DNA from: a virus
Length of the DNA stretch: 33,724 nucleotides
Virus record (IMG/VR): IMGVR_UViG_3300048433_000266
Location: 1 to 33,724 of that record
Strand: one strand, 5' to 3'
The translations under genes were made by a program, and so were the position numbers. This document shows positions 1 through 33,724 of the stretch, piece by piece (within the stretch, counting starts at the first letter, position 1; every line of letters begins with the position of its first letter). Under the pieces are notes generated by a model. That model made no database searches. It saw nothing but the letters and a program-made list of their open reading frames with translations, and was not told where the DNA came from.

Positions 1-1353
1 TGGCGTACTCGCTCAGATACAGCAACCAGCGCCAAGATGCGCGGAATGCTTACTTGGTCAGACAACAGCGCAGACCGTTGGGTTGCTACTGGCACCTATG
101 ATGAGCTTTACGTTTATAACTCTGCTGGCACGCAGTTTGAAATTACGCCGACTGGACTGACAGCGGGTCGTGAAGACGCGCTTGCGTTTACTGGGTACGG
201 CGGTAACTTTTACGGCAACTTTGCATATGGCGTTGCGCGTCCAGATACATCCCGCATTCTGCCTGCAACGTCTTGGCACTTAGAGCCTTGGGGTGAGTTC
301 TTGCTCGCCTGCAACGAAGACGATGGCAAGATTTATCAGTGGGAGCTAAATACAGGCACGGCTGCTGCGGTTCTAAGCAATGCACCTACGAGTAACAAAG
401 GGATCGTCGTAACAGAGGAGCGTTTCTTGTTTGCGCTTGGCGCAGGCGGCAATCCTCGCAAGGTTCAATGGTCTGACCGTGAAGATAACAATACTTGGAC
501 ACCTGCTGCGACAAACGAAGCTGGCGATCTGGAGTTAAACACATCTGGCTCTCTAATGAAGGGTGTGAGCGTCAAGGGTCAGACCTTGCTGCTCACAACG
601 CGTGATGCTCATGTGGCAAGCTATATTGGCCCGCCTTACGTTTATGGCATTGAGCGCGTTGGTACATCGTGCGGTCTGGCAGCAAACGAGGCTTGCGTTG
701 TCGTTGACCAAGGTGCGTTCTGGATGGGCGTTAATTCTTTCTACACCTACACAGGTGGCGGCGTTCAAGAAGTGCCATGCGATGTTTCTGATTATGTCTT
801 TAACGATATAAACAAAGCGCAAGTCAGCAAGGCTTTTGGTGTATCCAATTCAATGTTTGGTGAGATTTGGTGGTTCTACCCAAGCGGCGGGTCAACAGAG
901 AATGACCGCTATGTTGTGTTTAACTACATCGAAGGCACTTGGTATATTGGGCAGCTTGACCGCACTGCTGGGTCTGATCGTGGCGCATTCCGTCAGCCAA
1001 TTTGGTCTAAGGCGGCAGATAAGAAGATTTACGAGCATGAGATTGGCTTAGAGTATGATGACCTAACGCCATTCGCAGAAAGTGGGCCGTTCCGCATTGC
1101 AACTGGCGATAATGTGATGTCTGTTATTGAAATGCTACCAGATGAGAAAACGCAAGGCGATGTGAATGCCACATTTAAAACGCGGTTTTATCCAAACGGC
1201 ACTGAGCGAGACTATGGGCCATTTAGTATGAGCAACCCGACAAGCATGCGGTTTACTGGTCGTCAGGTTCGTTTGCGCGTTGAGGGGCAGCGTTATACTG
1301 ATTGGCGTGTTGGCATAAATCGCATTGATGTTGTTCAGGGTGGGCGTAGATGA
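1..1353 (+). CDS. Tail nozzle / stabilisation-like protein (5' partial)
   Basis: The frame is already open at base 1, before the first ATG at 37, so the true start lies outside the window and at least 450 codons are seen. The protein is rich in short beta strands with many Trp, Tyr and Gly residues (for example TWSDNSADRW, WHLEPWGEFLLACNEDDGKIYQW). This resembles the beta-propeller tail nozzle or packaged-DNA-stabilisation proteins of short-tailed phages (P22 gp10 or T7 gp12 role), which extend the portal and adaptor channel. Near the C-terminus, around RFYPNGTERDYGPFSMSNPT, the text looks like a surface beta domain. The gene overlaps the next by ATGA. Family-level assignment is from protein texture and position beside other virion genes, not from a diagnostic motif. 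A different tail spike base or receptor-binding role is possible. Confidence 0.6.
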   Translation, partial: WRTRSDTATSAKMRGMLTWSDNSADRWVATGTYDELYVYNSAGTQFEITPTGLTAGREDALAFTGYGGNFYGNFAYGVARPDTSRILPATSWHLEPWGEFLLACNEDDGKIYQWELNTGTAAAVLSNAPTSNKGIVVTEERFLFALGAGGNPRKVQWSDREDNNTWTPAATNEAGDLELNTSGSLMKGVSVKGQTLLLTTRDAHVASYIGPPYVYGIERVGTSCGLAANEACVVVDQGAFWMGVNSFYTYTGGGVQEVPCDVSDYVFNDINKAQVSKAFGVSNSMFGEIWWFYPSGGSTENDRYVVFNYIEGTWYIGQLDRTAGSDRGAFRQPIWSKAADKKIYEHEIGLEYDDLTPFAESGPFRIATGDNVMSVIEMLPDEKTQGDVNATFKTRFYPNGTERDYGPFSMSNPTSMRFTGRQVRLRVEGQRYTDWRVGINRIDVVQGGRR

Positions 1354-2009
1354 CACAGCAGCAACGCGCACCAGAGCCAAGAGGTGACGACTGGAAAGTA
1401 TGGGCGCGTCGTCTGATGCAGCACCTCGGTCAGACCCGCATTCCTCTTGTGCAGCAAACAGGTGAGGAGCCTGCTGCGGATGATGGTCTGCTTATGTGGG
1501 ATCGTGAGAACAAGTATCCTGTTGTATCCAAAGATGGCGCATGGGTTCAGATTGTTCTTGAAGACGGTCAATATTCTGGCGCGATTACGACAGACCAGAC
1601 TGCTGCGGCAATAAACACAGCGTACGCTTTAACGTACACATCTAGTGTCGCAGAGGGGATTACAAACGGAACGCCAAGCTCTCGGTTGGTTTTTGCTGAA
1701 GCGGGTCAGTACATGGTGAGCTTTTCGGCGCAGATTGCATCTACATCAAGTAGCACTGTAAACTTCTGGTTTTGGCCTCGCATTAATGGCACAGACGTTG
1801 CGGGTTCAACCATGAAAAACGCCTTGCACCAAAACAACGCGGTTTTGGTTGTTTCTCGGTCTGCTATATTTGATGTTAGTGCTGGCGATTACTTAGAGGC
1901 TATGTGGGCAGTAGATAGCACATCAGGGTTTCTAGAAGCTACGGCTGCAACGGCCTTTGCGCCCGCTGCGCCTGCGTCTACGATTGCGATAACGAGGTTA
2001 CATGGATAA
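1350..2009 (+). CDS. Virion structural protein with C1q/TNF-like C-terminal domain
   Basis: 219 residues, starting with an ATG that overlaps the previous stop (ATGA), so translation is probably coupled. The N-terminal third is polar and charged, with a short beta motif (GLLMWDRENKYPVVSKDGAWVQ) typical of a virion attachment segment. Residues from about 85 onward alternate beta strands ending in hydrophobic residues: YALTYTSS, GQYMVSFSAQIAS, VNFWFWPRINGTDV, GDYLEAMW and STIAITRL. That ten-strand pattern with FxxxGxYxVxFxAxI is what one sees in C1q/TNF-like trimerising domains of phage decoration and fibre proteins. It would be a trimeric knob on the tail or head, perhaps helping receptor binding. 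Function is inferred from fold texture and gene order. Confidence 0.55.
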   Translation: MTQQQRAPEPRGDDWKVWARRLMQHLGQTRIPLVQQTGEEPAADDGLLMWDRENKYPVVSKDGAWVQIVLEDGQYSGAITTDQTAAAINTAYALTYTSSVAEGITNGTPSSRLVFAEAGQYMVSFSAQIASTSSSTVNFWFWPRINGTDVAGSTMKNALHQNNAVLVVSRSAIFDVSAGDYLEAMWAVDSTSGFLEATAATAFAPAAPASTIAITRLHG

Positions 2010-2379
2010 TACGGATTTTGCACAAGAGATTACGCGCTGCCGCCCGTGGATTGAGGCGGCCTTAGAGTATTCTAATGGCACGCATGATTTTATTGACGTT
2101 GCTGAGGGTCTGTATCGAGGTACGATGCAGCTATGGCCTGCGGAGAAGGGGTGTATCGTCACAGAAATTGTGGTATATCCCAAAAAGAAAGCGTTAAACG
2201 TGTTCCTTGGCGGCGGCGAATTGGATCAGATTTTGGATATGCATGAAAATGTGATAGAGTGGGCCAAAGCGCAAGGGTGTGAATGTTTGATGATGACTGG
2301 TCGCTTTGGCTGGAAAAAACCACTAGAGAAGCACGGTTGGAAAACTTTGCATTCCTCTTACGTTAAGGAGTTTGAATAA
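2002..2379 (+). CDS. GNAT-like small internal virion protein
   Basis: 125 residues; the ATG lies inside the last codons of the preceding gene (8-base overlap). The central part (GCIVTEIVVYPKKKALNVFLGGGELDQILDM, positions about 50-80) followed by a helix, WAKAQGC, and a terminal KPLEKHGWK segment has the beta4-alpha3-beta5 look of the Gcn5-related acetyltransferase fold. In T7-like phages a GNAT-like protein (gp13) sits in the same place, ahead of the internal core proteins. A canonical acetyl-CoA loop (Q/RxxGxG/A) is not clear here; GGGELDQI is the closest match, so the enzyme may be inactive and structural. It is likely part of virion assembly, with moderate confidence. Confidence 0.55.
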   Translation: MDNTDFAQEITRCRPWIEAALEYSNGTHDFIDVAEGLYRGTMQLWPAEKGCIVTEIVVYPKKKALNVFLGGGELDQILDMHENVIEWAKAQGCECLMMTGRFGWKKPLEKHGWKTLHSSYVKEFE

Positions 2380-3887
2380 TGTCAGGCGGTAAAGGCGGCT
2401 CACAAACGTCATCGGTAGAAATACCTGAGTACATCGAAGCTGCGGCACAGCGTAACTTAAACAAAGCCGAGCGCATTTCGCAGCTTGGCTATGTTCCATA
2501 TTATGGCCCAGACGTTGCAGCGCTTACACCAATGCAGCAGGCTGCAATGCAAAACGTGGCAGGTGCGGCTGGCGCGTTTGGAATGGCGACACCTCAAGGG
2601 CAAGACATTTACGGAATGCCTGCTCCAACTGAGTATGCAGGCGGCATTCAAGGTTACTCATCAGCGCCAATGTTTGAACAATCTCAGGCTGAGTTGGCTG
2701 CACGCCGCCCAGCGCAGAAATCGTACATTGATAGCTTCTTTATTGATCCGTTTACTGGGGAATATGCTTATCAGCCGACTGATTACACGCAGTACCAGAC
2801 AAGTGCTCAAGAGCGTGCAGCGCAGCGAGCGAATGAGTTAGCTATAGCGCAAGCGCAAGCTGGTCCTCAAACAGTAAACTATGAGCTAACTTCATTTTCG
2901 GCAAATCCTAATTTAGCGGTTCAGCCAAATGATCAGATTTTTAACATTGCGCCCCCAGAGGTTCAGCTTGCTCAACAGATTATTGCTACTGACCCAACAA
3001 ATCCTAATTATAATGAGGCATTCCAAACTGTTTATGATTATCAGTCTCAACAGGCAGTAAGCGATCCTACTGGAATGTCAACTGGATTTGGGATTACGCC
3101 AGAGGTTCTAGACGCTGCTGGAATTGAAAACTTCATGGCCCCACAGGTTGATTTGAGTGGAGAGCAAGCATCGGAGTTTATAACGACGCCAGCATCAGGT
3201 ATAACTGATACAAGCACTGCTGGCACTGGAACCCAAATTATGAATGACATAACTGAGGGCGTCACTGGTCTTGCTTCAAACACGCTTCTTGGCAACTTGT
3301 TACTTGGCGATAGCTACAATGTTGGTGCTGCAAATAATCCAATCGAAACGCCAACTGTGGCAGAAATGGAGGCGGCAGCGCCGACAGGTATGACCTACAA
3401 CACAGCTACAGGCTCATACACGCAAGATGATGACGCTCCATTGCCTACAGTCACGCCAAAGCTGCCCTCTGACGTTGAGGCTGAAGAGGACCTGCCTGGA
3501 AATGTTATCAGTCGCGCTCTTAACATTGGGGCAGGCAAAAAAGACGAAAGTAGTGATAGCGGTTACGCAGGGGAAAGCGGTGATGGCTGCGTGGTCGCAA
3601 CATACGCAGTCAGCTCAGGAGCATTCACGCCAAGCATGAAGCGCGAGGCAGTCGTCTGGTGTATGCATAACTTGCATGACAAGTGGTGGGGCGAAGCGAT
3701 CCGCAGAGGTTATCGTCACTTAGGCCGCAAGAAGATTGAGCAAGGTAAGGCACACGAGCATTACCAAGAGTTCCGCAACTATATTGACTTTGCCTCTGGC
3801 AAAAAACGTACAATCAAAGGCGCTATTCACTTTGCAGCGCGAACAGTCCAATTCTTTGCGGTTGGCCTAGTTAAAGGAGACGCATAA
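2379..3887 (+). CDS. Large virion / internal core protein with distinct C-terminal Cys-Trp domain
   Basis: 502 residues, ATG overlapping the previous stop. The N-terminus (MSGGKGGSQT then IPEYIEAAAQ) and the Ala/Gln/Pro-rich middle are typical of unannotated podovirus virion proteins that enter the cell with DNA. After an acidic, Ser/Gly-rich linker (about residues 385-402) comes a separate compact domain of about 100 residues. It starts with DGCVVATYAVSSGAFTPSMK and continues with VVWCMHNLHDKWWGEAIRRG and an EFRNYIDF segment. The first motif recalls the CFI-box type C-terminal domains (C-hydrophobic-ATA), whose function is not known to me. No catalytic motif is seen. It is followed at once by another large virion protein (ATG overlap at 3887), so the pair is probably made and assembled together. 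Confidence 0.6.
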   Translation: MSGGKGGSQTSSVEIPEYIEAAAQRNLNKAERISQLGYVPYYGPDVAALTPMQQAAMQNVAGAAGAFGMATPQGQDIYGMPAPTEYAGGIQGYSSAPMFEQSQAELAARRPAQKSYIDSFFIDPFTGEYAYQPTDYTQYQTSAQERAAQRANELAIAQAQAGPQTVNYELTSFSANPNLAVQPNDQIFNIAPPEVQLAQQIIATDPTNPNYNEAFQTVYDYQSQQAVSDPTGMSTGFGITPEVLDAAGIENFMAPQVDLSGEQASEFITTPASGITDTSTAGTGTQIMNDITEGVTGLASNTLLGNLLLGDSYNVGAANNPIETPTVAEMEAAAPTGMTYNTATGSYTQDDDAPLPTVTPKLPSDVEAEEDLPGNVISRALNIGAGKKDESSDSGYAGESGDGCVVATYAVSSGAFTPSMKREAVVWCMHNLHDKWWGEAIRRGYRHLGRKKIEQGKAHEHYQEFRNYIDFASGKKRTIKGAIHFAARTVQFFAVGLVKGDA

Positions 3888-5386
3888 TGGCGGGTTCAGC
3901 AGGCGGTATAACAACAGGGTTTGACATGGTTAATCAGCCGAATGCGCCGACAGCTTCAGCAACAGACCCACTTGCACAATTTGCAAACAGTGGGACAACC
4001 TTGCCACTGTCTCCCAACGCAGACCCTAGAGGTATCCCCATGCCCTCAGCAGGTAGGCGCGACGGTCCTTGGTGGGAAAAAGCAAATTTAGTGGCAACGC
4101 TTAATCCTGACCCTATGCGTCCTGCGCACTCTGGCGGGCATTTGCCTATGAAGCAGCCACTTGCTGCGCCAGCCCCAGCAGGCGGCGGAAAAGGTGGCGG
4201 TGGAGCGGTCGGTCAGCCAATGCCTCGCCCAACGCAAGGCCAGTTTGCGCCTCTAGCTCCACAAGGCGGCTTCAACGTAAACCAAGCAGCAGCAGGCGCA
4301 TTGCAGCAGGCTATGATGGGGACGCAGGCGGGCATGGGGTTCCAAGCTCCCCCATCAATGGCATTCGGATACGCTCCAACAATGCAGCGAGTGCAGGGCC
4401 AACAGCAGGCTTACGGCTACACCCCAGCCCAGCAGCAATTGCAAGGCATGCAGACTGGGTTCGGGTATGATCCATCTCAGCGCCGCGGCTTTACATTGGC
4501 TGGTCGTGACATTGCTCAGTACGAAAGCCCCTATCAGCAGGCAGTCATTGATCGCACGCTTCAGGATTTATCTGGTGCGCAAGAAAAGGCGCTCAACGTA
4601 ATGGGTCAGCAAGCCACAGCAGCTCGTGCGTTTGGCGGTTCTCGTCAAGGCATAGCTGAAGCGGAGACACGCAAAGGCTTTGCAGAGAAAGCAGCAGAAG
4701 CAGTTTCAAACTTGCGTGAGCGCGGCTTCCAGCAGGCGATGGGCGCGGCTCAGTTTGATGTGGGTCAGCTTGCAGGTACAGAGGCGGCGAATGTCGCAGC
4801 GCAACAAGCAGCGCAGCAGTTTGGCGCAGGCTCAGCCCAAGCAGCTCAGGCAGCAAACATTGCGCGGCAGCAGCAGATTGAAGCAGCAAACGTGGCAGCA
4901 CGCACAGGTGCAGCCCAGTATGGCGCAGGTGCGCAAACAGCGGCAGAAGCGGCAAACATCCAGCGTGCGCAGCAAGTCGCAGCGTCAAATACAGCAGCTC
5001 AGACAGCAGCGGCGCAGTATATGGCGCAGCAACGCCAAGCAGCTCAGCAGCAAAACTTTGCTAATCAACTTGCTGCATTTGGTGCGCGTCAGGGTGCAGC
5101 ATCACAGCTTGCAGGGCTTGGTCAGCAGGCGTTTGGCATCGGTCAGACAATTCAGCAGCAGCAATCACAGCAAGGTCTGTTGCAGCAAGGATTGCAGCAA
5201 GCGCTTATCGACGCAGCGCGTCAGCAGTACGCGGGCTACATCGGCTCGCCATCGGCTGCGCTAGGTGCGCCACTGGCAGCGATTGGTGCTTCGCCAGTTC
5301 CGCAGTCAACGACGTCAAGCAGCAGCCCAGGTTTATTTAACTACCTGCAAGCAGCGGCTGGAATGGGATTTAAACCTTTCGGGTAA
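3887..5386 (+). CDS. Ala/Gln-rich internal virion protein
   Basis: 499 residues. The ATG at 3887 shares its A with the preceding TAA. The first 150 residues are Pro/Gly/Met-rich and probably disordered. From about residue 215 to 470 the chain is a long Ala/Gln-rich helical stretch with loosely repeated units such as AAQQFGAGSAQAAQAANIA and AAQYGAGAQTAAEAANI, about 20-30 residues each. Such proteins are common just upstream of lysozyme-bearing ejection proteins in marine short-tailed phages and are thought to line the internal core or form the periplasmic ejection tube. The low-complexity DNA here creates long spurious open frames on both strands. No enzymatic motif is seen; the role is inferred from composition and neighbours. 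Confidence 0.6.
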   Translation: MAGSAGGITTGFDMVNQPNAPTASATDPLAQFANSGTTLPLSPNADPRGIPMPSAGRRDGPWWEKANLVATLNPDPMRPAHSGGHLPMKQPLAAPAPAGGGKGGGGAVGQPMPRPTQGQFAPLAPQGGFNVNQAAAGALQQAMMGTQAGMGFQAPPSMAFGYAPTMQRVQGQQQAYGYTPAQQQLQGMQTGFGYDPSQRRGFTLAGRDIAQYESPYQQAVIDRTLQDLSGAQEKALNVMGQQATAARAFGGSRQGIAEAETRKGFAEKAAEAVSNLRERGFQQAMGAAQFDVGQLAGTEAANVAAQQAAQQFGAGSAQAAQAANIARQQQIEAANVAARTGAAQYGAGAQTAAEAANIQRAQQVAASNTAAQTAAAQYMAQQRQAAQQQNFANQLAAFGARQGAASQLAGLGQQAFGIGQTIQQQQSQQGLLQQGLQQALIDAARQQYAGYIGSPSAALGAPLAAIGASPVPQSTTSSSSPGLFNYLQAAAGMGFKPFG

Positions 5387-5389
5387 GAT

Positions 5390-6886
5390 ATGGCAGTAAA
5401 CTATAACATACCGTTTCAGACGCAGCTCGACTATATGATGTACGAGCTGCAAGGGCCAGAAAGTCGGACAATGGACGCTTTCAAGTCTGCGGGCAATGTG
5501 ACGCCGCAAGACTATGCCGAGCTGTTTGAAAAAAAGTATGAACGCGCTGGCGGTCATGGCTTAGATCGTCGCAAGCAGTATGCGCTTGAAGTCTTTAAGA
5601 CGGCAGGCACAGACGCATTTAGCAATCTGCCGCAGAATGCACAAACTGCTTTTAACTACTTTAAAGGTAAAGGCTTCACTGACGCGCAAGCCGCAGGCAT
5701 CGTCGGCAACCTAATGACAGAAAGCTACGCGCAGATTGATCCGAATGCATACAACCCTGCTGGCGGCGGAATGGGTGCATACGGTATTGCTCAGTTTCGT
5801 GGGCCACGACTAAAAGGGCTGCTAGGTTTCGCTAGTACGCGAGGAGATCAAAGCATGGATGGAACACAACCAACAACAGCACAGCCAACACAAAAGCCGT
5901 CGCTGCTAGAACAGATGAAGCAGTCAACTGGCGGTCTGAAAGGTGTTTTGGATTTTGCAACCCAGCGCAATCCAGACACTGGACTATCAAAGTTTGAAAC
6001 ATTTGCGGCAGCTCTTGATCCGCTTATTCTGCCAAGCATGCGTGCAGGCTCAGCGATCCGAGAGCAGGGGCAGTCGCGGGTGCAAACAGGTCGTGTTAAT
6101 AAGACAGTTGAGTGGCTGAAAAAGAATGGCTACCCAGAGATTGCTGCGGCTGTTGAAGCTAATCCTCAGTCGGCTGCTAATGTGATGAGTTCCATTTTGT
6201 CTGAAAAGTTGGGCGGGCCGAAAACTAAGGTTGTTGATGGCAGGTTAATAAACGAAGCAACTGGTGAAGTTATTTACGGCGGTGATCCTGAAAAGCTAAA
6301 AACTCTTGACGATAAGCAATTTGGCATCGTGCGCAACTTGAGTAACGATCTTCTAAAAGGGTATAAAATTTATGATGAGGTTGCTAACGGATATGGCCTT
6401 ATCTCAAGCGCAATCAAAAACAAATCAGGTGTTGATGATTATGTTTTGACTGTCGCGTTTGCTAAAATCCTTGATCCTGAAAGTGTTGTTCGTGAAAGTG
6501 AGCAGGCTGCTGTCGCTCGTTCAGGCGGTGCGATTGATGCGTTTGTTAAAGACGTTCAGAACTTTATCGCTGGCACTGGCAACTTGCCAGAACCTGTCAG
6601 AAATCGGATTTATTCAACTGCTCAAAAGCGTGCAAAGTTCTACTTTGACAAAGCTAAACTTGAATATGACCGAGCCGTTAAAACCGCAGGCTTTGCAGGC
6701 ATTTCTCAAGAAATTATCAACGAGGTCATCCCAAAGCCGACACCTATGCCAAACTTCTCGCCCATCCCAACAGAAACAGATGTTGATGAGCCAGAAGACA
6801 CGAGAACGCAATCGGCTAAAGCTGCTGGCGTTACTATTAAGCAGTGGAACGCAATGTCAGCAGAAGATAAAGCACTATTCCCATAA
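5390..6886 (+). CDS. Internal virion protein with lysozyme-like domain (apparently permuted)
   Basis: 498 residues; ATG three bases after the upstream stop. Residues 83-148 match the first half of phage tail lysozyme domains: AFNYFKGKGFTDAQAAGIVG, then NLMTES with the expected catalytic Glu at 111, then GAYGIAQFRGPRL. Residues 8-72 match what is normally the second half of the same domain: QLDYMMYEL, FEKKYERAGG and RRKQYA. The two halves therefore appear in reversed order. The domain would cut peptidoglycan locally during DNA entry. Residues 150-490 are mixed helical with Pro-rich linkers (TTAQPTQKPS; PKPTPMPNFSPIPT) and no recognised domain. It sits between an Ala/Gln-rich core protein and a membrane-active protein, as expected for an ejection complex component. 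Confidence 0.7.
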   Translation: MAVNYNIPFQTQLDYMMYELQGPESRTMDAFKSAGNVTPQDYAELFEKKYERAGGHGLDRRKQYALEVFKTAGTDAFSNLPQNAQTAFNYFKGKGFTDAQAAGIVGNLMTESYAQIDPNAYNPAGGGMGAYGIAQFRGPRLKGLLGFASTRGDQSMDGTQPTTAQPTQKPSLLEQMKQSTGGLKGVLDFATQRNPDTGLSKFETFAAALDPLILPSMRAGSAIREQGQSRVQTGRVNKTVEWLKKNGYPEIAAAVEANPQSAANVMSSILSEKLGGPKTKVVDGRLINEATGEVIYGGDPEKLKTLDDKQFGIVRNLSNDLLKGYKIYDEVANGYGLISSAIKNKSGVDDYVLTVAFAKILDPESVVRESEQAAVARSGGAIDAFVKDVQNFIAGTGNLPEPVRNRIYSTAQKRAKFYFDKAKLEYDRAVKTAGFAGISQEIINEVIPKPTPMPNFSPIPTETDVDEPEDTRTQSAKAAGVTIKQWNAMSAEDKALFP

Positions 6887-6896
6887 GGACTGAAAA

Positions 6897-8858
6897 ATGA
6901 CACCAGAACAACAGGCCGCACTAGATAGAGCTAACGCAGCATTGGCAGAATTAGGCCAACAACCACAGGCGAATGTCGGAGCGGGTGTTGCTCGATCAGT
7001 AGCGTCTGGTTTAACATTCGGAGGCGCTGACGAAGCCGAAGCATACATTCGCAGCATTTTCGGTTCGCGTGAGTATGATGATCTGCTCAATGACATTCGC
7101 GGTCAGGTGGGCCAGTTTCAAGAACAGCGTCCAGGCTTGGCGTTAGGCTCTGAGCTTGCAGGTGCAACCTTGCCCGCTATTATTGCGTCGTTGTTCACTG
7201 GTGGCGCAGGCGGTGCTGTCGCGCTCGGCTCCCGCTATCCTATGCTGTCTGGCCTAGCTAAATCAGCAGGCATTGTTGCTCCTCGCACTTTAGCAGGCTC
7301 AGCAGGTTATGGCGCAGTGCAAGGTGCGGCGACAGGCTTTCTGTCTGGTGAAGGTGTAGAAGAGCGCATTCGCGGGTTAGCTACTGGCGGCGCTGTTGGC
7401 GCAGGTTTAGGCGCCGGGTTGGACATTGCAGCCAAGGCACTGCAAGGCACTCTCGGCAACTTCATGGATTACACGCGCAGAAAACTTGGCAACAAAGGCG
7501 GTTCGGCAGTTGAGCAAGAGTTGCAGCGCATAGCAGCCGAGGCAGGCATTACGCCTGAGCAAGCATATATTGAAGTCGCAGAAGGCCGATTGATGGCAGA
7601 AAACAAAACTCTGCAAGAGGCTGTTCGTGGATACTTTGATAAAGGTGGCCCAGGTGCTGCACTGCTTTCTGGCACTGCACGCACACGCCCAGGCGAACTG
7701 CGTAAAGAGCTTGTTGAGGATGTGCAGCAATATCTGACAGACGTTGCACCAGGCGCAAACTTCTTGCGCGATGAAGCTGATCGTATGAGCGATCTAGCAG
7801 ACGCAGCTCAAGATTTATATAATAGCCCATCAATGCAGCGCGCTATCTCAGAAAATGCTTTACCAATCATGAAAGACATCTTCCAGCGTGCGCCAGAAGC
7901 ATTCGCGGCAGTTCGTCGTGAGTTAGGCGTTGGTGGTAAAGAACTATTTTTTGAGTTGGCAGAGGATGGATCAGTGAATGTACTGCGTGCGCCAACGATC
8001 CAAGAGGCTGAAGTTGTTCGTCGTGCAATCAACGATCTAAAGGGGAAGTATTACAAATCTGGTGAGGGCGGCACAGCCAAGGCATACGGCGCATTGGAAC
8101 AAGAGTTGCGCGATGCTATTGATATGATTAGCGACGAAACTCAGCAGGCTCGTGCAACATACAACACAATGATGGATCAGGATAGAGCGTATAAAGCTGG
8201 TGAAAAGGCGTTCAAAGCAACTCCTGACGTTGATCAGATTGAGTTAGACATTGATCGTATTGCTGCGTTGGGAGACGAAGCATTGCGGGCTTATCGCACT
8301 GGCATCATGCGCAAACTGCGGATTGCAATGACAAGCAAGCGTGCAGCCTCGATTACAGCAGACCTTGCAAACCCAGACACAGCTTTGGGCCAGATGATGC
8401 AGCTTATATTCCCAGGGGAAGACATGAGTGATCTAGCGATGAAGCTGCAAACTCAAGAAGGTGCTGATGCACTTGTAAAAACAATTCTACTCAAGTCTCC
8501 AACTCAATCGTCAGGGCAGCAAATTGCACGACAAGGCGCAGGTGTTGGTGCAGAAGACATTGCAGAGGCGACAACCACCTTTGGCATGTTGCGCTTGCTA
8601 CGCAAGCTGACAGCACGCACACGCCCAGAACTGACAGACAGTCAGCGCGAGCAGGTCGTTCAAGCATTGTTGTCTCAAGACCCTGATTACATCAAGAGCA
8701 TGCTGCGTGATGAGAGCGGCATAGCAGTCATTCAGAACTTAATACAACGAGGCTCTGAGGCTCTCTATGCTGGCGGCAGAAGTGGTGCTATATATGGAAC
8801 AACAGAAAATGCACCGCAAACAGCCCAAGGCGTTCTTGGCATGATTGGCCCACAGTAA
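6897..8858 (+). CDS. Putative DNA-ejection protein with Gly-rich membrane segments
   Basis: 653 residues, ATG after AAGGACTGAAAA. An N-terminal helical part is followed by Gly/Ala-rich hydrophobic stretches at about residues 75-200 (for example GATLPAIIASLFTGGAGGAV and GGAVGAGLGAGLDIAAKAL). The texture resembles ejection proteins that insert into the host membrane. The rest is long amphipathic helix (PEAFAAVRREL, IQEAEVVRRAINDL, ARATYNTMMDQDRAYKAGEKAF), as in internal core and pilot proteins that form a trans-envelope conduit. It lies directly between the lysozyme-type protein and the portal gene. No enzyme motif was found. Function is inferred from composition and position; a purely structural head protein is the alternative. 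Confidence 0.6.
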   Translation: MTPEQQAALDRANAALAELGQQPQANVGAGVARSVASGLTFGGADEAEAYIRSIFGSREYDDLLNDIRGQVGQFQEQRPGLALGSELAGATLPAIIASLFTGGAGGAVALGSRYPMLSGLAKSAGIVAPRTLAGSAGYGAVQGAATGFLSGEGVEERIRGLATGGAVGAGLGAGLDIAAKALQGTLGNFMDYTRRKLGNKGGSAVEQELQRIAAEAGITPEQAYIEVAEGRLMAENKTLQEAVRGYFDKGGPGAALLSGTARTRPGELRKELVEDVQQYLTDVAPGANFLRDEADRMSDLADAAQDLYNSPSMQRAISENALPIMKDIFQRAPEAFAAVRRELGVGGKELFFELAEDGSVNVLRAPTIQEAEVVRRAINDLKGKYYKSGEGGTAKAYGALEQELRDAIDMISDETQQARATYNTMMDQDRAYKAGEKAFKATPDVDQIELDIDRIAALGDEALRAYRTGIMRKLRIAMTSKRAASITADLANPDTALGQMMQLIFPGEDMSDLAMKLQTQEGADALVKTILLKSPTQSSGQQIARQGAGVGAEDIAEATTTFGMLRLLRKLTARTRPELTDSQREQVVQALLSQDPDYIKSMLRDESGIAVIQNLIQRGSEALYAGGRSGAIYGTTENAPQTAQGVLGMIGPQ

Positions 8859-8867
8859 GGAAAAACA

Positions 8868-10961
8868 ATGGAACCTAAAGAAAAAAGTTTCACCGAAGTT
8901 GAGGGGATCGTTCAGGATGCGATTGCGCAGGCTGTTGATTTTGTTGAAAGCGAGATTACGCACGACAGGATTAAGGCTCAGCGATACTTTGATGGTGAGG
9001 TTGATATTGGCTACGAAGACGGACGGTCTAGCGTCGTAGCAACAAAGGTTCGCGATACAGTACGCGCAGTCAAGCCAAGTTTGATGCGTGTGTTCATGTC
9101 AACTGCTCGGCCTGTTGAATACATCCCCAAAGGCCCAGAAGATGTGGCGTTTGCAGAACAAGCAACAGACTTTATGCACTATGTGTTTAACAAGAATGAC
9201 GGCTTCCGCGTTCTGAACGATGCATTCCATGACGCTCTGATTAAAAAACAGGGTATCGTTAAAGTTTACTGGGAAACGAAGTACCGCACAGAAACTTACA
9301 GCTACACAGACCTAAGCCAAGAAGAGCGTGATTACATTCTGTCTGACATTGGCATCTCTATCGTTGAGGAAGAGATGATGATGAGTATGACGATGGACGA
9401 GATGGGCATGGAGATTGAAGTGCCTAGCTTCTCTATGAAGGTCGCTCGGGCAATCCCAGAGGGCAGCCTAAAGATTGAAAGCGTACCGCCAGAGGAGTTC
9501 TTCGTAAACTCACAGGCCAGAACGCTAGATGATGCATATGTCGTCTGCCACCGCACTGAAATGCGCGTAGGTGATCTGGTTGCAATGGGCTACCCATTTG
9601 AGGAGGTCTATGACCTAGATAGCTTGTACGGTGCGTCAGACATCTCTGAAGCAGAAGACATTGAGCGTCGTGGCTACTCGCAAGACGACTACGAAGATCA
9701 GTCAGGCGATCCAGCAATGCGCAATGTCGCAGTCACAGAAGCATATATGCGCTTGGACGTAGAAGGCACAGGCGTACCAGTTCTGCACCGCATGATCTGC
9801 GGTGGTTCAGGCTACAAGCTGCTAGACTTTGAGCGTGTTGACGAAGTGCCATTTTCGGTCTTTGAGGTCGATCCAGAGCCGCACACAATGTACGGACGTT
9901 CACTTGCTGAGCTGATTATGGATGACCAAGATGCATCCACAGCAATCATTCGCGGCATCCTTGATAACGTAGCCATGACGAACAACCCGCGTATTGGTAT
10001 TGTTGATGGCGCAGTCAACATTGACGATGTGCTAAACAACGAAATCGGCGCAGTCGTTCGCATGCGTCAGGCAGGCTCGATCCAAGACCTTGCAGTGCCA
10101 TTCACTGCCGGGCAGACACTCGGCGCGTTACAGTATATGGATGGCTTGGTTGAGCAGAAAACTGGCGTTTCACAAAATGTTGCTCTAAACCCAGACGCCA
10201 TGCAGTCAACAACTGCGGCAGGCGTTCAGGCAACAGTTGACGCAGCGGCAGCTCAGGTTGAGGTTATGGTGCGCAACTTGTCAGAGGGCATGCGTCGTAT
10301 GTTCGGCCTGCTTTTACGTTTGCATGTGAAGCACACAGACGAAGAACAATTGATGCGCATGAACGGACAGTTTGTGCCTGTTGATCCGCGCGTCTGGAAC
10401 GCAGACATGGACATCCAGGTGAATGTCGGTCTAGGCACTGGCAGAGAACAAGAGAAAGCAGCCGCGCTGCAAGGCATTTTGCAAATTCAGCAGCAGGTCT
10501 ATCAGAACTACGGCCCAATGAATGGACTGGTGTCACTGACAAACATCCGCAACACCCTAGCAGACGTTCTAGCTGCATCAGGTGTTCGCAATGCAGAACG
10601 TTACTTTGCGCCGATCACGCCTGATATTGAAGGGCAGATGATGCAGATGCAGCAACAGCAGCAGATGGAGCAGTCGCAGATGGCACAGATGCAAATGCCT
10701 GATCCGAATGCAGCAATCTTGCAGGCAGAGCAAATCAAGGCTCAAGCTAAGATGAACACTGACATGATGAAAATTCAGTTGGATGCACAAAAGGCTGCCG
10801 CAGAAGATGACCGTAAGCGCGATCAGATGGCGCAAGACCTGCTAGTTGACGCGGCAAAGGTGTACGGGCAGTATGGAACACAAGTAGATGTTGCGCGTAT
10901 TAAAGCCGAGCAAGAAAAGCTGCGCACAGTTGCTAACATTGCCCAAGGTGGATCGGCGTGA
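8868..10961 (+). CDS. Portal protein (SU10-like)
   Basis: 697 residues, ATG preceded by TAAGGAAAAAC, a good ribosome site. The N-terminus (RIKAQRYFDGEVD, VVATKVRDTVRAVKPSLMRV), then FMSTARPVEYIPKGPED and the long middle with MYGRSLAELIMDDQDASTAI and DNVAMTNNPRIGIVDGAVNI, are characteristic of the large podovirus portal proteins of the P22/SU10 type. The C-terminal 120 residues are Met/Gln-rich helix (MMQMQQQQQMEQSQMAQMQM), equivalent to the barrel or coiled region of long portals. It forms the dodecameric DNA channel at one capsid vertex and docks terminase, then the adaptor encoded at 30434. It is followed by a small coupled gene, then scaffold and capsid genes, the normal order. Confidence 0.88.
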   Translation: MEPKEKSFTEVEGIVQDAIAQAVDFVESEITHDRIKAQRYFDGEVDIGYEDGRSSVVATKVRDTVRAVKPSLMRVFMSTARPVEYIPKGPEDVAFAEQATDFMHYVFNKNDGFRVLNDAFHDALIKKQGIVKVYWETKYRTETYSYTDLSQEERDYILSDIGISIVEEEMMMSMTMDEMGMEIEVPSFSMKVARAIPEGSLKIESVPPEEFFVNSQARTLDDAYVVCHRTEMRVGDLVAMGYPFEEVYDLDSLYGASDISEAEDIERRGYSQDDYEDQSGDPAMRNVAVTEAYMRLDVEGTGVPVLHRMICGGSGYKLLDFERVDEVPFSVFEVDPEPHTMYGRSLAELIMDDQDASTAIIRGILDNVAMTNNPRIGIVDGAVNIDDVLNNEIGAVVRMRQAGSIQDLAVPFTAGQTLGALQYMDGLVEQKTGVSQNVALNPDAMQSTTAAGVQATVDAAAAQVEVMVRNLSEGMRRMFGLLLRLHVKHTDEEQLMRMNGQFVPVDPRVWNADMDIQVNVGLGTGREQEKAAALQGILQIQQQVYQNYGPMNGLVSLTNIRNTLADVLAASGVRNAERYFAPITPDIEGQMMQMQQQQQMEQSQMAQMQMPDPNAAILQAEQIKAQAKMNTDMMKIQLDAQKAAAEDDRKRDQMAQDLLVDAAKVYGQYGTQVDVARIKAEQEKLRTVANIAQGGSA

Positions 10962-11194
10962 GTACGGACATACGCATAAAGGCTGATGAGGCCAAAAGAT
11001 TAAAGAACGACACTGCTTTTGCGCAGTTCGTTCAAGAGGTTCGTGAAAGCCAGATGATGGTTTTTGCAAACAGCGCAGCTCAAGACGTTGAGAAGCGCGA
11101 AGAGGCGCACGCAATCATTCGTGCGCTAAACCTGATCGAAGTGAACCTTGACGCTGCAATCGCAGCAGAGACACTTCTAGATCGTAAACGATAA
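10958..11194 (+). CDS. Small helical protein between portal and scaffold
   Basis: 78 residues from a GTG that overlaps the portal stop (GTGA), so it is translationally coupled. The sequence is almost all charged helix: IKADEAKRLKNDTAFAQFVQ, VEKREEAHAIIRALNLIEVN. It contains no Cys, no membrane segment and no motif I recognise. Small helical genes at this place between portal and scaffold occur widely in SU10-like and marine podovirus genomes, often without annotation. The product could be a head assembly accessory or a chaperone of the portal, but this is positional inference only. Confidence 0.7.
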   Translation: MSTDIRIKADEAKRLKNDTAFAQFVQEVRESQMMVFANSAAQDVEKREEAHAIIRALNLIEVNLDAAIAAETLLDRKR

Positions 11195-11206
11195 GGAAGT
11201 AGCACC

Positions 11207-12172
11207 GTGGAAAATGCGACTACTATTGAGGAAGCAGTAAGCCTAATTACTGAACCAACCGAAGCACCAGAAGCCGAGGCAGCGCAAGCTGTTGAGGTTG
11301 AAGACGCAGAGGTGACTGAAGAAACAACGGAAGCAGCGGAGCCAACTCAAGAATTTGAGAGCGACGATGATGACGTTGATTTAGATGACGTTGAATTTGA
11401 TAACACTCCAGAAGTTGAAGCGGCTGAGGAAACCAATCTTATCCCCGTTAAGATTAACGGCAAAGAAGAGATGTGGACACTGGATCAGTTGAAGCAGTCA
11501 GCATCAGGTCAAGGCTATATCAATCAACGCATGCAAGAGATTGCGCAAGTTGAAAAACAGTACAAAACGCAAGCTCAGCAACTAGCACAGCAGCAGCAGC
11601 AATTCCTGCAAATGCAGCAACAAGCTCAACAGATTGGCATGACGCCACCAGAAGCTCCATCAAAAGAGCTGTTTGATCGTGACCCCATTGGATATATGGA
11701 AGCGAAAATTCAGTATGATGAGGCGGTGGGTCAATACAATCAGCACATCCAACAAGTCCAACAACTTCATCAGCAACAGCAAGCAATGTCAGTGCAACAG
11801 CGTCAGCAGTTCCTGACACAGCAAGCTGAAATTTTAAAGCAGCATTTACCTGAGATCGCTGATCCTGAAAGAGGCGACAAACTCAAGGCAGAGCTGGTTA
11901 AAACTGGTGCGCATTACGGCTTTTCTGAGGCCGAAATACAAGGCGTAGCAGATGCTCGTTATGTTCGTGCATTGAACGATGCAATGAAATGGCGGCGCTT
12001 GCAGCAGAAGAAGAAGGATGCAGTAAAGGGTGAGCAGCCGAAACCAGTGGTCAAGGCTGGAGCGAAGCGTAGAGTTGGGGATGGTGAAGCTGCGGCTAAG
12101 AAGAAACAGCAGCAAAAGCTGCGCAAATCTGGTCGGATTGAGGACGCCCTCAGTCTGATGCTAAAGCCTTAA
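11207..12172 (+). CDS. Capsid scaffold protein
   Basis: 321 residues from GTG at 11207, with GGAAG upstream. The first 80 residues are extremely acidic (runs of Glu/Asp such as ESDDDDVDLDDVEFD). A short conserved motif follows, IPVKINGKEEMWTLDQLKQSA then GYINQRMQEI, typical of phage scaffolds of portal-scaffold-capsid clusters. Next is a long Gln-rich coiled-coil (QQLAQQQQQFLQMQQQAQQI) and a basic C-terminus (KKKDAVKGE, AKKKQQQKLRK), as expected for a scaffold that contacts the capsid through a basic tail. It lies 17 bases before the major capsid gene. The protein would guide procapsid assembly and then leave or be degraded; no protease is encoded next to it. Confidence 0.85.
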   Translation: MENATTIEEAVSLITEPTEAPEAEAAQAVEVEDAEVTEETTEAAEPTQEFESDDDDVDLDDVEFDNTPEVEAAEETNLIPVKINGKEEMWTLDQLKQSASGQGYINQRMQEIAQVEKQYKTQAQQLAQQQQQFLQMQQQAQQIGMTPPEAPSKELFDRDPIGYMEAKIQYDEAVGQYNQHIQQVQQLHQQQQAMSVQQRQQFLTQQAEILKQHLPEIADPERGDKLKAELVKTGAHYGFSEAEIQGVADARYVRALNDAMKWRRLQQKKKDAVKGEQPKPVVKAGAKRRVGDGEAAAKKKQQQKLRKSGRIEDALSLMLKP

Positions 12173-12189
12173 ATTTGGAGTAAATTACT

Positions 12190-13146
12190 ATGGCACAACC
12201 GACTAACACATTTGACAGCTATGATGCTGTCGGTATCCGCGAAGACCTTAGTGACATCATCACTAACATCTCGCCTGAAGAAACACCATTTTACACCAAG
12301 TGTCGCAAAACATCTGCGTCTAACACTTTGGTTGAGTGGCAGACAGACGCGTTGCGTGCATCAGCAGCGAACGCGCACATTGAAGGTGACGACACAACTG
12401 CGTCAGCAGCCGCTGCAACGAGCAGATTGAACAATCGAACTCAAATTTTCAAAAACGCAGTTACGGTGCCTGACACAGACGAAGGTTTGGACAAAGCGGG
12501 TCGTGCGGCTGAGATCGCATACCAAACATTGAAGATCGCCAAAGAACAGAAATTGGACATTGAGAAGGCTCTTTTTGCGTCCAACGCAAAAGTTTCTGGT
12601 TCTTCATCTGTTGCTCGTGAGCTTGCTGGTGCGCCTGCATGGTTGACATCAAACACTGACTTTGGTGCGAACGAAGGTGCAGACCCAACTGGTGACGGTA
12701 CAGACACTCGTACAGACGAGACAACAACATTGATCGCGTTCTCACAAGCACGCTTTGATGGTGTTATGCAGTCTATCTGGGAAAACGGCGGCAACCCTGA
12801 CACTGTGTACCTATCAGCATTCCAAATGAATGTTGCTCTAGGCTTCACAGGTAACAACAACCAGCGTTCAGCAGTACAAGCTGGCGATGAGCGTGTTATC
12901 AAGTCAATGGCAGTGTATGTCACACCTTGGGGAACAATCGAGTTCATGCCAAGCCGTGAGAACCGTTCTCGTGACGTCTTCATCATGCAAGACGACATGT
13001 GGGAAGTTGCAACACTTCGCCCAACTAAAAACATTGAGTTGGCGAAAACTGGCGACGCAACAAAGCGTCAGGTTGTTACTGAACTAACATTGTGCGCGAA
13101 GAACGAAGCTGCAAACGGCGGCGTGTTCGACAACACAACATCATAA
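12190..13146 (+). CDS. Major capsid protein (SU10-like, DUF5309 type)
   Basis: 318 residues, ATG after TTGGAGTAAATTACT. The start region YDAVGIREDLSDIITNISPE then ETPFYTKCRKTSASNTLVEW is the signature of the SU10-type major capsid protein family (HK97 fold). Other expected blocks are present: NRTQIFKNAVTVPDTDEGLD, KAGRAAEIAYQTLKIAKEQK, a central TTTLIAFSQARFDGVMQSIW, and SMAVYVTPWGTIEFMPSREN near the C-terminus. It follows the scaffold gene and is followed by a strong intrinsic terminator, consistent with high-level late expression. It would build the icosahedral shell. Several Thr/Asp-rich loops (GTDTRTDETTT) look surface exposed. Confidence 0.92.
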   Translation: MAQPTNTFDSYDAVGIREDLSDIITNISPEETPFYTKCRKTSASNTLVEWQTDALRASAANAHIEGDDTTASAAAATSRLNNRTQIFKNAVTVPDTDEGLDKAGRAAEIAYQTLKIAKEQKLDIEKALFASNAKVSGSSSVARELAGAPAWLTSNTDFGANEGADPTGDGTDTRTDETTTLIAFSQARFDGVMQSIWENGGNPDTVYLSAFQMNVALGFTGNNNQRSAVQAGDERVIKSMAVYVTPWGTIEFMPSRENRSRDVFIMQDDMWEVATLRPTKNIELAKTGDATKRQVVTELTLCAKNEAANGGVFDNTTS

Positions 13147-13165
13147 CGTTATAGCGTTGTGACTT

Positions 13166-13190
13166 AGAGGGGCTTAGCGGCCCCTCTTTT
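13166..13190 (+). terminator. Intrinsic terminator after major capsid gene
   Basis: A perfect 8-bp GC-rich stem (AGAGGGGC pairing with GCCCCTCT) with a 6-base loop TTAGCG runs straight into TTTT. It lies 20 bases after the major capsid stop codon and before a new ribosome site, so it should reduce transcription from the structural operon into the accessory and lysis genes. Confidence 0.88.
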
Positions 13191-13206
13191 ATAACAGGAG
13201 AGCGGA

Positions 13207-13437
13207 ATGAGAGTTTTAATAAAATATCGCAGCATGTCTACCTGTGCGGGTCGCGTGAAAAACGGCGACATCGTTGATTTGCCAGAGGCAGAAGTTAATC
13301 GCATATTGAAGACCAAGCCGAGTTCGCTAGAGATTTTGCCAGAGTTGCCCTTGGAAGCGCCTGCGCCTAAAAAGGCCGCGCCCAAGAAGAAAGCACCAGC
13401 AAAAAGGAAGCCGAAAGTTGCCAAATCAATCAACTAA
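13207..13437 (+). CDS. Small basic head-accessory protein
   Basis: 76 residues; AGGAG at 13196-13200 precedes the ATG well. The N-terminal half has a short beta pattern (MRVLIKYRSM, GDIVDLPEAEVNRIL) that recalls small phage proteins of the type 'parameter-like domain ending DLPE'. The C-terminal third is a Lys/Ala/Pro tail (APKKAAPKKKAPAKRKPKV), probably nucleic-acid or capsid binding and disordered. Located just downstream of the capsid gene after a terminator. Possible roles are head completion or a DNA-binding minor virion component. There is no diagnostic domain. Confidence 0.7.
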   Translation: MRVLIKYRSMSTCAGRVKNGDIVDLPEAEVNRILKTKPSSLEILPELPLEAPAPKKAAPKKKAPAKRKPKVAKSIN

Positions 13438-13450
13438 AATTAAGGAAACC

Positions 13451-13720
13451 ATGCGCGTTGAGGATGATAAACTCATCATCAAAAAGACGCATGATGCCAC
13501 AGTAGCCCTGAAAGACGCGGCGCACGCACGCGAAGTCACAGACAACAGCTTTGGGTCTGACTATAAGCATGTCGGTAATATTGACATGGCTATGCTAAAT
13601 ATCTGGCTAAAAGAGGCTGGAGTAGCATGGACAGATACACAAGCAGTAAAAGATGTGATAAAAAGGAAGTTAATGAGTAACGAATTTAGCAGCCTGCGCG
13701 TGTGGGAAGGTAGATACTGA
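13451..13720 (+). CDS. Conserved hypothetical phage protein
   Basis: 89 residues from ATG 13451 (MRVEDDKLIIKKTHD), with AAGGAAACC just before it. An in-frame TTG at 13418, with AAGGAAG upstream, would add eleven residues and overlap the previous gene; I prefer the ATG because the sequence from MRVEDDK onward looks like the folded domain. The C-terminal half (AMLNIWLKEAGVAWTDTQAV followed by KRKLMSNEFSSLRVWEGRY) is a helix-loop-helix ending in a beta strand. I recall similar small proteins from marine phages near the head genes, but with no known function. It overlaps the next gene by TGATGG. Confidence 0.7.
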   Translation: MRVEDDKLIIKKTHDATVALKDAAHAREVTDNSFGSDYKHVGNIDMAMLNIWLKEAGVAWTDTQAVKDVIKRKLMSNEFSSLRVWEGRY

Positions 13721-13956
13721 TGGAAGTGAACTTTGAGATGATTGATGCGATTATGCAGTGGGTTGTTTTGCCGATTGCTGGAGTTGTTATTTACATGTTC
13801 AACCGCCAAGGTCAGCATCACACTGACATTGCAGTCCTCAAAGCTCAACACGAAGCCACAAAGATGTCTCATGATCGCGAGATGAAAGAAATGAAGACAA
13901 CCATTGCTGCGATCTTCAACAAGCTCGACACAATAGAGCAAGCGTTGAGAAAATAA
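13720..13956 (+). CDS. Small membrane-anchored coiled-coil protein
   Basis: 78 residues, start overlapping the preceding stop. One transmembrane segment (about residues 11-27, AIMQWVVLPIAGVVIYMF) is followed by a charged region and a heptad-like coiled coil (DREMKEMKTTIAAIFNKLDT). The arrangement of short N-terminal membrane anchor plus C-terminal coiled coil recalls XhlA-type accessory lysis proteins or an inner spanin subunit lacking a periplasmic Cys. It stands at the start of a run of membrane proteins leading to holin and endolysin, so a role in lysis is plausible. Family identity is not certain. Confidence 0.7.
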   Translation: MEVNFEMIDAIMQWVVLPIAGVVIYMFNRQGQHHTDIAVLKAQHEATKMSHDREMKEMKTTIAAIFNKLDTIEQALRK

Positions 13957-14114
13957 TGCTCTTTGTATTGATCCACGTACTGTATGTGTGGGTCAATACT
14001 CCTAGCGGTGCAATGCCGATGGCGCTATGCATTTATAAATCCCCAGAAATAGAGTATAATTACCTTGTATTGCAGCCTGCATGGGTCGGCTGCGTTGAAT
14101 TTGGGAATTTGTAA
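13956..14114 (+). CDS. Hidden 52-residue gene in the lysis region
   Basis: The stop codon of the previous gene (TAA 13954-13956) overlaps an ATG at 13956. The frame stays open for 52 codons to a TAA at 14112-14114, and that stop overlaps the next ATG at 14114. Such exact TAATG junctions on both sides are strong evidence of a real, coupled gene. The product starts with a hydrophobic stretch MLFVLIHVLYVWV, then PSGAMPMALCIYKSPEIEY and a short Trp/Cys-containing tail (QPAWVGCVEFGNL). It has two Cys. It could be a membrane-associated or exported small protein; no family is recognised. A promoter-like TATAAT lies inside it. Confidence 0.6.
   Translation: MLFVLIHVLYVWVNTPSGAMPMALCIYKSPEIEYNYLVLQPAWVGCVEFGNL
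14032..14060 (+). promoter_or_regulatory. Sigma70-like promoter ahead of lysis genes
   Basis: TTTATA at 14032-14037 and a perfect TATAAT at 14055-14060 are spaced by 17 bases. The site lies within a short upstream gene and 54 bases before the ATG at 14114. The -10 is consensus, the -35 is 4 of 6. Confidence 0.5.
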
Positions 14115-14581
14115 TGGCTATTCTGGAAAGCATTGCAGCAGCAAACGCGGCCTACAGCGTCATACGAACTGCGCTGGGCAACGGCAAAGAAACTGCGGGG
14201 CTGATCGGTGCTGTCGGGAAATTCTTATCAGCAGAAGAAGACGTAAAGGAGGCAGTCCAGCGCAAGAAGAACAGCCCATTGACAGCCATTACAGGTGGAT
14301 CAGAAGGTGATTGGGAAGAATTTCAGCATCTTGAAAACTTGAGAGCCAAGCGTGCTGAGCTAGAAAGTTACTGCCGACTGTACGCACCGCCTGGCACTTG
14401 GGATCGCTGGCAGCAATGGCAGGCAGAGGCTCGGAAACAGCGGCAGGCTGCACGTAAGGCGGCGCAGTTAGCTCATGAAAAGAAGATGGAGCAAATCCAG
14501 ATTGCGGCTGGTGTCATGCTGGCTGTCACTGGTGTTGTTTTAGCAATCTATTATTTAGGTGTTTACATGGGAAAGTGGTAA
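14114..14581 (+). CDS. C-terminally membrane-anchored helical protein
   Basis: 155 residues. The N-terminus (MAILESIAAANAAYSVIRTA) is amphipathic helix; the middle is charged helix with WDRWQQWQAEARKQRQAARK. A single hydrophobic segment lies near the end (AAGVMLAVTGVVLAIYYLGV, about residues 130-150), followed by MGKW. Most of the chain should therefore sit on one side of the inner membrane. It is coupled to the upstream 52-residue gene and lies ahead of two holin-type proteins. Proteins of this shape recur in marine phage lysis regions. An anti-holin or pinholin partner, or a scaffold for lysis, are possible; the sequence does not decide. Confidence 0.7.
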   Translation: MAILESIAAANAAYSVIRTALGNGKETAGLIGAVGKFLSAEEDVKEAVQRKKNSPLTAITGGSEGDWEEFQHLENLRAKRAELESYCRLYAPPGTWDRWQQWQAEARKQRQAARKAAQLAHEKKMEQIQIAAGVMLAVTGVVLAIYYLGVYMGKW

Positions 14582-14592
14582 AATACACCGTT

Positions 14593-14621
14593 TTGGACAA
14601 AAACGGAAAAGTGGTTATAAT
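14593..14621 (+). promoter_or_regulatory. Strong sigma70-like promoter for holin operon, inside a hairpin
   Basis: TTGGAC (14593-14598) and consensus TATAAT (14616-14621) are separated by exactly 17 bases, 33 bases before the holin ATG. The -35 lies in the loop and right arm start of a 7-bp inverted repeat CCGTTTT/AAAACGG (14588-14606), which may serve as an operator or a transcript hairpin. Confidence 0.65.
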
Positions 14622-14653
14622 CACCAGCAATAAACGAATAGCGGAGCATTATA

Positions 14654-14854
14654 ATGGCAAAGACATTCATTGACGACTGGAAGATACTGCCACGACTAAT
14701 GATGTTAGCAGTCACAGTCTTAACGTATCAGAGCGTCCACTGGTTCATGTCACTAGATGACCCAAGCAATGCTCAGGCAGGGCTTGTAAGCGTCTGTATG
14801 GGCGCACTCACAGGCTGCTTTGGCATTTGGATGGGCAAGGAGGCCAACAAATGA
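14654..14854 (+). CDS. Holin-like two-TM protein
   Basis: 66 residues; a GCGGAG motif precedes the ATG. Two hydrophobic segments are visible, about residues 14-32 (RLMMLAVTVLTYQSVHWFM) and 44-61 (LVSVCMGALTGCFGIWMG), linked by a short polar loop with DDPSNAQ. The N-terminal charge is near neutral and the C-terminus basic (KEANK). This is the standard size and topology of class II holins. It precedes another holin-type gene (ATGA overlap) and an endolysin gene, giving a complete lysis cassette under a strong promoter. It would form or trigger the membrane lesion that lets the endolysin out. Confidence 0.75.
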   Translation: MAKTFIDDWKILPRLMMLAVTVLTYQSVHWFMSLDDPSNAQAGLVSVCMGALTGCFGIWMGKEANK

Positions 14855-15240
14855 TACAGGCACTCATAGGGCCGCTCACAGAGCTTGCTGGCGGTTGGCT
14901 GAAGGGCAAGGCAGATGCGCAAGCTGCGGCTGCCAATCTAAAGCTAGTTGAAGCAGAAGCCAAGGCCACCATTATGAAATCCGCAGCCACATCTGAGGCT
15001 GAGTGGGAGAAGATTATGGCGCAGGGTAGTCAGTCGTCATGGAAGGATGAGTGGCTAACAATACTGTTCAGCGTACCATTGGTGCTGTGCTTTACAGGTG
15101 AGTGGGGCCGCCAGACTGTATCTGATGGATTTGCTGCGCTTGAGAGTATGCCTGAATGGTATCAGTACACGTTGGGAGTGATCGTAGCTGCATCATTCGG
15201 TGTGCGATCAGCAACTAAGTTTTTCGGAGGGAAGAAATGA
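14851..15240 (+). CDS. Second holin-type protein (GTA holin 3TM-like)
   Basis: 129 residues from ATG 14851, which overlaps the TGA of the upstream holin (ATGA) and has AAGGAGG at 14838-14844; an earlier in-frame ATG at 14827 lies before that ribosome site and is rejected. The N-terminal half is an Ala/Lys/Glu helix (KADAQAAAANLKLVEAEAKA). It is followed by SWKDEWLTILFSVPLVLCFT (membrane) and a second hydrophobic run YQYTLGVIVAASFGVRSATK. The WxDEW motif ahead of a membrane helix is typical of the holin family found in gene transfer agents and alphaproteobacterial phages. It would cooperate with the upstream holin. Confidence 0.72.
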   Translation: MIQALIGPLTELAGGWLKGKADAQAAAANLKLVEAEAKATIMKSAATSEAEWEKIMAQGSQSSWKDEWLTILFSVPLVLCFTGEWGRQTVSDGFAALESMPEWYQYTLGVIVAASFGVRSATKFFGGKK

Positions 15241-15854
15241 GCGAAGCAATGAAATGCTTGCAGGCAAAGTGTGGAGCCGTGGCAGACGGTGCGTTCGGTC
15301 CTAACACTGCCAAAGCGATTATGAAGCATTATGACTTTAGCCCACTACGAGCAGCCCACATCCTTGGGCAGTGTTCGCACGAAAGCGCTGGGTTTAAGCG
15401 TACTAAAGAAAGTCTGTATTACAGTACGCCAGAGCGCATTCAGGCTGTCTGGCCCTCTCGCTTTCCGACAGTTGAGGATGCTGTGCCATACGCCAAGAAC
15501 ACAAATAAACTAGCAGGCAAGGTCTATGCGGGTCGTATGGGTAACGAAACAGAGGAAGATGCTGCAAAGTTTTTAGGCCGTGGTTTCATTCAGCTCACTG
15601 GGCATAATAACTACAAATCGTTTACAAGCGACATGCGCCTGCCAGAAGTCTTGCAAGACCCATCACTTGTTGAGACTGAGTACGCATTTGAAAGCGCGAT
15701 CTGGTTCTTTGACAAAAACAATCTGTGGAAGATTGCAGACAAAGGGACGGATGTTGGAGTGATAGAGGATTTGACCAAGCGGATCAACGGCGGCAATCAC
15801 GGTCTGTATGATCGGATCGAGCAGACGCAGAAGATTTACGGCTGGCTGTCTTAA
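15237..15854 (+). CDS. Endolysin, GH19 chitinase-like
   Basis: 205 residues, ATGA overlap with the upstream gene. The family-19 glycoside hydrolase pattern is clear. HILGQCSHESAGFKRTKESL carries the catalytic Glu in HES. Further blocks are YSTPERIQAVWPSRFPTV, KVYAGRMGNETEEDAAKFLG, the substrate groove GRGFIQLTGHNNYKSF, and WFFDKNNLW with TKRINGGNHGLYDR near the end. It would hydrolyse peptidoglycan glycan strands at lysis. There is no signal peptide, so it depends on the holins upstream. Its stop overlaps the stop of a convergent gene by the four bases TTAA, and there is no room for a terminator between them. Confidence 0.9.
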   Translation: MSEAMKCLQAKCGAVADGAFGPNTAKAIMKHYDFSPLRAAHILGQCSHESAGFKRTKESLYYSTPERIQAVWPSRFPTVEDAVPYAKNTNKLAGKVYAGRMGNETEEDAAKFLGRGFIQLTGHNNYKSFTSDMRLPEVLQDPSLVETEYAFESAIWFFDKNNLWKIADKGTDVGVIEDLTKRINGGNHGLYDRIEQTQKIYGWLS

Positions 15855-16051
15855 TCAATATCCATTGCATCTGACCCACGCTGGATCATGTCGGCATGCA
15901 TATTTGAACAGATGTTCAATAAAGCAATGTAGGCACGAACAAGTGCCTCTTGCTCTTTATCGCCTCTCATCCAACGATCTTGCGGAATGCCGCGTTCTGC
16001 TCGTTCAACGATCTTGGCTGCGATTGTAAAATATTCTGGTATGTCACTCAT
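15851..16051 (-). CDS. Small helical protein, last gene of the minus-strand operon
   Basis: 66 residues starting MSDIPEYFTIAAKIVERAER. I place the start at 16051 because that ATG overlaps the TGA of the upstream HNH gene and has GAGGGAG before it; the longer frame up to 16132 would run inside the HNH gene. The product is a single helical domain with a basic middle (RWMRGDKEQEALVRAYIALL) and an acidic end (DAMDID). It has Cys and Met but no recognised motif. It is convergent with the endolysin and shares the TTAA stop overlap. Function unknown. Confidence 0.6.
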   Translation of the reverse strand: MSDIPEYFTIAAKIVERAERGIPQDRWMRGDKEQEALVRAYIALLNICSNMHADMIQRGSDAMDID

Positions 16052-16397
16052 CTTTTTCTCCCTCTCTTTCAATCCAATGATAGATGCGATGGCAGTTGGC
16101 GCAAAGCGGAATACATTTTTCGGCCTCTTCATATGCTTTCTTTATGCTCCCTCTCCTTAGTAGATCACTGACTTTCTTGTCACCTGATGCGTCAGGGTGG
16201 TGAAAGTCTATAACTGCTGGGTGCTGTATTCCACAAAAAAAGCAGGCCAAGCCTGCCTTATATTTTTGAAACTTCTCTCTCTGTTCTTTTTTTCTCTTTC
16301 GTGTGCGCTCAAGTGTAAGCTCACGGTTTCGCTGATACCATCCAGCGCCGTACTCTTTCGCATGTTTTGCGCGCTTATCCTTGTCCTTATAGGGCAA
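16044..16397 (-). CDS. HNH endonuclease with zinc ribbon (copy 1)
   Basis: 117 residues from a TTG start preceded by AGAGGAG six to seven bases upstream. The N-terminus is highly basic (RTRKRKKEQREKFQKYKAG). Then comes the zinc-binding HNH core: CFFCG, AVIDFHHPDASGDKKVSDLL and CIPLCANCHRIYH. The HH pair plus the CxxCG and CANCH clusters are the hallmark of the small free-standing phage HNH nucleases, which nick or cut DNA and may help packaging or act as homing enzymes. A related gene sits at 17242-17538 in the same operon, probably by duplication. The stop overlaps the next start (GATGAGTGA). Confidence 0.85.
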   Translation of the reverse strand: MPYKDKDKRAKHAKEYGAGWYQRNRELTLERTRKRKKEQREKFQKYKAGLACFFCGIQHPAVIDFHHPDASGDKKVSDLLRRGSIKKAYEEAEKCIPLCANCHRIYHWIEREGEKDE

Positions 16398-16450
16398 GGG
16401 CGGCTCCTCTTGTGTTGGCTAATTAGGAGCATATCATAAAAATGAGGCAC

Positions 16451-16681
16451 TTATAACTCCTTAGGGCGCAACTTTGGACGAATACTGGAAGACAGCTTGT
16501 CAGTCTCAATGCACCACATGTCTACGCTGCTGTCGGCAAACATGTACTCTGACATGTCCTCGTTGTCGCGGATCATAACCTGACATGCCTCATATGAGGG
16601 CAGCAGTATATACGTCTGTATGTCCATATTTCGTACAGTATATTCGATGTAAAACGCGGTAAAAAATTCGATTGCACTCAC
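16451..16681 (-). CDS. Hypothetical protein in the minus-strand operon
   Basis: 76 residues from GTG 16681; GGGAG is only just ahead of it, so the start is not certain, and a Met at codon 19 is an alternative without a ribosome site. The sequence has aromatic and acidic character: FFTAFYIEYTVRNMDIQTYI, SYEACQVMIRDNEDMSEYMF, ADSSVDMWCIE, and a basic C-terminus (RPKLRPKEL). It shows an alpha/beta pattern, no membrane segment and no motif I know. It lies between an unusual inverted-repeat gap and the HNH gene. Confidence 0.5.
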   Translation of the reverse strand: MSAIEFFTAFYIEYTVRNMDIQTYILLPSYEACQVMIRDNEDMSEYMFADSSVDMWCIETDKLSSSIRPKLRPKEL

Positions 16682-16705
16682 TCCCTGTTTTGCTAAATTG
16701 CGCTG

Positions 16706-16787
16706 GTGGGCGGCTTACTGAAACGTCACGACAAGATTTTGTTGGTCGTATCAGACCCGCTGTATCCCGACACATAGCGCCGCCCAC
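16706..16787. other. 82-bp element closed by a perfect 9-bp inverted repeat
   Basis: GTGGGCGGC (16706-16714) pairs perfectly with GCCGCCCAC (16779-16787) around a 64-base interior that contains further pairing (ACGAC/GTCGT around a GATT-rich loop). It occupies the only sizeable gap inside the minus-strand operon. It has tRNA-like length but no recognisable T-loop and no T-run at either side. It may be a structured RNA, a processing site or an inserted element. Confidence 0.4.
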
Positions 16788-16791
16788 ACGA

Positions 16792-17058
16792 TTATTTCTG
16801 GCAGTATTTTGCACGCCAATAACGCACGCTGCTCTCGGATATGCCTAGCTCTTGGGCAATGTCGCATGTGCGAAAGCCCTCGTTGACCAATTCCTTAATT
16901 AACGCCAACCGCTCTGGGTTATATGTTCCATGCGGTCTGCCCTTCTGTGTTGGCTTCGGCTGTTCGCGTTTTTGTTGTTGCAGTCCTGTACCCCATTTCT
17001 TGCGGTACGCAGCATTTTCTTGCTTGGCTAGTGCGGCCCATGCTGTGGCTATTGTCAT
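16792..17058 (-). CDS. Helix-turn-helix protein
   Basis: 88 residues; the ATG overlaps the stop of the upstream gene (TGA/ATG, CAT at 17056-17058). The C-terminal 45 residues are a Hin/resolvase-like HTH: GRPHGTYNPERLALIKELVN, then EGFRTCDIAQELGISESSVR with the recognition helix ending YWRAKYCQK. The N-terminal half is basic and Gln-rich (KQENAAYRKKWGTGLQQQKR) and may be a linker or second DNA contact. There is no catalytic recombinase domain, so it is more likely a small transcription regulator or a DNA-binding subunit. It is the only classical HTH protein seen here and lies in the operon read from the divergent control region at 18021-18091. Confidence 0.65.
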   Translation of the reverse strand: MTIATAWAALAKQENAAYRKKWGTGLQQQKREQPKPTQKGRPHGTYNPERLALIKELVNEGFRTCDIAQELGISESSVRYWRAKYCQK

Positions 17059-17228
17059 ACTGGCGCTCCTGTTACGTCATCTCTTTCACGTTTCATTGTC
17101 TCAACGACATGCTCTGCTGATGCCTGTATTGCATCAATATGCACTGCTGAGGCAGTTGGGTTTGCCCTTGCTGCCCTACAGTGTTTTACGATTTGCTCCA
17201 AATACTTTGCGATCTGGTTGTCTGTCAC
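17055..17228 (-). CDS. Small helical hypothetical protein
   Basis: 57 residues from GTG 17228. This start is chosen because GAGGA lies seven bases upstream (complement of 17236-17240), just after the stop of the upstream HNH gene at 17242. The earlier in-frame ATGs (17264, 17306) lie within the HNH gene and lack a ribosome site. The product is a helical bundle-like chain: TDNQIAKYLEQIVKHCRAAR, SAVHIDAIQASAEHVVETMK, with a charged end (RERDDVTGAPV). No family recognised. Confidence 0.5.
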   Translation of the reverse strand: MTDNQIAKYLEQIVKHCRAARANPTASAVHIDAIQASAEHVVETMKRERDDVTGAPV

Positions 17229-17241
17229 TGCTCGTTCCTCT

Positions 17242-17538
17242 TTATAATTGGTATCTTTGGTCATGATGCTTGTTGGCGAAGCTGTGTACTGCATGGCAAT
17301 TTGCACACAGTATTTCGCACTTTCCCATTTCTTGCTTAATTCTATCCAGTGAACCCTTTTTAACTAGAACAGAAATTGTACTATGCTTCTTGACTGGCTC
17401 TAAGTGGTGAAAGTGCAATGCTACGGGGTGATCGCTGTATCCACACCTAGAACACCCTTGGTTCATTTTGATATTATCCACATAAGCCTTAGCTCTCGCA
17501 GCCCTTACGACTTCGTTTTGCCTCGCCCTTGATCTCAT
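17242..17538 (-). CDS. HNH endonuclease with zinc ribbon (copy 2)
   Basis: 98 residues; the ATG overlaps the previous stop (ATGA) and has an excellent GAGGAGGGGA ribosome site. It contains CSRCG, then VALHFHHLEPVKKHSTISVL, and EILCANCHAVH. This is the same zinc-HNH layout as the gene at 16044-16397, with the two arms (CxxCG and CANCH) and the HH catalytic pair kept. The N-terminus is basic (MRSRARQNEVVRAARAKAY). The two copies differ much in sequence, so an old duplication or two separate acquisitions are both possible. It would nick or cut DNA; the target is unknown. Confidence 0.82.
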   Translation of the reverse strand: MRSRARQNEVVRAARAKAYVDNIKMNQGCSRCGYSDHPVALHFHHLEPVKKHSTISVLVKKGSLDRIKQEMGKCEILCANCHAVHSFANKHHDQRYQL

Positions 17539-17660
17539 TCTCCCCTCCTCTCATCACAGAACTCAATCCAACATGGCACACAATAGTGCGCACTATTTTG
17601 CCCATCACCTGTTAAAACTAGGCTGTCTTTGCCGCATTTTTTGCATGGCTGCTTTTCCAT
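17535..17660 (-). CDS. 41-residue zinc-ribbon microprotein
   Basis: The ATG at 17660 overlaps the TGA of the 30-residue membrane gene before it (TGATG), which fixes the start; the frame extends further upstream only through that gene. The product MEKQPCKKCGKDSLVLTGDG is followed by HYCVPCWIEFCDERRGE. CKKCG and CVPC form a four-cysteine zinc ribbon with a nearby fifth Cys. Very small zinc ribbons often serve as RNA polymerase-binding or DNA-binding adaptors in phages, but nothing specific shows which. Its stop overlaps the next gene (ATGA). Confidence 0.6.
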   Translation of the reverse strand: MEKQPCKKCGKDSLVLTGDGQNSAHYCVPCWIEFCDERRGE

Positions 17661-17752
17661 CACCATATTCCCATCACAACGCCGACGATCCAGCCTAATA
17701 CAGCGACGCCTGTGCCGCAAATAATAACGTAGTCTTGCCAATCAGTTTTCAT
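17660..17752 (-). CDS. 30-residue single-TM microprotein
   Basis: Below usual gene-calling limits. The ATG at 17752 has AGGAG seven bases before it and lies within the last codons of the coiled-coil gene. The TGA at 17662-17660 overlaps the next ATG. The peptide MKTDWQDYVIICGTGVAVLG then WIVGVVMGIW is a short charged N-terminus and one membrane helix. The good ribosome site plus double overlap make it a likely real gene. It could modulate a membrane protein of the host, for example in superinfection exclusion or holin control. No family is known to me. Confidence 0.55.
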   Translation of the reverse strand: MKTDWQDYVIICGTGVAVLGWIVGVVMGIW

Positions 17753-17963
17753 TTTCTAGCTCCTCAATTTTCTTTTCATGCTCTGCGATACGATCTTTCG
17801 CGTTGAATATCGTTAGATCAAACGCGGCTAAGTCGGCGCTAATGCTGCCTGATCTGACGCCGCTGTTCTGTGTGCGCATGCGGTCTTGGGCTGCGCGTTG
17901 CTTTTTTATAAACGCTTGCTCAGTTGCGATCTGATATTCTAACTCTTCTTTTGTCATGTCCAT
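17742..17963 (-). CDS. Coiled-coil protein, first gene of the minus-strand operon
   Basis: 73 residues starting MDMTKEELEYQIATEQAFIK; AGAGGAAAGGAA precedes the ATG. Two heptad-rich helices (residues 4-30 and 45-73, ending AKDRIAEHEKKIEELENEN) are joined by a Gly/Ser loop (SGVRSGSISADL), so a helical hairpin or dimer is expected. No catalytic features. As the first gene after the divergent control region it should be expressed early or with the HTH protein of the same operon. Confidence 0.65.
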   Translation of the reverse strand: MDMTKEELEYQIATEQAFIKKQRAAQDRMRTQNSGVRSGSISADLAAFDLTIFNAKDRIAEHEKKIEELENEN

Positions 17964-18020
17964 TTCCTTTCCTCTGTGAAGGCAGGTTACAGATGCGCTA
18001 GCTTGTCGTCAACATATTTA

Positions 18021-18091
18021 TGTGCAAGATGTGCAAGCAAATTTTCTATTGACTATTAATATACTGACGTGCGACTGTGCAAAATGTGCAA
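18021..18091. promoter_or_regulatory. Divergent control region with paired TGTGCAA repeats
   Basis: Four copies of TGTGCAA occur as two pairs: 18021-18027 with 18030-18036, and 18076-18082 with 18085-18091. In each pair the spacing is 9 bp (pattern TGTGCAAnATGTGCAA) and the pairs are 55 bp apart. They lie between the first minus-strand gene (start 17963) and the plus-strand gene at 18103; the second pair abuts the ribosome site of 18103. AT-rich -10-like hexamers (TATACT 18060-18065; TATATT on the minus strand) sit between the pairs, without clear -35 boxes. This looks like an operator for a direct-repeat-binding regulator, controlling divergent transcription. Confidence 0.6.
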
Positions 18092-18102
18092 AGAGGTAAA
18101 AT

Positions 18103-18693
18103 ATGAGAAAAAATATACACATACCCGATTTACTTGCTGAAACGATTGGCAAATATAGACATGATGCGCGGTTTAAGAGTGAAACTGCTGCAATCGTTGA
18201 TCTACTTGGAAGGACGTTGGCAGACATATATGCACCATCTGCGTCATATGTTTATTTAGCCTACAGTGACGCGAAAAACCTATATAAAATAGGCGTTTCA
18301 CAGCAGCCAGCAGAGCGGATGAAAGAGCTGTCTGGTGCGGAATACGGTGGGGTGAGACTAAATGCCGTGATAAAAGGCGGCAGGGTTGCTGAGCAAATAG
18401 CGCACATTTTATTTGATCGCTTTCGGGATCATGGAGAATGGTTTGCGGTCAACCAAGATATTGCTAATTACTTTCGAGATCACGGTGGTGCGATAAAATT
18501 AGATGGCAAAAAGTTTGGCGTAGAAAAAGAGCAATGGAACCATCGAATTAAGAAAGAACTAGCAGATGGCATGCGAGAGTTGCAAAAAGCACGAGCAGAG
18601 CAGGGCATCAACCAAACACTGCGTGACCTGACAGAGGAGGCGTTTGACCTTTATTGCAATTACCACGGCGTCAAGGCGAGGGAAGCCGCATGA
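18103..18693 (+). CDS. RHH plus GIY-YIG (T5orf172/Mug113-like) protein
   Basis: 196 residues; AAAGAGG precedes the ATG. Residues 1-42 have the ribbon-helix-helix pattern: strand KNIHIP, helix LLAETIGKYRHDARF, then KSETAAIVDLLGRTLADIY. Residues 48-115 match the GIY-YIG subfamily of T5orf172/Mug113: SYVYLAY, NLYKIGVSQQPAERMKEL with Tyr 61 and Arg 72, Glu 97 in AEQIAHILFDRF, and GEWF. The C-terminal part is helix. A DNA-binding domain joined to a small nuclease-like domain at the head of the early operon suggests a regulator or a site-directed nuclease. The TGTGCAA repeats lie directly upstream, so autoregulation is plausible. The stop overlaps the next start (ATGA). Confidence 0.68.
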   Translation: MRKNIHIPDLLAETIGKYRHDARFKSETAAIVDLLGRTLADIYAPSASYVYLAYSDAKNLYKIGVSQQPAERMKELSGAEYGGVRLNAVIKGGRVAEQIAHILFDRFRDHGEWFAVNQDIANYFRDHGGAIKLDGKKFGVEKEQWNHRIKKELADGMRELQKARAEQGINQTLRDLTEEAFDLYCNYHGVKAREAA

Positions 18694-19163
18694 CTGTCAT
18701 CATCGGCATAGACCCTGGCTTTTCAGGCGCAGTCGCATTTCTCTGGCCTGACATGAAGCTCGAAATACACGACATGCCTGTATTGAAGAACGCCAAGGGC
18801 AAGACGGAGCTTAATCTGCACATACTGCACGAGCTAATGACACCCGAAGGTGACGAGCCGCACATGGCATTCATTGAGCAAGTGGCAGCAATGCGCGGTC
18901 AAGGCGTGTCGTCAATGTTCCGTTTTGGCGAGACATACGGCGCAACGCAGATGGCAGTCGCAGCTCACAAAATCCCAATACAGTACGTCACGCCTGCAAA
19001 GTGGAAAGGTTACTTCAGACTAAACCGCGACAAAGGTGTGTCACGCGGTCTGGCAACGCAGCGTTTTCCAGACTGCGCAAAGATGTTCGAGCGCGTCAAA
19101 GACGACGGCAGAGCAGAGGCAGCGCTGATTGCGCTATATGGAAAGGAAATGAGTAATGTATAA
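18690..19163 (+). CDS. RuvC-like Holliday junction resolvase
   Basis: 157 residues; the start at 18690 (ATGA overlap) is preferred over an upstream in-frame ATG inside the previous gene. The RNase H-type core is visible: MTVIIGIDPGFSGAVAFLWP with Asp 8, AFIEQV with Glu 63, a central FRFGETYGATQMAV helix, and KDDGRAEAALIALYG with acidic residues near 138-143. These four acidic positions form the metal site of RuvC-family resolvases. It would resolve branched replication or recombination intermediates before packaging, in the replication module beside a RecB-type nuclease and the primase-helicase. Confidence 0.85.
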   Translation: MTVIIGIDPGFSGAVAFLWPDMKLEIHDMPVLKNAKGKTELNLHILHELMTPEGDEPHMAFIEQVAAMRGQGVSSMFRFGETYGATQMAVAAHKIPIQYVTPAKWKGYFRLNRDKGVSRGLATQRFPDCAKMFERVKDDGRAEAALIALYGKEMSNV

Positions 19164-19593
19164 AGACGATACCGCTCTCATAATTCAAAATATGGAAAAA
19201 TTGCTAGAAATGTGGGGGTCACATAATTTTTATCGCTGTTATGACGTAATTCCGATTTTGCAAGAGCGATTGAGCATTAGGGCTGCTCGTTGTTTAGAGC
19301 GCTGGAATGAAGACCTGACAAACCAGCCAATCAAAACACTTTTTGACATTGATATGACTAGCGATGCCATGCTTTTAACAACAGCTAATTTTGGAGTAAA
19401 ATCAATGCGAGAACTCCGTCATGAAGTTGCTGAATTAAAAAGAGAATATAACATTATTGAACCGCTGCCCCTGAAAGAACTTATGGCGCAGATGAAAACT
19501 TTAATCCAAACATGCGGCGTCACGGATGCTGATAAAATTTGGAAAGCAGCAAAACAACAGCTAGAAACTGAACGCGCTAGGTATTTCACATGA
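19156..19593 (+). CDS. Helical hypothetical protein of the replication operon
   Basis: 145 residues; the ATG overlaps the preceding stop by eight bases. The chain is mainly helical: DTALIIQNMEKLLEMWGSHN, then LQERLSIRAARCLERWNEDL, a middle block with TTANFGVKSMRELRHEVAEL that resembles the helix-hairpin-helix-like C-terminal segment of RNA polymerase alpha subunits, and KELMAQMKTLIQTCG. The alpha-CTD-like signature (NFGxKSxxEL) is notable, since in bacterial alpha it contacts UP elements and factors. Similarity is over about 20 residues only, so this is a hint, not an assignment. It lies between resolvase and nuclease genes, all overlapping. Confidence 0.6.
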   Translation: MYKDDTALIIQNMEKLLEMWGSHNFYRCYDVIPILQERLSIRAARCLERWNEDLTNQPIKTLFDIDMTSDAMLLTTANFGVKSMRELRHEVAELKREYNIIEPLPLKELMAQMKTLIQTCGVTDADKIWKAAKQQLETERARYFT

Positions 19594-20339
19594 ACGGCTT
19601 TGAAAAACACCGCATAAAGCACTTGTCAGCCTCATCAATAAACCTCTGGACAAACGCACCAGATGTCTGGGTTGCAAGCTACTTGTTCGGCAGGCGAACA
19701 CCAATGGGAGCAGCCGCCATGAGAGGCATTTGTACCGAGGATGCTGTGGTTGCCTATCTGACAGGCCAAAGCGACTGTGAGGCAGCTCTTAGCGCCGCTC
19801 TGGATAAGTTTGATAAGAGCTTTCCTATTGGCGACGAGAAGACAACAAAAGAGCGCAACATGATTGAGCCTTGCATGACCCTCGCACTGGAAGCACTGGC
19901 AGACTACGGCAAGCCAGAGTTTCCAGAGGAAGGTCAGGAAAAGATCAGCATAACAGCCAAGACCGACGACTATGAAATACCTGTAATCGGCTTTCTTGAC
20001 CTCGTATTTCCAGAAGCAGGGCTTGTCATAGACCTTAAGACGACTGGCAGATGCCCTTCTACAATGTCGGCAGAGCATCAGCTCCAACGCGCAATCTACC
20101 AAAAGGCAAAAGGCAACCAGGCAGTCAAGTTCCTATACGTCACGCCAAAGAAAACAGCATTATTAGAGGACGGCGATCCGAATGAATTATTGGCACGAGC
20201 AAAAAAGCAGATCAGTAGACTGGAAAAGTTCCTACGCGCTGGGAGCAAAGAAGACATTGCAGAGGTCATTCCAGTCAATCCAAACACTTTTTACTGGAAC
20301 GGTGCTGAGGCTCTTCGGGAAGAACTCTATGGAATATAA
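19590..20339 (+). CDS. PD-(D/E)XK nuclease, RecB/Cas4-like
   Basis: 249 residues, ATGA overlap at the start. The motifs of the RecB-type branch are in order: HLSASSINLWTNAPDVWVAS (typical N-terminal helix after LSxSxIN), GICTEDAV with Glu 50, GFLDLVF with Asp 137, VIDLKTTG with Asp 148 and Lys 150, and HQLQRAIYQ with the QxxxY pair (166/170). This is an intact catalytic set. It would act as an exonuclease or end-processing nuclease in phage recombination or replication. Neither a 4Fe-4S Cys cluster nor a helicase domain is seen. Its C-terminus overlaps the start of the next gene by 11 bases. Confidence 0.82.
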   Translation: MNGFEKHRIKHLSASSINLWTNAPDVWVASYLFGRRTPMGAAAMRGICTEDAVVAYLTGQSDCEAALSAALDKFDKSFPIGDEKTTKERNMIEPCMTLALEALADYGKPEFPEEGQEKISITAKTDDYEIPVIGFLDLVFPEAGLVIDLKTTGRCPSTMSAEHQLQRAIYQKAKGNQAVKFLYVTPKKTALLEDGDPNELLARAKKQISRLEKFLRAGSKEDIAEVIPVNPNTFYWNGAEALREELYGI

Positions 20340-20697
20340 TTTCAACAAATCACACGCATGGAAGTCAGACCCTGACGATTTATTCATGGACAACGTGTAT
20401 GCCTTCCGCGATATCGTAAACCTCTACAGCCACAGCATTGACTTTTACTTTCCCAATTATCACGATGCGCCGTGGCAGGTACAGGCAGAAATCAGCGGAG
20501 AAAAAGTAAACTTCTGGCCTCACAAAATGAAGGCGCACATAGAATACACAAAAGGCGGGGCAGTTGAAGGCCGCTATCGCATCATAGACCTGATTAACGA
20601 ACAGATCGCAAAAGACCCAGAAGGCTCGTCAGGCAAGTCAGATGACTGGACACTGGCAGACGGCTGGGATGACGATGAGTTTGATCTGTTCGAATGA
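20329..20697 (+). CDS. Small protein with acidic C-terminal tip
   Basis: 122 residues from ATG 20329, inside the end of the nuclease gene and preceded by GGGAAGAA; a longer in-frame start at 20182 runs through the nuclease gene and is rejected. The N-terminal 80 residues are a mixed fold rich in aromatics: DFYFPNYHDAPWQVQAEISG, EKVNFWPHKMKAHIEYTKGG. The end is very acidic, DGWDDDEFDLFE, like the protein-docking tips of SSB-type proteins. It lies between the nuclease and the methyltransferase in the replication operon. The role is unknown; a binding partner or inhibitor of a replication protein is possible. Confidence 0.65.
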   Translation: MEYNFNKSHAWKSDPDDLFMDNVYAFRDIVNLYSHSIDFYFPNYHDAPWQVQAEISGEKVNFWPHKMKAHIEYTKGGAVEGRYRIIDLINEQIAKDPEGSSGKSDDWTLADGWDDDEFDLFE

Positions 20698-20708
20698 TGG
20701 GAGTTGAT

Positions 20709-21899
20709 ATGAAATATGGAAGTGTATGCTCTGGCGTTGAAGCCGCTACAGTAGCGTGGCATTCGCTCGGTTGGGAGCCACAGTGGTTTAGCGAAATTGA
20801 AGCATTCCCTAGCGCTGTTTTGCAGCACCGTTACCCAGAAACGCCGAACCTTGGCGATATGACAAAATTTAAGGAGTGGCCTAGTGACCGATCAATTGAC
20901 CTTCTTGTTGGAGGAACGCCCTGCCAATCATTCAGTGTCGCAGGACTTCGCAAGGGACTTGATGACCCAAGGGGAAACCTTATGCTCACCTATCTTGCCA
21001 TTGCTGCACAGTATCAGCCCAAGTGGGTGGTTTGGGAGAACGTCCCCGGCGTCTTGTCTAGCAACAGAGGACGGGATTTTGGAACCTTCCTCGGGGCGTT
21101 GGGGCAACTCGGGTATGGGTTCGCCTACAGAGTGCTTGACGCTCAATACTTCGGAGTGGCACAGCGACGCCGACGTGTTTTTGTTGTCGGACACCTTGGA
21201 GACTGGCGACGTGCCGCAGCGGTTCTATTTGAGCGAGAAAGCATGTCAGGGCATCCTGCGCCGAGCAGAGAGACGCGGGAAGAAATTACCGGATACACTT
21301 CAGGCAGCTTTGGAAGCTACAGTGAGAGTAGCGGAGTAGCGTCCACAGTGACAGCCGCAGGAAGAGATATAGGCGGGGGATCGGAAACGCTTGTGGCGAA
21401 AACTTTAACCACTGGCACTGGTCGTCAGTTTAACGCCGAAACGGAAAGTTTCGTGACTGAACAGGAAAAGGTGAACACGATCACTGCATCATATGGCATG
21501 GGTGGGGCTGATTTAGAAACCAAGCCTGTCGTTTATGGCTGGAATAGCGAGTTCAACACAATGAAAGACGCGATGCCGACCATACAGCGTGGTGGACAAG
21601 GTGGGTCACAAGATGGCGTTATGGACGGAAGCATGACCGTGCGCAGATTAACGCCAATTGAATGCGAACGATTGCAAGGCTTTCCAGACAATTACACGCG
21701 CATTTCATGGCGCAATAAATCACCAGATGATTGCCCAGATGGGCCGCGATACAAGGCTATGGGCAACAGTATGGCCGTGCCAGTGATGCGCTGGATCGGT
21801 GAAAGAATACAGCAGGTGGAAGCATTTGCTGCAATCCCAGCGCAGGGTCACGCGCACAACAACGTCAACAACTCAAACACAGGAGAAAATAATGTTTGA
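20709..21899 (+). CDS. DNA cytosine-C5 methyltransferase
   Basis: 396 residues from ATG 20709, with GGGAG at 20699-20703; an upstream ATG at 20694 lacks this site. The motifs are complete: SVCSGVEAATVAWHSLGW (motif I, AdoMet), GGTPCQSFSVAG with catalytic Cys 72 (IV), WENVPGV with Glu 110 (VI), AQRRRRVFVVG (VIII), ECERLQGFPDNYT (IX) and YKAMGNSMAVPVM (X). The variable region between VIII and IX (residues about 165-315) is Gly/Thr/Ser-rich and holds the target recognition part. No partner restriction enzyme is present, so it most likely protects phage DNA from host enzymes. Codons 59-210 also encode a second protein in the +1 frame. The stop overlaps the next start. Confidence 0.92.
   Translation: MKYGSVCSGVEAATVAWHSLGWEPQWFSEIEAFPSAVLQHRYPETPNLGDMTKFKEWPSDRSIDLLVGGTPCQSFSVAGLRKGLDDPRGNLMLTYLAIAAQYQPKWVVWENVPGVLSSNRGRDFGTFLGALGQLGYGFAYRVLDAQYFGVAQRRRRVFVVGHLGDWRRAAAVLFERESMSGHPAPSRETREEITGYTSGSFGSYSESSGVASTVTAAGRDIGGGSETLVAKTLTTGTGRQFNAETESFVTEQEKVNTITASYGMGGADLETKPVVYGWNSEFNTMKDAMPTIQRGGQGGSQDGVMDGSMTVRRLTPIECERLQGFPDNYTRISWRNKSPDDCPDGPRYKAMGNSMAVPVMRWIGERIQQVEAFAAIPAQGHAHNNVNNSNTGENNV
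20884..21339 (+). CDS. Nested gene in the methyltransferase, +1 frame
   Basis: 151 codons wholly inside the methyltransferase gene, in the +1 frame. It begins with GTG at 20884, preceded by AAGGAG at 20871-20876 with 7-base spacing, a strong ribosome site that has no use for the host gene. I recognise from memory the pattern of recurrent, unnamed phage and prophage proteins starting MTxQLTFLLEE and containing SGWFGRTSPASC, GNSGMGSPTECLTLNTSEW, LETGDVPQRFYLSEKAC and GILRRAERRGKKLP; both frames seem conserved. It has no known function. It may act on host restriction or modification or assist the methyltransferase; this is speculation. Confidence 0.75.
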   Translation: MTDQLTFLLEERPANHSVSQDFARDLMTQGETLCSPILPLLHSISPSGWFGRTSPASCLATEDGILEPSSGRWGNSGMGSPTECLTLNTSEWHSDADVFLLSDTLETGDVPQRFYLSEKACQGILRRAERRGKKLPDTLQAALEATVRVAE

Positions 21900-22509
21900 A
21901 ATAGACTTAGGAAACACAGGTTCCGACATCAATACGTTCCTCGGCTGGTCAGCACGAGGCACACAGGACGGCGCAATCAGAGCCAAGCAGTTCTACTTAC
22001 GCGACGGCGCAGCGAAGGATGAATACGAAGCAGCGCAGACAAATGGCTTTATCCTAGACCTCGATAGCCTAAAAACAGGTTGGCAAAAGTCAGAAGGCAT
22101 TGCAGGCGTAGCACCTGAATGGAAGTGGAACCCATCAACAAACCAAATGATGGCAAAGCCTGGTGATGACTATAAAAAGGGCATCTCAGTCAAATGCGCC
22201 ATCGGCGGTGGCAAAGTCGCCATGTGGGAACAAGCAGGCGCAGCAATCTGGTCTGCCATCACTGACCTAGCGCCGAAGCTAAAGGCACAGCCAAGCGCAG
22301 GCCAAATGCCGCTCGTCAAAATGATAGAAGCCAAAGAACTTAAGTTCACAAAAGGCTCAACATGCTACCCTGTCTTTGAAGTCGTTAAATGGGTGGACAA
22401 GCCAGACTGCCTCAAAGAAGGTGCTGCGGCAGGCATTGCAACAGAACCAACACCTGCTCCACAGCCCGAGCCTGCACCAGCAGCCGCGGCAGACGACATG
22501 GAATTTTAA
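21892..22509 (+). CDS. Probable single-stranded DNA-binding protein
   Basis: 205 residues; AGGAG at 21881-21885 precedes ATG 21892, which overlaps the methyltransferase stop. The N-terminal 165 residues have an alternating strand pattern (MFEIDLGNTGSDINTFLGWS, FYLRDGAA, GFILDLDSLKTGWQ, YKKGISVKCAIGGG, ELKFTKGSTCYPVFEVVKWV) that suggests an OB-like fold. The rest is a Pro/Ala/Glu linker (EPTPAPQPEPAPAAAA) ending in DDMEF, like the acidic tip ending in Phe by which SSB proteins recruit partners. It lies just upstream of the primase-helicase gene. It is probably the ssDNA-coating protein of this replisome; the fold has not been verified. Confidence 0.7.
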   Translation: MFEIDLGNTGSDINTFLGWSARGTQDGAIRAKQFYLRDGAAKDEYEAAQTNGFILDLDSLKTGWQKSEGIAGVAPEWKWNPSTNQMMAKPGDDYKKGISVKCAIGGGKVAMWEQAGAAIWSAITDLAPKLKAQPSAGQMPLVKMIEAKELKFTKGSTCYPVFEVVKWVDKPDCLKEGAAAGIATEPTPAPQPEPAPAAAADDMEF

Positions 22510-22516
22510 GCTAAAA

Positions 22517-22544
22517 TGCCGTGGCGGTATTAATCGCCACGGCA
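22517..22544. other. Hairpin between SSB-like and primase-helicase genes
   Basis: A perfect 10-bp inverted repeat, TGCCGTGGCG and CGCCACGGCA, with an 8-base loop (GTATTAAT). There is no T-run, and the helicase ribosome site (GGGAGGG, 22551-22557) follows within a few bases. It might be an mRNA processing or attenuation hairpin that sets the level of the primase-helicase relative to the abundant SSB. Confidence 0.6.
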
Positions 22545-22562
22545 GTCACAGGGAGGGTAGAA

Positions 22563-24764
22563 ATGAAACAGGAAATGGAAAACAATATGGAAATGGCTCC
22601 CAAGTCCGACATCATTAAGCAGTTTATAACACAAATAACGCGAAACTGGAATGAGGTTGGGCAGCCTTTAATAGAAATACGATCAATCAGCACATCTGGA
22701 TCAACAAATGCAGCAAGATTTAAGCTAGAAGACTTAAACCAAGCAGTCGAACATGCTGAGGCTATGAATAAAGCCAAGCAAAACATCTACATGTGCATAA
22801 ACGCAATTGATCCGATCAAAGCCGAGGACATCCCAGCAGGCAAAGCCGCCAAAGACACAGACATCCTCGCAGCCTTTTACTGCTTCGCAGACGCAGACAC
22901 AAAAGGCGCAATGGAAAACATTATGTCATTTGCTGGCCCGAAATTTACACTGTCAGTCAAGACAGGAACGAAGCCATTCGCCAGAGGCCATGCATATTGG
23001 GAACTTGAAGAACCATGCCAAAACATGGACGCATGGAAAGAAGTGCAGAAATCTATAGCCGCAAGCCTACAAACAGACGCGGCTGTCATAAATCCAAGCA
23101 GAATTATGCGCGTGGCAGGCACAGTCTCATGGCCCAACAAAAAGAAGCAAGACAAAGGATACGTCCCTGAACTCGTCACAATGCGCACAGAGTTTACAAA
23201 TGACCGCGATCCGCAGCCGTTCGAGCGGCTCATGCGTGCTTTCCCGAAAAAAGAAATGCCTAACAATCAAGTTGGCGGCATAGAAATAGACCTCGGGCAG
23301 CAAGCAATGGATCGCCAGCTCGCAGCTCAAAGCATCATGGCAGGCGATGACTGGCACAACAATATAATACGCCTTGTCGCATCATATGTATCAAAAGGAC
23401 TGTCAGACGAGGAAATCCACGCCATCACAGACAGCTTCACAATGTCTGGATACTCAGTAGACGACACAAGACGAGAAGTGCAGCAAGCAATAGACGGCGC
23501 AAGGGAAAAAGGATGGACGCCACCGCCCGATCCAGTCAAAGAACATATGCAGAAGCAAAACCAAGCTCTAAACATAGCCACAGAGCCGTCAGAAAGCTAC
23601 ACAGAGGACGCAACAGAGCAAAACTGGCCTACGCCCTATGAAATGTTTGATGCGCTCACGCTGCCGCGCAGGGAGTGGGTGTATGGATACGACTACATCA
23701 AAAAGTACATCAGCGTCACAGCATCGGCAGGCGGTATTGGTAAGACAAGCGCAATCATTGTGGAAGCACTGGCAATCGCGACAGGAAAAGACCTGCTCGG
23801 TACGCCTGTGAAAGAGCAAGCAAACGTCTGGATCATCAACCTTGAAGACCCAATATCCGAAATGCAAATGCGCACAATCGCAGCCATGCAGCACTACAAC
23901 CTAACACCAGACGACATCAGAGGCAGGCTGTTCATAGACGGTGAGGACACAATGGAAATCACGCTGGCAGCAGAAGGCAGAGACGGCCTAATCAAAAACG
24001 ACGACATGCTGGCAGCAATGATCCGCGTCATCAAACAAAACAAAATCGGTGTAGTGATCCTAGACCCCTTTGTTTCCGCACACCTCGTCAACGAAAATAA
24101 CAACGGATCAGTCCAGGCAGTCGTGGCAATGCTCAGAAAGCTCGCCAGAGACACAAACAGCTCAGTTCAGCTCGTGCATCACATCAGAAAAACAAATGGT
24201 GAAGATGCAACGATTGACAGCGTCAGAGGCGCAGGCTCGCTCATCGGAGCAGCCCGAGCAGCCAGAGTAATTAATAAAATTACACCAGACGACGCCATAG
24301 CTCTAGGCGTAGACGAACACGAAGCTCTCGGCATATTCGCAGTTGACGACGGCAAAGCAAACCTCGCACCGCCATCAGATAAGCGCACTTACAGACGCAT
24401 GCAGTCAGTGGAGATTGCAAACGGGGAACATATAGGTGTCGCCACGGAGTTTAAGCTGCCAGACATGTTTGACGGCGTGACAACCAAGAACCTCTACAAT
24501 GTCCAACGCACAATCGGAAAGGCAGAGGAAGCAGACGAAGCCTACAGAGCAAACGCGCAGGCTGACAGATGGGTCGGGAAAGCTGTAGCTGAAGAGCTAG
24601 ACCTCGATCTGGAAAAGCCAAACCAACTCGCAAAGACGAAAGCAATTGTTAAGCAGTGGGTCAGCTCCGGCAGTCTCAAAGTTGTTAAGCTGCCAAACAA
24701 AAGAAAAGGCGGCGATGCACCGTGTGTGATCGTCGGCGAATGGGTGAACCATGACGAGCTGTAA
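22563..24764 (+). CDS. Primase-helicase (AEP-type primase, PriCT-like, RecA-type helicase)
   Basis: 733 residues from ATG 22563 with GGGAGGG before it; an in-frame GTG at 22521 lies inside a hairpin and is rejected. Residues 70-210 resemble RepB/AEP primases: YCFADADTK with Asp 110/112, RGHAYWEL with His 143, and the block INPSRIMRVAGTVSWPNKKK. Residues 245-320 look like the PriCT linker (IIRLVASYVSKGLSDEEI). From 380 is a RecA-type (AAA_25) ATPase: TASAGGIGKTSAIIV Walker A (388-395), WIINLEDP, VVILDPF Walker B (Asp 501) and QLVHHIRK. Together they would prime and unwind DNA at the adjacent iteron-like array. No polymerase gene is seen, so host DNA polymerase is likely used. Confidence 0.85.
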   Translation: MKQEMENNMEMAPKSDIIKQFITQITRNWNEVGQPLIEIRSISTSGSTNAARFKLEDLNQAVEHAEAMNKAKQNIYMCINAIDPIKAEDIPAGKAAKDTDILAAFYCFADADTKGAMENIMSFAGPKFTLSVKTGTKPFARGHAYWELEEPCQNMDAWKEVQKSIAASLQTDAAVINPSRIMRVAGTVSWPNKKKQDKGYVPELVTMRTEFTNDRDPQPFERLMRAFPKKEMPNNQVGGIEIDLGQQAMDRQLAAQSIMAGDDWHNNIIRLVASYVSKGLSDEEIHAITDSFTMSGYSVDDTRREVQQAIDGAREKGWTPPPDPVKEHMQKQNQALNIATEPSESYTEDATEQNWPTPYEMFDALTLPRREWVYGYDYIKKYISVTASAGGIGKTSAIIVEALAIATGKDLLGTPVKEQANVWIINLEDPISEMQMRTIAAMQHYNLTPDDIRGRLFIDGEDTMEITLAAEGRDGLIKNDDMLAAMIRVIKQNKIGVVILDPFVSAHLVNENNNGSVQAVVAMLRKLARDTNSSVQLVHHIRKTNGEDATIDSVRGAGSLIGAARAARVINKITPDDAIALGVDEHEALGIFAVDDGKANLAPPSDKRTYRRMQSVEIANGEHIGVATEFKLPDMFDGVTTKNLYNVQRTIGKAEEADEAYRANAQADRWVGKAVAEELDLDLEKPNQLAKTKAIVKQWVSSGSLKVVKLPNKRKGGDAPCVIVGEWVNHDEL

Positions 24765-24778
24765 ACTTGATAGCCACA

Positions 24779-24934
24779 CTTCCACACCTTGTTTTCCCGA
24801 AGTGTGGGTAAGGTGTGGAAGGTGTGGAAGAAAAGCCACAAAATACCCTTCCACACCACCTGCATATATATATGCAAGGTGTGGTGGGGTGGTGGATCAG
24901 GTTGAAGTGAGGTGTGGAAGCAAGGTGTGGAAAA
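24779..24934. repeat. Iteron-like array, probable replication origin
   Basis: The 186-bp gap after the primase-helicase gene holds six copies of TGTGGAA within a wider AAGGTGTGGAAG consensus. Direct copies: 24814-24820, 24823-24829 (9-bp pitch), 24913-24919, 24926-24932. Inverted copies: 24780-24786, 24849-24855. A degenerate copy (TGTGGTG) is at 24880-24886, with related TGTGGGT at 24803-24809. The array flanks an AT-rich palindrome and a local inverted repeat CCACACC/GGTGTGG. The combination of iterons plus AT-rich palindrome next to a primase-helicase gene is typical of replication origins. Confidence 0.7.
24861..24876. repeat. AT-rich palindrome in the iteron array
   Basis: TGCATATATATATGCA is a perfect 16-bp palindrome at the middle of the array, between inverted CCACACC (24851-24857) and GGTGTGG (24878-24884), which can extend the cruciform. 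It could be the DNA unwinding element or a cruciform signal. Confidence 0.75.
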
Positions 24935-24949
24935 TCGGAGGGTAAACAG

Positions 24950-25516
24950 ATGAAGCAGACCAAAAGACAAAAGAAGTCGGATCGCATATTGCATGGCAGT
25001 CAGTCCAAGGATGCCATCATGTGTGACTACGCATTAGCTCCAGTTGACAGGCTGGCAATCCAGATGGATGAGAAGTGGGGGATAGATGTGCTGCCCGAGC
25101 TGGTCAGTGTCTCGATGTCGCAAAAGTATGGCAGTGCGGTGGCTAAGATGAATGCGGCAGTTGAGGCAGGCGATGTAGAAGAATGTAAGGTTCGCTGTGA
25201 AGTCGTGATGAGGGGGCTGCAAGCGATGGACGCTGAGGCTGAACGTATTGGCGCACAGAGAGCCTCAACGGATGTGTGGGAGGTTCAGATAGATGGAAAA
25301 CTGTTCGGCGTTATGAAGGACGGTAGATCATGGCGCACGATAAAGAAGCAGCGGCCTGAGTTGGAGTTGTTGACGCTGCGTGAGGTCGGGCTTTCTTACT
25401 CTTGGTTCCGTGACAACTGGGCAGGTGAGTTAGAGAAGGCAGCGAAGCAATCATTCCCAGGCGCAGAGTTAATCGACATCAAGGGGAAACTGTTTGACGA
25501 TCCTATTCCCCTCTGA
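24950..25516 (+). CDS. Hypothetical protein downstream of the origin array
   Basis: 188 residues from ATG 24950, chosen for its GGAGG at 24937-24941; an earlier in-frame ATG at 24914 lies inside the repeats. The N-terminus is basic (MKQTKRQKKSDRILHG). A helical part follows (ALAPVDRLAIQMDEKWGIDV, VSMSQKYGSAVAKMNAAVEA), then a segment with DVWEVQIDGKLFGVMKDGRS and a C-terminal helix (YSWFRDNWAGELEKAAKQSF). No enzymatic motif. Its place beside the putative origin suggests an accessory replication or DNA-binding protein. A terminator follows. Confidence 0.65.
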   Translation: MKQTKRQKKSDRILHGSQSKDAIMCDYALAPVDRLAIQMDEKWGIDVLPELVSVSMSQKYGSAVAKMNAAVEAGDVEECKVRCEVVMRGLQAMDAEAERIGAQRASTDVWEVQIDGKLFGVMKDGRSWRTIKKQRPELELLTLREVGLSYSWFRDNWAGELEKAAKQSFPGAELIDIKGKLFDDPIPL

Positions 25517-25584
25517 GATAGTGACGGTACTTGATAGTGCAGAGCTTTACCCATTTCCTTCTGCACTTTCTGCCTCACTGAACT

Positions 25585-25611
25585 GGCTCGGCATTGCGCC
25601 GAGCCTTTTTT
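25585..25611 (+). terminator. Intrinsic terminator of the replication operon
   Basis: A perfect 8-bp stem GGCTCGGC/GCCGAGCC with loop ATTGC runs into six T residues (25606-25611). It ends the rightward early operon that begins at 18103. Confidence 0.92.
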
Positions 25612-25628
25612 GTTTGTAACCTATCAGC

Positions 25629-25820
25629 ATGAATACTTTTGTCGTAGAATATGATCCAGACATGGATGACGATGAGATTGATGCAGAGGTCGCAGAGATG
25701 CTGTGGCTTATCAATGAGCGCATTCTAGGTGGCAGTAGTCGGAAGGTTATGGCAGTAGCTCTAAGCCTTGCGATGAAGGAATACTTAGAGAACAGCGAAG
25801 CATTCGGAATACATCATTAG
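25629..25820 (+). CDS. Small acidic protein after the early terminator
   Basis: 63 residues, MNTFVVEYDPDMDDDEIDAE followed by a helical region with VAEMLWLINERILGG and SRKVMAVALSLAMKEYLENS. No strong ribosome site is visible before the ATG, so the gene call is moderate. The helix-rich end (ALSLAMKEYLE) resembles small phage regulators but has no recognisable motif. It lies alone between the early terminator and a 440-bp non-coding stretch. Confidence 0.45.
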   Translation: MNTFVVEYDPDMDDDEIDAEVAEMLWLINERILGGSSRKVMAVALSLAMKEYLENSEAFGIHH

Positions 25821-26261
25821 CGCGTTAGAACACACAGCGACGGCAAGGCGCGGACGCATGCGCACATACCTGAACGCTCGTTCAATTACAATATTGGACA
25901 TACTATATGTTGTGGTTTGCGCAGACTGCATGGCTTCCCAACAGCTCTGATTGCCTGTAAGTCATTGATAATAAAGGATTTGCATAATAATTTAACATAA
26001 TACACATTATCTGGCTATGCATATCTATGCAGTTTTGGCAGCCAGACCCCCCCAGCGCCGCGAGAAGAGGGGGGCATGTGTGTGTAGAAAAACGCAGACA
26101 CCTGTGCTACCATAAAGCCAGGACTGCCACGCTTCCTCACTTGCGCGACAACTCGTCTCTCCCTACGCTGTGTCAGCGCCGTGGCAGTCCCCCCCCCATC
26201 CCCCTATTGCCAGAACTGCTAGCATCGTCTAAAATTTTAAAAATTCTGGAAGCGAGGCGAT
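25821..26261. other. Non-coding, structured region before the terminase genes
   Basis: There is no credible gene in this stretch. The first part is AT-rich with short repeats (TGCATA/TATGCA at about 26017-26030). It then carries a C7 tract and a G6 tract (26047-26053 and 26069-26074) that can pair around a GC-rich loop, and a perfect 11-bp inverted repeat GGACTGCCACG/CGTGGCAGTCC (26121-26131 and 26180-26190). A C9 run (26189-26197) and a promoter (26207-26235) follow. Such structure directly upstream of the small terminase gene is a common place for a cos or pac packaging site, but I cannot show which. Confidence 0.5.
26207..26235 (+). promoter_or_regulatory. Sigma70-like promoter for the terminase operon
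   Basis: TTGCCA (26207-26212), 17-base spacer, TAAAAT (26230-26235); each hexamer is 5 of 6 to consensus. It ends 26 bases before the small terminase ATG at 26262. Confidence 0.7.
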
Positions 26262-26744
26262 ATGGCGGGAAAGCAGTTAAAAAAGACAATACTTGCAGAC
26301 GTTGCCAAGAAGGGCGGCGCGGAATATGTGCGTGAGATGGCGTCTAGCATGACATTGAAGGCCTGGGCTGCTCAGGAGTGGCAATGCAGTCGCAACTACC
26401 TGAGCGAGACAATCCGCAGTGTTCCTGAGTATGCTCGTGCATTGGAGGGTGCGCAGTCGGTTTTAGCGGATGCCATGATGGAGGAGAATGTTGAGATTGC
26501 CGACAGCATTCCAGAGACTGCATCGAGTACGCAGATTGCGAAGGTTCGTGAGCAGATGCAGGCACGAAAGATGTTGGCTGCTGGGCTGAATAGGGATCGG
26601 TACGGTAGTGGCCCTCGTGCTGAGATTACTTTGAACTTGGGTGATCTGCACTTGGACGCCCTTAGGAAAATCAGCTCTGACCGCCAGGCATTGATGGCAG
26701 AGGATCGTGAGCGTGAGATGAAGGTGATTGAGCATGACGACTGA
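26262..26744 (+). CDS. Terminase small subunit
   Basis: 160 residues. Its identity rests on position just before the large subunit and on its build. A helix-turn-helix-like N-terminal part (MTLKAWAAQEWQCSRNYLSE, TIRSVPEYARALEGA) is followed by a long helical middle (VREQMQARKMLAAGLNRDRY) and a short beta-rich segment RAEITLNLGDLHLDALRKIS. Small terminases bind the packaging site and stimulate the large subunit; the DNA-binding half is the N-terminus. Ribosome site GAAGCGAGG precedes the ATG. It overlaps the large subunit start by 11 bases. Confidence 0.8.
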   Translation: MAGKQLKKTILADVAKKGGAEYVREMASSMTLKAWAAQEWQCSRNYLSETIRSVPEYARALEGAQSVLADAMMEENVEIADSIPETASSTQIAKVREQMQARKMLAAGLNRDRYGSGPRAEITLNLGDLHLDALRKISSDRQALMAEDREREMKVIEHDD

Positions 26745-28137
26745 GGCTAATCCATTTGAGGAGTTTACGTTACAGTACATGGATGACCCTGTGCTGTTCG
26801 TTAAGGAAGTGCTTGGTGCTGAGCCGCTGCCGTATCAGGTGGAGTTTTTGGAAGCGATTGCGGCGAATGAGCGGAAGATCAGCATTCGGTCTGGTCATGG
26901 TACTGGGAAGTCAACGAGCGCGAGTTGGGCGATGCTGTGGTTTTTGCTGATGCGTTTTCCTAATAAAGTGGTCGTCACTGCCCCAACGTCTGGTCAGTTG
27001 TTTGATGCATTGTTTGCGGAGCTAAAGCGGTGGATTGGTGAGTTGCCGAAGCCAGTACAAGATTTGCTGACAGTTAAGAGCGATCGAGTTGAGCTGACGG
27101 CTGCGCCTTCTGAGATGTTTATATCTGCCAGAACGTCGCGTGCAGAAACGCCAGAAGCCTTAGCGGGTGTACACAGTGATAATGTTCTTTTGGTCGTTGA
27201 CGAGGCGTCTGGTGTGCCTGAGAAGGTGTTTGAGGCGGCTGCTGGTTCTATGTCGGGCCACAGCGCCACGACTGTTCTTTTGAGCAACCCTACGCGATCA
27301 ACTGGTACGTTTTATGAGAGCCAGAATAGGATGTCTGGCAGTTGGTGGACGCGGCGATGGAGCTGCGTTGACAGTCCGTTGGTGTCTGATGAGTTCGTTG
27401 ACGAGATGCGTGAGCGGTATGGCGAGGAGAGCAATGCGTTTCGTATTAGGGTTTTGGGTGAGTTTCCGTTAGCGGACGATGACACGATTATTCCGTTTCA
27501 TTTGGTTGATGCGGCTATGAACAGAGATATTGAGGTGGACGAGGAGCGTCGGCCTGTCTGGGCTGTTGATCCTGCTCGATTTGGGACTGACAGGACTGCG
27601 TTTTGCAAGAGAGTTGGGAGTGTTATTACTGAGATTAAGTCGTGGCGTGGCTTGGACTTGATGCAGACTGTTGGTCGTGTGATGGCGGAGTATGAGGCTC
27701 TAAATCCGAGCAATAGACCGTCAGAAATCTTGGTTGACAGCATTGGTGTGGGTTCTGGCGTTGTTGATCGTTTGAGGGAGCTTGGGGCGCCTGTGAGGGG
27801 TGTGAATGTGGCTGAAAGTCCGTCTATGGGCGAGACGTACAATAATTTGAGAACTGAGCTGTGGTTTAAGACAAAGGCGTGGCTTGAGGATCGTTCTTGC
27901 AAATTGCCGCAAGATGATGAGTTGTTGGCTGATCTGACAGGTATACGGTACTCGTTTACGTCGTCTGGCAAGATGGCGGCTGAGGGGAAGGATCAGATGA
28001 GGCGCAGAGGATTAAGATCGCCTGACTTGGCAGATGCAGTTTGCTTGACAATGGCGTCTGACGCGGCGATGGCGCTGTCTGGGCCTATGAGTACATGGAG
28101 AGGCGAGCTGAGAAGGAATTTGCGCGGTATTGCGTAG
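26734..28137 (+). CDS. Terminase large subunit
   Basis: 467 residues from ATG 26734; a TTG six bases earlier is possible but AAGGTG is better spaced for the ATG. ATPase motifs: LPYQVEFLEAIA (Q-like motif), RSGHGTGKSTSAS (Walker A), VVVTAPTSGQ, VLLVVDEASGVPEKVF (Walker B plus Glu), TTVLLSNPTRSTGTFY (coupling motif III). The nuclease domain shows AVDPARFGTDRTAFCKR, EILVDSIGVGSGVVDRL and the last catalytic acidic residue in RSPDLADAVCLTM. It is an intact motor and nuclease for packaging headful or cos-ended DNA into the procapsid through the portal. Homology to P22-like or SU10-like large terminases is likely. Confidence 0.93.
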   Translation: MTTEANPFEEFTLQYMDDPVLFVKEVLGAEPLPYQVEFLEAIAANERKISIRSGHGTGKSTSASWAMLWFLLMRFPNKVVVTAPTSGQLFDALFAELKRWIGELPKPVQDLLTVKSDRVELTAAPSEMFISARTSRAETPEALAGVHSDNVLLVVDEASGVPEKVFEAAAGSMSGHSATTVLLSNPTRSTGTFYESQNRMSGSWWTRRWSCVDSPLVSDEFVDEMRERYGEESNAFRIRVLGEFPLADDDTIIPFHLVDAAMNRDIEVDEERRPVWAVDPARFGTDRTAFCKRVGSVITEIKSWRGLDLMQTVGRVMAEYEALNPSNRPSEILVDSIGVGSGVVDRLRELGAPVRGVNVAESPSMGETYNNLRTELWFKTKAWLEDRSCKLPQDDELLADLTGIRYSFTSSGKMAAEGKDQMRRRGLRSPDLADAVCLTMASDAAMALSGPMSTWRGELRRNLRGIA

Positions 28138-28170
28138 TGTGATATGGTCGGTGCAACATAGGAGGTTTTT

Positions 28171-28284
28171 ATGGCATATGGTAAAAAGATGGGCGCTGCG
28201 CCTAAGTTTAAGCCTTGCAGCGGTTGCCCGACACCAGTTGCGTGCGCTCGTAAGGGCAAGTGCATGGCAAAAGCGAGAAAGTAA
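28171..28284 (+). CDS. 37-residue cysteine-rich basic microprotein
   Basis: AGGAGG (28160-28165) lies five bases ahead of ATG 28171, a very strong ribosome site. The product MAYGKKMGAAPKFKPCSGCP then TPVACARKGKCMAKARK has a CxxC-x5-C-x5-C pattern and a very basic charge, so it may bind one zinc ion and nucleic acid. The stop TAA overlaps the next ATG (TAATG). It lies in a row of three tiny basic genes between terminase and the ART-like gene. Confidence 0.7.
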   Translation: MAYGKKMGAAPKFKPCSGCPTPVACARKGKCMAKARK

Positions 28285-28454
28285 TGCCTAGAGCGAAGAA
28301 GGGGCTTTATGCCAACATTCACGCCAAACGGAAGCGGATTAAGGCTGGTTCGGGTGAAACGATGCGGAAGCCAAGCAGCAAGGGAGCGCCGACTTCTAAA
28401 GCATTCAAAGCGGCTGCAAAGACGGCTAAGAAGCCAGCGAAAAAGAAAAAGTGA
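28284..28454 (+). CDS. Small basic phage protein
   Basis: 56 residues from ATG 28284, which overlaps the previous stop; an in-frame ATG at 28260 lies in the previous gene and is not preferred. MPRAKKGLYANIHAKRKRIK, then AGSGETMRKPSSKGAPTSKA and a Lys/Ala tail (KTAKKPAKKKK). I recall this first motif (MPRAKKGLYxNIHAKRKRI) as a conserved small protein in phages, with no known function. It is strongly cationic, with over a third Lys or Arg, so a DNA-condensing or head-internal role is possible. Confidence 0.75.
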   Translation: MPRAKKGLYANIHAKRKRIKAGSGETMRKPSSKGAPTSKAFKAAAKTAKKPAKKKK

Positions 28455-28460
28455 CGAGTA

Positions 28461-28721
28461 ATGGCGAAAGACCCTAAACTGAGCCGTGTTGGTGTTTCTG
28501 GTTATAACAAGCCAAAGAGAACGCCGAGCCATCCGACAAAGAGCCATGTTGTCGTGGCGAAAGATGGAGACAAGGTGAAGACAATACGGTTTGGGCAGCA
28601 GGGCAAGACAGGCGATAAAACGATGACAAAGCGTGCAAAGTCGTTTAAAGCGCGTCATGCAAAGAACATTGCCAAAGGCAAGATGTCTGCGGCGTATTGG
28701 GCGAATAAGGTTAAGTGGTAG
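28461..28721 (+). CDS. Small basic phage protein, second member
   Basis: 86 residues, MAKDPKLSRVGVSGYNKPKR, then a middle with a short strand (HVVVAKDGDKVKTIRFGQQG) and a C-terminal block FKARHAKNIAKGKMSAAYWA followed by NKVKW. The last block is a conserved pattern of small phage proteins in my memory: a basic helix followed by an aromatic Trp-containing end. The function is unknown. It follows the previous tiny gene by a few bases, and the next gene starts one base after its stop, so all are likely in one transcript with the terminase. Confidence 0.7.
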   Translation: MAKDPKLSRVGVSGYNKPKRTPSHPTKSHVVVAKDGDKVKTIRFGQQGKTGDKTMTKRAKSFKARHAKNIAKGKMSAAYWANKVKW

Positions 28722-30434
28722 ATGGCGACACCTGACGAGATACGCCGAGCGCGAGAGCAATCGAGCATTTTTGGCAATTTGTTTGATTATGTGCGTGCCA
28801 ATGAGGCGCAACTTGCGTCAGAAGGTCGTCGGCCTGTTTTGGGTGGATTGCTGTCAAAAGAGCCTGTGATGGGAACTGACACGATCCGCTATGAGGGACT
28901 TGGCCCTATGTTGGCAGGGCTGCTTGAGCCGTTGGCGCGTGGCGTTGATGCACCTCGCGCTGCGGCTCAGGGTCTAATACCGCAAGAGGATATGATTGGC
29001 GAGGCGTTTGGCACTGCTGGGACTGCCATGCTTGGTGGCGGTGCGGTTGCTAAGCCTGCGGGGGCTTTAGGTGCGAATACACTGCGCGTTTATCATGGTG
29101 GTGATTATAGGTATGGCGATGACATAAATGCTCCATTTTTTGTCACGCCAGATCGTAAAGGTGCAGAGTATTTTGCGCCAGATGATGTGCCTTTTAGTTC
29201 GGTTTCAAACTTTGAGGCAGATTTAAGCAATGCACTTGATATAGATACGCTAGCAGGTCAGGCTCAATTGTCTGAGATATTGACTAAGTACGGGATTGAG
29301 CATGACTACAATCCTGACAGTGTTTATGAAAAGATTGACATTTATGATGTGCCTGATGATGTGTCGTATGACGGCACAAACTTGCTTGATGCTGCGTACA
29401 TTCCAGAAGTTCAAGACGCTTTGAAGAAAGAGGGCGTGAGCGCACTTTACAGTTCGGCAGACGCACTAGAGAACTCAAGCATTCCAGCTTATGCAGTTGT
29501 TGACCCTACTATTTTGGGCGCCAACGCTTCAAAAAGCTCGGGCCTTTTATCAGTTGCGTCAGACGTATCCGCACGCGGCGATCAGATATTAAACATGCTA
29601 AAGTCTGGCAGAGGGTCGGAGGTTACTGACGCGATGCTAGATATGGGCGACGGCGTAAAAAATACGCAGTTAAATCAGTACCTTGCAGCAAATTATGATT
29701 TGCCTATGGACGAGGCAAGCCGATTGGCTCGTGCGCGTGAGATGGGGTTTGAGGGCGGCTTGCTGCATGGCACTGGTTCAGACATCACTGCGGTTGATCC
29801 AGCAAAGCTCGGTGGAAAGCAGAATGTTTTGGGCAAGGGGTTTTATCAAACAACTAATCCGCAAAGATCAGATCGTTATGTTCCAAAGGTAAAAGATGAC
29901 GATGGTAGCTTGATTTTTGCAGAAGGTGGCAATGTCATGCCTCTTATGACTAAAAGCGCAGATGAGTTTGATTTGACTGTTCCGACAGGCAAGGAAAACA
30001 TCACGCGCATTGCGAACGCTTTTGAAGGGTCTGATTATGACGTTGAGTTGCGCGATGGCGGCGACAGTGTGTTTATTCAAAGTAAAACAGACCCAAGCGC
30101 GTCGGTCTTTCTTGATAGTTATGCAGAAGGGCAAAATACACTAATGCGTCTGAAAGATGCGTTCGGAAACAACAATATTACCCCAATTCTGCAAGAGGCT
30201 GGATTTACTGGCGTTAAGGGCGTTGAGAGCAGAGGCAGCAATGTGCGTGTAAATTATAACCCGCAAGATGTGCGCACACAATTTGCCAGGTTTGATCCTC
30301 GACTATCTCACTTGTCAAACGTCACAGCAGCCAACGCCTCACCAATAAGTGGCCTTTTGGCGCAATCTGGTGTATCAAGTGAGCAAGCTCAGAGAATAGA
30401 AGACTATCTGTATAGGACAGGATTGTTACAGTAA
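28722..30434 (+). CDS. Protein with two ADP-ribosyltransferase-like domains
   Basis: 570 residues. Domain 1 (about 119-265): TLRVYHGGDYRYGDDINAPF then FVTPDRKGAEYFAP with His 125, and VVDPTIL near its end. Domain 2 (about 328-530): MDEASRLARAREMGFEGGLL, HGTGSDITAVDP with His 349, LGKGFYQTTNPQRSDRYVP with Tyr 375, and the end block GFTGVKGVESRGSNVRVNYN then QDVRTQFARFDP. This matches the ART domain of phage polyvalent proteins, where the HGT and lGkGfY motifs bind NAD and the C-terminal block is diagnostic. It could modify host proteins after entry or act inside the virion. It overlaps the adaptor gene by one base. Confidence 0.72.
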   Translation: MATPDEIRRAREQSSIFGNLFDYVRANEAQLASEGRRPVLGGLLSKEPVMGTDTIRYEGLGPMLAGLLEPLARGVDAPRAAAQGLIPQEDMIGEAFGTAGTAMLGGGAVAKPAGALGANTLRVYHGGDYRYGDDINAPFFVTPDRKGAEYFAPDDVPFSSVSNFEADLSNALDIDTLAGQAQLSEILTKYGIEHDYNPDSVYEKIDIYDVPDDVSYDGTNLLDAAYIPEVQDALKKEGVSALYSSADALENSSIPAYAVVDPTILGANASKSSGLLSVASDVSARGDQILNMLKSGRGSEVTDAMLDMGDGVKNTQLNQYLAANYDLPMDEASRLARAREMGFEGGLLHGTGSDITAVDPAKLGGKQNVLGKGFYQTTNPQRSDRYVPKVKDDDGSLIFAEGGNVMPLMTKSADEFDLTVPTGKENITRIANAFEGSDYDVELRDGGDSVFIQSKTDPSASVFLDSYAEGQNTLMRLKDAFGNNNITPILQEAGFTGVKGVESRGSNVRVNYNPQDVRTQFARFDPRLSHLSNVTAANASPISGLLAQSGVSSEQAQRIEDYLYRTGLLQ

Positions 30435-31054
30435 TGGCACTTACAACCTATGATGAATTAAAAGCAAGCATTGCGGATTTTCTGAACCGCGATGATTTAA
30501 CGTCTGTTATTCCTGATTTTATTTCGTTGGCTGAAGCTGACATGAATAGAGGCTTGCGTCACTGGCGTCAGGAAAAGCGCAGCACGGCAGAGATTGACAC
30601 GCAGTACAGTGCAATGCCTGCTGACTTTCTTGAGGTTATTAGCTTTCACATTAGCTCTGGCGATTATCGCAGCTTAGAGTTAGTCAGCAAGGCGCAAATG
30701 CAAGATCGTCGGTATAAGTCTGGCGACACATCTGGCAAGCCTGCGTTTTACGCGATTACTGCTGGTGAGATTGAAGTTTACCCAACGCCTGATGGGACGT
30801 ACAACGCAGAGCTTTACTACTACTCACGGATTACTGCGTTGTCTGACAGTGATACGTCAAACTGGGTTTTGGAGTATTTCCCTGACGCGTATTTGTATGG
30901 TGCGCTTGTGCATTCTAGCCCTTACCTTAAAGAGGACGCGCGCACTCAGGTTTGGGCATCGTTGTACGCAAACGCGATCAGTGCTATAAATGCGGAAAGC
31001 GAAAAGTCTAAATTTGGCGGTTCAGGACGCCGCATGCGTATTCGCAGCTATTAA
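30434..31054 (+). CDS. Head-tail adaptor (SU10-like)
   Basis: 206 residues, ATG overlapping the previous stop. Pattern of the SU10-type adaptor family: MALTTYDELKASIADFLNRD, VIPDFISLAEADMNRGLRHW, YSAMPADFLEVISF, RSLELVSKAQMQDRRYKSGD, FYAITAGEIEVYPTPDGTYN, and a C-terminal AYLYGALVHSSPYLKEDART followed by VWASLYANAISAINAES. Adaptors bind the portal ring and close the head before the tail attaches. Together with portal and capsid of the same type this defines the virion lineage. Its stop overlaps the stop of an antisense homing endonuclease (TTAA). Confidence 0.88.
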   Translation: MALTTYDELKASIADFLNRDDLTSVIPDFISLAEADMNRGLRHWRQEKRSTAEIDTQYSAMPADFLEVISFHISSGDYRSLELVSKAQMQDRRYKSGDTSGKPAFYAITAGEIEVYPTPDGTYNAELYYYSRITALSDSDTSNWVLEYFPDAYLYGALVHSSPYLKEDARTQVWASLYANAISAINAESEKSKFGGSGRRMRIRSY

Positions 31055-31617
31055 CGCCTGCCATGATTAGGGTGGAAGCCGTACTTGGCTTCTGCCTCTT
31101 TCCTTGCAGTGATAGCATCATTTTTATCCGCAAAACTTCCAAGGTGTACTAGCCTTCCATTAGCAGATATTGTGCATACCCATCTGCATGTTTTTTTAAC
31201 AAAGTAAACCCCTGTGTAGCCGCTACTGTTGTCGCTTCTAATCGCTCTGTTCATGTTGTTTTCTTTGCTGCTGACAGCTCGCAAATTTGAAATTCTATTG
31301 TCACTTCTAATTCCATTGATGTGGTCAATTTGGTTAATTGGGGCCGCTCCATAAAACATTGTCCATATAATGCGGTGAGCAGAGTACACTTTTTTAAAAA
31401 TCAATCCATTGCGATACCCTTTGCCATCGTCAGCGGTAAACGCTTCCTTTCCCGCAAGTCTGCTATTCCATTGTACACAAGCATGTTTTGCGCTTCTTTT
31501 TTCTGTTGTATTAAAGAAGGAAATATCGCGCTCTTTCCAATACAGTTTTCCTGTGTCTGGTTCATAGCGAAGCAGTTGACGTAATAGTTCTGGGGATGGT
31601 AGTTCTTTTTTAGACAT
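31051..31617 (-). CDS. HNH-AP2 homing endonuclease (antisense copy)
   Basis: 188 residues with AAGGAGGCCGAA before the ATG. An N-terminal 35-residue block (LLRQLLRYEPDTGKLYWKER), then VYSAHRIIWTMFYG, the HNH core QIDHINGIRSDNRISNLRAV, and a C-terminal AP2-like DNA-binding domain (SGYTGVYFVKKTCRWVCTIS, HLGSFADKNDAITARKEAEA, then FHPNHG). This is a free-standing homing nuclease that copies itself into new sites. It lies opposite to the adaptor and tail genes, between them, and shares sequence with the sense copy at 32846-33346. Confidence 0.9.
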   Translation of the reverse strand: MSKKELPSPELLRQLLRYEPDTGKLYWKERDISFFNTTEKRSAKHACVQWNSRLAGKEAFTADDGKGYRNGLIFKKVYSAHRIIWTMFYGAAPINQIDHINGIRSDNRISNLRAVSSKENNMNRAIRSDNSSGYTGVYFVKKTCRWVCTISANGRLVHLGSFADKNDAITARKEAEAKYGFHPNHGRR

Positions 31618-31647
31618 TTCGGCCTCCTTATTAGGCTGTCTTGGTTA

Positions 31648-31681
31648 GAAACTCGCCAGTGTTGCTGCATTGGCGGGTTTC
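31648..31681. terminator. Strong hairpin between homing endonuclease and tail genes
   Basis: GAAACTCGCCA (31648-31658) and TGGCGGGTTTC (31671-31681) pair over 11 positions, one being T-G wobble, around a 12-base loop. The A-rich 5' and T-rich 3' edges resemble an intrinsic terminator, and the stem can work on both strands. A promoter-like TTGCTG (31662-31667) and TATAGT (31685-31690), 17 bases apart, overlap it and lie 25 bases before the ribosome site of the next gene. Confidence 0.55.
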
Positions 31682-31725
31682 GTATATAGTGGCATAGAAC
31701 GTTCACAAATTCAATGGAGGCGGCG

Positions 31726-32106
31726 TTGTCCCTATCCAATACCTTTGAAACACACACGCTGAATTACCTGTTTACAGCCACTTCAGTTACGCGGCCCACA
31801 GCTTGGTATGTTGCGCTGTTTACGAGCGATCCAGCAGAAGATGCGTCAGGCACAGAAGTATCTGGCGGTGCATATGCGCGTCAGAGCGTGACTTTCACAG
31901 TGTCAGGCAATACTGCGTCTAACTCTGCTGCGGTTGAGTTTCCTACTGCAACTGCCTCGTATGGCACAGTTACTCACATCGGTGTTTATGATGCATCATC
32001 TGGTGGCAACTTGATTGCTTATGCAGCGTTGACTACAAGCAAAGCGATTGACACGGGCGATGTACTTAGGCTCCCAGCATCTGACCTAGATATAACTATG
32101 GACTAA
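31726..32106 (+). CDS. Conserved tail-associated protein
   Basis: 126 residues from TTG 31726, chosen because GGAGG (31715-31719 region) lies about six bases ahead; an in-frame ATG at 31714 overlaps that ribosome site. MSLSNTFETHTLNYLFTATS, then RPTAWYVALFTSDPAEDASG, EVSGGAYARQSVTFTVSG, a strand-rich middle, THIGVYDASSGGNLIAYAAL and TSKAIDTGDVLRLPASDLDI. The motif (x)WYVALFTxxP...GxEVsGGaYaRqxVtF is common in small tail or fibre-associated phage proteins. It would be a beta-sandwich protein of the tail tip or a fibre connector. Confidence 0.72.
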   Translation: MSLSNTFETHTLNYLFTATSVTRPTAWYVALFTSDPAEDASGTEVSGGAYARQSVTFTVSGNTASNSAAVEFPTATASYGTVTHIGVYDASSGGNLIAYAALTTSKAIDTGDVLRLPASDLDITMD

Positions 32107-32110
32107 GCCT

Positions 32111-32836
32111 ATGGCTGACACCACATACAGAACAGGCTTTGGCACTGGTGCATTCGGTGTCAGGGCTTATGGCGTTGATGGTGTCTTAAAAGATGGTGAG
32201 GCCATTGTTATTGGCGTCACATCAACGGCTGCTGCAAATGTTCGCGTCAGGCTGACTGGCGCGATTGCTGTTTCTAGCTCCAGCAACGCTTCAGACGCGC
32301 AGAGAGTGCGTGAAGCAAGCGCGACTGCCTCAGTATCCGCGACAGGCTCTTGCAGCGCCCAGAGAGTGCGTGAGAGCGATGCTGCGGTATCTGCAAGCGC
32401 AGCAACTAGCGCAGCCTGTGAGCGCGTGCGTGAACAAAGCGCGGCTGTTAGCATTGCAGCAAGTAATACTGGCGATATAGAGCGTGTGCGTTTGGGTGTT
32501 GCTGCGGTTTCAGCTGCTGCGTCTGTTAGTGCAAATGCTGTGGTAGTCGTAAGCATTGCGCCAGTCGTGTCTGTCGTTACAACAAATGTTGCAACAGTAA
32601 ACCGCGTGCAGTTCAGCGATGCTGCTATTAGCACTGCTTGCAGCACGACTTGTAATGCGATTGAAAAGTGGGAGCCTGAAGCAGGTACGGCTGAGGTGTG
32701 GACAGATGTTGATCCCGCGACAGAAATATGGCAAGATGTGGCAAGCGTGACCGATACATGGTCTGCCATCTCCCCCACATCGGAAACATGGACAGGCGTA
32801 TCGGCTGCAAGTGATACTTGGTCAGACGCCGCATAG
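32111..32836 (+). CDS. Repetitive fibre-like protein with 20- and 10-residue periods
   Basis: 241 residues. After a short globular start (MADTTYRTGFGTGAFGVRAY) the chain is an exact 20-residue repeat. RVR triplets occur at residues 65-67, 85-87, 105-107 and 125-127, with variants at 44-46 (VRV), 145 (VVV) and 165 (RVQ), and Ala/Ser/Val strands between. From residue 187 the period changes to 10, with Trp at 187, 197, 207, 217, 227 and 237 in units such as EVWTDVDPAT, EIWQDVASVT and DTWSAISPTS. This is typical of extended beta or trimeric fibre shafts. The Ala/Ser/Thr-rich, sugar-like surface fits a tail appendage. The antisense strand is spuriously open. Confidence 0.75.
   Translation: MADTTYRTGFGTGAFGVRAYGVDGVLKDGEAIVIGVTSTAAANVRVRLTGAIAVSSSSNASDAQRVREASATASVSATGSCSAQRVRESDAAVSASAATSAACERVREQSAAVSIAASNTGDIERVRLGVAAVSAAASVSANAVVVVSIAPVVSVVTTNVATVNRVQFSDAAISTACSTTCNAIEKWEPEAGTAEVWTDVDPATEIWQDVASVTDTWSAISPTSETWTGVSAASDTWSDAA
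32240..32836 (+). repeat. 60-bp and 30-bp coding repeats
   Basis: The DNA underlying the protein repeats: about seven 60-bp units (32240-32665 region) built around a GTGCGTGA-type core (AGAGAGTGCGTGA at 32298-32311 region and 32358-32371 region), then about five to six 30-bp units centred on Trp codons to 32836. Drift between units shows the repeats are old, not sequencing artefacts. Confidence 0.7.
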
Positions 32837-32845
32837 GTAAAGTAG

Positions 32846-33346
32846 ATGATAACGCAAAAGCGATTAAAAGATGTTTTGGAGTATGACGCCGATACTGGCG
32901 TTTTCACATGGCGCTTTGGTAGGCCAAAGGCAAAGGCTGGGTCTATTGCTGGAGGTAAAAACTGGAAGGGTTATTGGTTAATTTGCGTGGATGGTAAGAG
33001 GTATCGCGCCCATCGTCTCGCATGGCTTTACGTTTATGGCTTAATGCCTAAGCGTCAAATTGACCACATCAACCACGACAGATTGGATAATCGCATTGAT
33101 AATTTACGCGAAGTTACAAACGCAGAAAACCACAAGAATGTAAAATTAGCGTCAAACAATAAGTCTGGTTATTCTGGCGTTAGCTTTTGTAAATTAAAGC
33201 AGAAGTGGACCGCGCGGATAAAGGACGGTGCGGTTTACAGAAACTTGGGTTATTTTGTGGATAAAATGGATGCTGTTTCCGCGCGGGATGCGGCGAAGGT
33301 AAAACTTGGGTATCACCCTAATCACGGATTGCCGAAGGAGGCATAA
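32846..33346 (+). CDS. HNH-AP2 homing endonuclease (sense copy)
   Basis: 166 residues, MITQKRLKDVLEYDADTGVF, then TWRFGRPKAKAGSIAGGKNW, AHRLAWLYVYG, HNH core QIDHINHDRLDNRIDNLREV, and AP2 part SGYSGVSFCKLKQKWTARIK, GYFVDKMDAVSARDAAKVKL, YHPNHG. This is clearly related to the antisense gene at 31051-31617 (same HNH-AP2 order, same HPNHG end). It is placed between two tail genes with normal ribosome sites on both sides, so it probably does not interrupt them. It is likely a mobile element of phage origin. Confidence 0.9.
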   Translation: MITQKRLKDVLEYDADTGVFTWRFGRPKAKAGSIAGGKNWKGYWLICVDGKRYRAHRLAWLYVYGLMPKRQIDHINHDRLDNRIDNLREVTNAENHKNVKLASNNKSGYSGVSFCKLKQKWTARIKDGAVYRNLGYFVDKMDAVSARDAAKVKLGYHPNHGLPKEA

Positions 33347-33724
33347 ATGGCTGTATCATATACAACAACGTACAACTTAACTAAGCCTGAAGTTGGCGCG
33401 TCAGAAGATCAATGGGGCGATCTTTTAAATACAAACTTTGACAGCATTGATGACATCCTTGACGGTACTACGCCGATCACTGGCATTGATATTAACTCAG
33501 GTACGTTGGACGGCGTTACGATTGGCGGCACAACTGCGGGCGCGGGTACTTTTACGACGCTGACAGCCAACACATCTCTTGATGTTGCTGGTACAATTAC
33601 CAGCGATGGGCTGACTGTGGATGGTGGTGGTTCAGTAGCATCTTTTGGTAATACAGCAAATAATAATAGTATTGTAGTTAATCGTACAACTACCAATCCA
33701 TCTTCATTCCGTATGGTGGCTTCT
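33347..33724 (+). CDS. Tail fibre protein (3' partial)
   Basis: 126 codons and still open at the window end. AAGGAGG (33336-33341) precedes ATG 33347. The N-terminus MAVSYTTTYNLTKPEVGASE, then DQWGDLLNTNFDSIDDIL, is the common virion-attachment motif of phage fibres (YxTxxxLxxPexGdsxxxWg). After this follows a repeat region with GGTTAGAGTFTTLTANTSL and GTITSDGLTVDGG, the triple-spiral or beta-roll repeats of fibre shafts. The receptor-binding end lies outside the window. It binds to the tail, probably to the nozzle-type protein whose gene is cut at base 1. Confidence 0.85.
   Translation, partial: MAVSYTTTYNLTKPEVGASEDQWGDLLNTNFDSIDDILDGTTPITGIDINSGTLDGVTIGGTTAGAGTFTTLTANTSLDVAGTITSDGLTVDGGGSVASFGNTANNNSIVVNRTTTNPSSFRMVAS

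Follow-up and report, generated by a model that had tools for sequence, protein, structure and literature searches.

An iteron array recoded in step with the adjacent primase-helicase gene: a candidate replication origin in a family of uncultured phages

The DNA examined here ("the window") spans 33,724 bases and makes up an entire IMG/VR virus record; in it, a repeat array occupies the gap behind the primase-helicase gene. Taken as a whole, our data are best explained if this array is the replication origin of the phage and the adjacent primase-helicase its own initiator, and we regard this reading as very probable. A preliminary description had already proposed an iteron-like origin served by a phage initiator, primase and helicase; both of the checks that can be made by computation, the presence of repeats in relatives and a nearby minimum of GC skew, support that proposal. 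The features discussed below are collected in Table 1.

Table 1. Coordinates of the array, its elements and the flanking genes in the window.
Feature	Position	Strand	Basis
SSB-like protein upstream of the helicase, C-terminal ADDMEF tip	21799..22509	+	assignment of the preliminary description
Primase-helicase of 747 aa, with an N-terminal part resembling AEP/PrimPol, a RepA-like hexameric helicase (AAA_25) and a winged-helix domain at the C terminus	22521..24764	+	Pfam and profile matches
C-terminal domain (residues 651-747), a winged helix proposed to read the iterons	24471..24761	+	AlphaFold2, PDB fold matches, travels with array
Codons 678-680 (Asn-Ala-Gln), second putative specificity site	24552..24560	+	co-variation with unit class
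Codon 729, which encodes Lys in the window: residue X of R-X-G in the wing, put forward as reading the variable TG[N]GG base	24705..24707	+	co-variation, 107/107 loci
Candidate replication origin, intergenic iteron array	24765..24949	.	repeats, shuffle test, kept geometry, nearby skew minima
Iteron copy, complement AAGGTGTGGAAG	24779..24790	-	repeat search
Two iteron copies AAGGTGTGGAAG in 9-bp tandem	24810..24830	+	repeat search
Iteron copy left of the central dyad	24848..24857	-	repeat search
AT-rich perfect palindrome TGCATATATATATGCA, candidate unwinding or priming element	24861..24876	.	sequence and inverted-repeat search
Iteron copy CAAGGTGTGGTG, right of the dyad	24875..24886	+	repeat search
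Two more iteron copies, 13 bp apart	24907..24933	+	repeat search
Conserved downstream protein, 188 aa, SSB-like C-terminal tip	24950..25516	+	conserved in relatives

The array is housed in a 185-bp gap bounded by the stop codon of the helicase gene and the ATG of the next gene. As had been described, it contains six exact copies of TGTGGAA, at 24780 (-), 24814 (+), 24823 (+), 24849 (-), 24913 (+) and 24926 (+); the second and third form a 9-bp tandem, and copies stand on both sides of a perfect 16-bp AT palindrome. The gap is not the only one in the window, as had been stated: the list of open reading frames leaves others, e.g. 25517-25628. The heptamer, which occurs nine times in the whole window (4.6 expected), is too short to be the unit. 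A better unit is AAGGTGTGG, with the fuller form AAGGTGTGG(A/T)(A/G). About ten [GC]TG[TA]GG cores sit at fixed offsets in the window array, and a GTAAGGTGTGGAAG family has four copies of 14 nt each in the gap. The first inverted pair is made by 24779-24790 with 24810-24821, separated by a T-rich loop. The most frequent 7-, 8-, 9- and 10-mers of the gap occur seven, six, six and five times, copy numbers that were reached in none of 1000 dinucleotide shuffles; when the entire window was scanned for clustered 8-mers per 160 bp, the gap ranked first. The window had neither an Rfam match nor a tRNA. The array thus has two marks of an iteron origin: several short repeats in a noncoding stretch beside the gene of the presumed initiator, and an AT-rich element, here the palindrome.

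To follow the array through related viruses, we collected 80 loci with the helicase, of which 77 were informative (L069, L075 and L076 end inside the gene). Every one of these 77 viral relatives, i.e. those whose contig extends far enough, carries an array, placed directly after the helicase gene or, in loci with inserted genes, immediately ahead of the downstream gene. Arrays are also present in a second clade (57% helicase identity) and in a third. GenBank phages included no near relative: three records match the window's DNA, in the methyltransferase gene only, and ten give distant matches to the helicase. Genome contigs yielded five relatives of the primase part only, joined to other helicases. 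The preliminary description had expected conserved repeats with changed sequence between them. The repeats are indeed kept in relatives, but what is conserved is their spacing, and the repeats themselves are recoded in concert. Whole arrays read GGTGTGG (as in the window), AACTGTGG, AAGTGTGG or GGTGAGG, the copies within an array changing together; among all relatives the unit classes are GGTGTGG, ACTGTGG, AGTGTGG, GGTGAGG and GGTGCGG.

The geometry was assessed in 95 loci, counted after the removal of 21 duplicates (loci from the same contigs or from the window). Measured from the first minus-strand unit, the other units lie at 14, 25, 33, 68 and 91 bp. At least four of these five offsets are kept within 3 bp in 87 of the 95 arrays, and the standard deviations span 0-1.1 bp regardless of unit sequence; the remaining eight (L015, L040, L053, L074, L083, L093, L098 and L122) depart from the standard layout. 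An AT-rich center is not universal: dyads chosen by script had an AT fraction of at least 0.8 in 51 of 95 loci. Four loci (L040, L074, L122 and L138) have longer, differently laid-out arrays 3' of the helicase, in which GC hairpins followed by runs of T or A occur between units; these arrays are possibly split by terminators. The stretch between helicase and array is also a spot for insertions, as the distance from the helicase to the downstream gene exceeds 400 bp in 27 of 95 loci. The inserted genes include one that is PAPS-reductase-like (SFSGGRTSGYML; L004, L005, L008, L009 and L068) and another in L035 and L063; the window has none.

The primase-helicase is assembled from parts of different affinity. 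Its sole Pfam match above cut-off was AAA_25 (E = 6e-35, residues 374-559), and a profile match to the hexameric helicase RepA of RSF1010 (1g8y, E = 2.6e-8) indicates a homologous core. The N-terminal part has weak profile similarity to a PrimPol AEP (6zp9, E = 0.005). Neither an SF3/D5-type helicase nor a Toprim-type primase was found in this protein. The C-terminal domain is less easily placed by sequence: its profile had no match among PDB sequences at E = 1, and its 13 matches to PHROGs are weak (lowest E = 0.009), none of them spanning the domain by itself. An AlphaFold2 model of residues 630-747, of moderate confidence (pLDDT 78), has the order H-H-H-strand-wing-strand. Foldseek alone returned nothing for the domain with E < 0.001; fold comparison against the PDB gave winged helices, the best being the RQC region of RecQ1 (Z = 8.3), followed by SAMD1 with DNA (7.1) and MarR with DNA (5.7). 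In the model, residue 729 falls within the wing, flanked by an invariant Arg and an invariant Gly, and residues 678 and 680 just ahead of the second helix.

These residues track the array. In 95 loci, residue 729 predicted the variable base of TG[N]GG with no error: Gln accompanies A (31 loci), and Lys, Ser, Ala, His or Thr accompanies T (64 loci). It was the best predictor among all columns of the helicase and of the downstream protein, and the runners-up belong to the same C-terminal domain. Left out of the 95, for having fewer than three units in the searched stretch, were L094 (two T, no A), L138 (seven T in its longer array) and L095 (cut off). With later loci included, the rule for residue 729 covers Asp too (Gln goes with A, Asp with C, all others with T), and the majority base obeys it in every one of 107 loci. 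A second site comprises residues 678-680. N/S-x-Q goes with GG units in 50 of 51 loci and D-x-R with units that lack GG in 44 of 44, D-x-R accompanying AC or AG units. Residues 680 and 678 each make one error against the bases before TG, namely L066, the remaining exception to the rule for this site. Eight later loci outside the set from which the rules were found (L167, L187, L246, L247, L249, L250, L251 and L253) fit at both sites, although they do not amount to eight independent tests because several are close to loci already used. The co-variation of initiator specificity with iterons that marks iteron origins is therefore present here.

Aspartate at column 729, absent from the 95 loci, occurs in two lineages. 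Their arrays are GGTGCGG in L191 and L199, and GGTGCGG plus ACTGCGG in L192-L197, a single lineage in which two of the six contigs are counted in the 107. Because contacts between Asp and cytosine are usual, C is the base to expect with Asp at 729; no record of this expectation was made before the arrays were examined. L065 was considered as a counterexample (Asp with T) and rejected, its aligned residue being Ser. Likewise, L192-L197 had been considered as a case of N-x-Q with AC units. This too was rejected: the canonical GGTGCGG array comes first, then a remnant of the helicase C-terminus, then the AC array.

The code also bears on the possibility that the array acts as a nucleic-acid structure, i.e. 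as hairpins in single-stranded DNA or RNA like the stem-loop of pRN1, its co-variation being no more than base pairing. The array strand does fold far better than its shuffles (z = -4.7) and contains a stem-loop; because inverted repeats must fold, good folding is expected in any case. Replication of pRN1 requires a stem-loop 3' of a similar primase-helicase gene, and specific binding to it was not detected (PMC4234260). Pairing does not explain, on the other hand, the parallel changes of direct repeats that lie outside the stems, the offsets of direct units, which resemble helical turns, or the agreement of the base with residue 729 in every locus. We thus consider a purely structural role quite unlikely and a protein-read origin the preferable account.

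Which protein reads the array? The number of changes of unit class required by different trees was compared for the 67 of 95 loci common to all of them. The tree of the C-terminal domain, from which the three code columns had been removed, required three changes, as opposed to 11 for the helicase core, 11 for the downstream protein and 13 for the SSB-like protein. Part of the co-variation is expected from cassette transfer alone, since the C-terminal domain and the array adjoin. Three controls addressed plain cassette transfer: the downstream gene, convergent single-residue changes, and the 27 loci in which the helicase and the downstream gene lie more than 400 bp apart. For the first, the tree of the downstream protein's initial 97 residues, which abut the other side of the array, required 10 changes; neighborhood alone therefore fails to explain the link between array and C-terminal domain. 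For the second, we used a tree of the helicase core that excluded the C-terminal domain and four loci with a short core (L102, L103, L114 and L122). Over its 91 rows, the base and residue 729 change nine times each and agree in every row; agreement also holds for each of the five independent pairs whose branches have strong support. In the third, the array still matches the helicase domain in all 27 loci.

The same comparisons address the idea that the downstream 188-residue protein, or the ribbon-helix-helix (RHH) protein, reads the array instead of the helicase. The downstream gene always abuts the array, even with a gene inserted after the helicase, and RHH is a DNA-binding fold. Yet the columns of the downstream protein predict the unit poorly (the best has 9.8% errors for A/T and 8.7% for GG), and its trees need 10-11 class changes vs. 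three. A homologue of the RHH protein, which the preliminary description had listed for a gel shift, is found in only 20 of the 78 loci with enough flank; it is the C-terminal domain of the helicase that tracks the unit. Either of these two proteins as the reader is accordingly very unlikely, and we infer that the C-terminal domain binds the array directly.

The two neighboring phage proteins may have another function. Although the downstream protein belongs to no known family in Pfam, PHROG or NCBIfam, and its AlphaFold2 model (pLDDT 80) matched no PDB fold at E = 0.001, its ending is conserved: an acidic stretch with [IVL]P[FWL] closes 92 of 93 complete copies. The tip is FDDPIPL in the window and FDDDIPF or FDDPIPF in relatives. 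DDDIPF is described as SSB-Ct (PMC5872125). The SSB-like protein upstream of the helicase, which probably starts at the ATG at 21892, had no match in Pfam, PHROG or NCBIfam. The acidic tips of both proteins (FDDPIPL and ADDMEF) may hook host replication proteins.

Elsewhere in the window, the portal and capsid proteins are SU10-like. A DNA cytosine methyltransferase gene (20694-21899) has ~85% DNA identity to Roseobacter phages CRP-821/822. Apart from this gene, which also has a weaker match in a Pseudanabaena phage, 20600-33724 showed no DNA similarity to GenBank phages; a recent transfer of the gene is likely. A small protein (19156-19593) matches the C-terminal domain of the RNA polymerase alpha subunit (PF03118, E = 7e-6). 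Genes at 18103-18693, 31051-31617 (-) and 32846-33346 are likely of homing-endonuclease type, one T5orf172/GIY-YIG-like and two HNH-like by eye.

If the array is an origin, it might coincide with an extreme of GC skew, as the preliminary description had proposed to check. In all nine near-complete contigs, the minimum of the detrended cumulative skew fell within 2 kb of the array (at -339, +1953, -226, +94, -217, -1115, -142, -1126 and +1661 bp), and masking 400 bp around the array did not move it beyond that distance. The contigs are related and roughly collinear and hence are not nine independent tests. At least two of them appear to be complete, as one has its break within the helicase gene (residues 511/512) and the other a 99-bp terminal repeat. 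The earlier remark that the phage encodes no DNA polymerase was also borne out: a search of 15 contigs (31-37 kb) for Pol A, Pol B and Pol III alpha gave no match above the family cut-off, one contig having a PolB match below it (14 bits).

Two further functions for the array can be weighed with these data. It could be an operator, to which the primase-helicase or another phage protein binds in order to regulate the downstream gene or the late genes and not replication. Its place directly before the downstream gene, which it has in every locus examined, would suit this, and plasmid iterons often serve as operators too. Against an operator, no sigma-70-like promoter was found at 24500-25200, and the skew minimum, the central AT dyad and the bidirectional layout suit an origin better. 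Moreover, AACTGTGG is absent outside the array in three of four class-B contigs and has one outside copy in the fourth. Since the unit is almost confined to the array in these contigs, there is no dispersed regulon. We judge a solely regulatory role unlikely. Packaging sites often lie near terS, and the terminase genes begin some 1.3 kb downstream of the array, which could accordingly be a pac or cos site that the small terminase from this region recognizes. A TerS homologue of the window's type is present in just 16 of 57 loci with enough flank, however, and the array in all 57, with a unit that tracks the helicase domain; the TerS tree (three class changes vs. two for the C-terminal domain) has 19 rows only, too few to decide. 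A packaging site is the most improbable of the readings weighed here, and replication origin remains the favored function.

From these results we propose the following mechanism. The C-terminal winged-helix domain would bind the 9-12-bp iterons, whose fixed spacing and orientation would let several copies of the primase-helicase assemble as helicase rings beside the AT-rich dyad, so that the enzyme would load itself. The RepA-like motor would then open the dyad, and the fused AEP-type primase would lay primers. The host replicative polymerase would continue, recruited perhaps via the SSB-like C-terminal tips of the two neighboring phage proteins. Specificity would be set at two places: wing residue 729 would determine the base at the center of TG[N]GG (A for Gln, C for Asp, T for others), and residues 678/680 would help to determine the bases just before this motif.

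Origin specificity may switch mainly by the swapping of a cassette composed of the C-terminal domain and the array. Between the window and L007, DNA identity is 79-84% in the helicase, 58% in the C-terminal domain, 51% in the array and 80-81% in the downstream gene; between L129 and L050, the respective values are 88-94%, 54-62%, 61% and 89-92%. In L192-L197 (e.g. L192:4500-5020), two arrays of different units flank a fossil helicase C-terminus. The remnant, VGEWIKPEEMN-stop, matches a helicase end such as that of L167, and the second array, of AC units, lies behind it. To judge from the sequence, this double array is likely a trace of the exchange of an origin cassette, possibly one caught midway. 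On balance, we think it likely that these phages display a natural system of specificity switching: a near one-to-one wing-residue code (Gln-A, Asp-C, small/other-T), 8-10 sites recoded in concert at base-pair-fixed geometry in dozens of uncultured phages, and cassette exchange, the driver being a need to evade cross-recognition by satellites, origin-directed nucleases or other phages that co-infect.

The model supplies a candidate origin and initiator for a phage family with no detectable DNA polymerase gene. It also offers a set of naturally matched pairs of initiator and origin, where one residue seems to dictate one base. How an initiator and its whole array of sites can change specificity jointly is difficult to explain, since no site may lag behind the others; here the question becomes directly testable. 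Orthogonal small replicons for synthetic biology could be derived from such pairs, and the origin compatibility of uncultured phages could be predicted from sequence. Isolated phages may serve as laboratory systems for the origin model, possible ones being Rhodoferax phage P26218 and Microcystis phage Mae-Yong1326-1. The cultured P26218 has a CTGCTACAA array after its RepA-like helicase gene region (L161:2663-3170), and Mae-Yong1326-1 a GACTGGCGC array after its RepA-like helicase gene (L162:4153-4690). In L178, L180, L181, L182 and L252, CAGTGGCGC arrays occupy the same place. In Rhizobium phage RHph_X2_26, no clear array was seen in the two gaps read.

The principle of a helicase that recognizes its own origin is already known from SaPI Rep, Cch2 and P4 alpha; our comparisons draw on passages of the papers cited. 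Initiator residues that co-vary with iterons are also described for the iteron-related domains of geminivirus Rep. That protein, unlike ours, is a rolling-circle Rep of plant ssDNA viruses. The helicase of P4 alpha is of the SF3 type, which was not seen here. P4 alpha is a single protein that binds origin repeats by a winged helix, unwinds and primes (PMC4234260); a C-terminal winged helix is modeled in our enzyme, with repeat binding suggested by co-variation, whereas the Toprim-type primase of P4 alpha was not seen. The RSF1010 replicon, treated in the same paper, shares with ours a RepA-related helicase sequence, primase activity, an iteron origin and presumed use of the host polymerase. 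It employs three proteins (RepA, RepB' and RepC), of which RepC reads the iterons; in our case the putative reading domain is fused to the helicase, and no separate RepC was found among the window proteins scanned against Pfam, PHROGs and NCBIfam (a subset of ORFs). Similar in domain order are ORF904 of pRN1 and Bordetella phage BIP-1, with AEP primase, helicase and C-terminal winged helix and a putative origin just 3' (PMC4234260). Theirs is an SF3 helicase and a stem-loop without iterons, for which specific binding was not detected; of that combination, our locus has the stem-loop and a weak AEP similarity, but no SF3 helicase was found.

SaPI Rep and SCCmec Cch2 provide a precedent for the layout: a C-terminal DNA-binding domain of the helicase recognizes iterons right 3' of its own gene, and self-loading has been proposed (PMC7581432). 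The iterons of our phage likewise lie directly downstream of the helicase gene, and co-variation points to reading by the C-terminal domain. Those enzymes are assigned to a family called D5, after the vaccinia protein; ours, in a short-tailed phage, combines a RepA-like AAA_25 motor with an AEP-like primase, and its array is recoded yet geometrically fixed. In the PLE satellites of Vibrio, RepA co-varies with the origin iterons in its DNA-binding domain and is otherwise conserved, and the change of origin is an escape from a phage origin-directed nuclease (PMC8263062). There, as far as the excerpt goes, the initiator is a RepA_N protein without helicase or primase, with two module groups and no residue-to-base code. 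Podoviruses without a DNA polymerase have been discussed, and recruitment of the host polymerase is only hypothesized for them (PMC9860041). In the open-licence literature, we found no description of the present enzyme architecture with an iteron code; both this architecture and the natural residue-to-base code appear to be new.

What the first reader, a model, noticed from the sequence alone, without database searches (positions are those of the whole stretch)
28722..30434. Two ADP-ribosyltransferase-like domains in one virion-region protein
The protein has two separate HG(G/T) NAD-site motifs (His 125 and His 349), and the second domain carries lGkGfY and the diagnostic C-terminal VRxxxARFDP block of ART domains in phage polyvalent proteins. 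Tandem ARTs are unusual, and the gene sits between terminase and adaptor, where virion proteins are encoded. It might be packaged and injected to modify host proteins, like T4 Alt, but with a different architecture.
Basis: partly seen in the sequence, partly recalled or inferred. Interest (0 to 1): 0.75.

Follow-up and report, generated by a model that had tools for sequence, protein, structure and literature searches.

The report
Phage effector with swappable ADP-ribosyltransferase slots
A gene of a short-tailed marine-type phage, lying among its virion genes, encodes a small modular protein with two ADP-ribosyltransferase-fold domains held in two 'slots' whose contents are exchanged between related phages, probably an injected host-modifying effector of an already described kind.

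Summary
The 570-aa ORF is real. Neither Pfam, PHROGs nor the PDB matches its sequence directly. Relatives, predicted structures and profile comparison make both domains ART folds. D2 belongs with ART-PolyVal (35 of 75 relatives hit PF18760). D1 is a divergent ART with Phe in place of the active-site Tyr. The best structural neighbour of both domains is a protein of the cyanophage A4 pre-ejectosome.

'Tandem ARTs are unusual' is wrong: polyvalent proteins with up to 12 ARTs are published, as is the terminase/portal neighbourhood. The new part is the architecture. A leader, a 77-aa linker and a 49-aa tail are conserved. They frame two slots whose contents are swapped among close relatives (ART variants, ParB-like, GNAT, peptidase, nothing). 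Window, L001 and L002 share slots in incompatible combinations, so recombination is shown. Some cassettes are 85-95% identical at DNA level where flanking DNA is 65-80%. Both domains are under strong purifying selection (dN/dS 0.05-0.07).

Most likely it is a virion-packaged, ejected effector, an ART-bearing member of the polyvalent-protein class. Packaging, injection, catalysis and targets are inferred, not shown.

The parts
28722..29078 (+). Conserved leader (res 1-119), Gly/Ala-rich, ending ..LIPQEDMIGEAFGTAGTAMLGGGAVAKPAGALGAN
   Evidence: 76-95% identical in close relatives; an alternative leader type in L002/L005/L006/L007
29079..29519 (+). Slot 1: D1 (res 120-266), divergent ART-fold domain; H125 present, F140 at the Tyr position
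   Evidence: AF2 pLDDT 66, pTM 0.67; VIA Z 8.1 to 9k3a_B, then ART toxins/PARPs; profile match to D2 prob 96, E 2e-9; 46% identical cassette in L033
29520..29750 (+). Linker (res 267-343): ANASKSSGLL.. to ..LPMDEASRLARAREMGF, helical lead-in to D2
   Evidence: 83-97% identical to the window in nine near relatives with different slots, 70% in L012; DNA homology resumes at 29496-29520 and stops at 29750
29751..30284 (+). Slot 2: D2 (res 344-521), ART-PolyVal-type domain: H349, D354, GFY 373-375
   Evidence: AF2 pLDDT 80; Foldseek 9k3a_B E 9e-5 prob 1.00; BFVD ART-PolyVal proteins E 1.5e-8; L003 slot 2 hits PF18760 E 1.8e-9
30285..30431 (+). Conserved tail (res 522-570): ARFDPRLSHLSN..AANASPISGLLAQ..EDYLYRTGLLQ
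   Evidence: 78-94% identical to the window in near relatives; DNA homology resumes at 30289-30291
26728..28137 (+). Terminase large subunit (first ATG slightly downstream of the listed TTG)
   Evidence: PHROG terminase hits; TerL found upstream of the gene in 33 of 54 relatives with 2.5 kb upstream sequence
28461..28721 (+). 86-aa protein (phrog_7595), probable partner
   Evidence: within 700 bases upstream in 23 of 73 relatives; fused to a CHAP+ART protein in L099
30434..31054 (+). SU10-type head-tail adaptor
   Evidence: PF24175 E 7.6e-40; downstream in 35 of 75 relatives

Best explanation
The gene encodes a compact modular effector protein of a podophage. Three conserved pieces (leader, linker, tail) form a constant carrier. 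Two variable slots between them hold exchangeable catalytic cassettes, here an ART-fold domain in each. The protein is probably made late with the terminase and tail genes, packaged in or at the capsid/portal, ejected with the DNA, and uses NAD+ through D2 (H349, Y375) to ADP-ribosylate host macromolecules early in infection. D1 is a second, divergent ART whose activity is uncertain (Tyr replaced by Phe). Relatives keep the carrier and change the cargo (other ARTs, ParB-like, GNAT, peptidase or none) by recombination at the conserved boundaries, as expected of an arms-race effector. Shown: ORF, homology, ART folds by prediction, slot exchange, purifying selection, synteny. Inferred: packaging, injection, catalysis, target.
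For: ART fold: D2 model matches the cyanophage A4 pre-ejectosome chain 9k3a_B (Foldseek E 9e-5, prob 1.00; VIA Z 9.2 over 158 residues), then PARPs, ExoA and cholix at Z 6-7. In BFVD it matches proteins named ART-PolyVal (E 1.5e-8). D1 model: VIA Z 8.1 over 140 residues to the same chain, then ART toxins and PARPs; Foldseek top hit is an anti-CRISPR structure, then mostly PARPs and diphtheria toxin, all with E above 0.001. D1 and D2 profiles match (prob 96, E 2e-9); shuffled controls reach prob 2 at most. Family: 35 of 75 relatives hit PF18760. Slots: the linker is 83-97% identical to the window in nine near relatives while slot 1 is 16-37% alike between types and slot 2 is either about 30% or 91-98%; breakpoints 29750 and 30289-30291. 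Window and L001 share slot 1 but not slot 2; window and L002 share slot 2 but not slot 1. Cassettes are closer than their flanks: L010/L028 95% vs 80% TerL, L006/L037 85% vs 65%. Context: TerL upstream, adaptor or portal downstream; syntenic gp6 in OANV2, a TEM-confirmed podovirus (PMC9239159). Some relatives carry peptidoglycan-enzyme domains, CHAP and M15. dN/dS 0.05-0.07.
Against: No virion proteomics or activity data were found for any member. The window protein itself has no Pfam hit. The third, acidic active-site residue could not be placed: D525 of ARFDP lies past the last modelled strand, and D1 lacks that block. D1's model is of modest confidence (7 sequences), and part of its similarity to other cassettes comes from shared boundary sequence.
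Confidence: 0.66

Rival explanations
1. The ART folds are mainly structural: the protein is an ejectosome or head-interior component in which ART-fold modules act as scaffolding or binding domains without catalysis.
For: The nearest solved structure for both domains is a pre-ejectosome protein. D1 has Phe at the Tyr position and no ARFDP block. Several D2 relatives have lost the His (45 of 50 keep it).
Against: H349 and GFY are kept in the window, both domains evolve under strong constraint, and the same slots carry unrelated enzyme domains (GNAT, ParB-like, peptidase), which fits cargo better than scaffold.
Confidence: 0.18
2. The protein is not packaged. It is made late in the infected cell and acts there, for example against host defence or superinfecting phages.
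For: No packaging signal or proteomic evidence. PMC9503650 itself offers countering immune processes that target the packaging apparatus as an alternative reading of such neighbourhoods.
Against: Position between TerL and adaptor or portal in many relatives, cell-wall hydrolase cassettes in some relatives, closest fold in an ejectosome.
Confidence: 0.13
3. The HG motifs are chance and the domains are not ARTs.
For: No direct Pfam, PHROGs or PDB sequence hit for the window protein.
Confidence: 0.03

Closest known systems
Polyvalent proteins with ART-PolyVal (Tox-ART-HYD2-like) domains, Iyer et al. 2017, PMC5512222
   Same: ART-PolyVal-type domain; the relatives' slot contents (GNAT, ParB-like, peptidases, LPD23, CHAP) are drawn from the same kind of domain set; late/virion gene context; tandem ARTs already known (up to 12)
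   Different: Compact (371-906 aa in the close group), constant leader/linker/tail framing two exchangeable slots; the window copy combines two ARTs rather than disparate activities; cassette exchange shown between close relatives rather than suggested
Cyanophage A4 pre-ejectosome protein, PDB 9k3a chain B (title; Hou et al. 2025 PNAS, cited in PMC12810830, text not held)
   Same: Best structural match of both D1 and D2; short-tailed phage; inside the virion
   Different: Chain of 1071 modelled residues; no sequence match found to it; that the matched region is an ART is my inference
T4 Alt
   Same: Proposed mode: packaged ART injected to modify host proteins
   Different: R-S-E active site (PMC5512222) against H-Y here; different family and genome context
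MuF polymorphic toxins of phages (PMC5576092, from its abstract and title only)
   Same: Phage structural carrier with variable toxin domains
   Different: No MuF domain detected here; variability lies in two internal slots flanked by constant regions, not only at the C-terminus

Membership tests
ART-PolyVal (PF18760), for D2 | ART fold | tested here: met
ART-PolyVal (PF18760), for D2 | Sequence relation to the family | tested here: met
   Indirect: no hit for the window itself, but L003 slot 2 E 1.8e-9 above cut-off and L005 slot 2 (58% identical to window slot 2) 31.0 bits against cut-off 31.2
ART-PolyVal (PF18760), for D2 | His in strand 1 and Tyr in strand 2 | tested here: met
   H349 in model strand 71-78, Y375 in model strand 100-104
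ART-PolyVal (PF18760), for D2 | Asp in strand 5 | tested here: inconclusive
   No conserved acid found in the last strands; D354 and D525 conserved but elsewhere; no coordinates to check geometry
ART-PolyVal (PF18760), for D1 | His in strand 1 and Tyr in strand 2 | tested here: not met
   H125 present, but F140 aligns with Y375. D1 is called ART-fold, not ART-PolyVal
ADP-ribosyltransferase fold, for D1 | ART fold | tested here: met
   model confidence modest
Polyvalent proteins | Domains of disparate activity in one polypeptide | tested here: inconclusive
   Window copy has two ARTs; close relatives combine ART with GNAT, ParB-like or peptidase
Polyvalent proteins | Injected with the DNA | not testable with these tools
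   Gene context only
T4 Alt (Alt/VIP2 ARTs) | R-S-E active site | tested here: not met
   H-Y motifs in D2

The most novel reading that the evidence does not exclude
The constant leader, linker and tail are a dedicated virion-loading chassis with two docking slots. Podophages of this group swap injected enzymes in and out of it by recombination at fixed boundaries, making it a natural two-cartridge protein-delivery system.
Probability: 0.35. Interest if true: 0.7.

Novelty: new variant of a known kind. Interest (0 to 1): 0.45.

Why it matters
Cassette exchange in phage-injected effectors had been suggested for polyvalent proteins (PMC5512222). Here it can be read directly, with boundaries to within tens of bases, between close relatives. 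It gives a small protein in which to ask what loads such effectors into virions and what the ART domains modify, and it has an isolated phage-host pair (OANV2/Octadecabacter, gp6) for the test.

Tried and rejected
Direct Pfam, PHROGs and PDB sequence searches of the protein: no usable hit (the dual-specificity phosphatase hits at E 0.05 were taken as chance). Genome contigs: no relative. Plasmids: no meaningful relative. A second copy of the gene in the window, e.g. the 653-aa gene before the portal: not a homologue. Profile search of the PDB sequences gave only weak PARP10 hits for D2 (E 0.57) and unrelated hits for D1. I considered that shared boundary sequence alone made D1 look like an ART; a narrower alignment without the other cassettes still matched D2 (prob 54-71, E 4e-5 to 1e-4) against shuffled maxima of prob 2. 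The counts of TerL and adaptor neighbours depend on a two-step profile search from the window and include near-duplicate contigs.

Full report
WHAT IS THERE. The window is a 33.7 kb virus record. Its gene order matches the isolated podovirus Octadecabacter Antarctic DB virus 2: terminase, ART gene and adaptor/tail tubular, then further on lysozyme, portal, scaffold and capsid (morphology from PMC9239159). The finding's ORF encodes 570 aa.

RELATIVES. The whole protein finds 18 viral contigs and gp6 of that phage. The leader finds 35 loci. The linker plus D2 finds 159, of which 80 were kept. Of 75 relatives scanned, 35 hit Pfam ART-PolyVal (best E 1e-30). Others carry LPD23, GNAT, ParB-like, M15 or other peptidase, CHAP or ASCH domains. 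This is the kind of domain set described for the polyvalent proteins of Iyer et al. 2017 (PMC5512222).

TWO ART FOLDS. D2 (residues 274-570 modelled, pLDDT 80) matches 9k3a_B of the cyanophage A4 pre-ejectosome (E 9e-5, prob 1.00; Z 9.2), then PARPs, ExoA, cholix and diphtheria toxin. Against viral models it matches ART-PolyVal proteins. D1 (pLDDT 66) has the same best VIA match (Z 8.1), followed by ART toxins and PARPs. Middling Z values alone would not be decisive, but the lists are almost all ARTs. The D1 and D2 profiles also match each other (prob 96, E 2e-9), while 59 column-shuffled controls reach at most prob 2. In that alignment D1's F140 faces D2's Y375, and D1 has no ARFDP block. D2 keeps H349, D354 and GFY. 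The family's third residue, Asp in strand 5, could not be placed.

TWO SLOTS. Near relatives share the linker at 83-97% and the tail at 78-94% identity with the window (linker 70%, tail 82% in L012). Slot 1 is 16-37% alike between types, and slot 2 falls into types about 30% alike between them and 91-98% within. At DNA level, homology to seven relatives stops at 29750 and resumes at 30281-30342, in five of them at 30289-30291. Slot 1 is bounded at about 29062-29101 and 29496-29520 where leaders match. Slot 1 contents seen: the window's D1, two other ART-like types, a ParB-like domain, GNAT-like domains, peptidase-like segments, or nothing. The window shares D1 with L001 but D2 with L002, a combination that requires recombination. 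Cassettes L010/L028 are 95% identical at DNA level with TerL at 80%; L006/L037 are 85% with TerL at 65%. D1 itself sits before the adaptor in the window but before the portal, with a different C-terminal half, in L033.

CONTEXT AND SELECTION. TerL lies upstream in 33 of 54 relatives with enough sequence, the adaptor downstream in 35 of 75, and the portal directly downstream in about 19 by my count. dN/dS is 0.07 (D1, against L001) and 0.05 (D2, against L002).

MECHANISM. The evidence fits a carrier with exchangeable enzymes, delivered at infection, with D2 the likely ADP-ribosyltransferase. Delivery, catalysis and target are inference from context and from published proposals (PMC5512222, PMC9503650). 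The main rival is a structural ejectosome role.

VERDICT. The claim of unusual tandem ARTs does not. The interest lies in the two-slot exchange, a new variant of a known kind.

Noticed in passing
28461-28721: 86-aa protein (phrog_7595, C-terminus FKARHAKNIAKGKMSAAYWANKVKW) shared by Roseobacter phages including SIO1 and CRP, cyanophages and HMO-2011; fused to a CHAP plus ART protein in L099. Its domain also matches part of phrog_220 'minor head protein and DNA pilot'. Possible virion-targeting domain.
   Followed up: partly
31051-31617 (-) and 32846-33346 (+): Two HNH_3 endonuclease ORFs (one with a weak AP2 match) near the tail genes, of homing-endonuclease type; they might promote the local recombination seen in this region.
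   Followed up: no
L033/L034/L037/L029-L031: Relatives with a conserved C-terminal half (PLTKEQLDPLGYQKTKMRR..) that is not an ART and lies directly before the portal gene; no Pfam match seen for that half in L033.
   Followed up: partly
5390-8858: Phage_lysozyme2 protein (5390-6886, PF18013 E 4e-25) and a 653-aa protein (6897-8858) just before the portal; likely ejection proteins.
   Followed up: no
L005:3642-6359: 906-aa relative with extra modules, each ending in an ANASK-x-x-G-[LA]-L boundary; suggests the boundary repeats when modules are added.
   Followed up: partly
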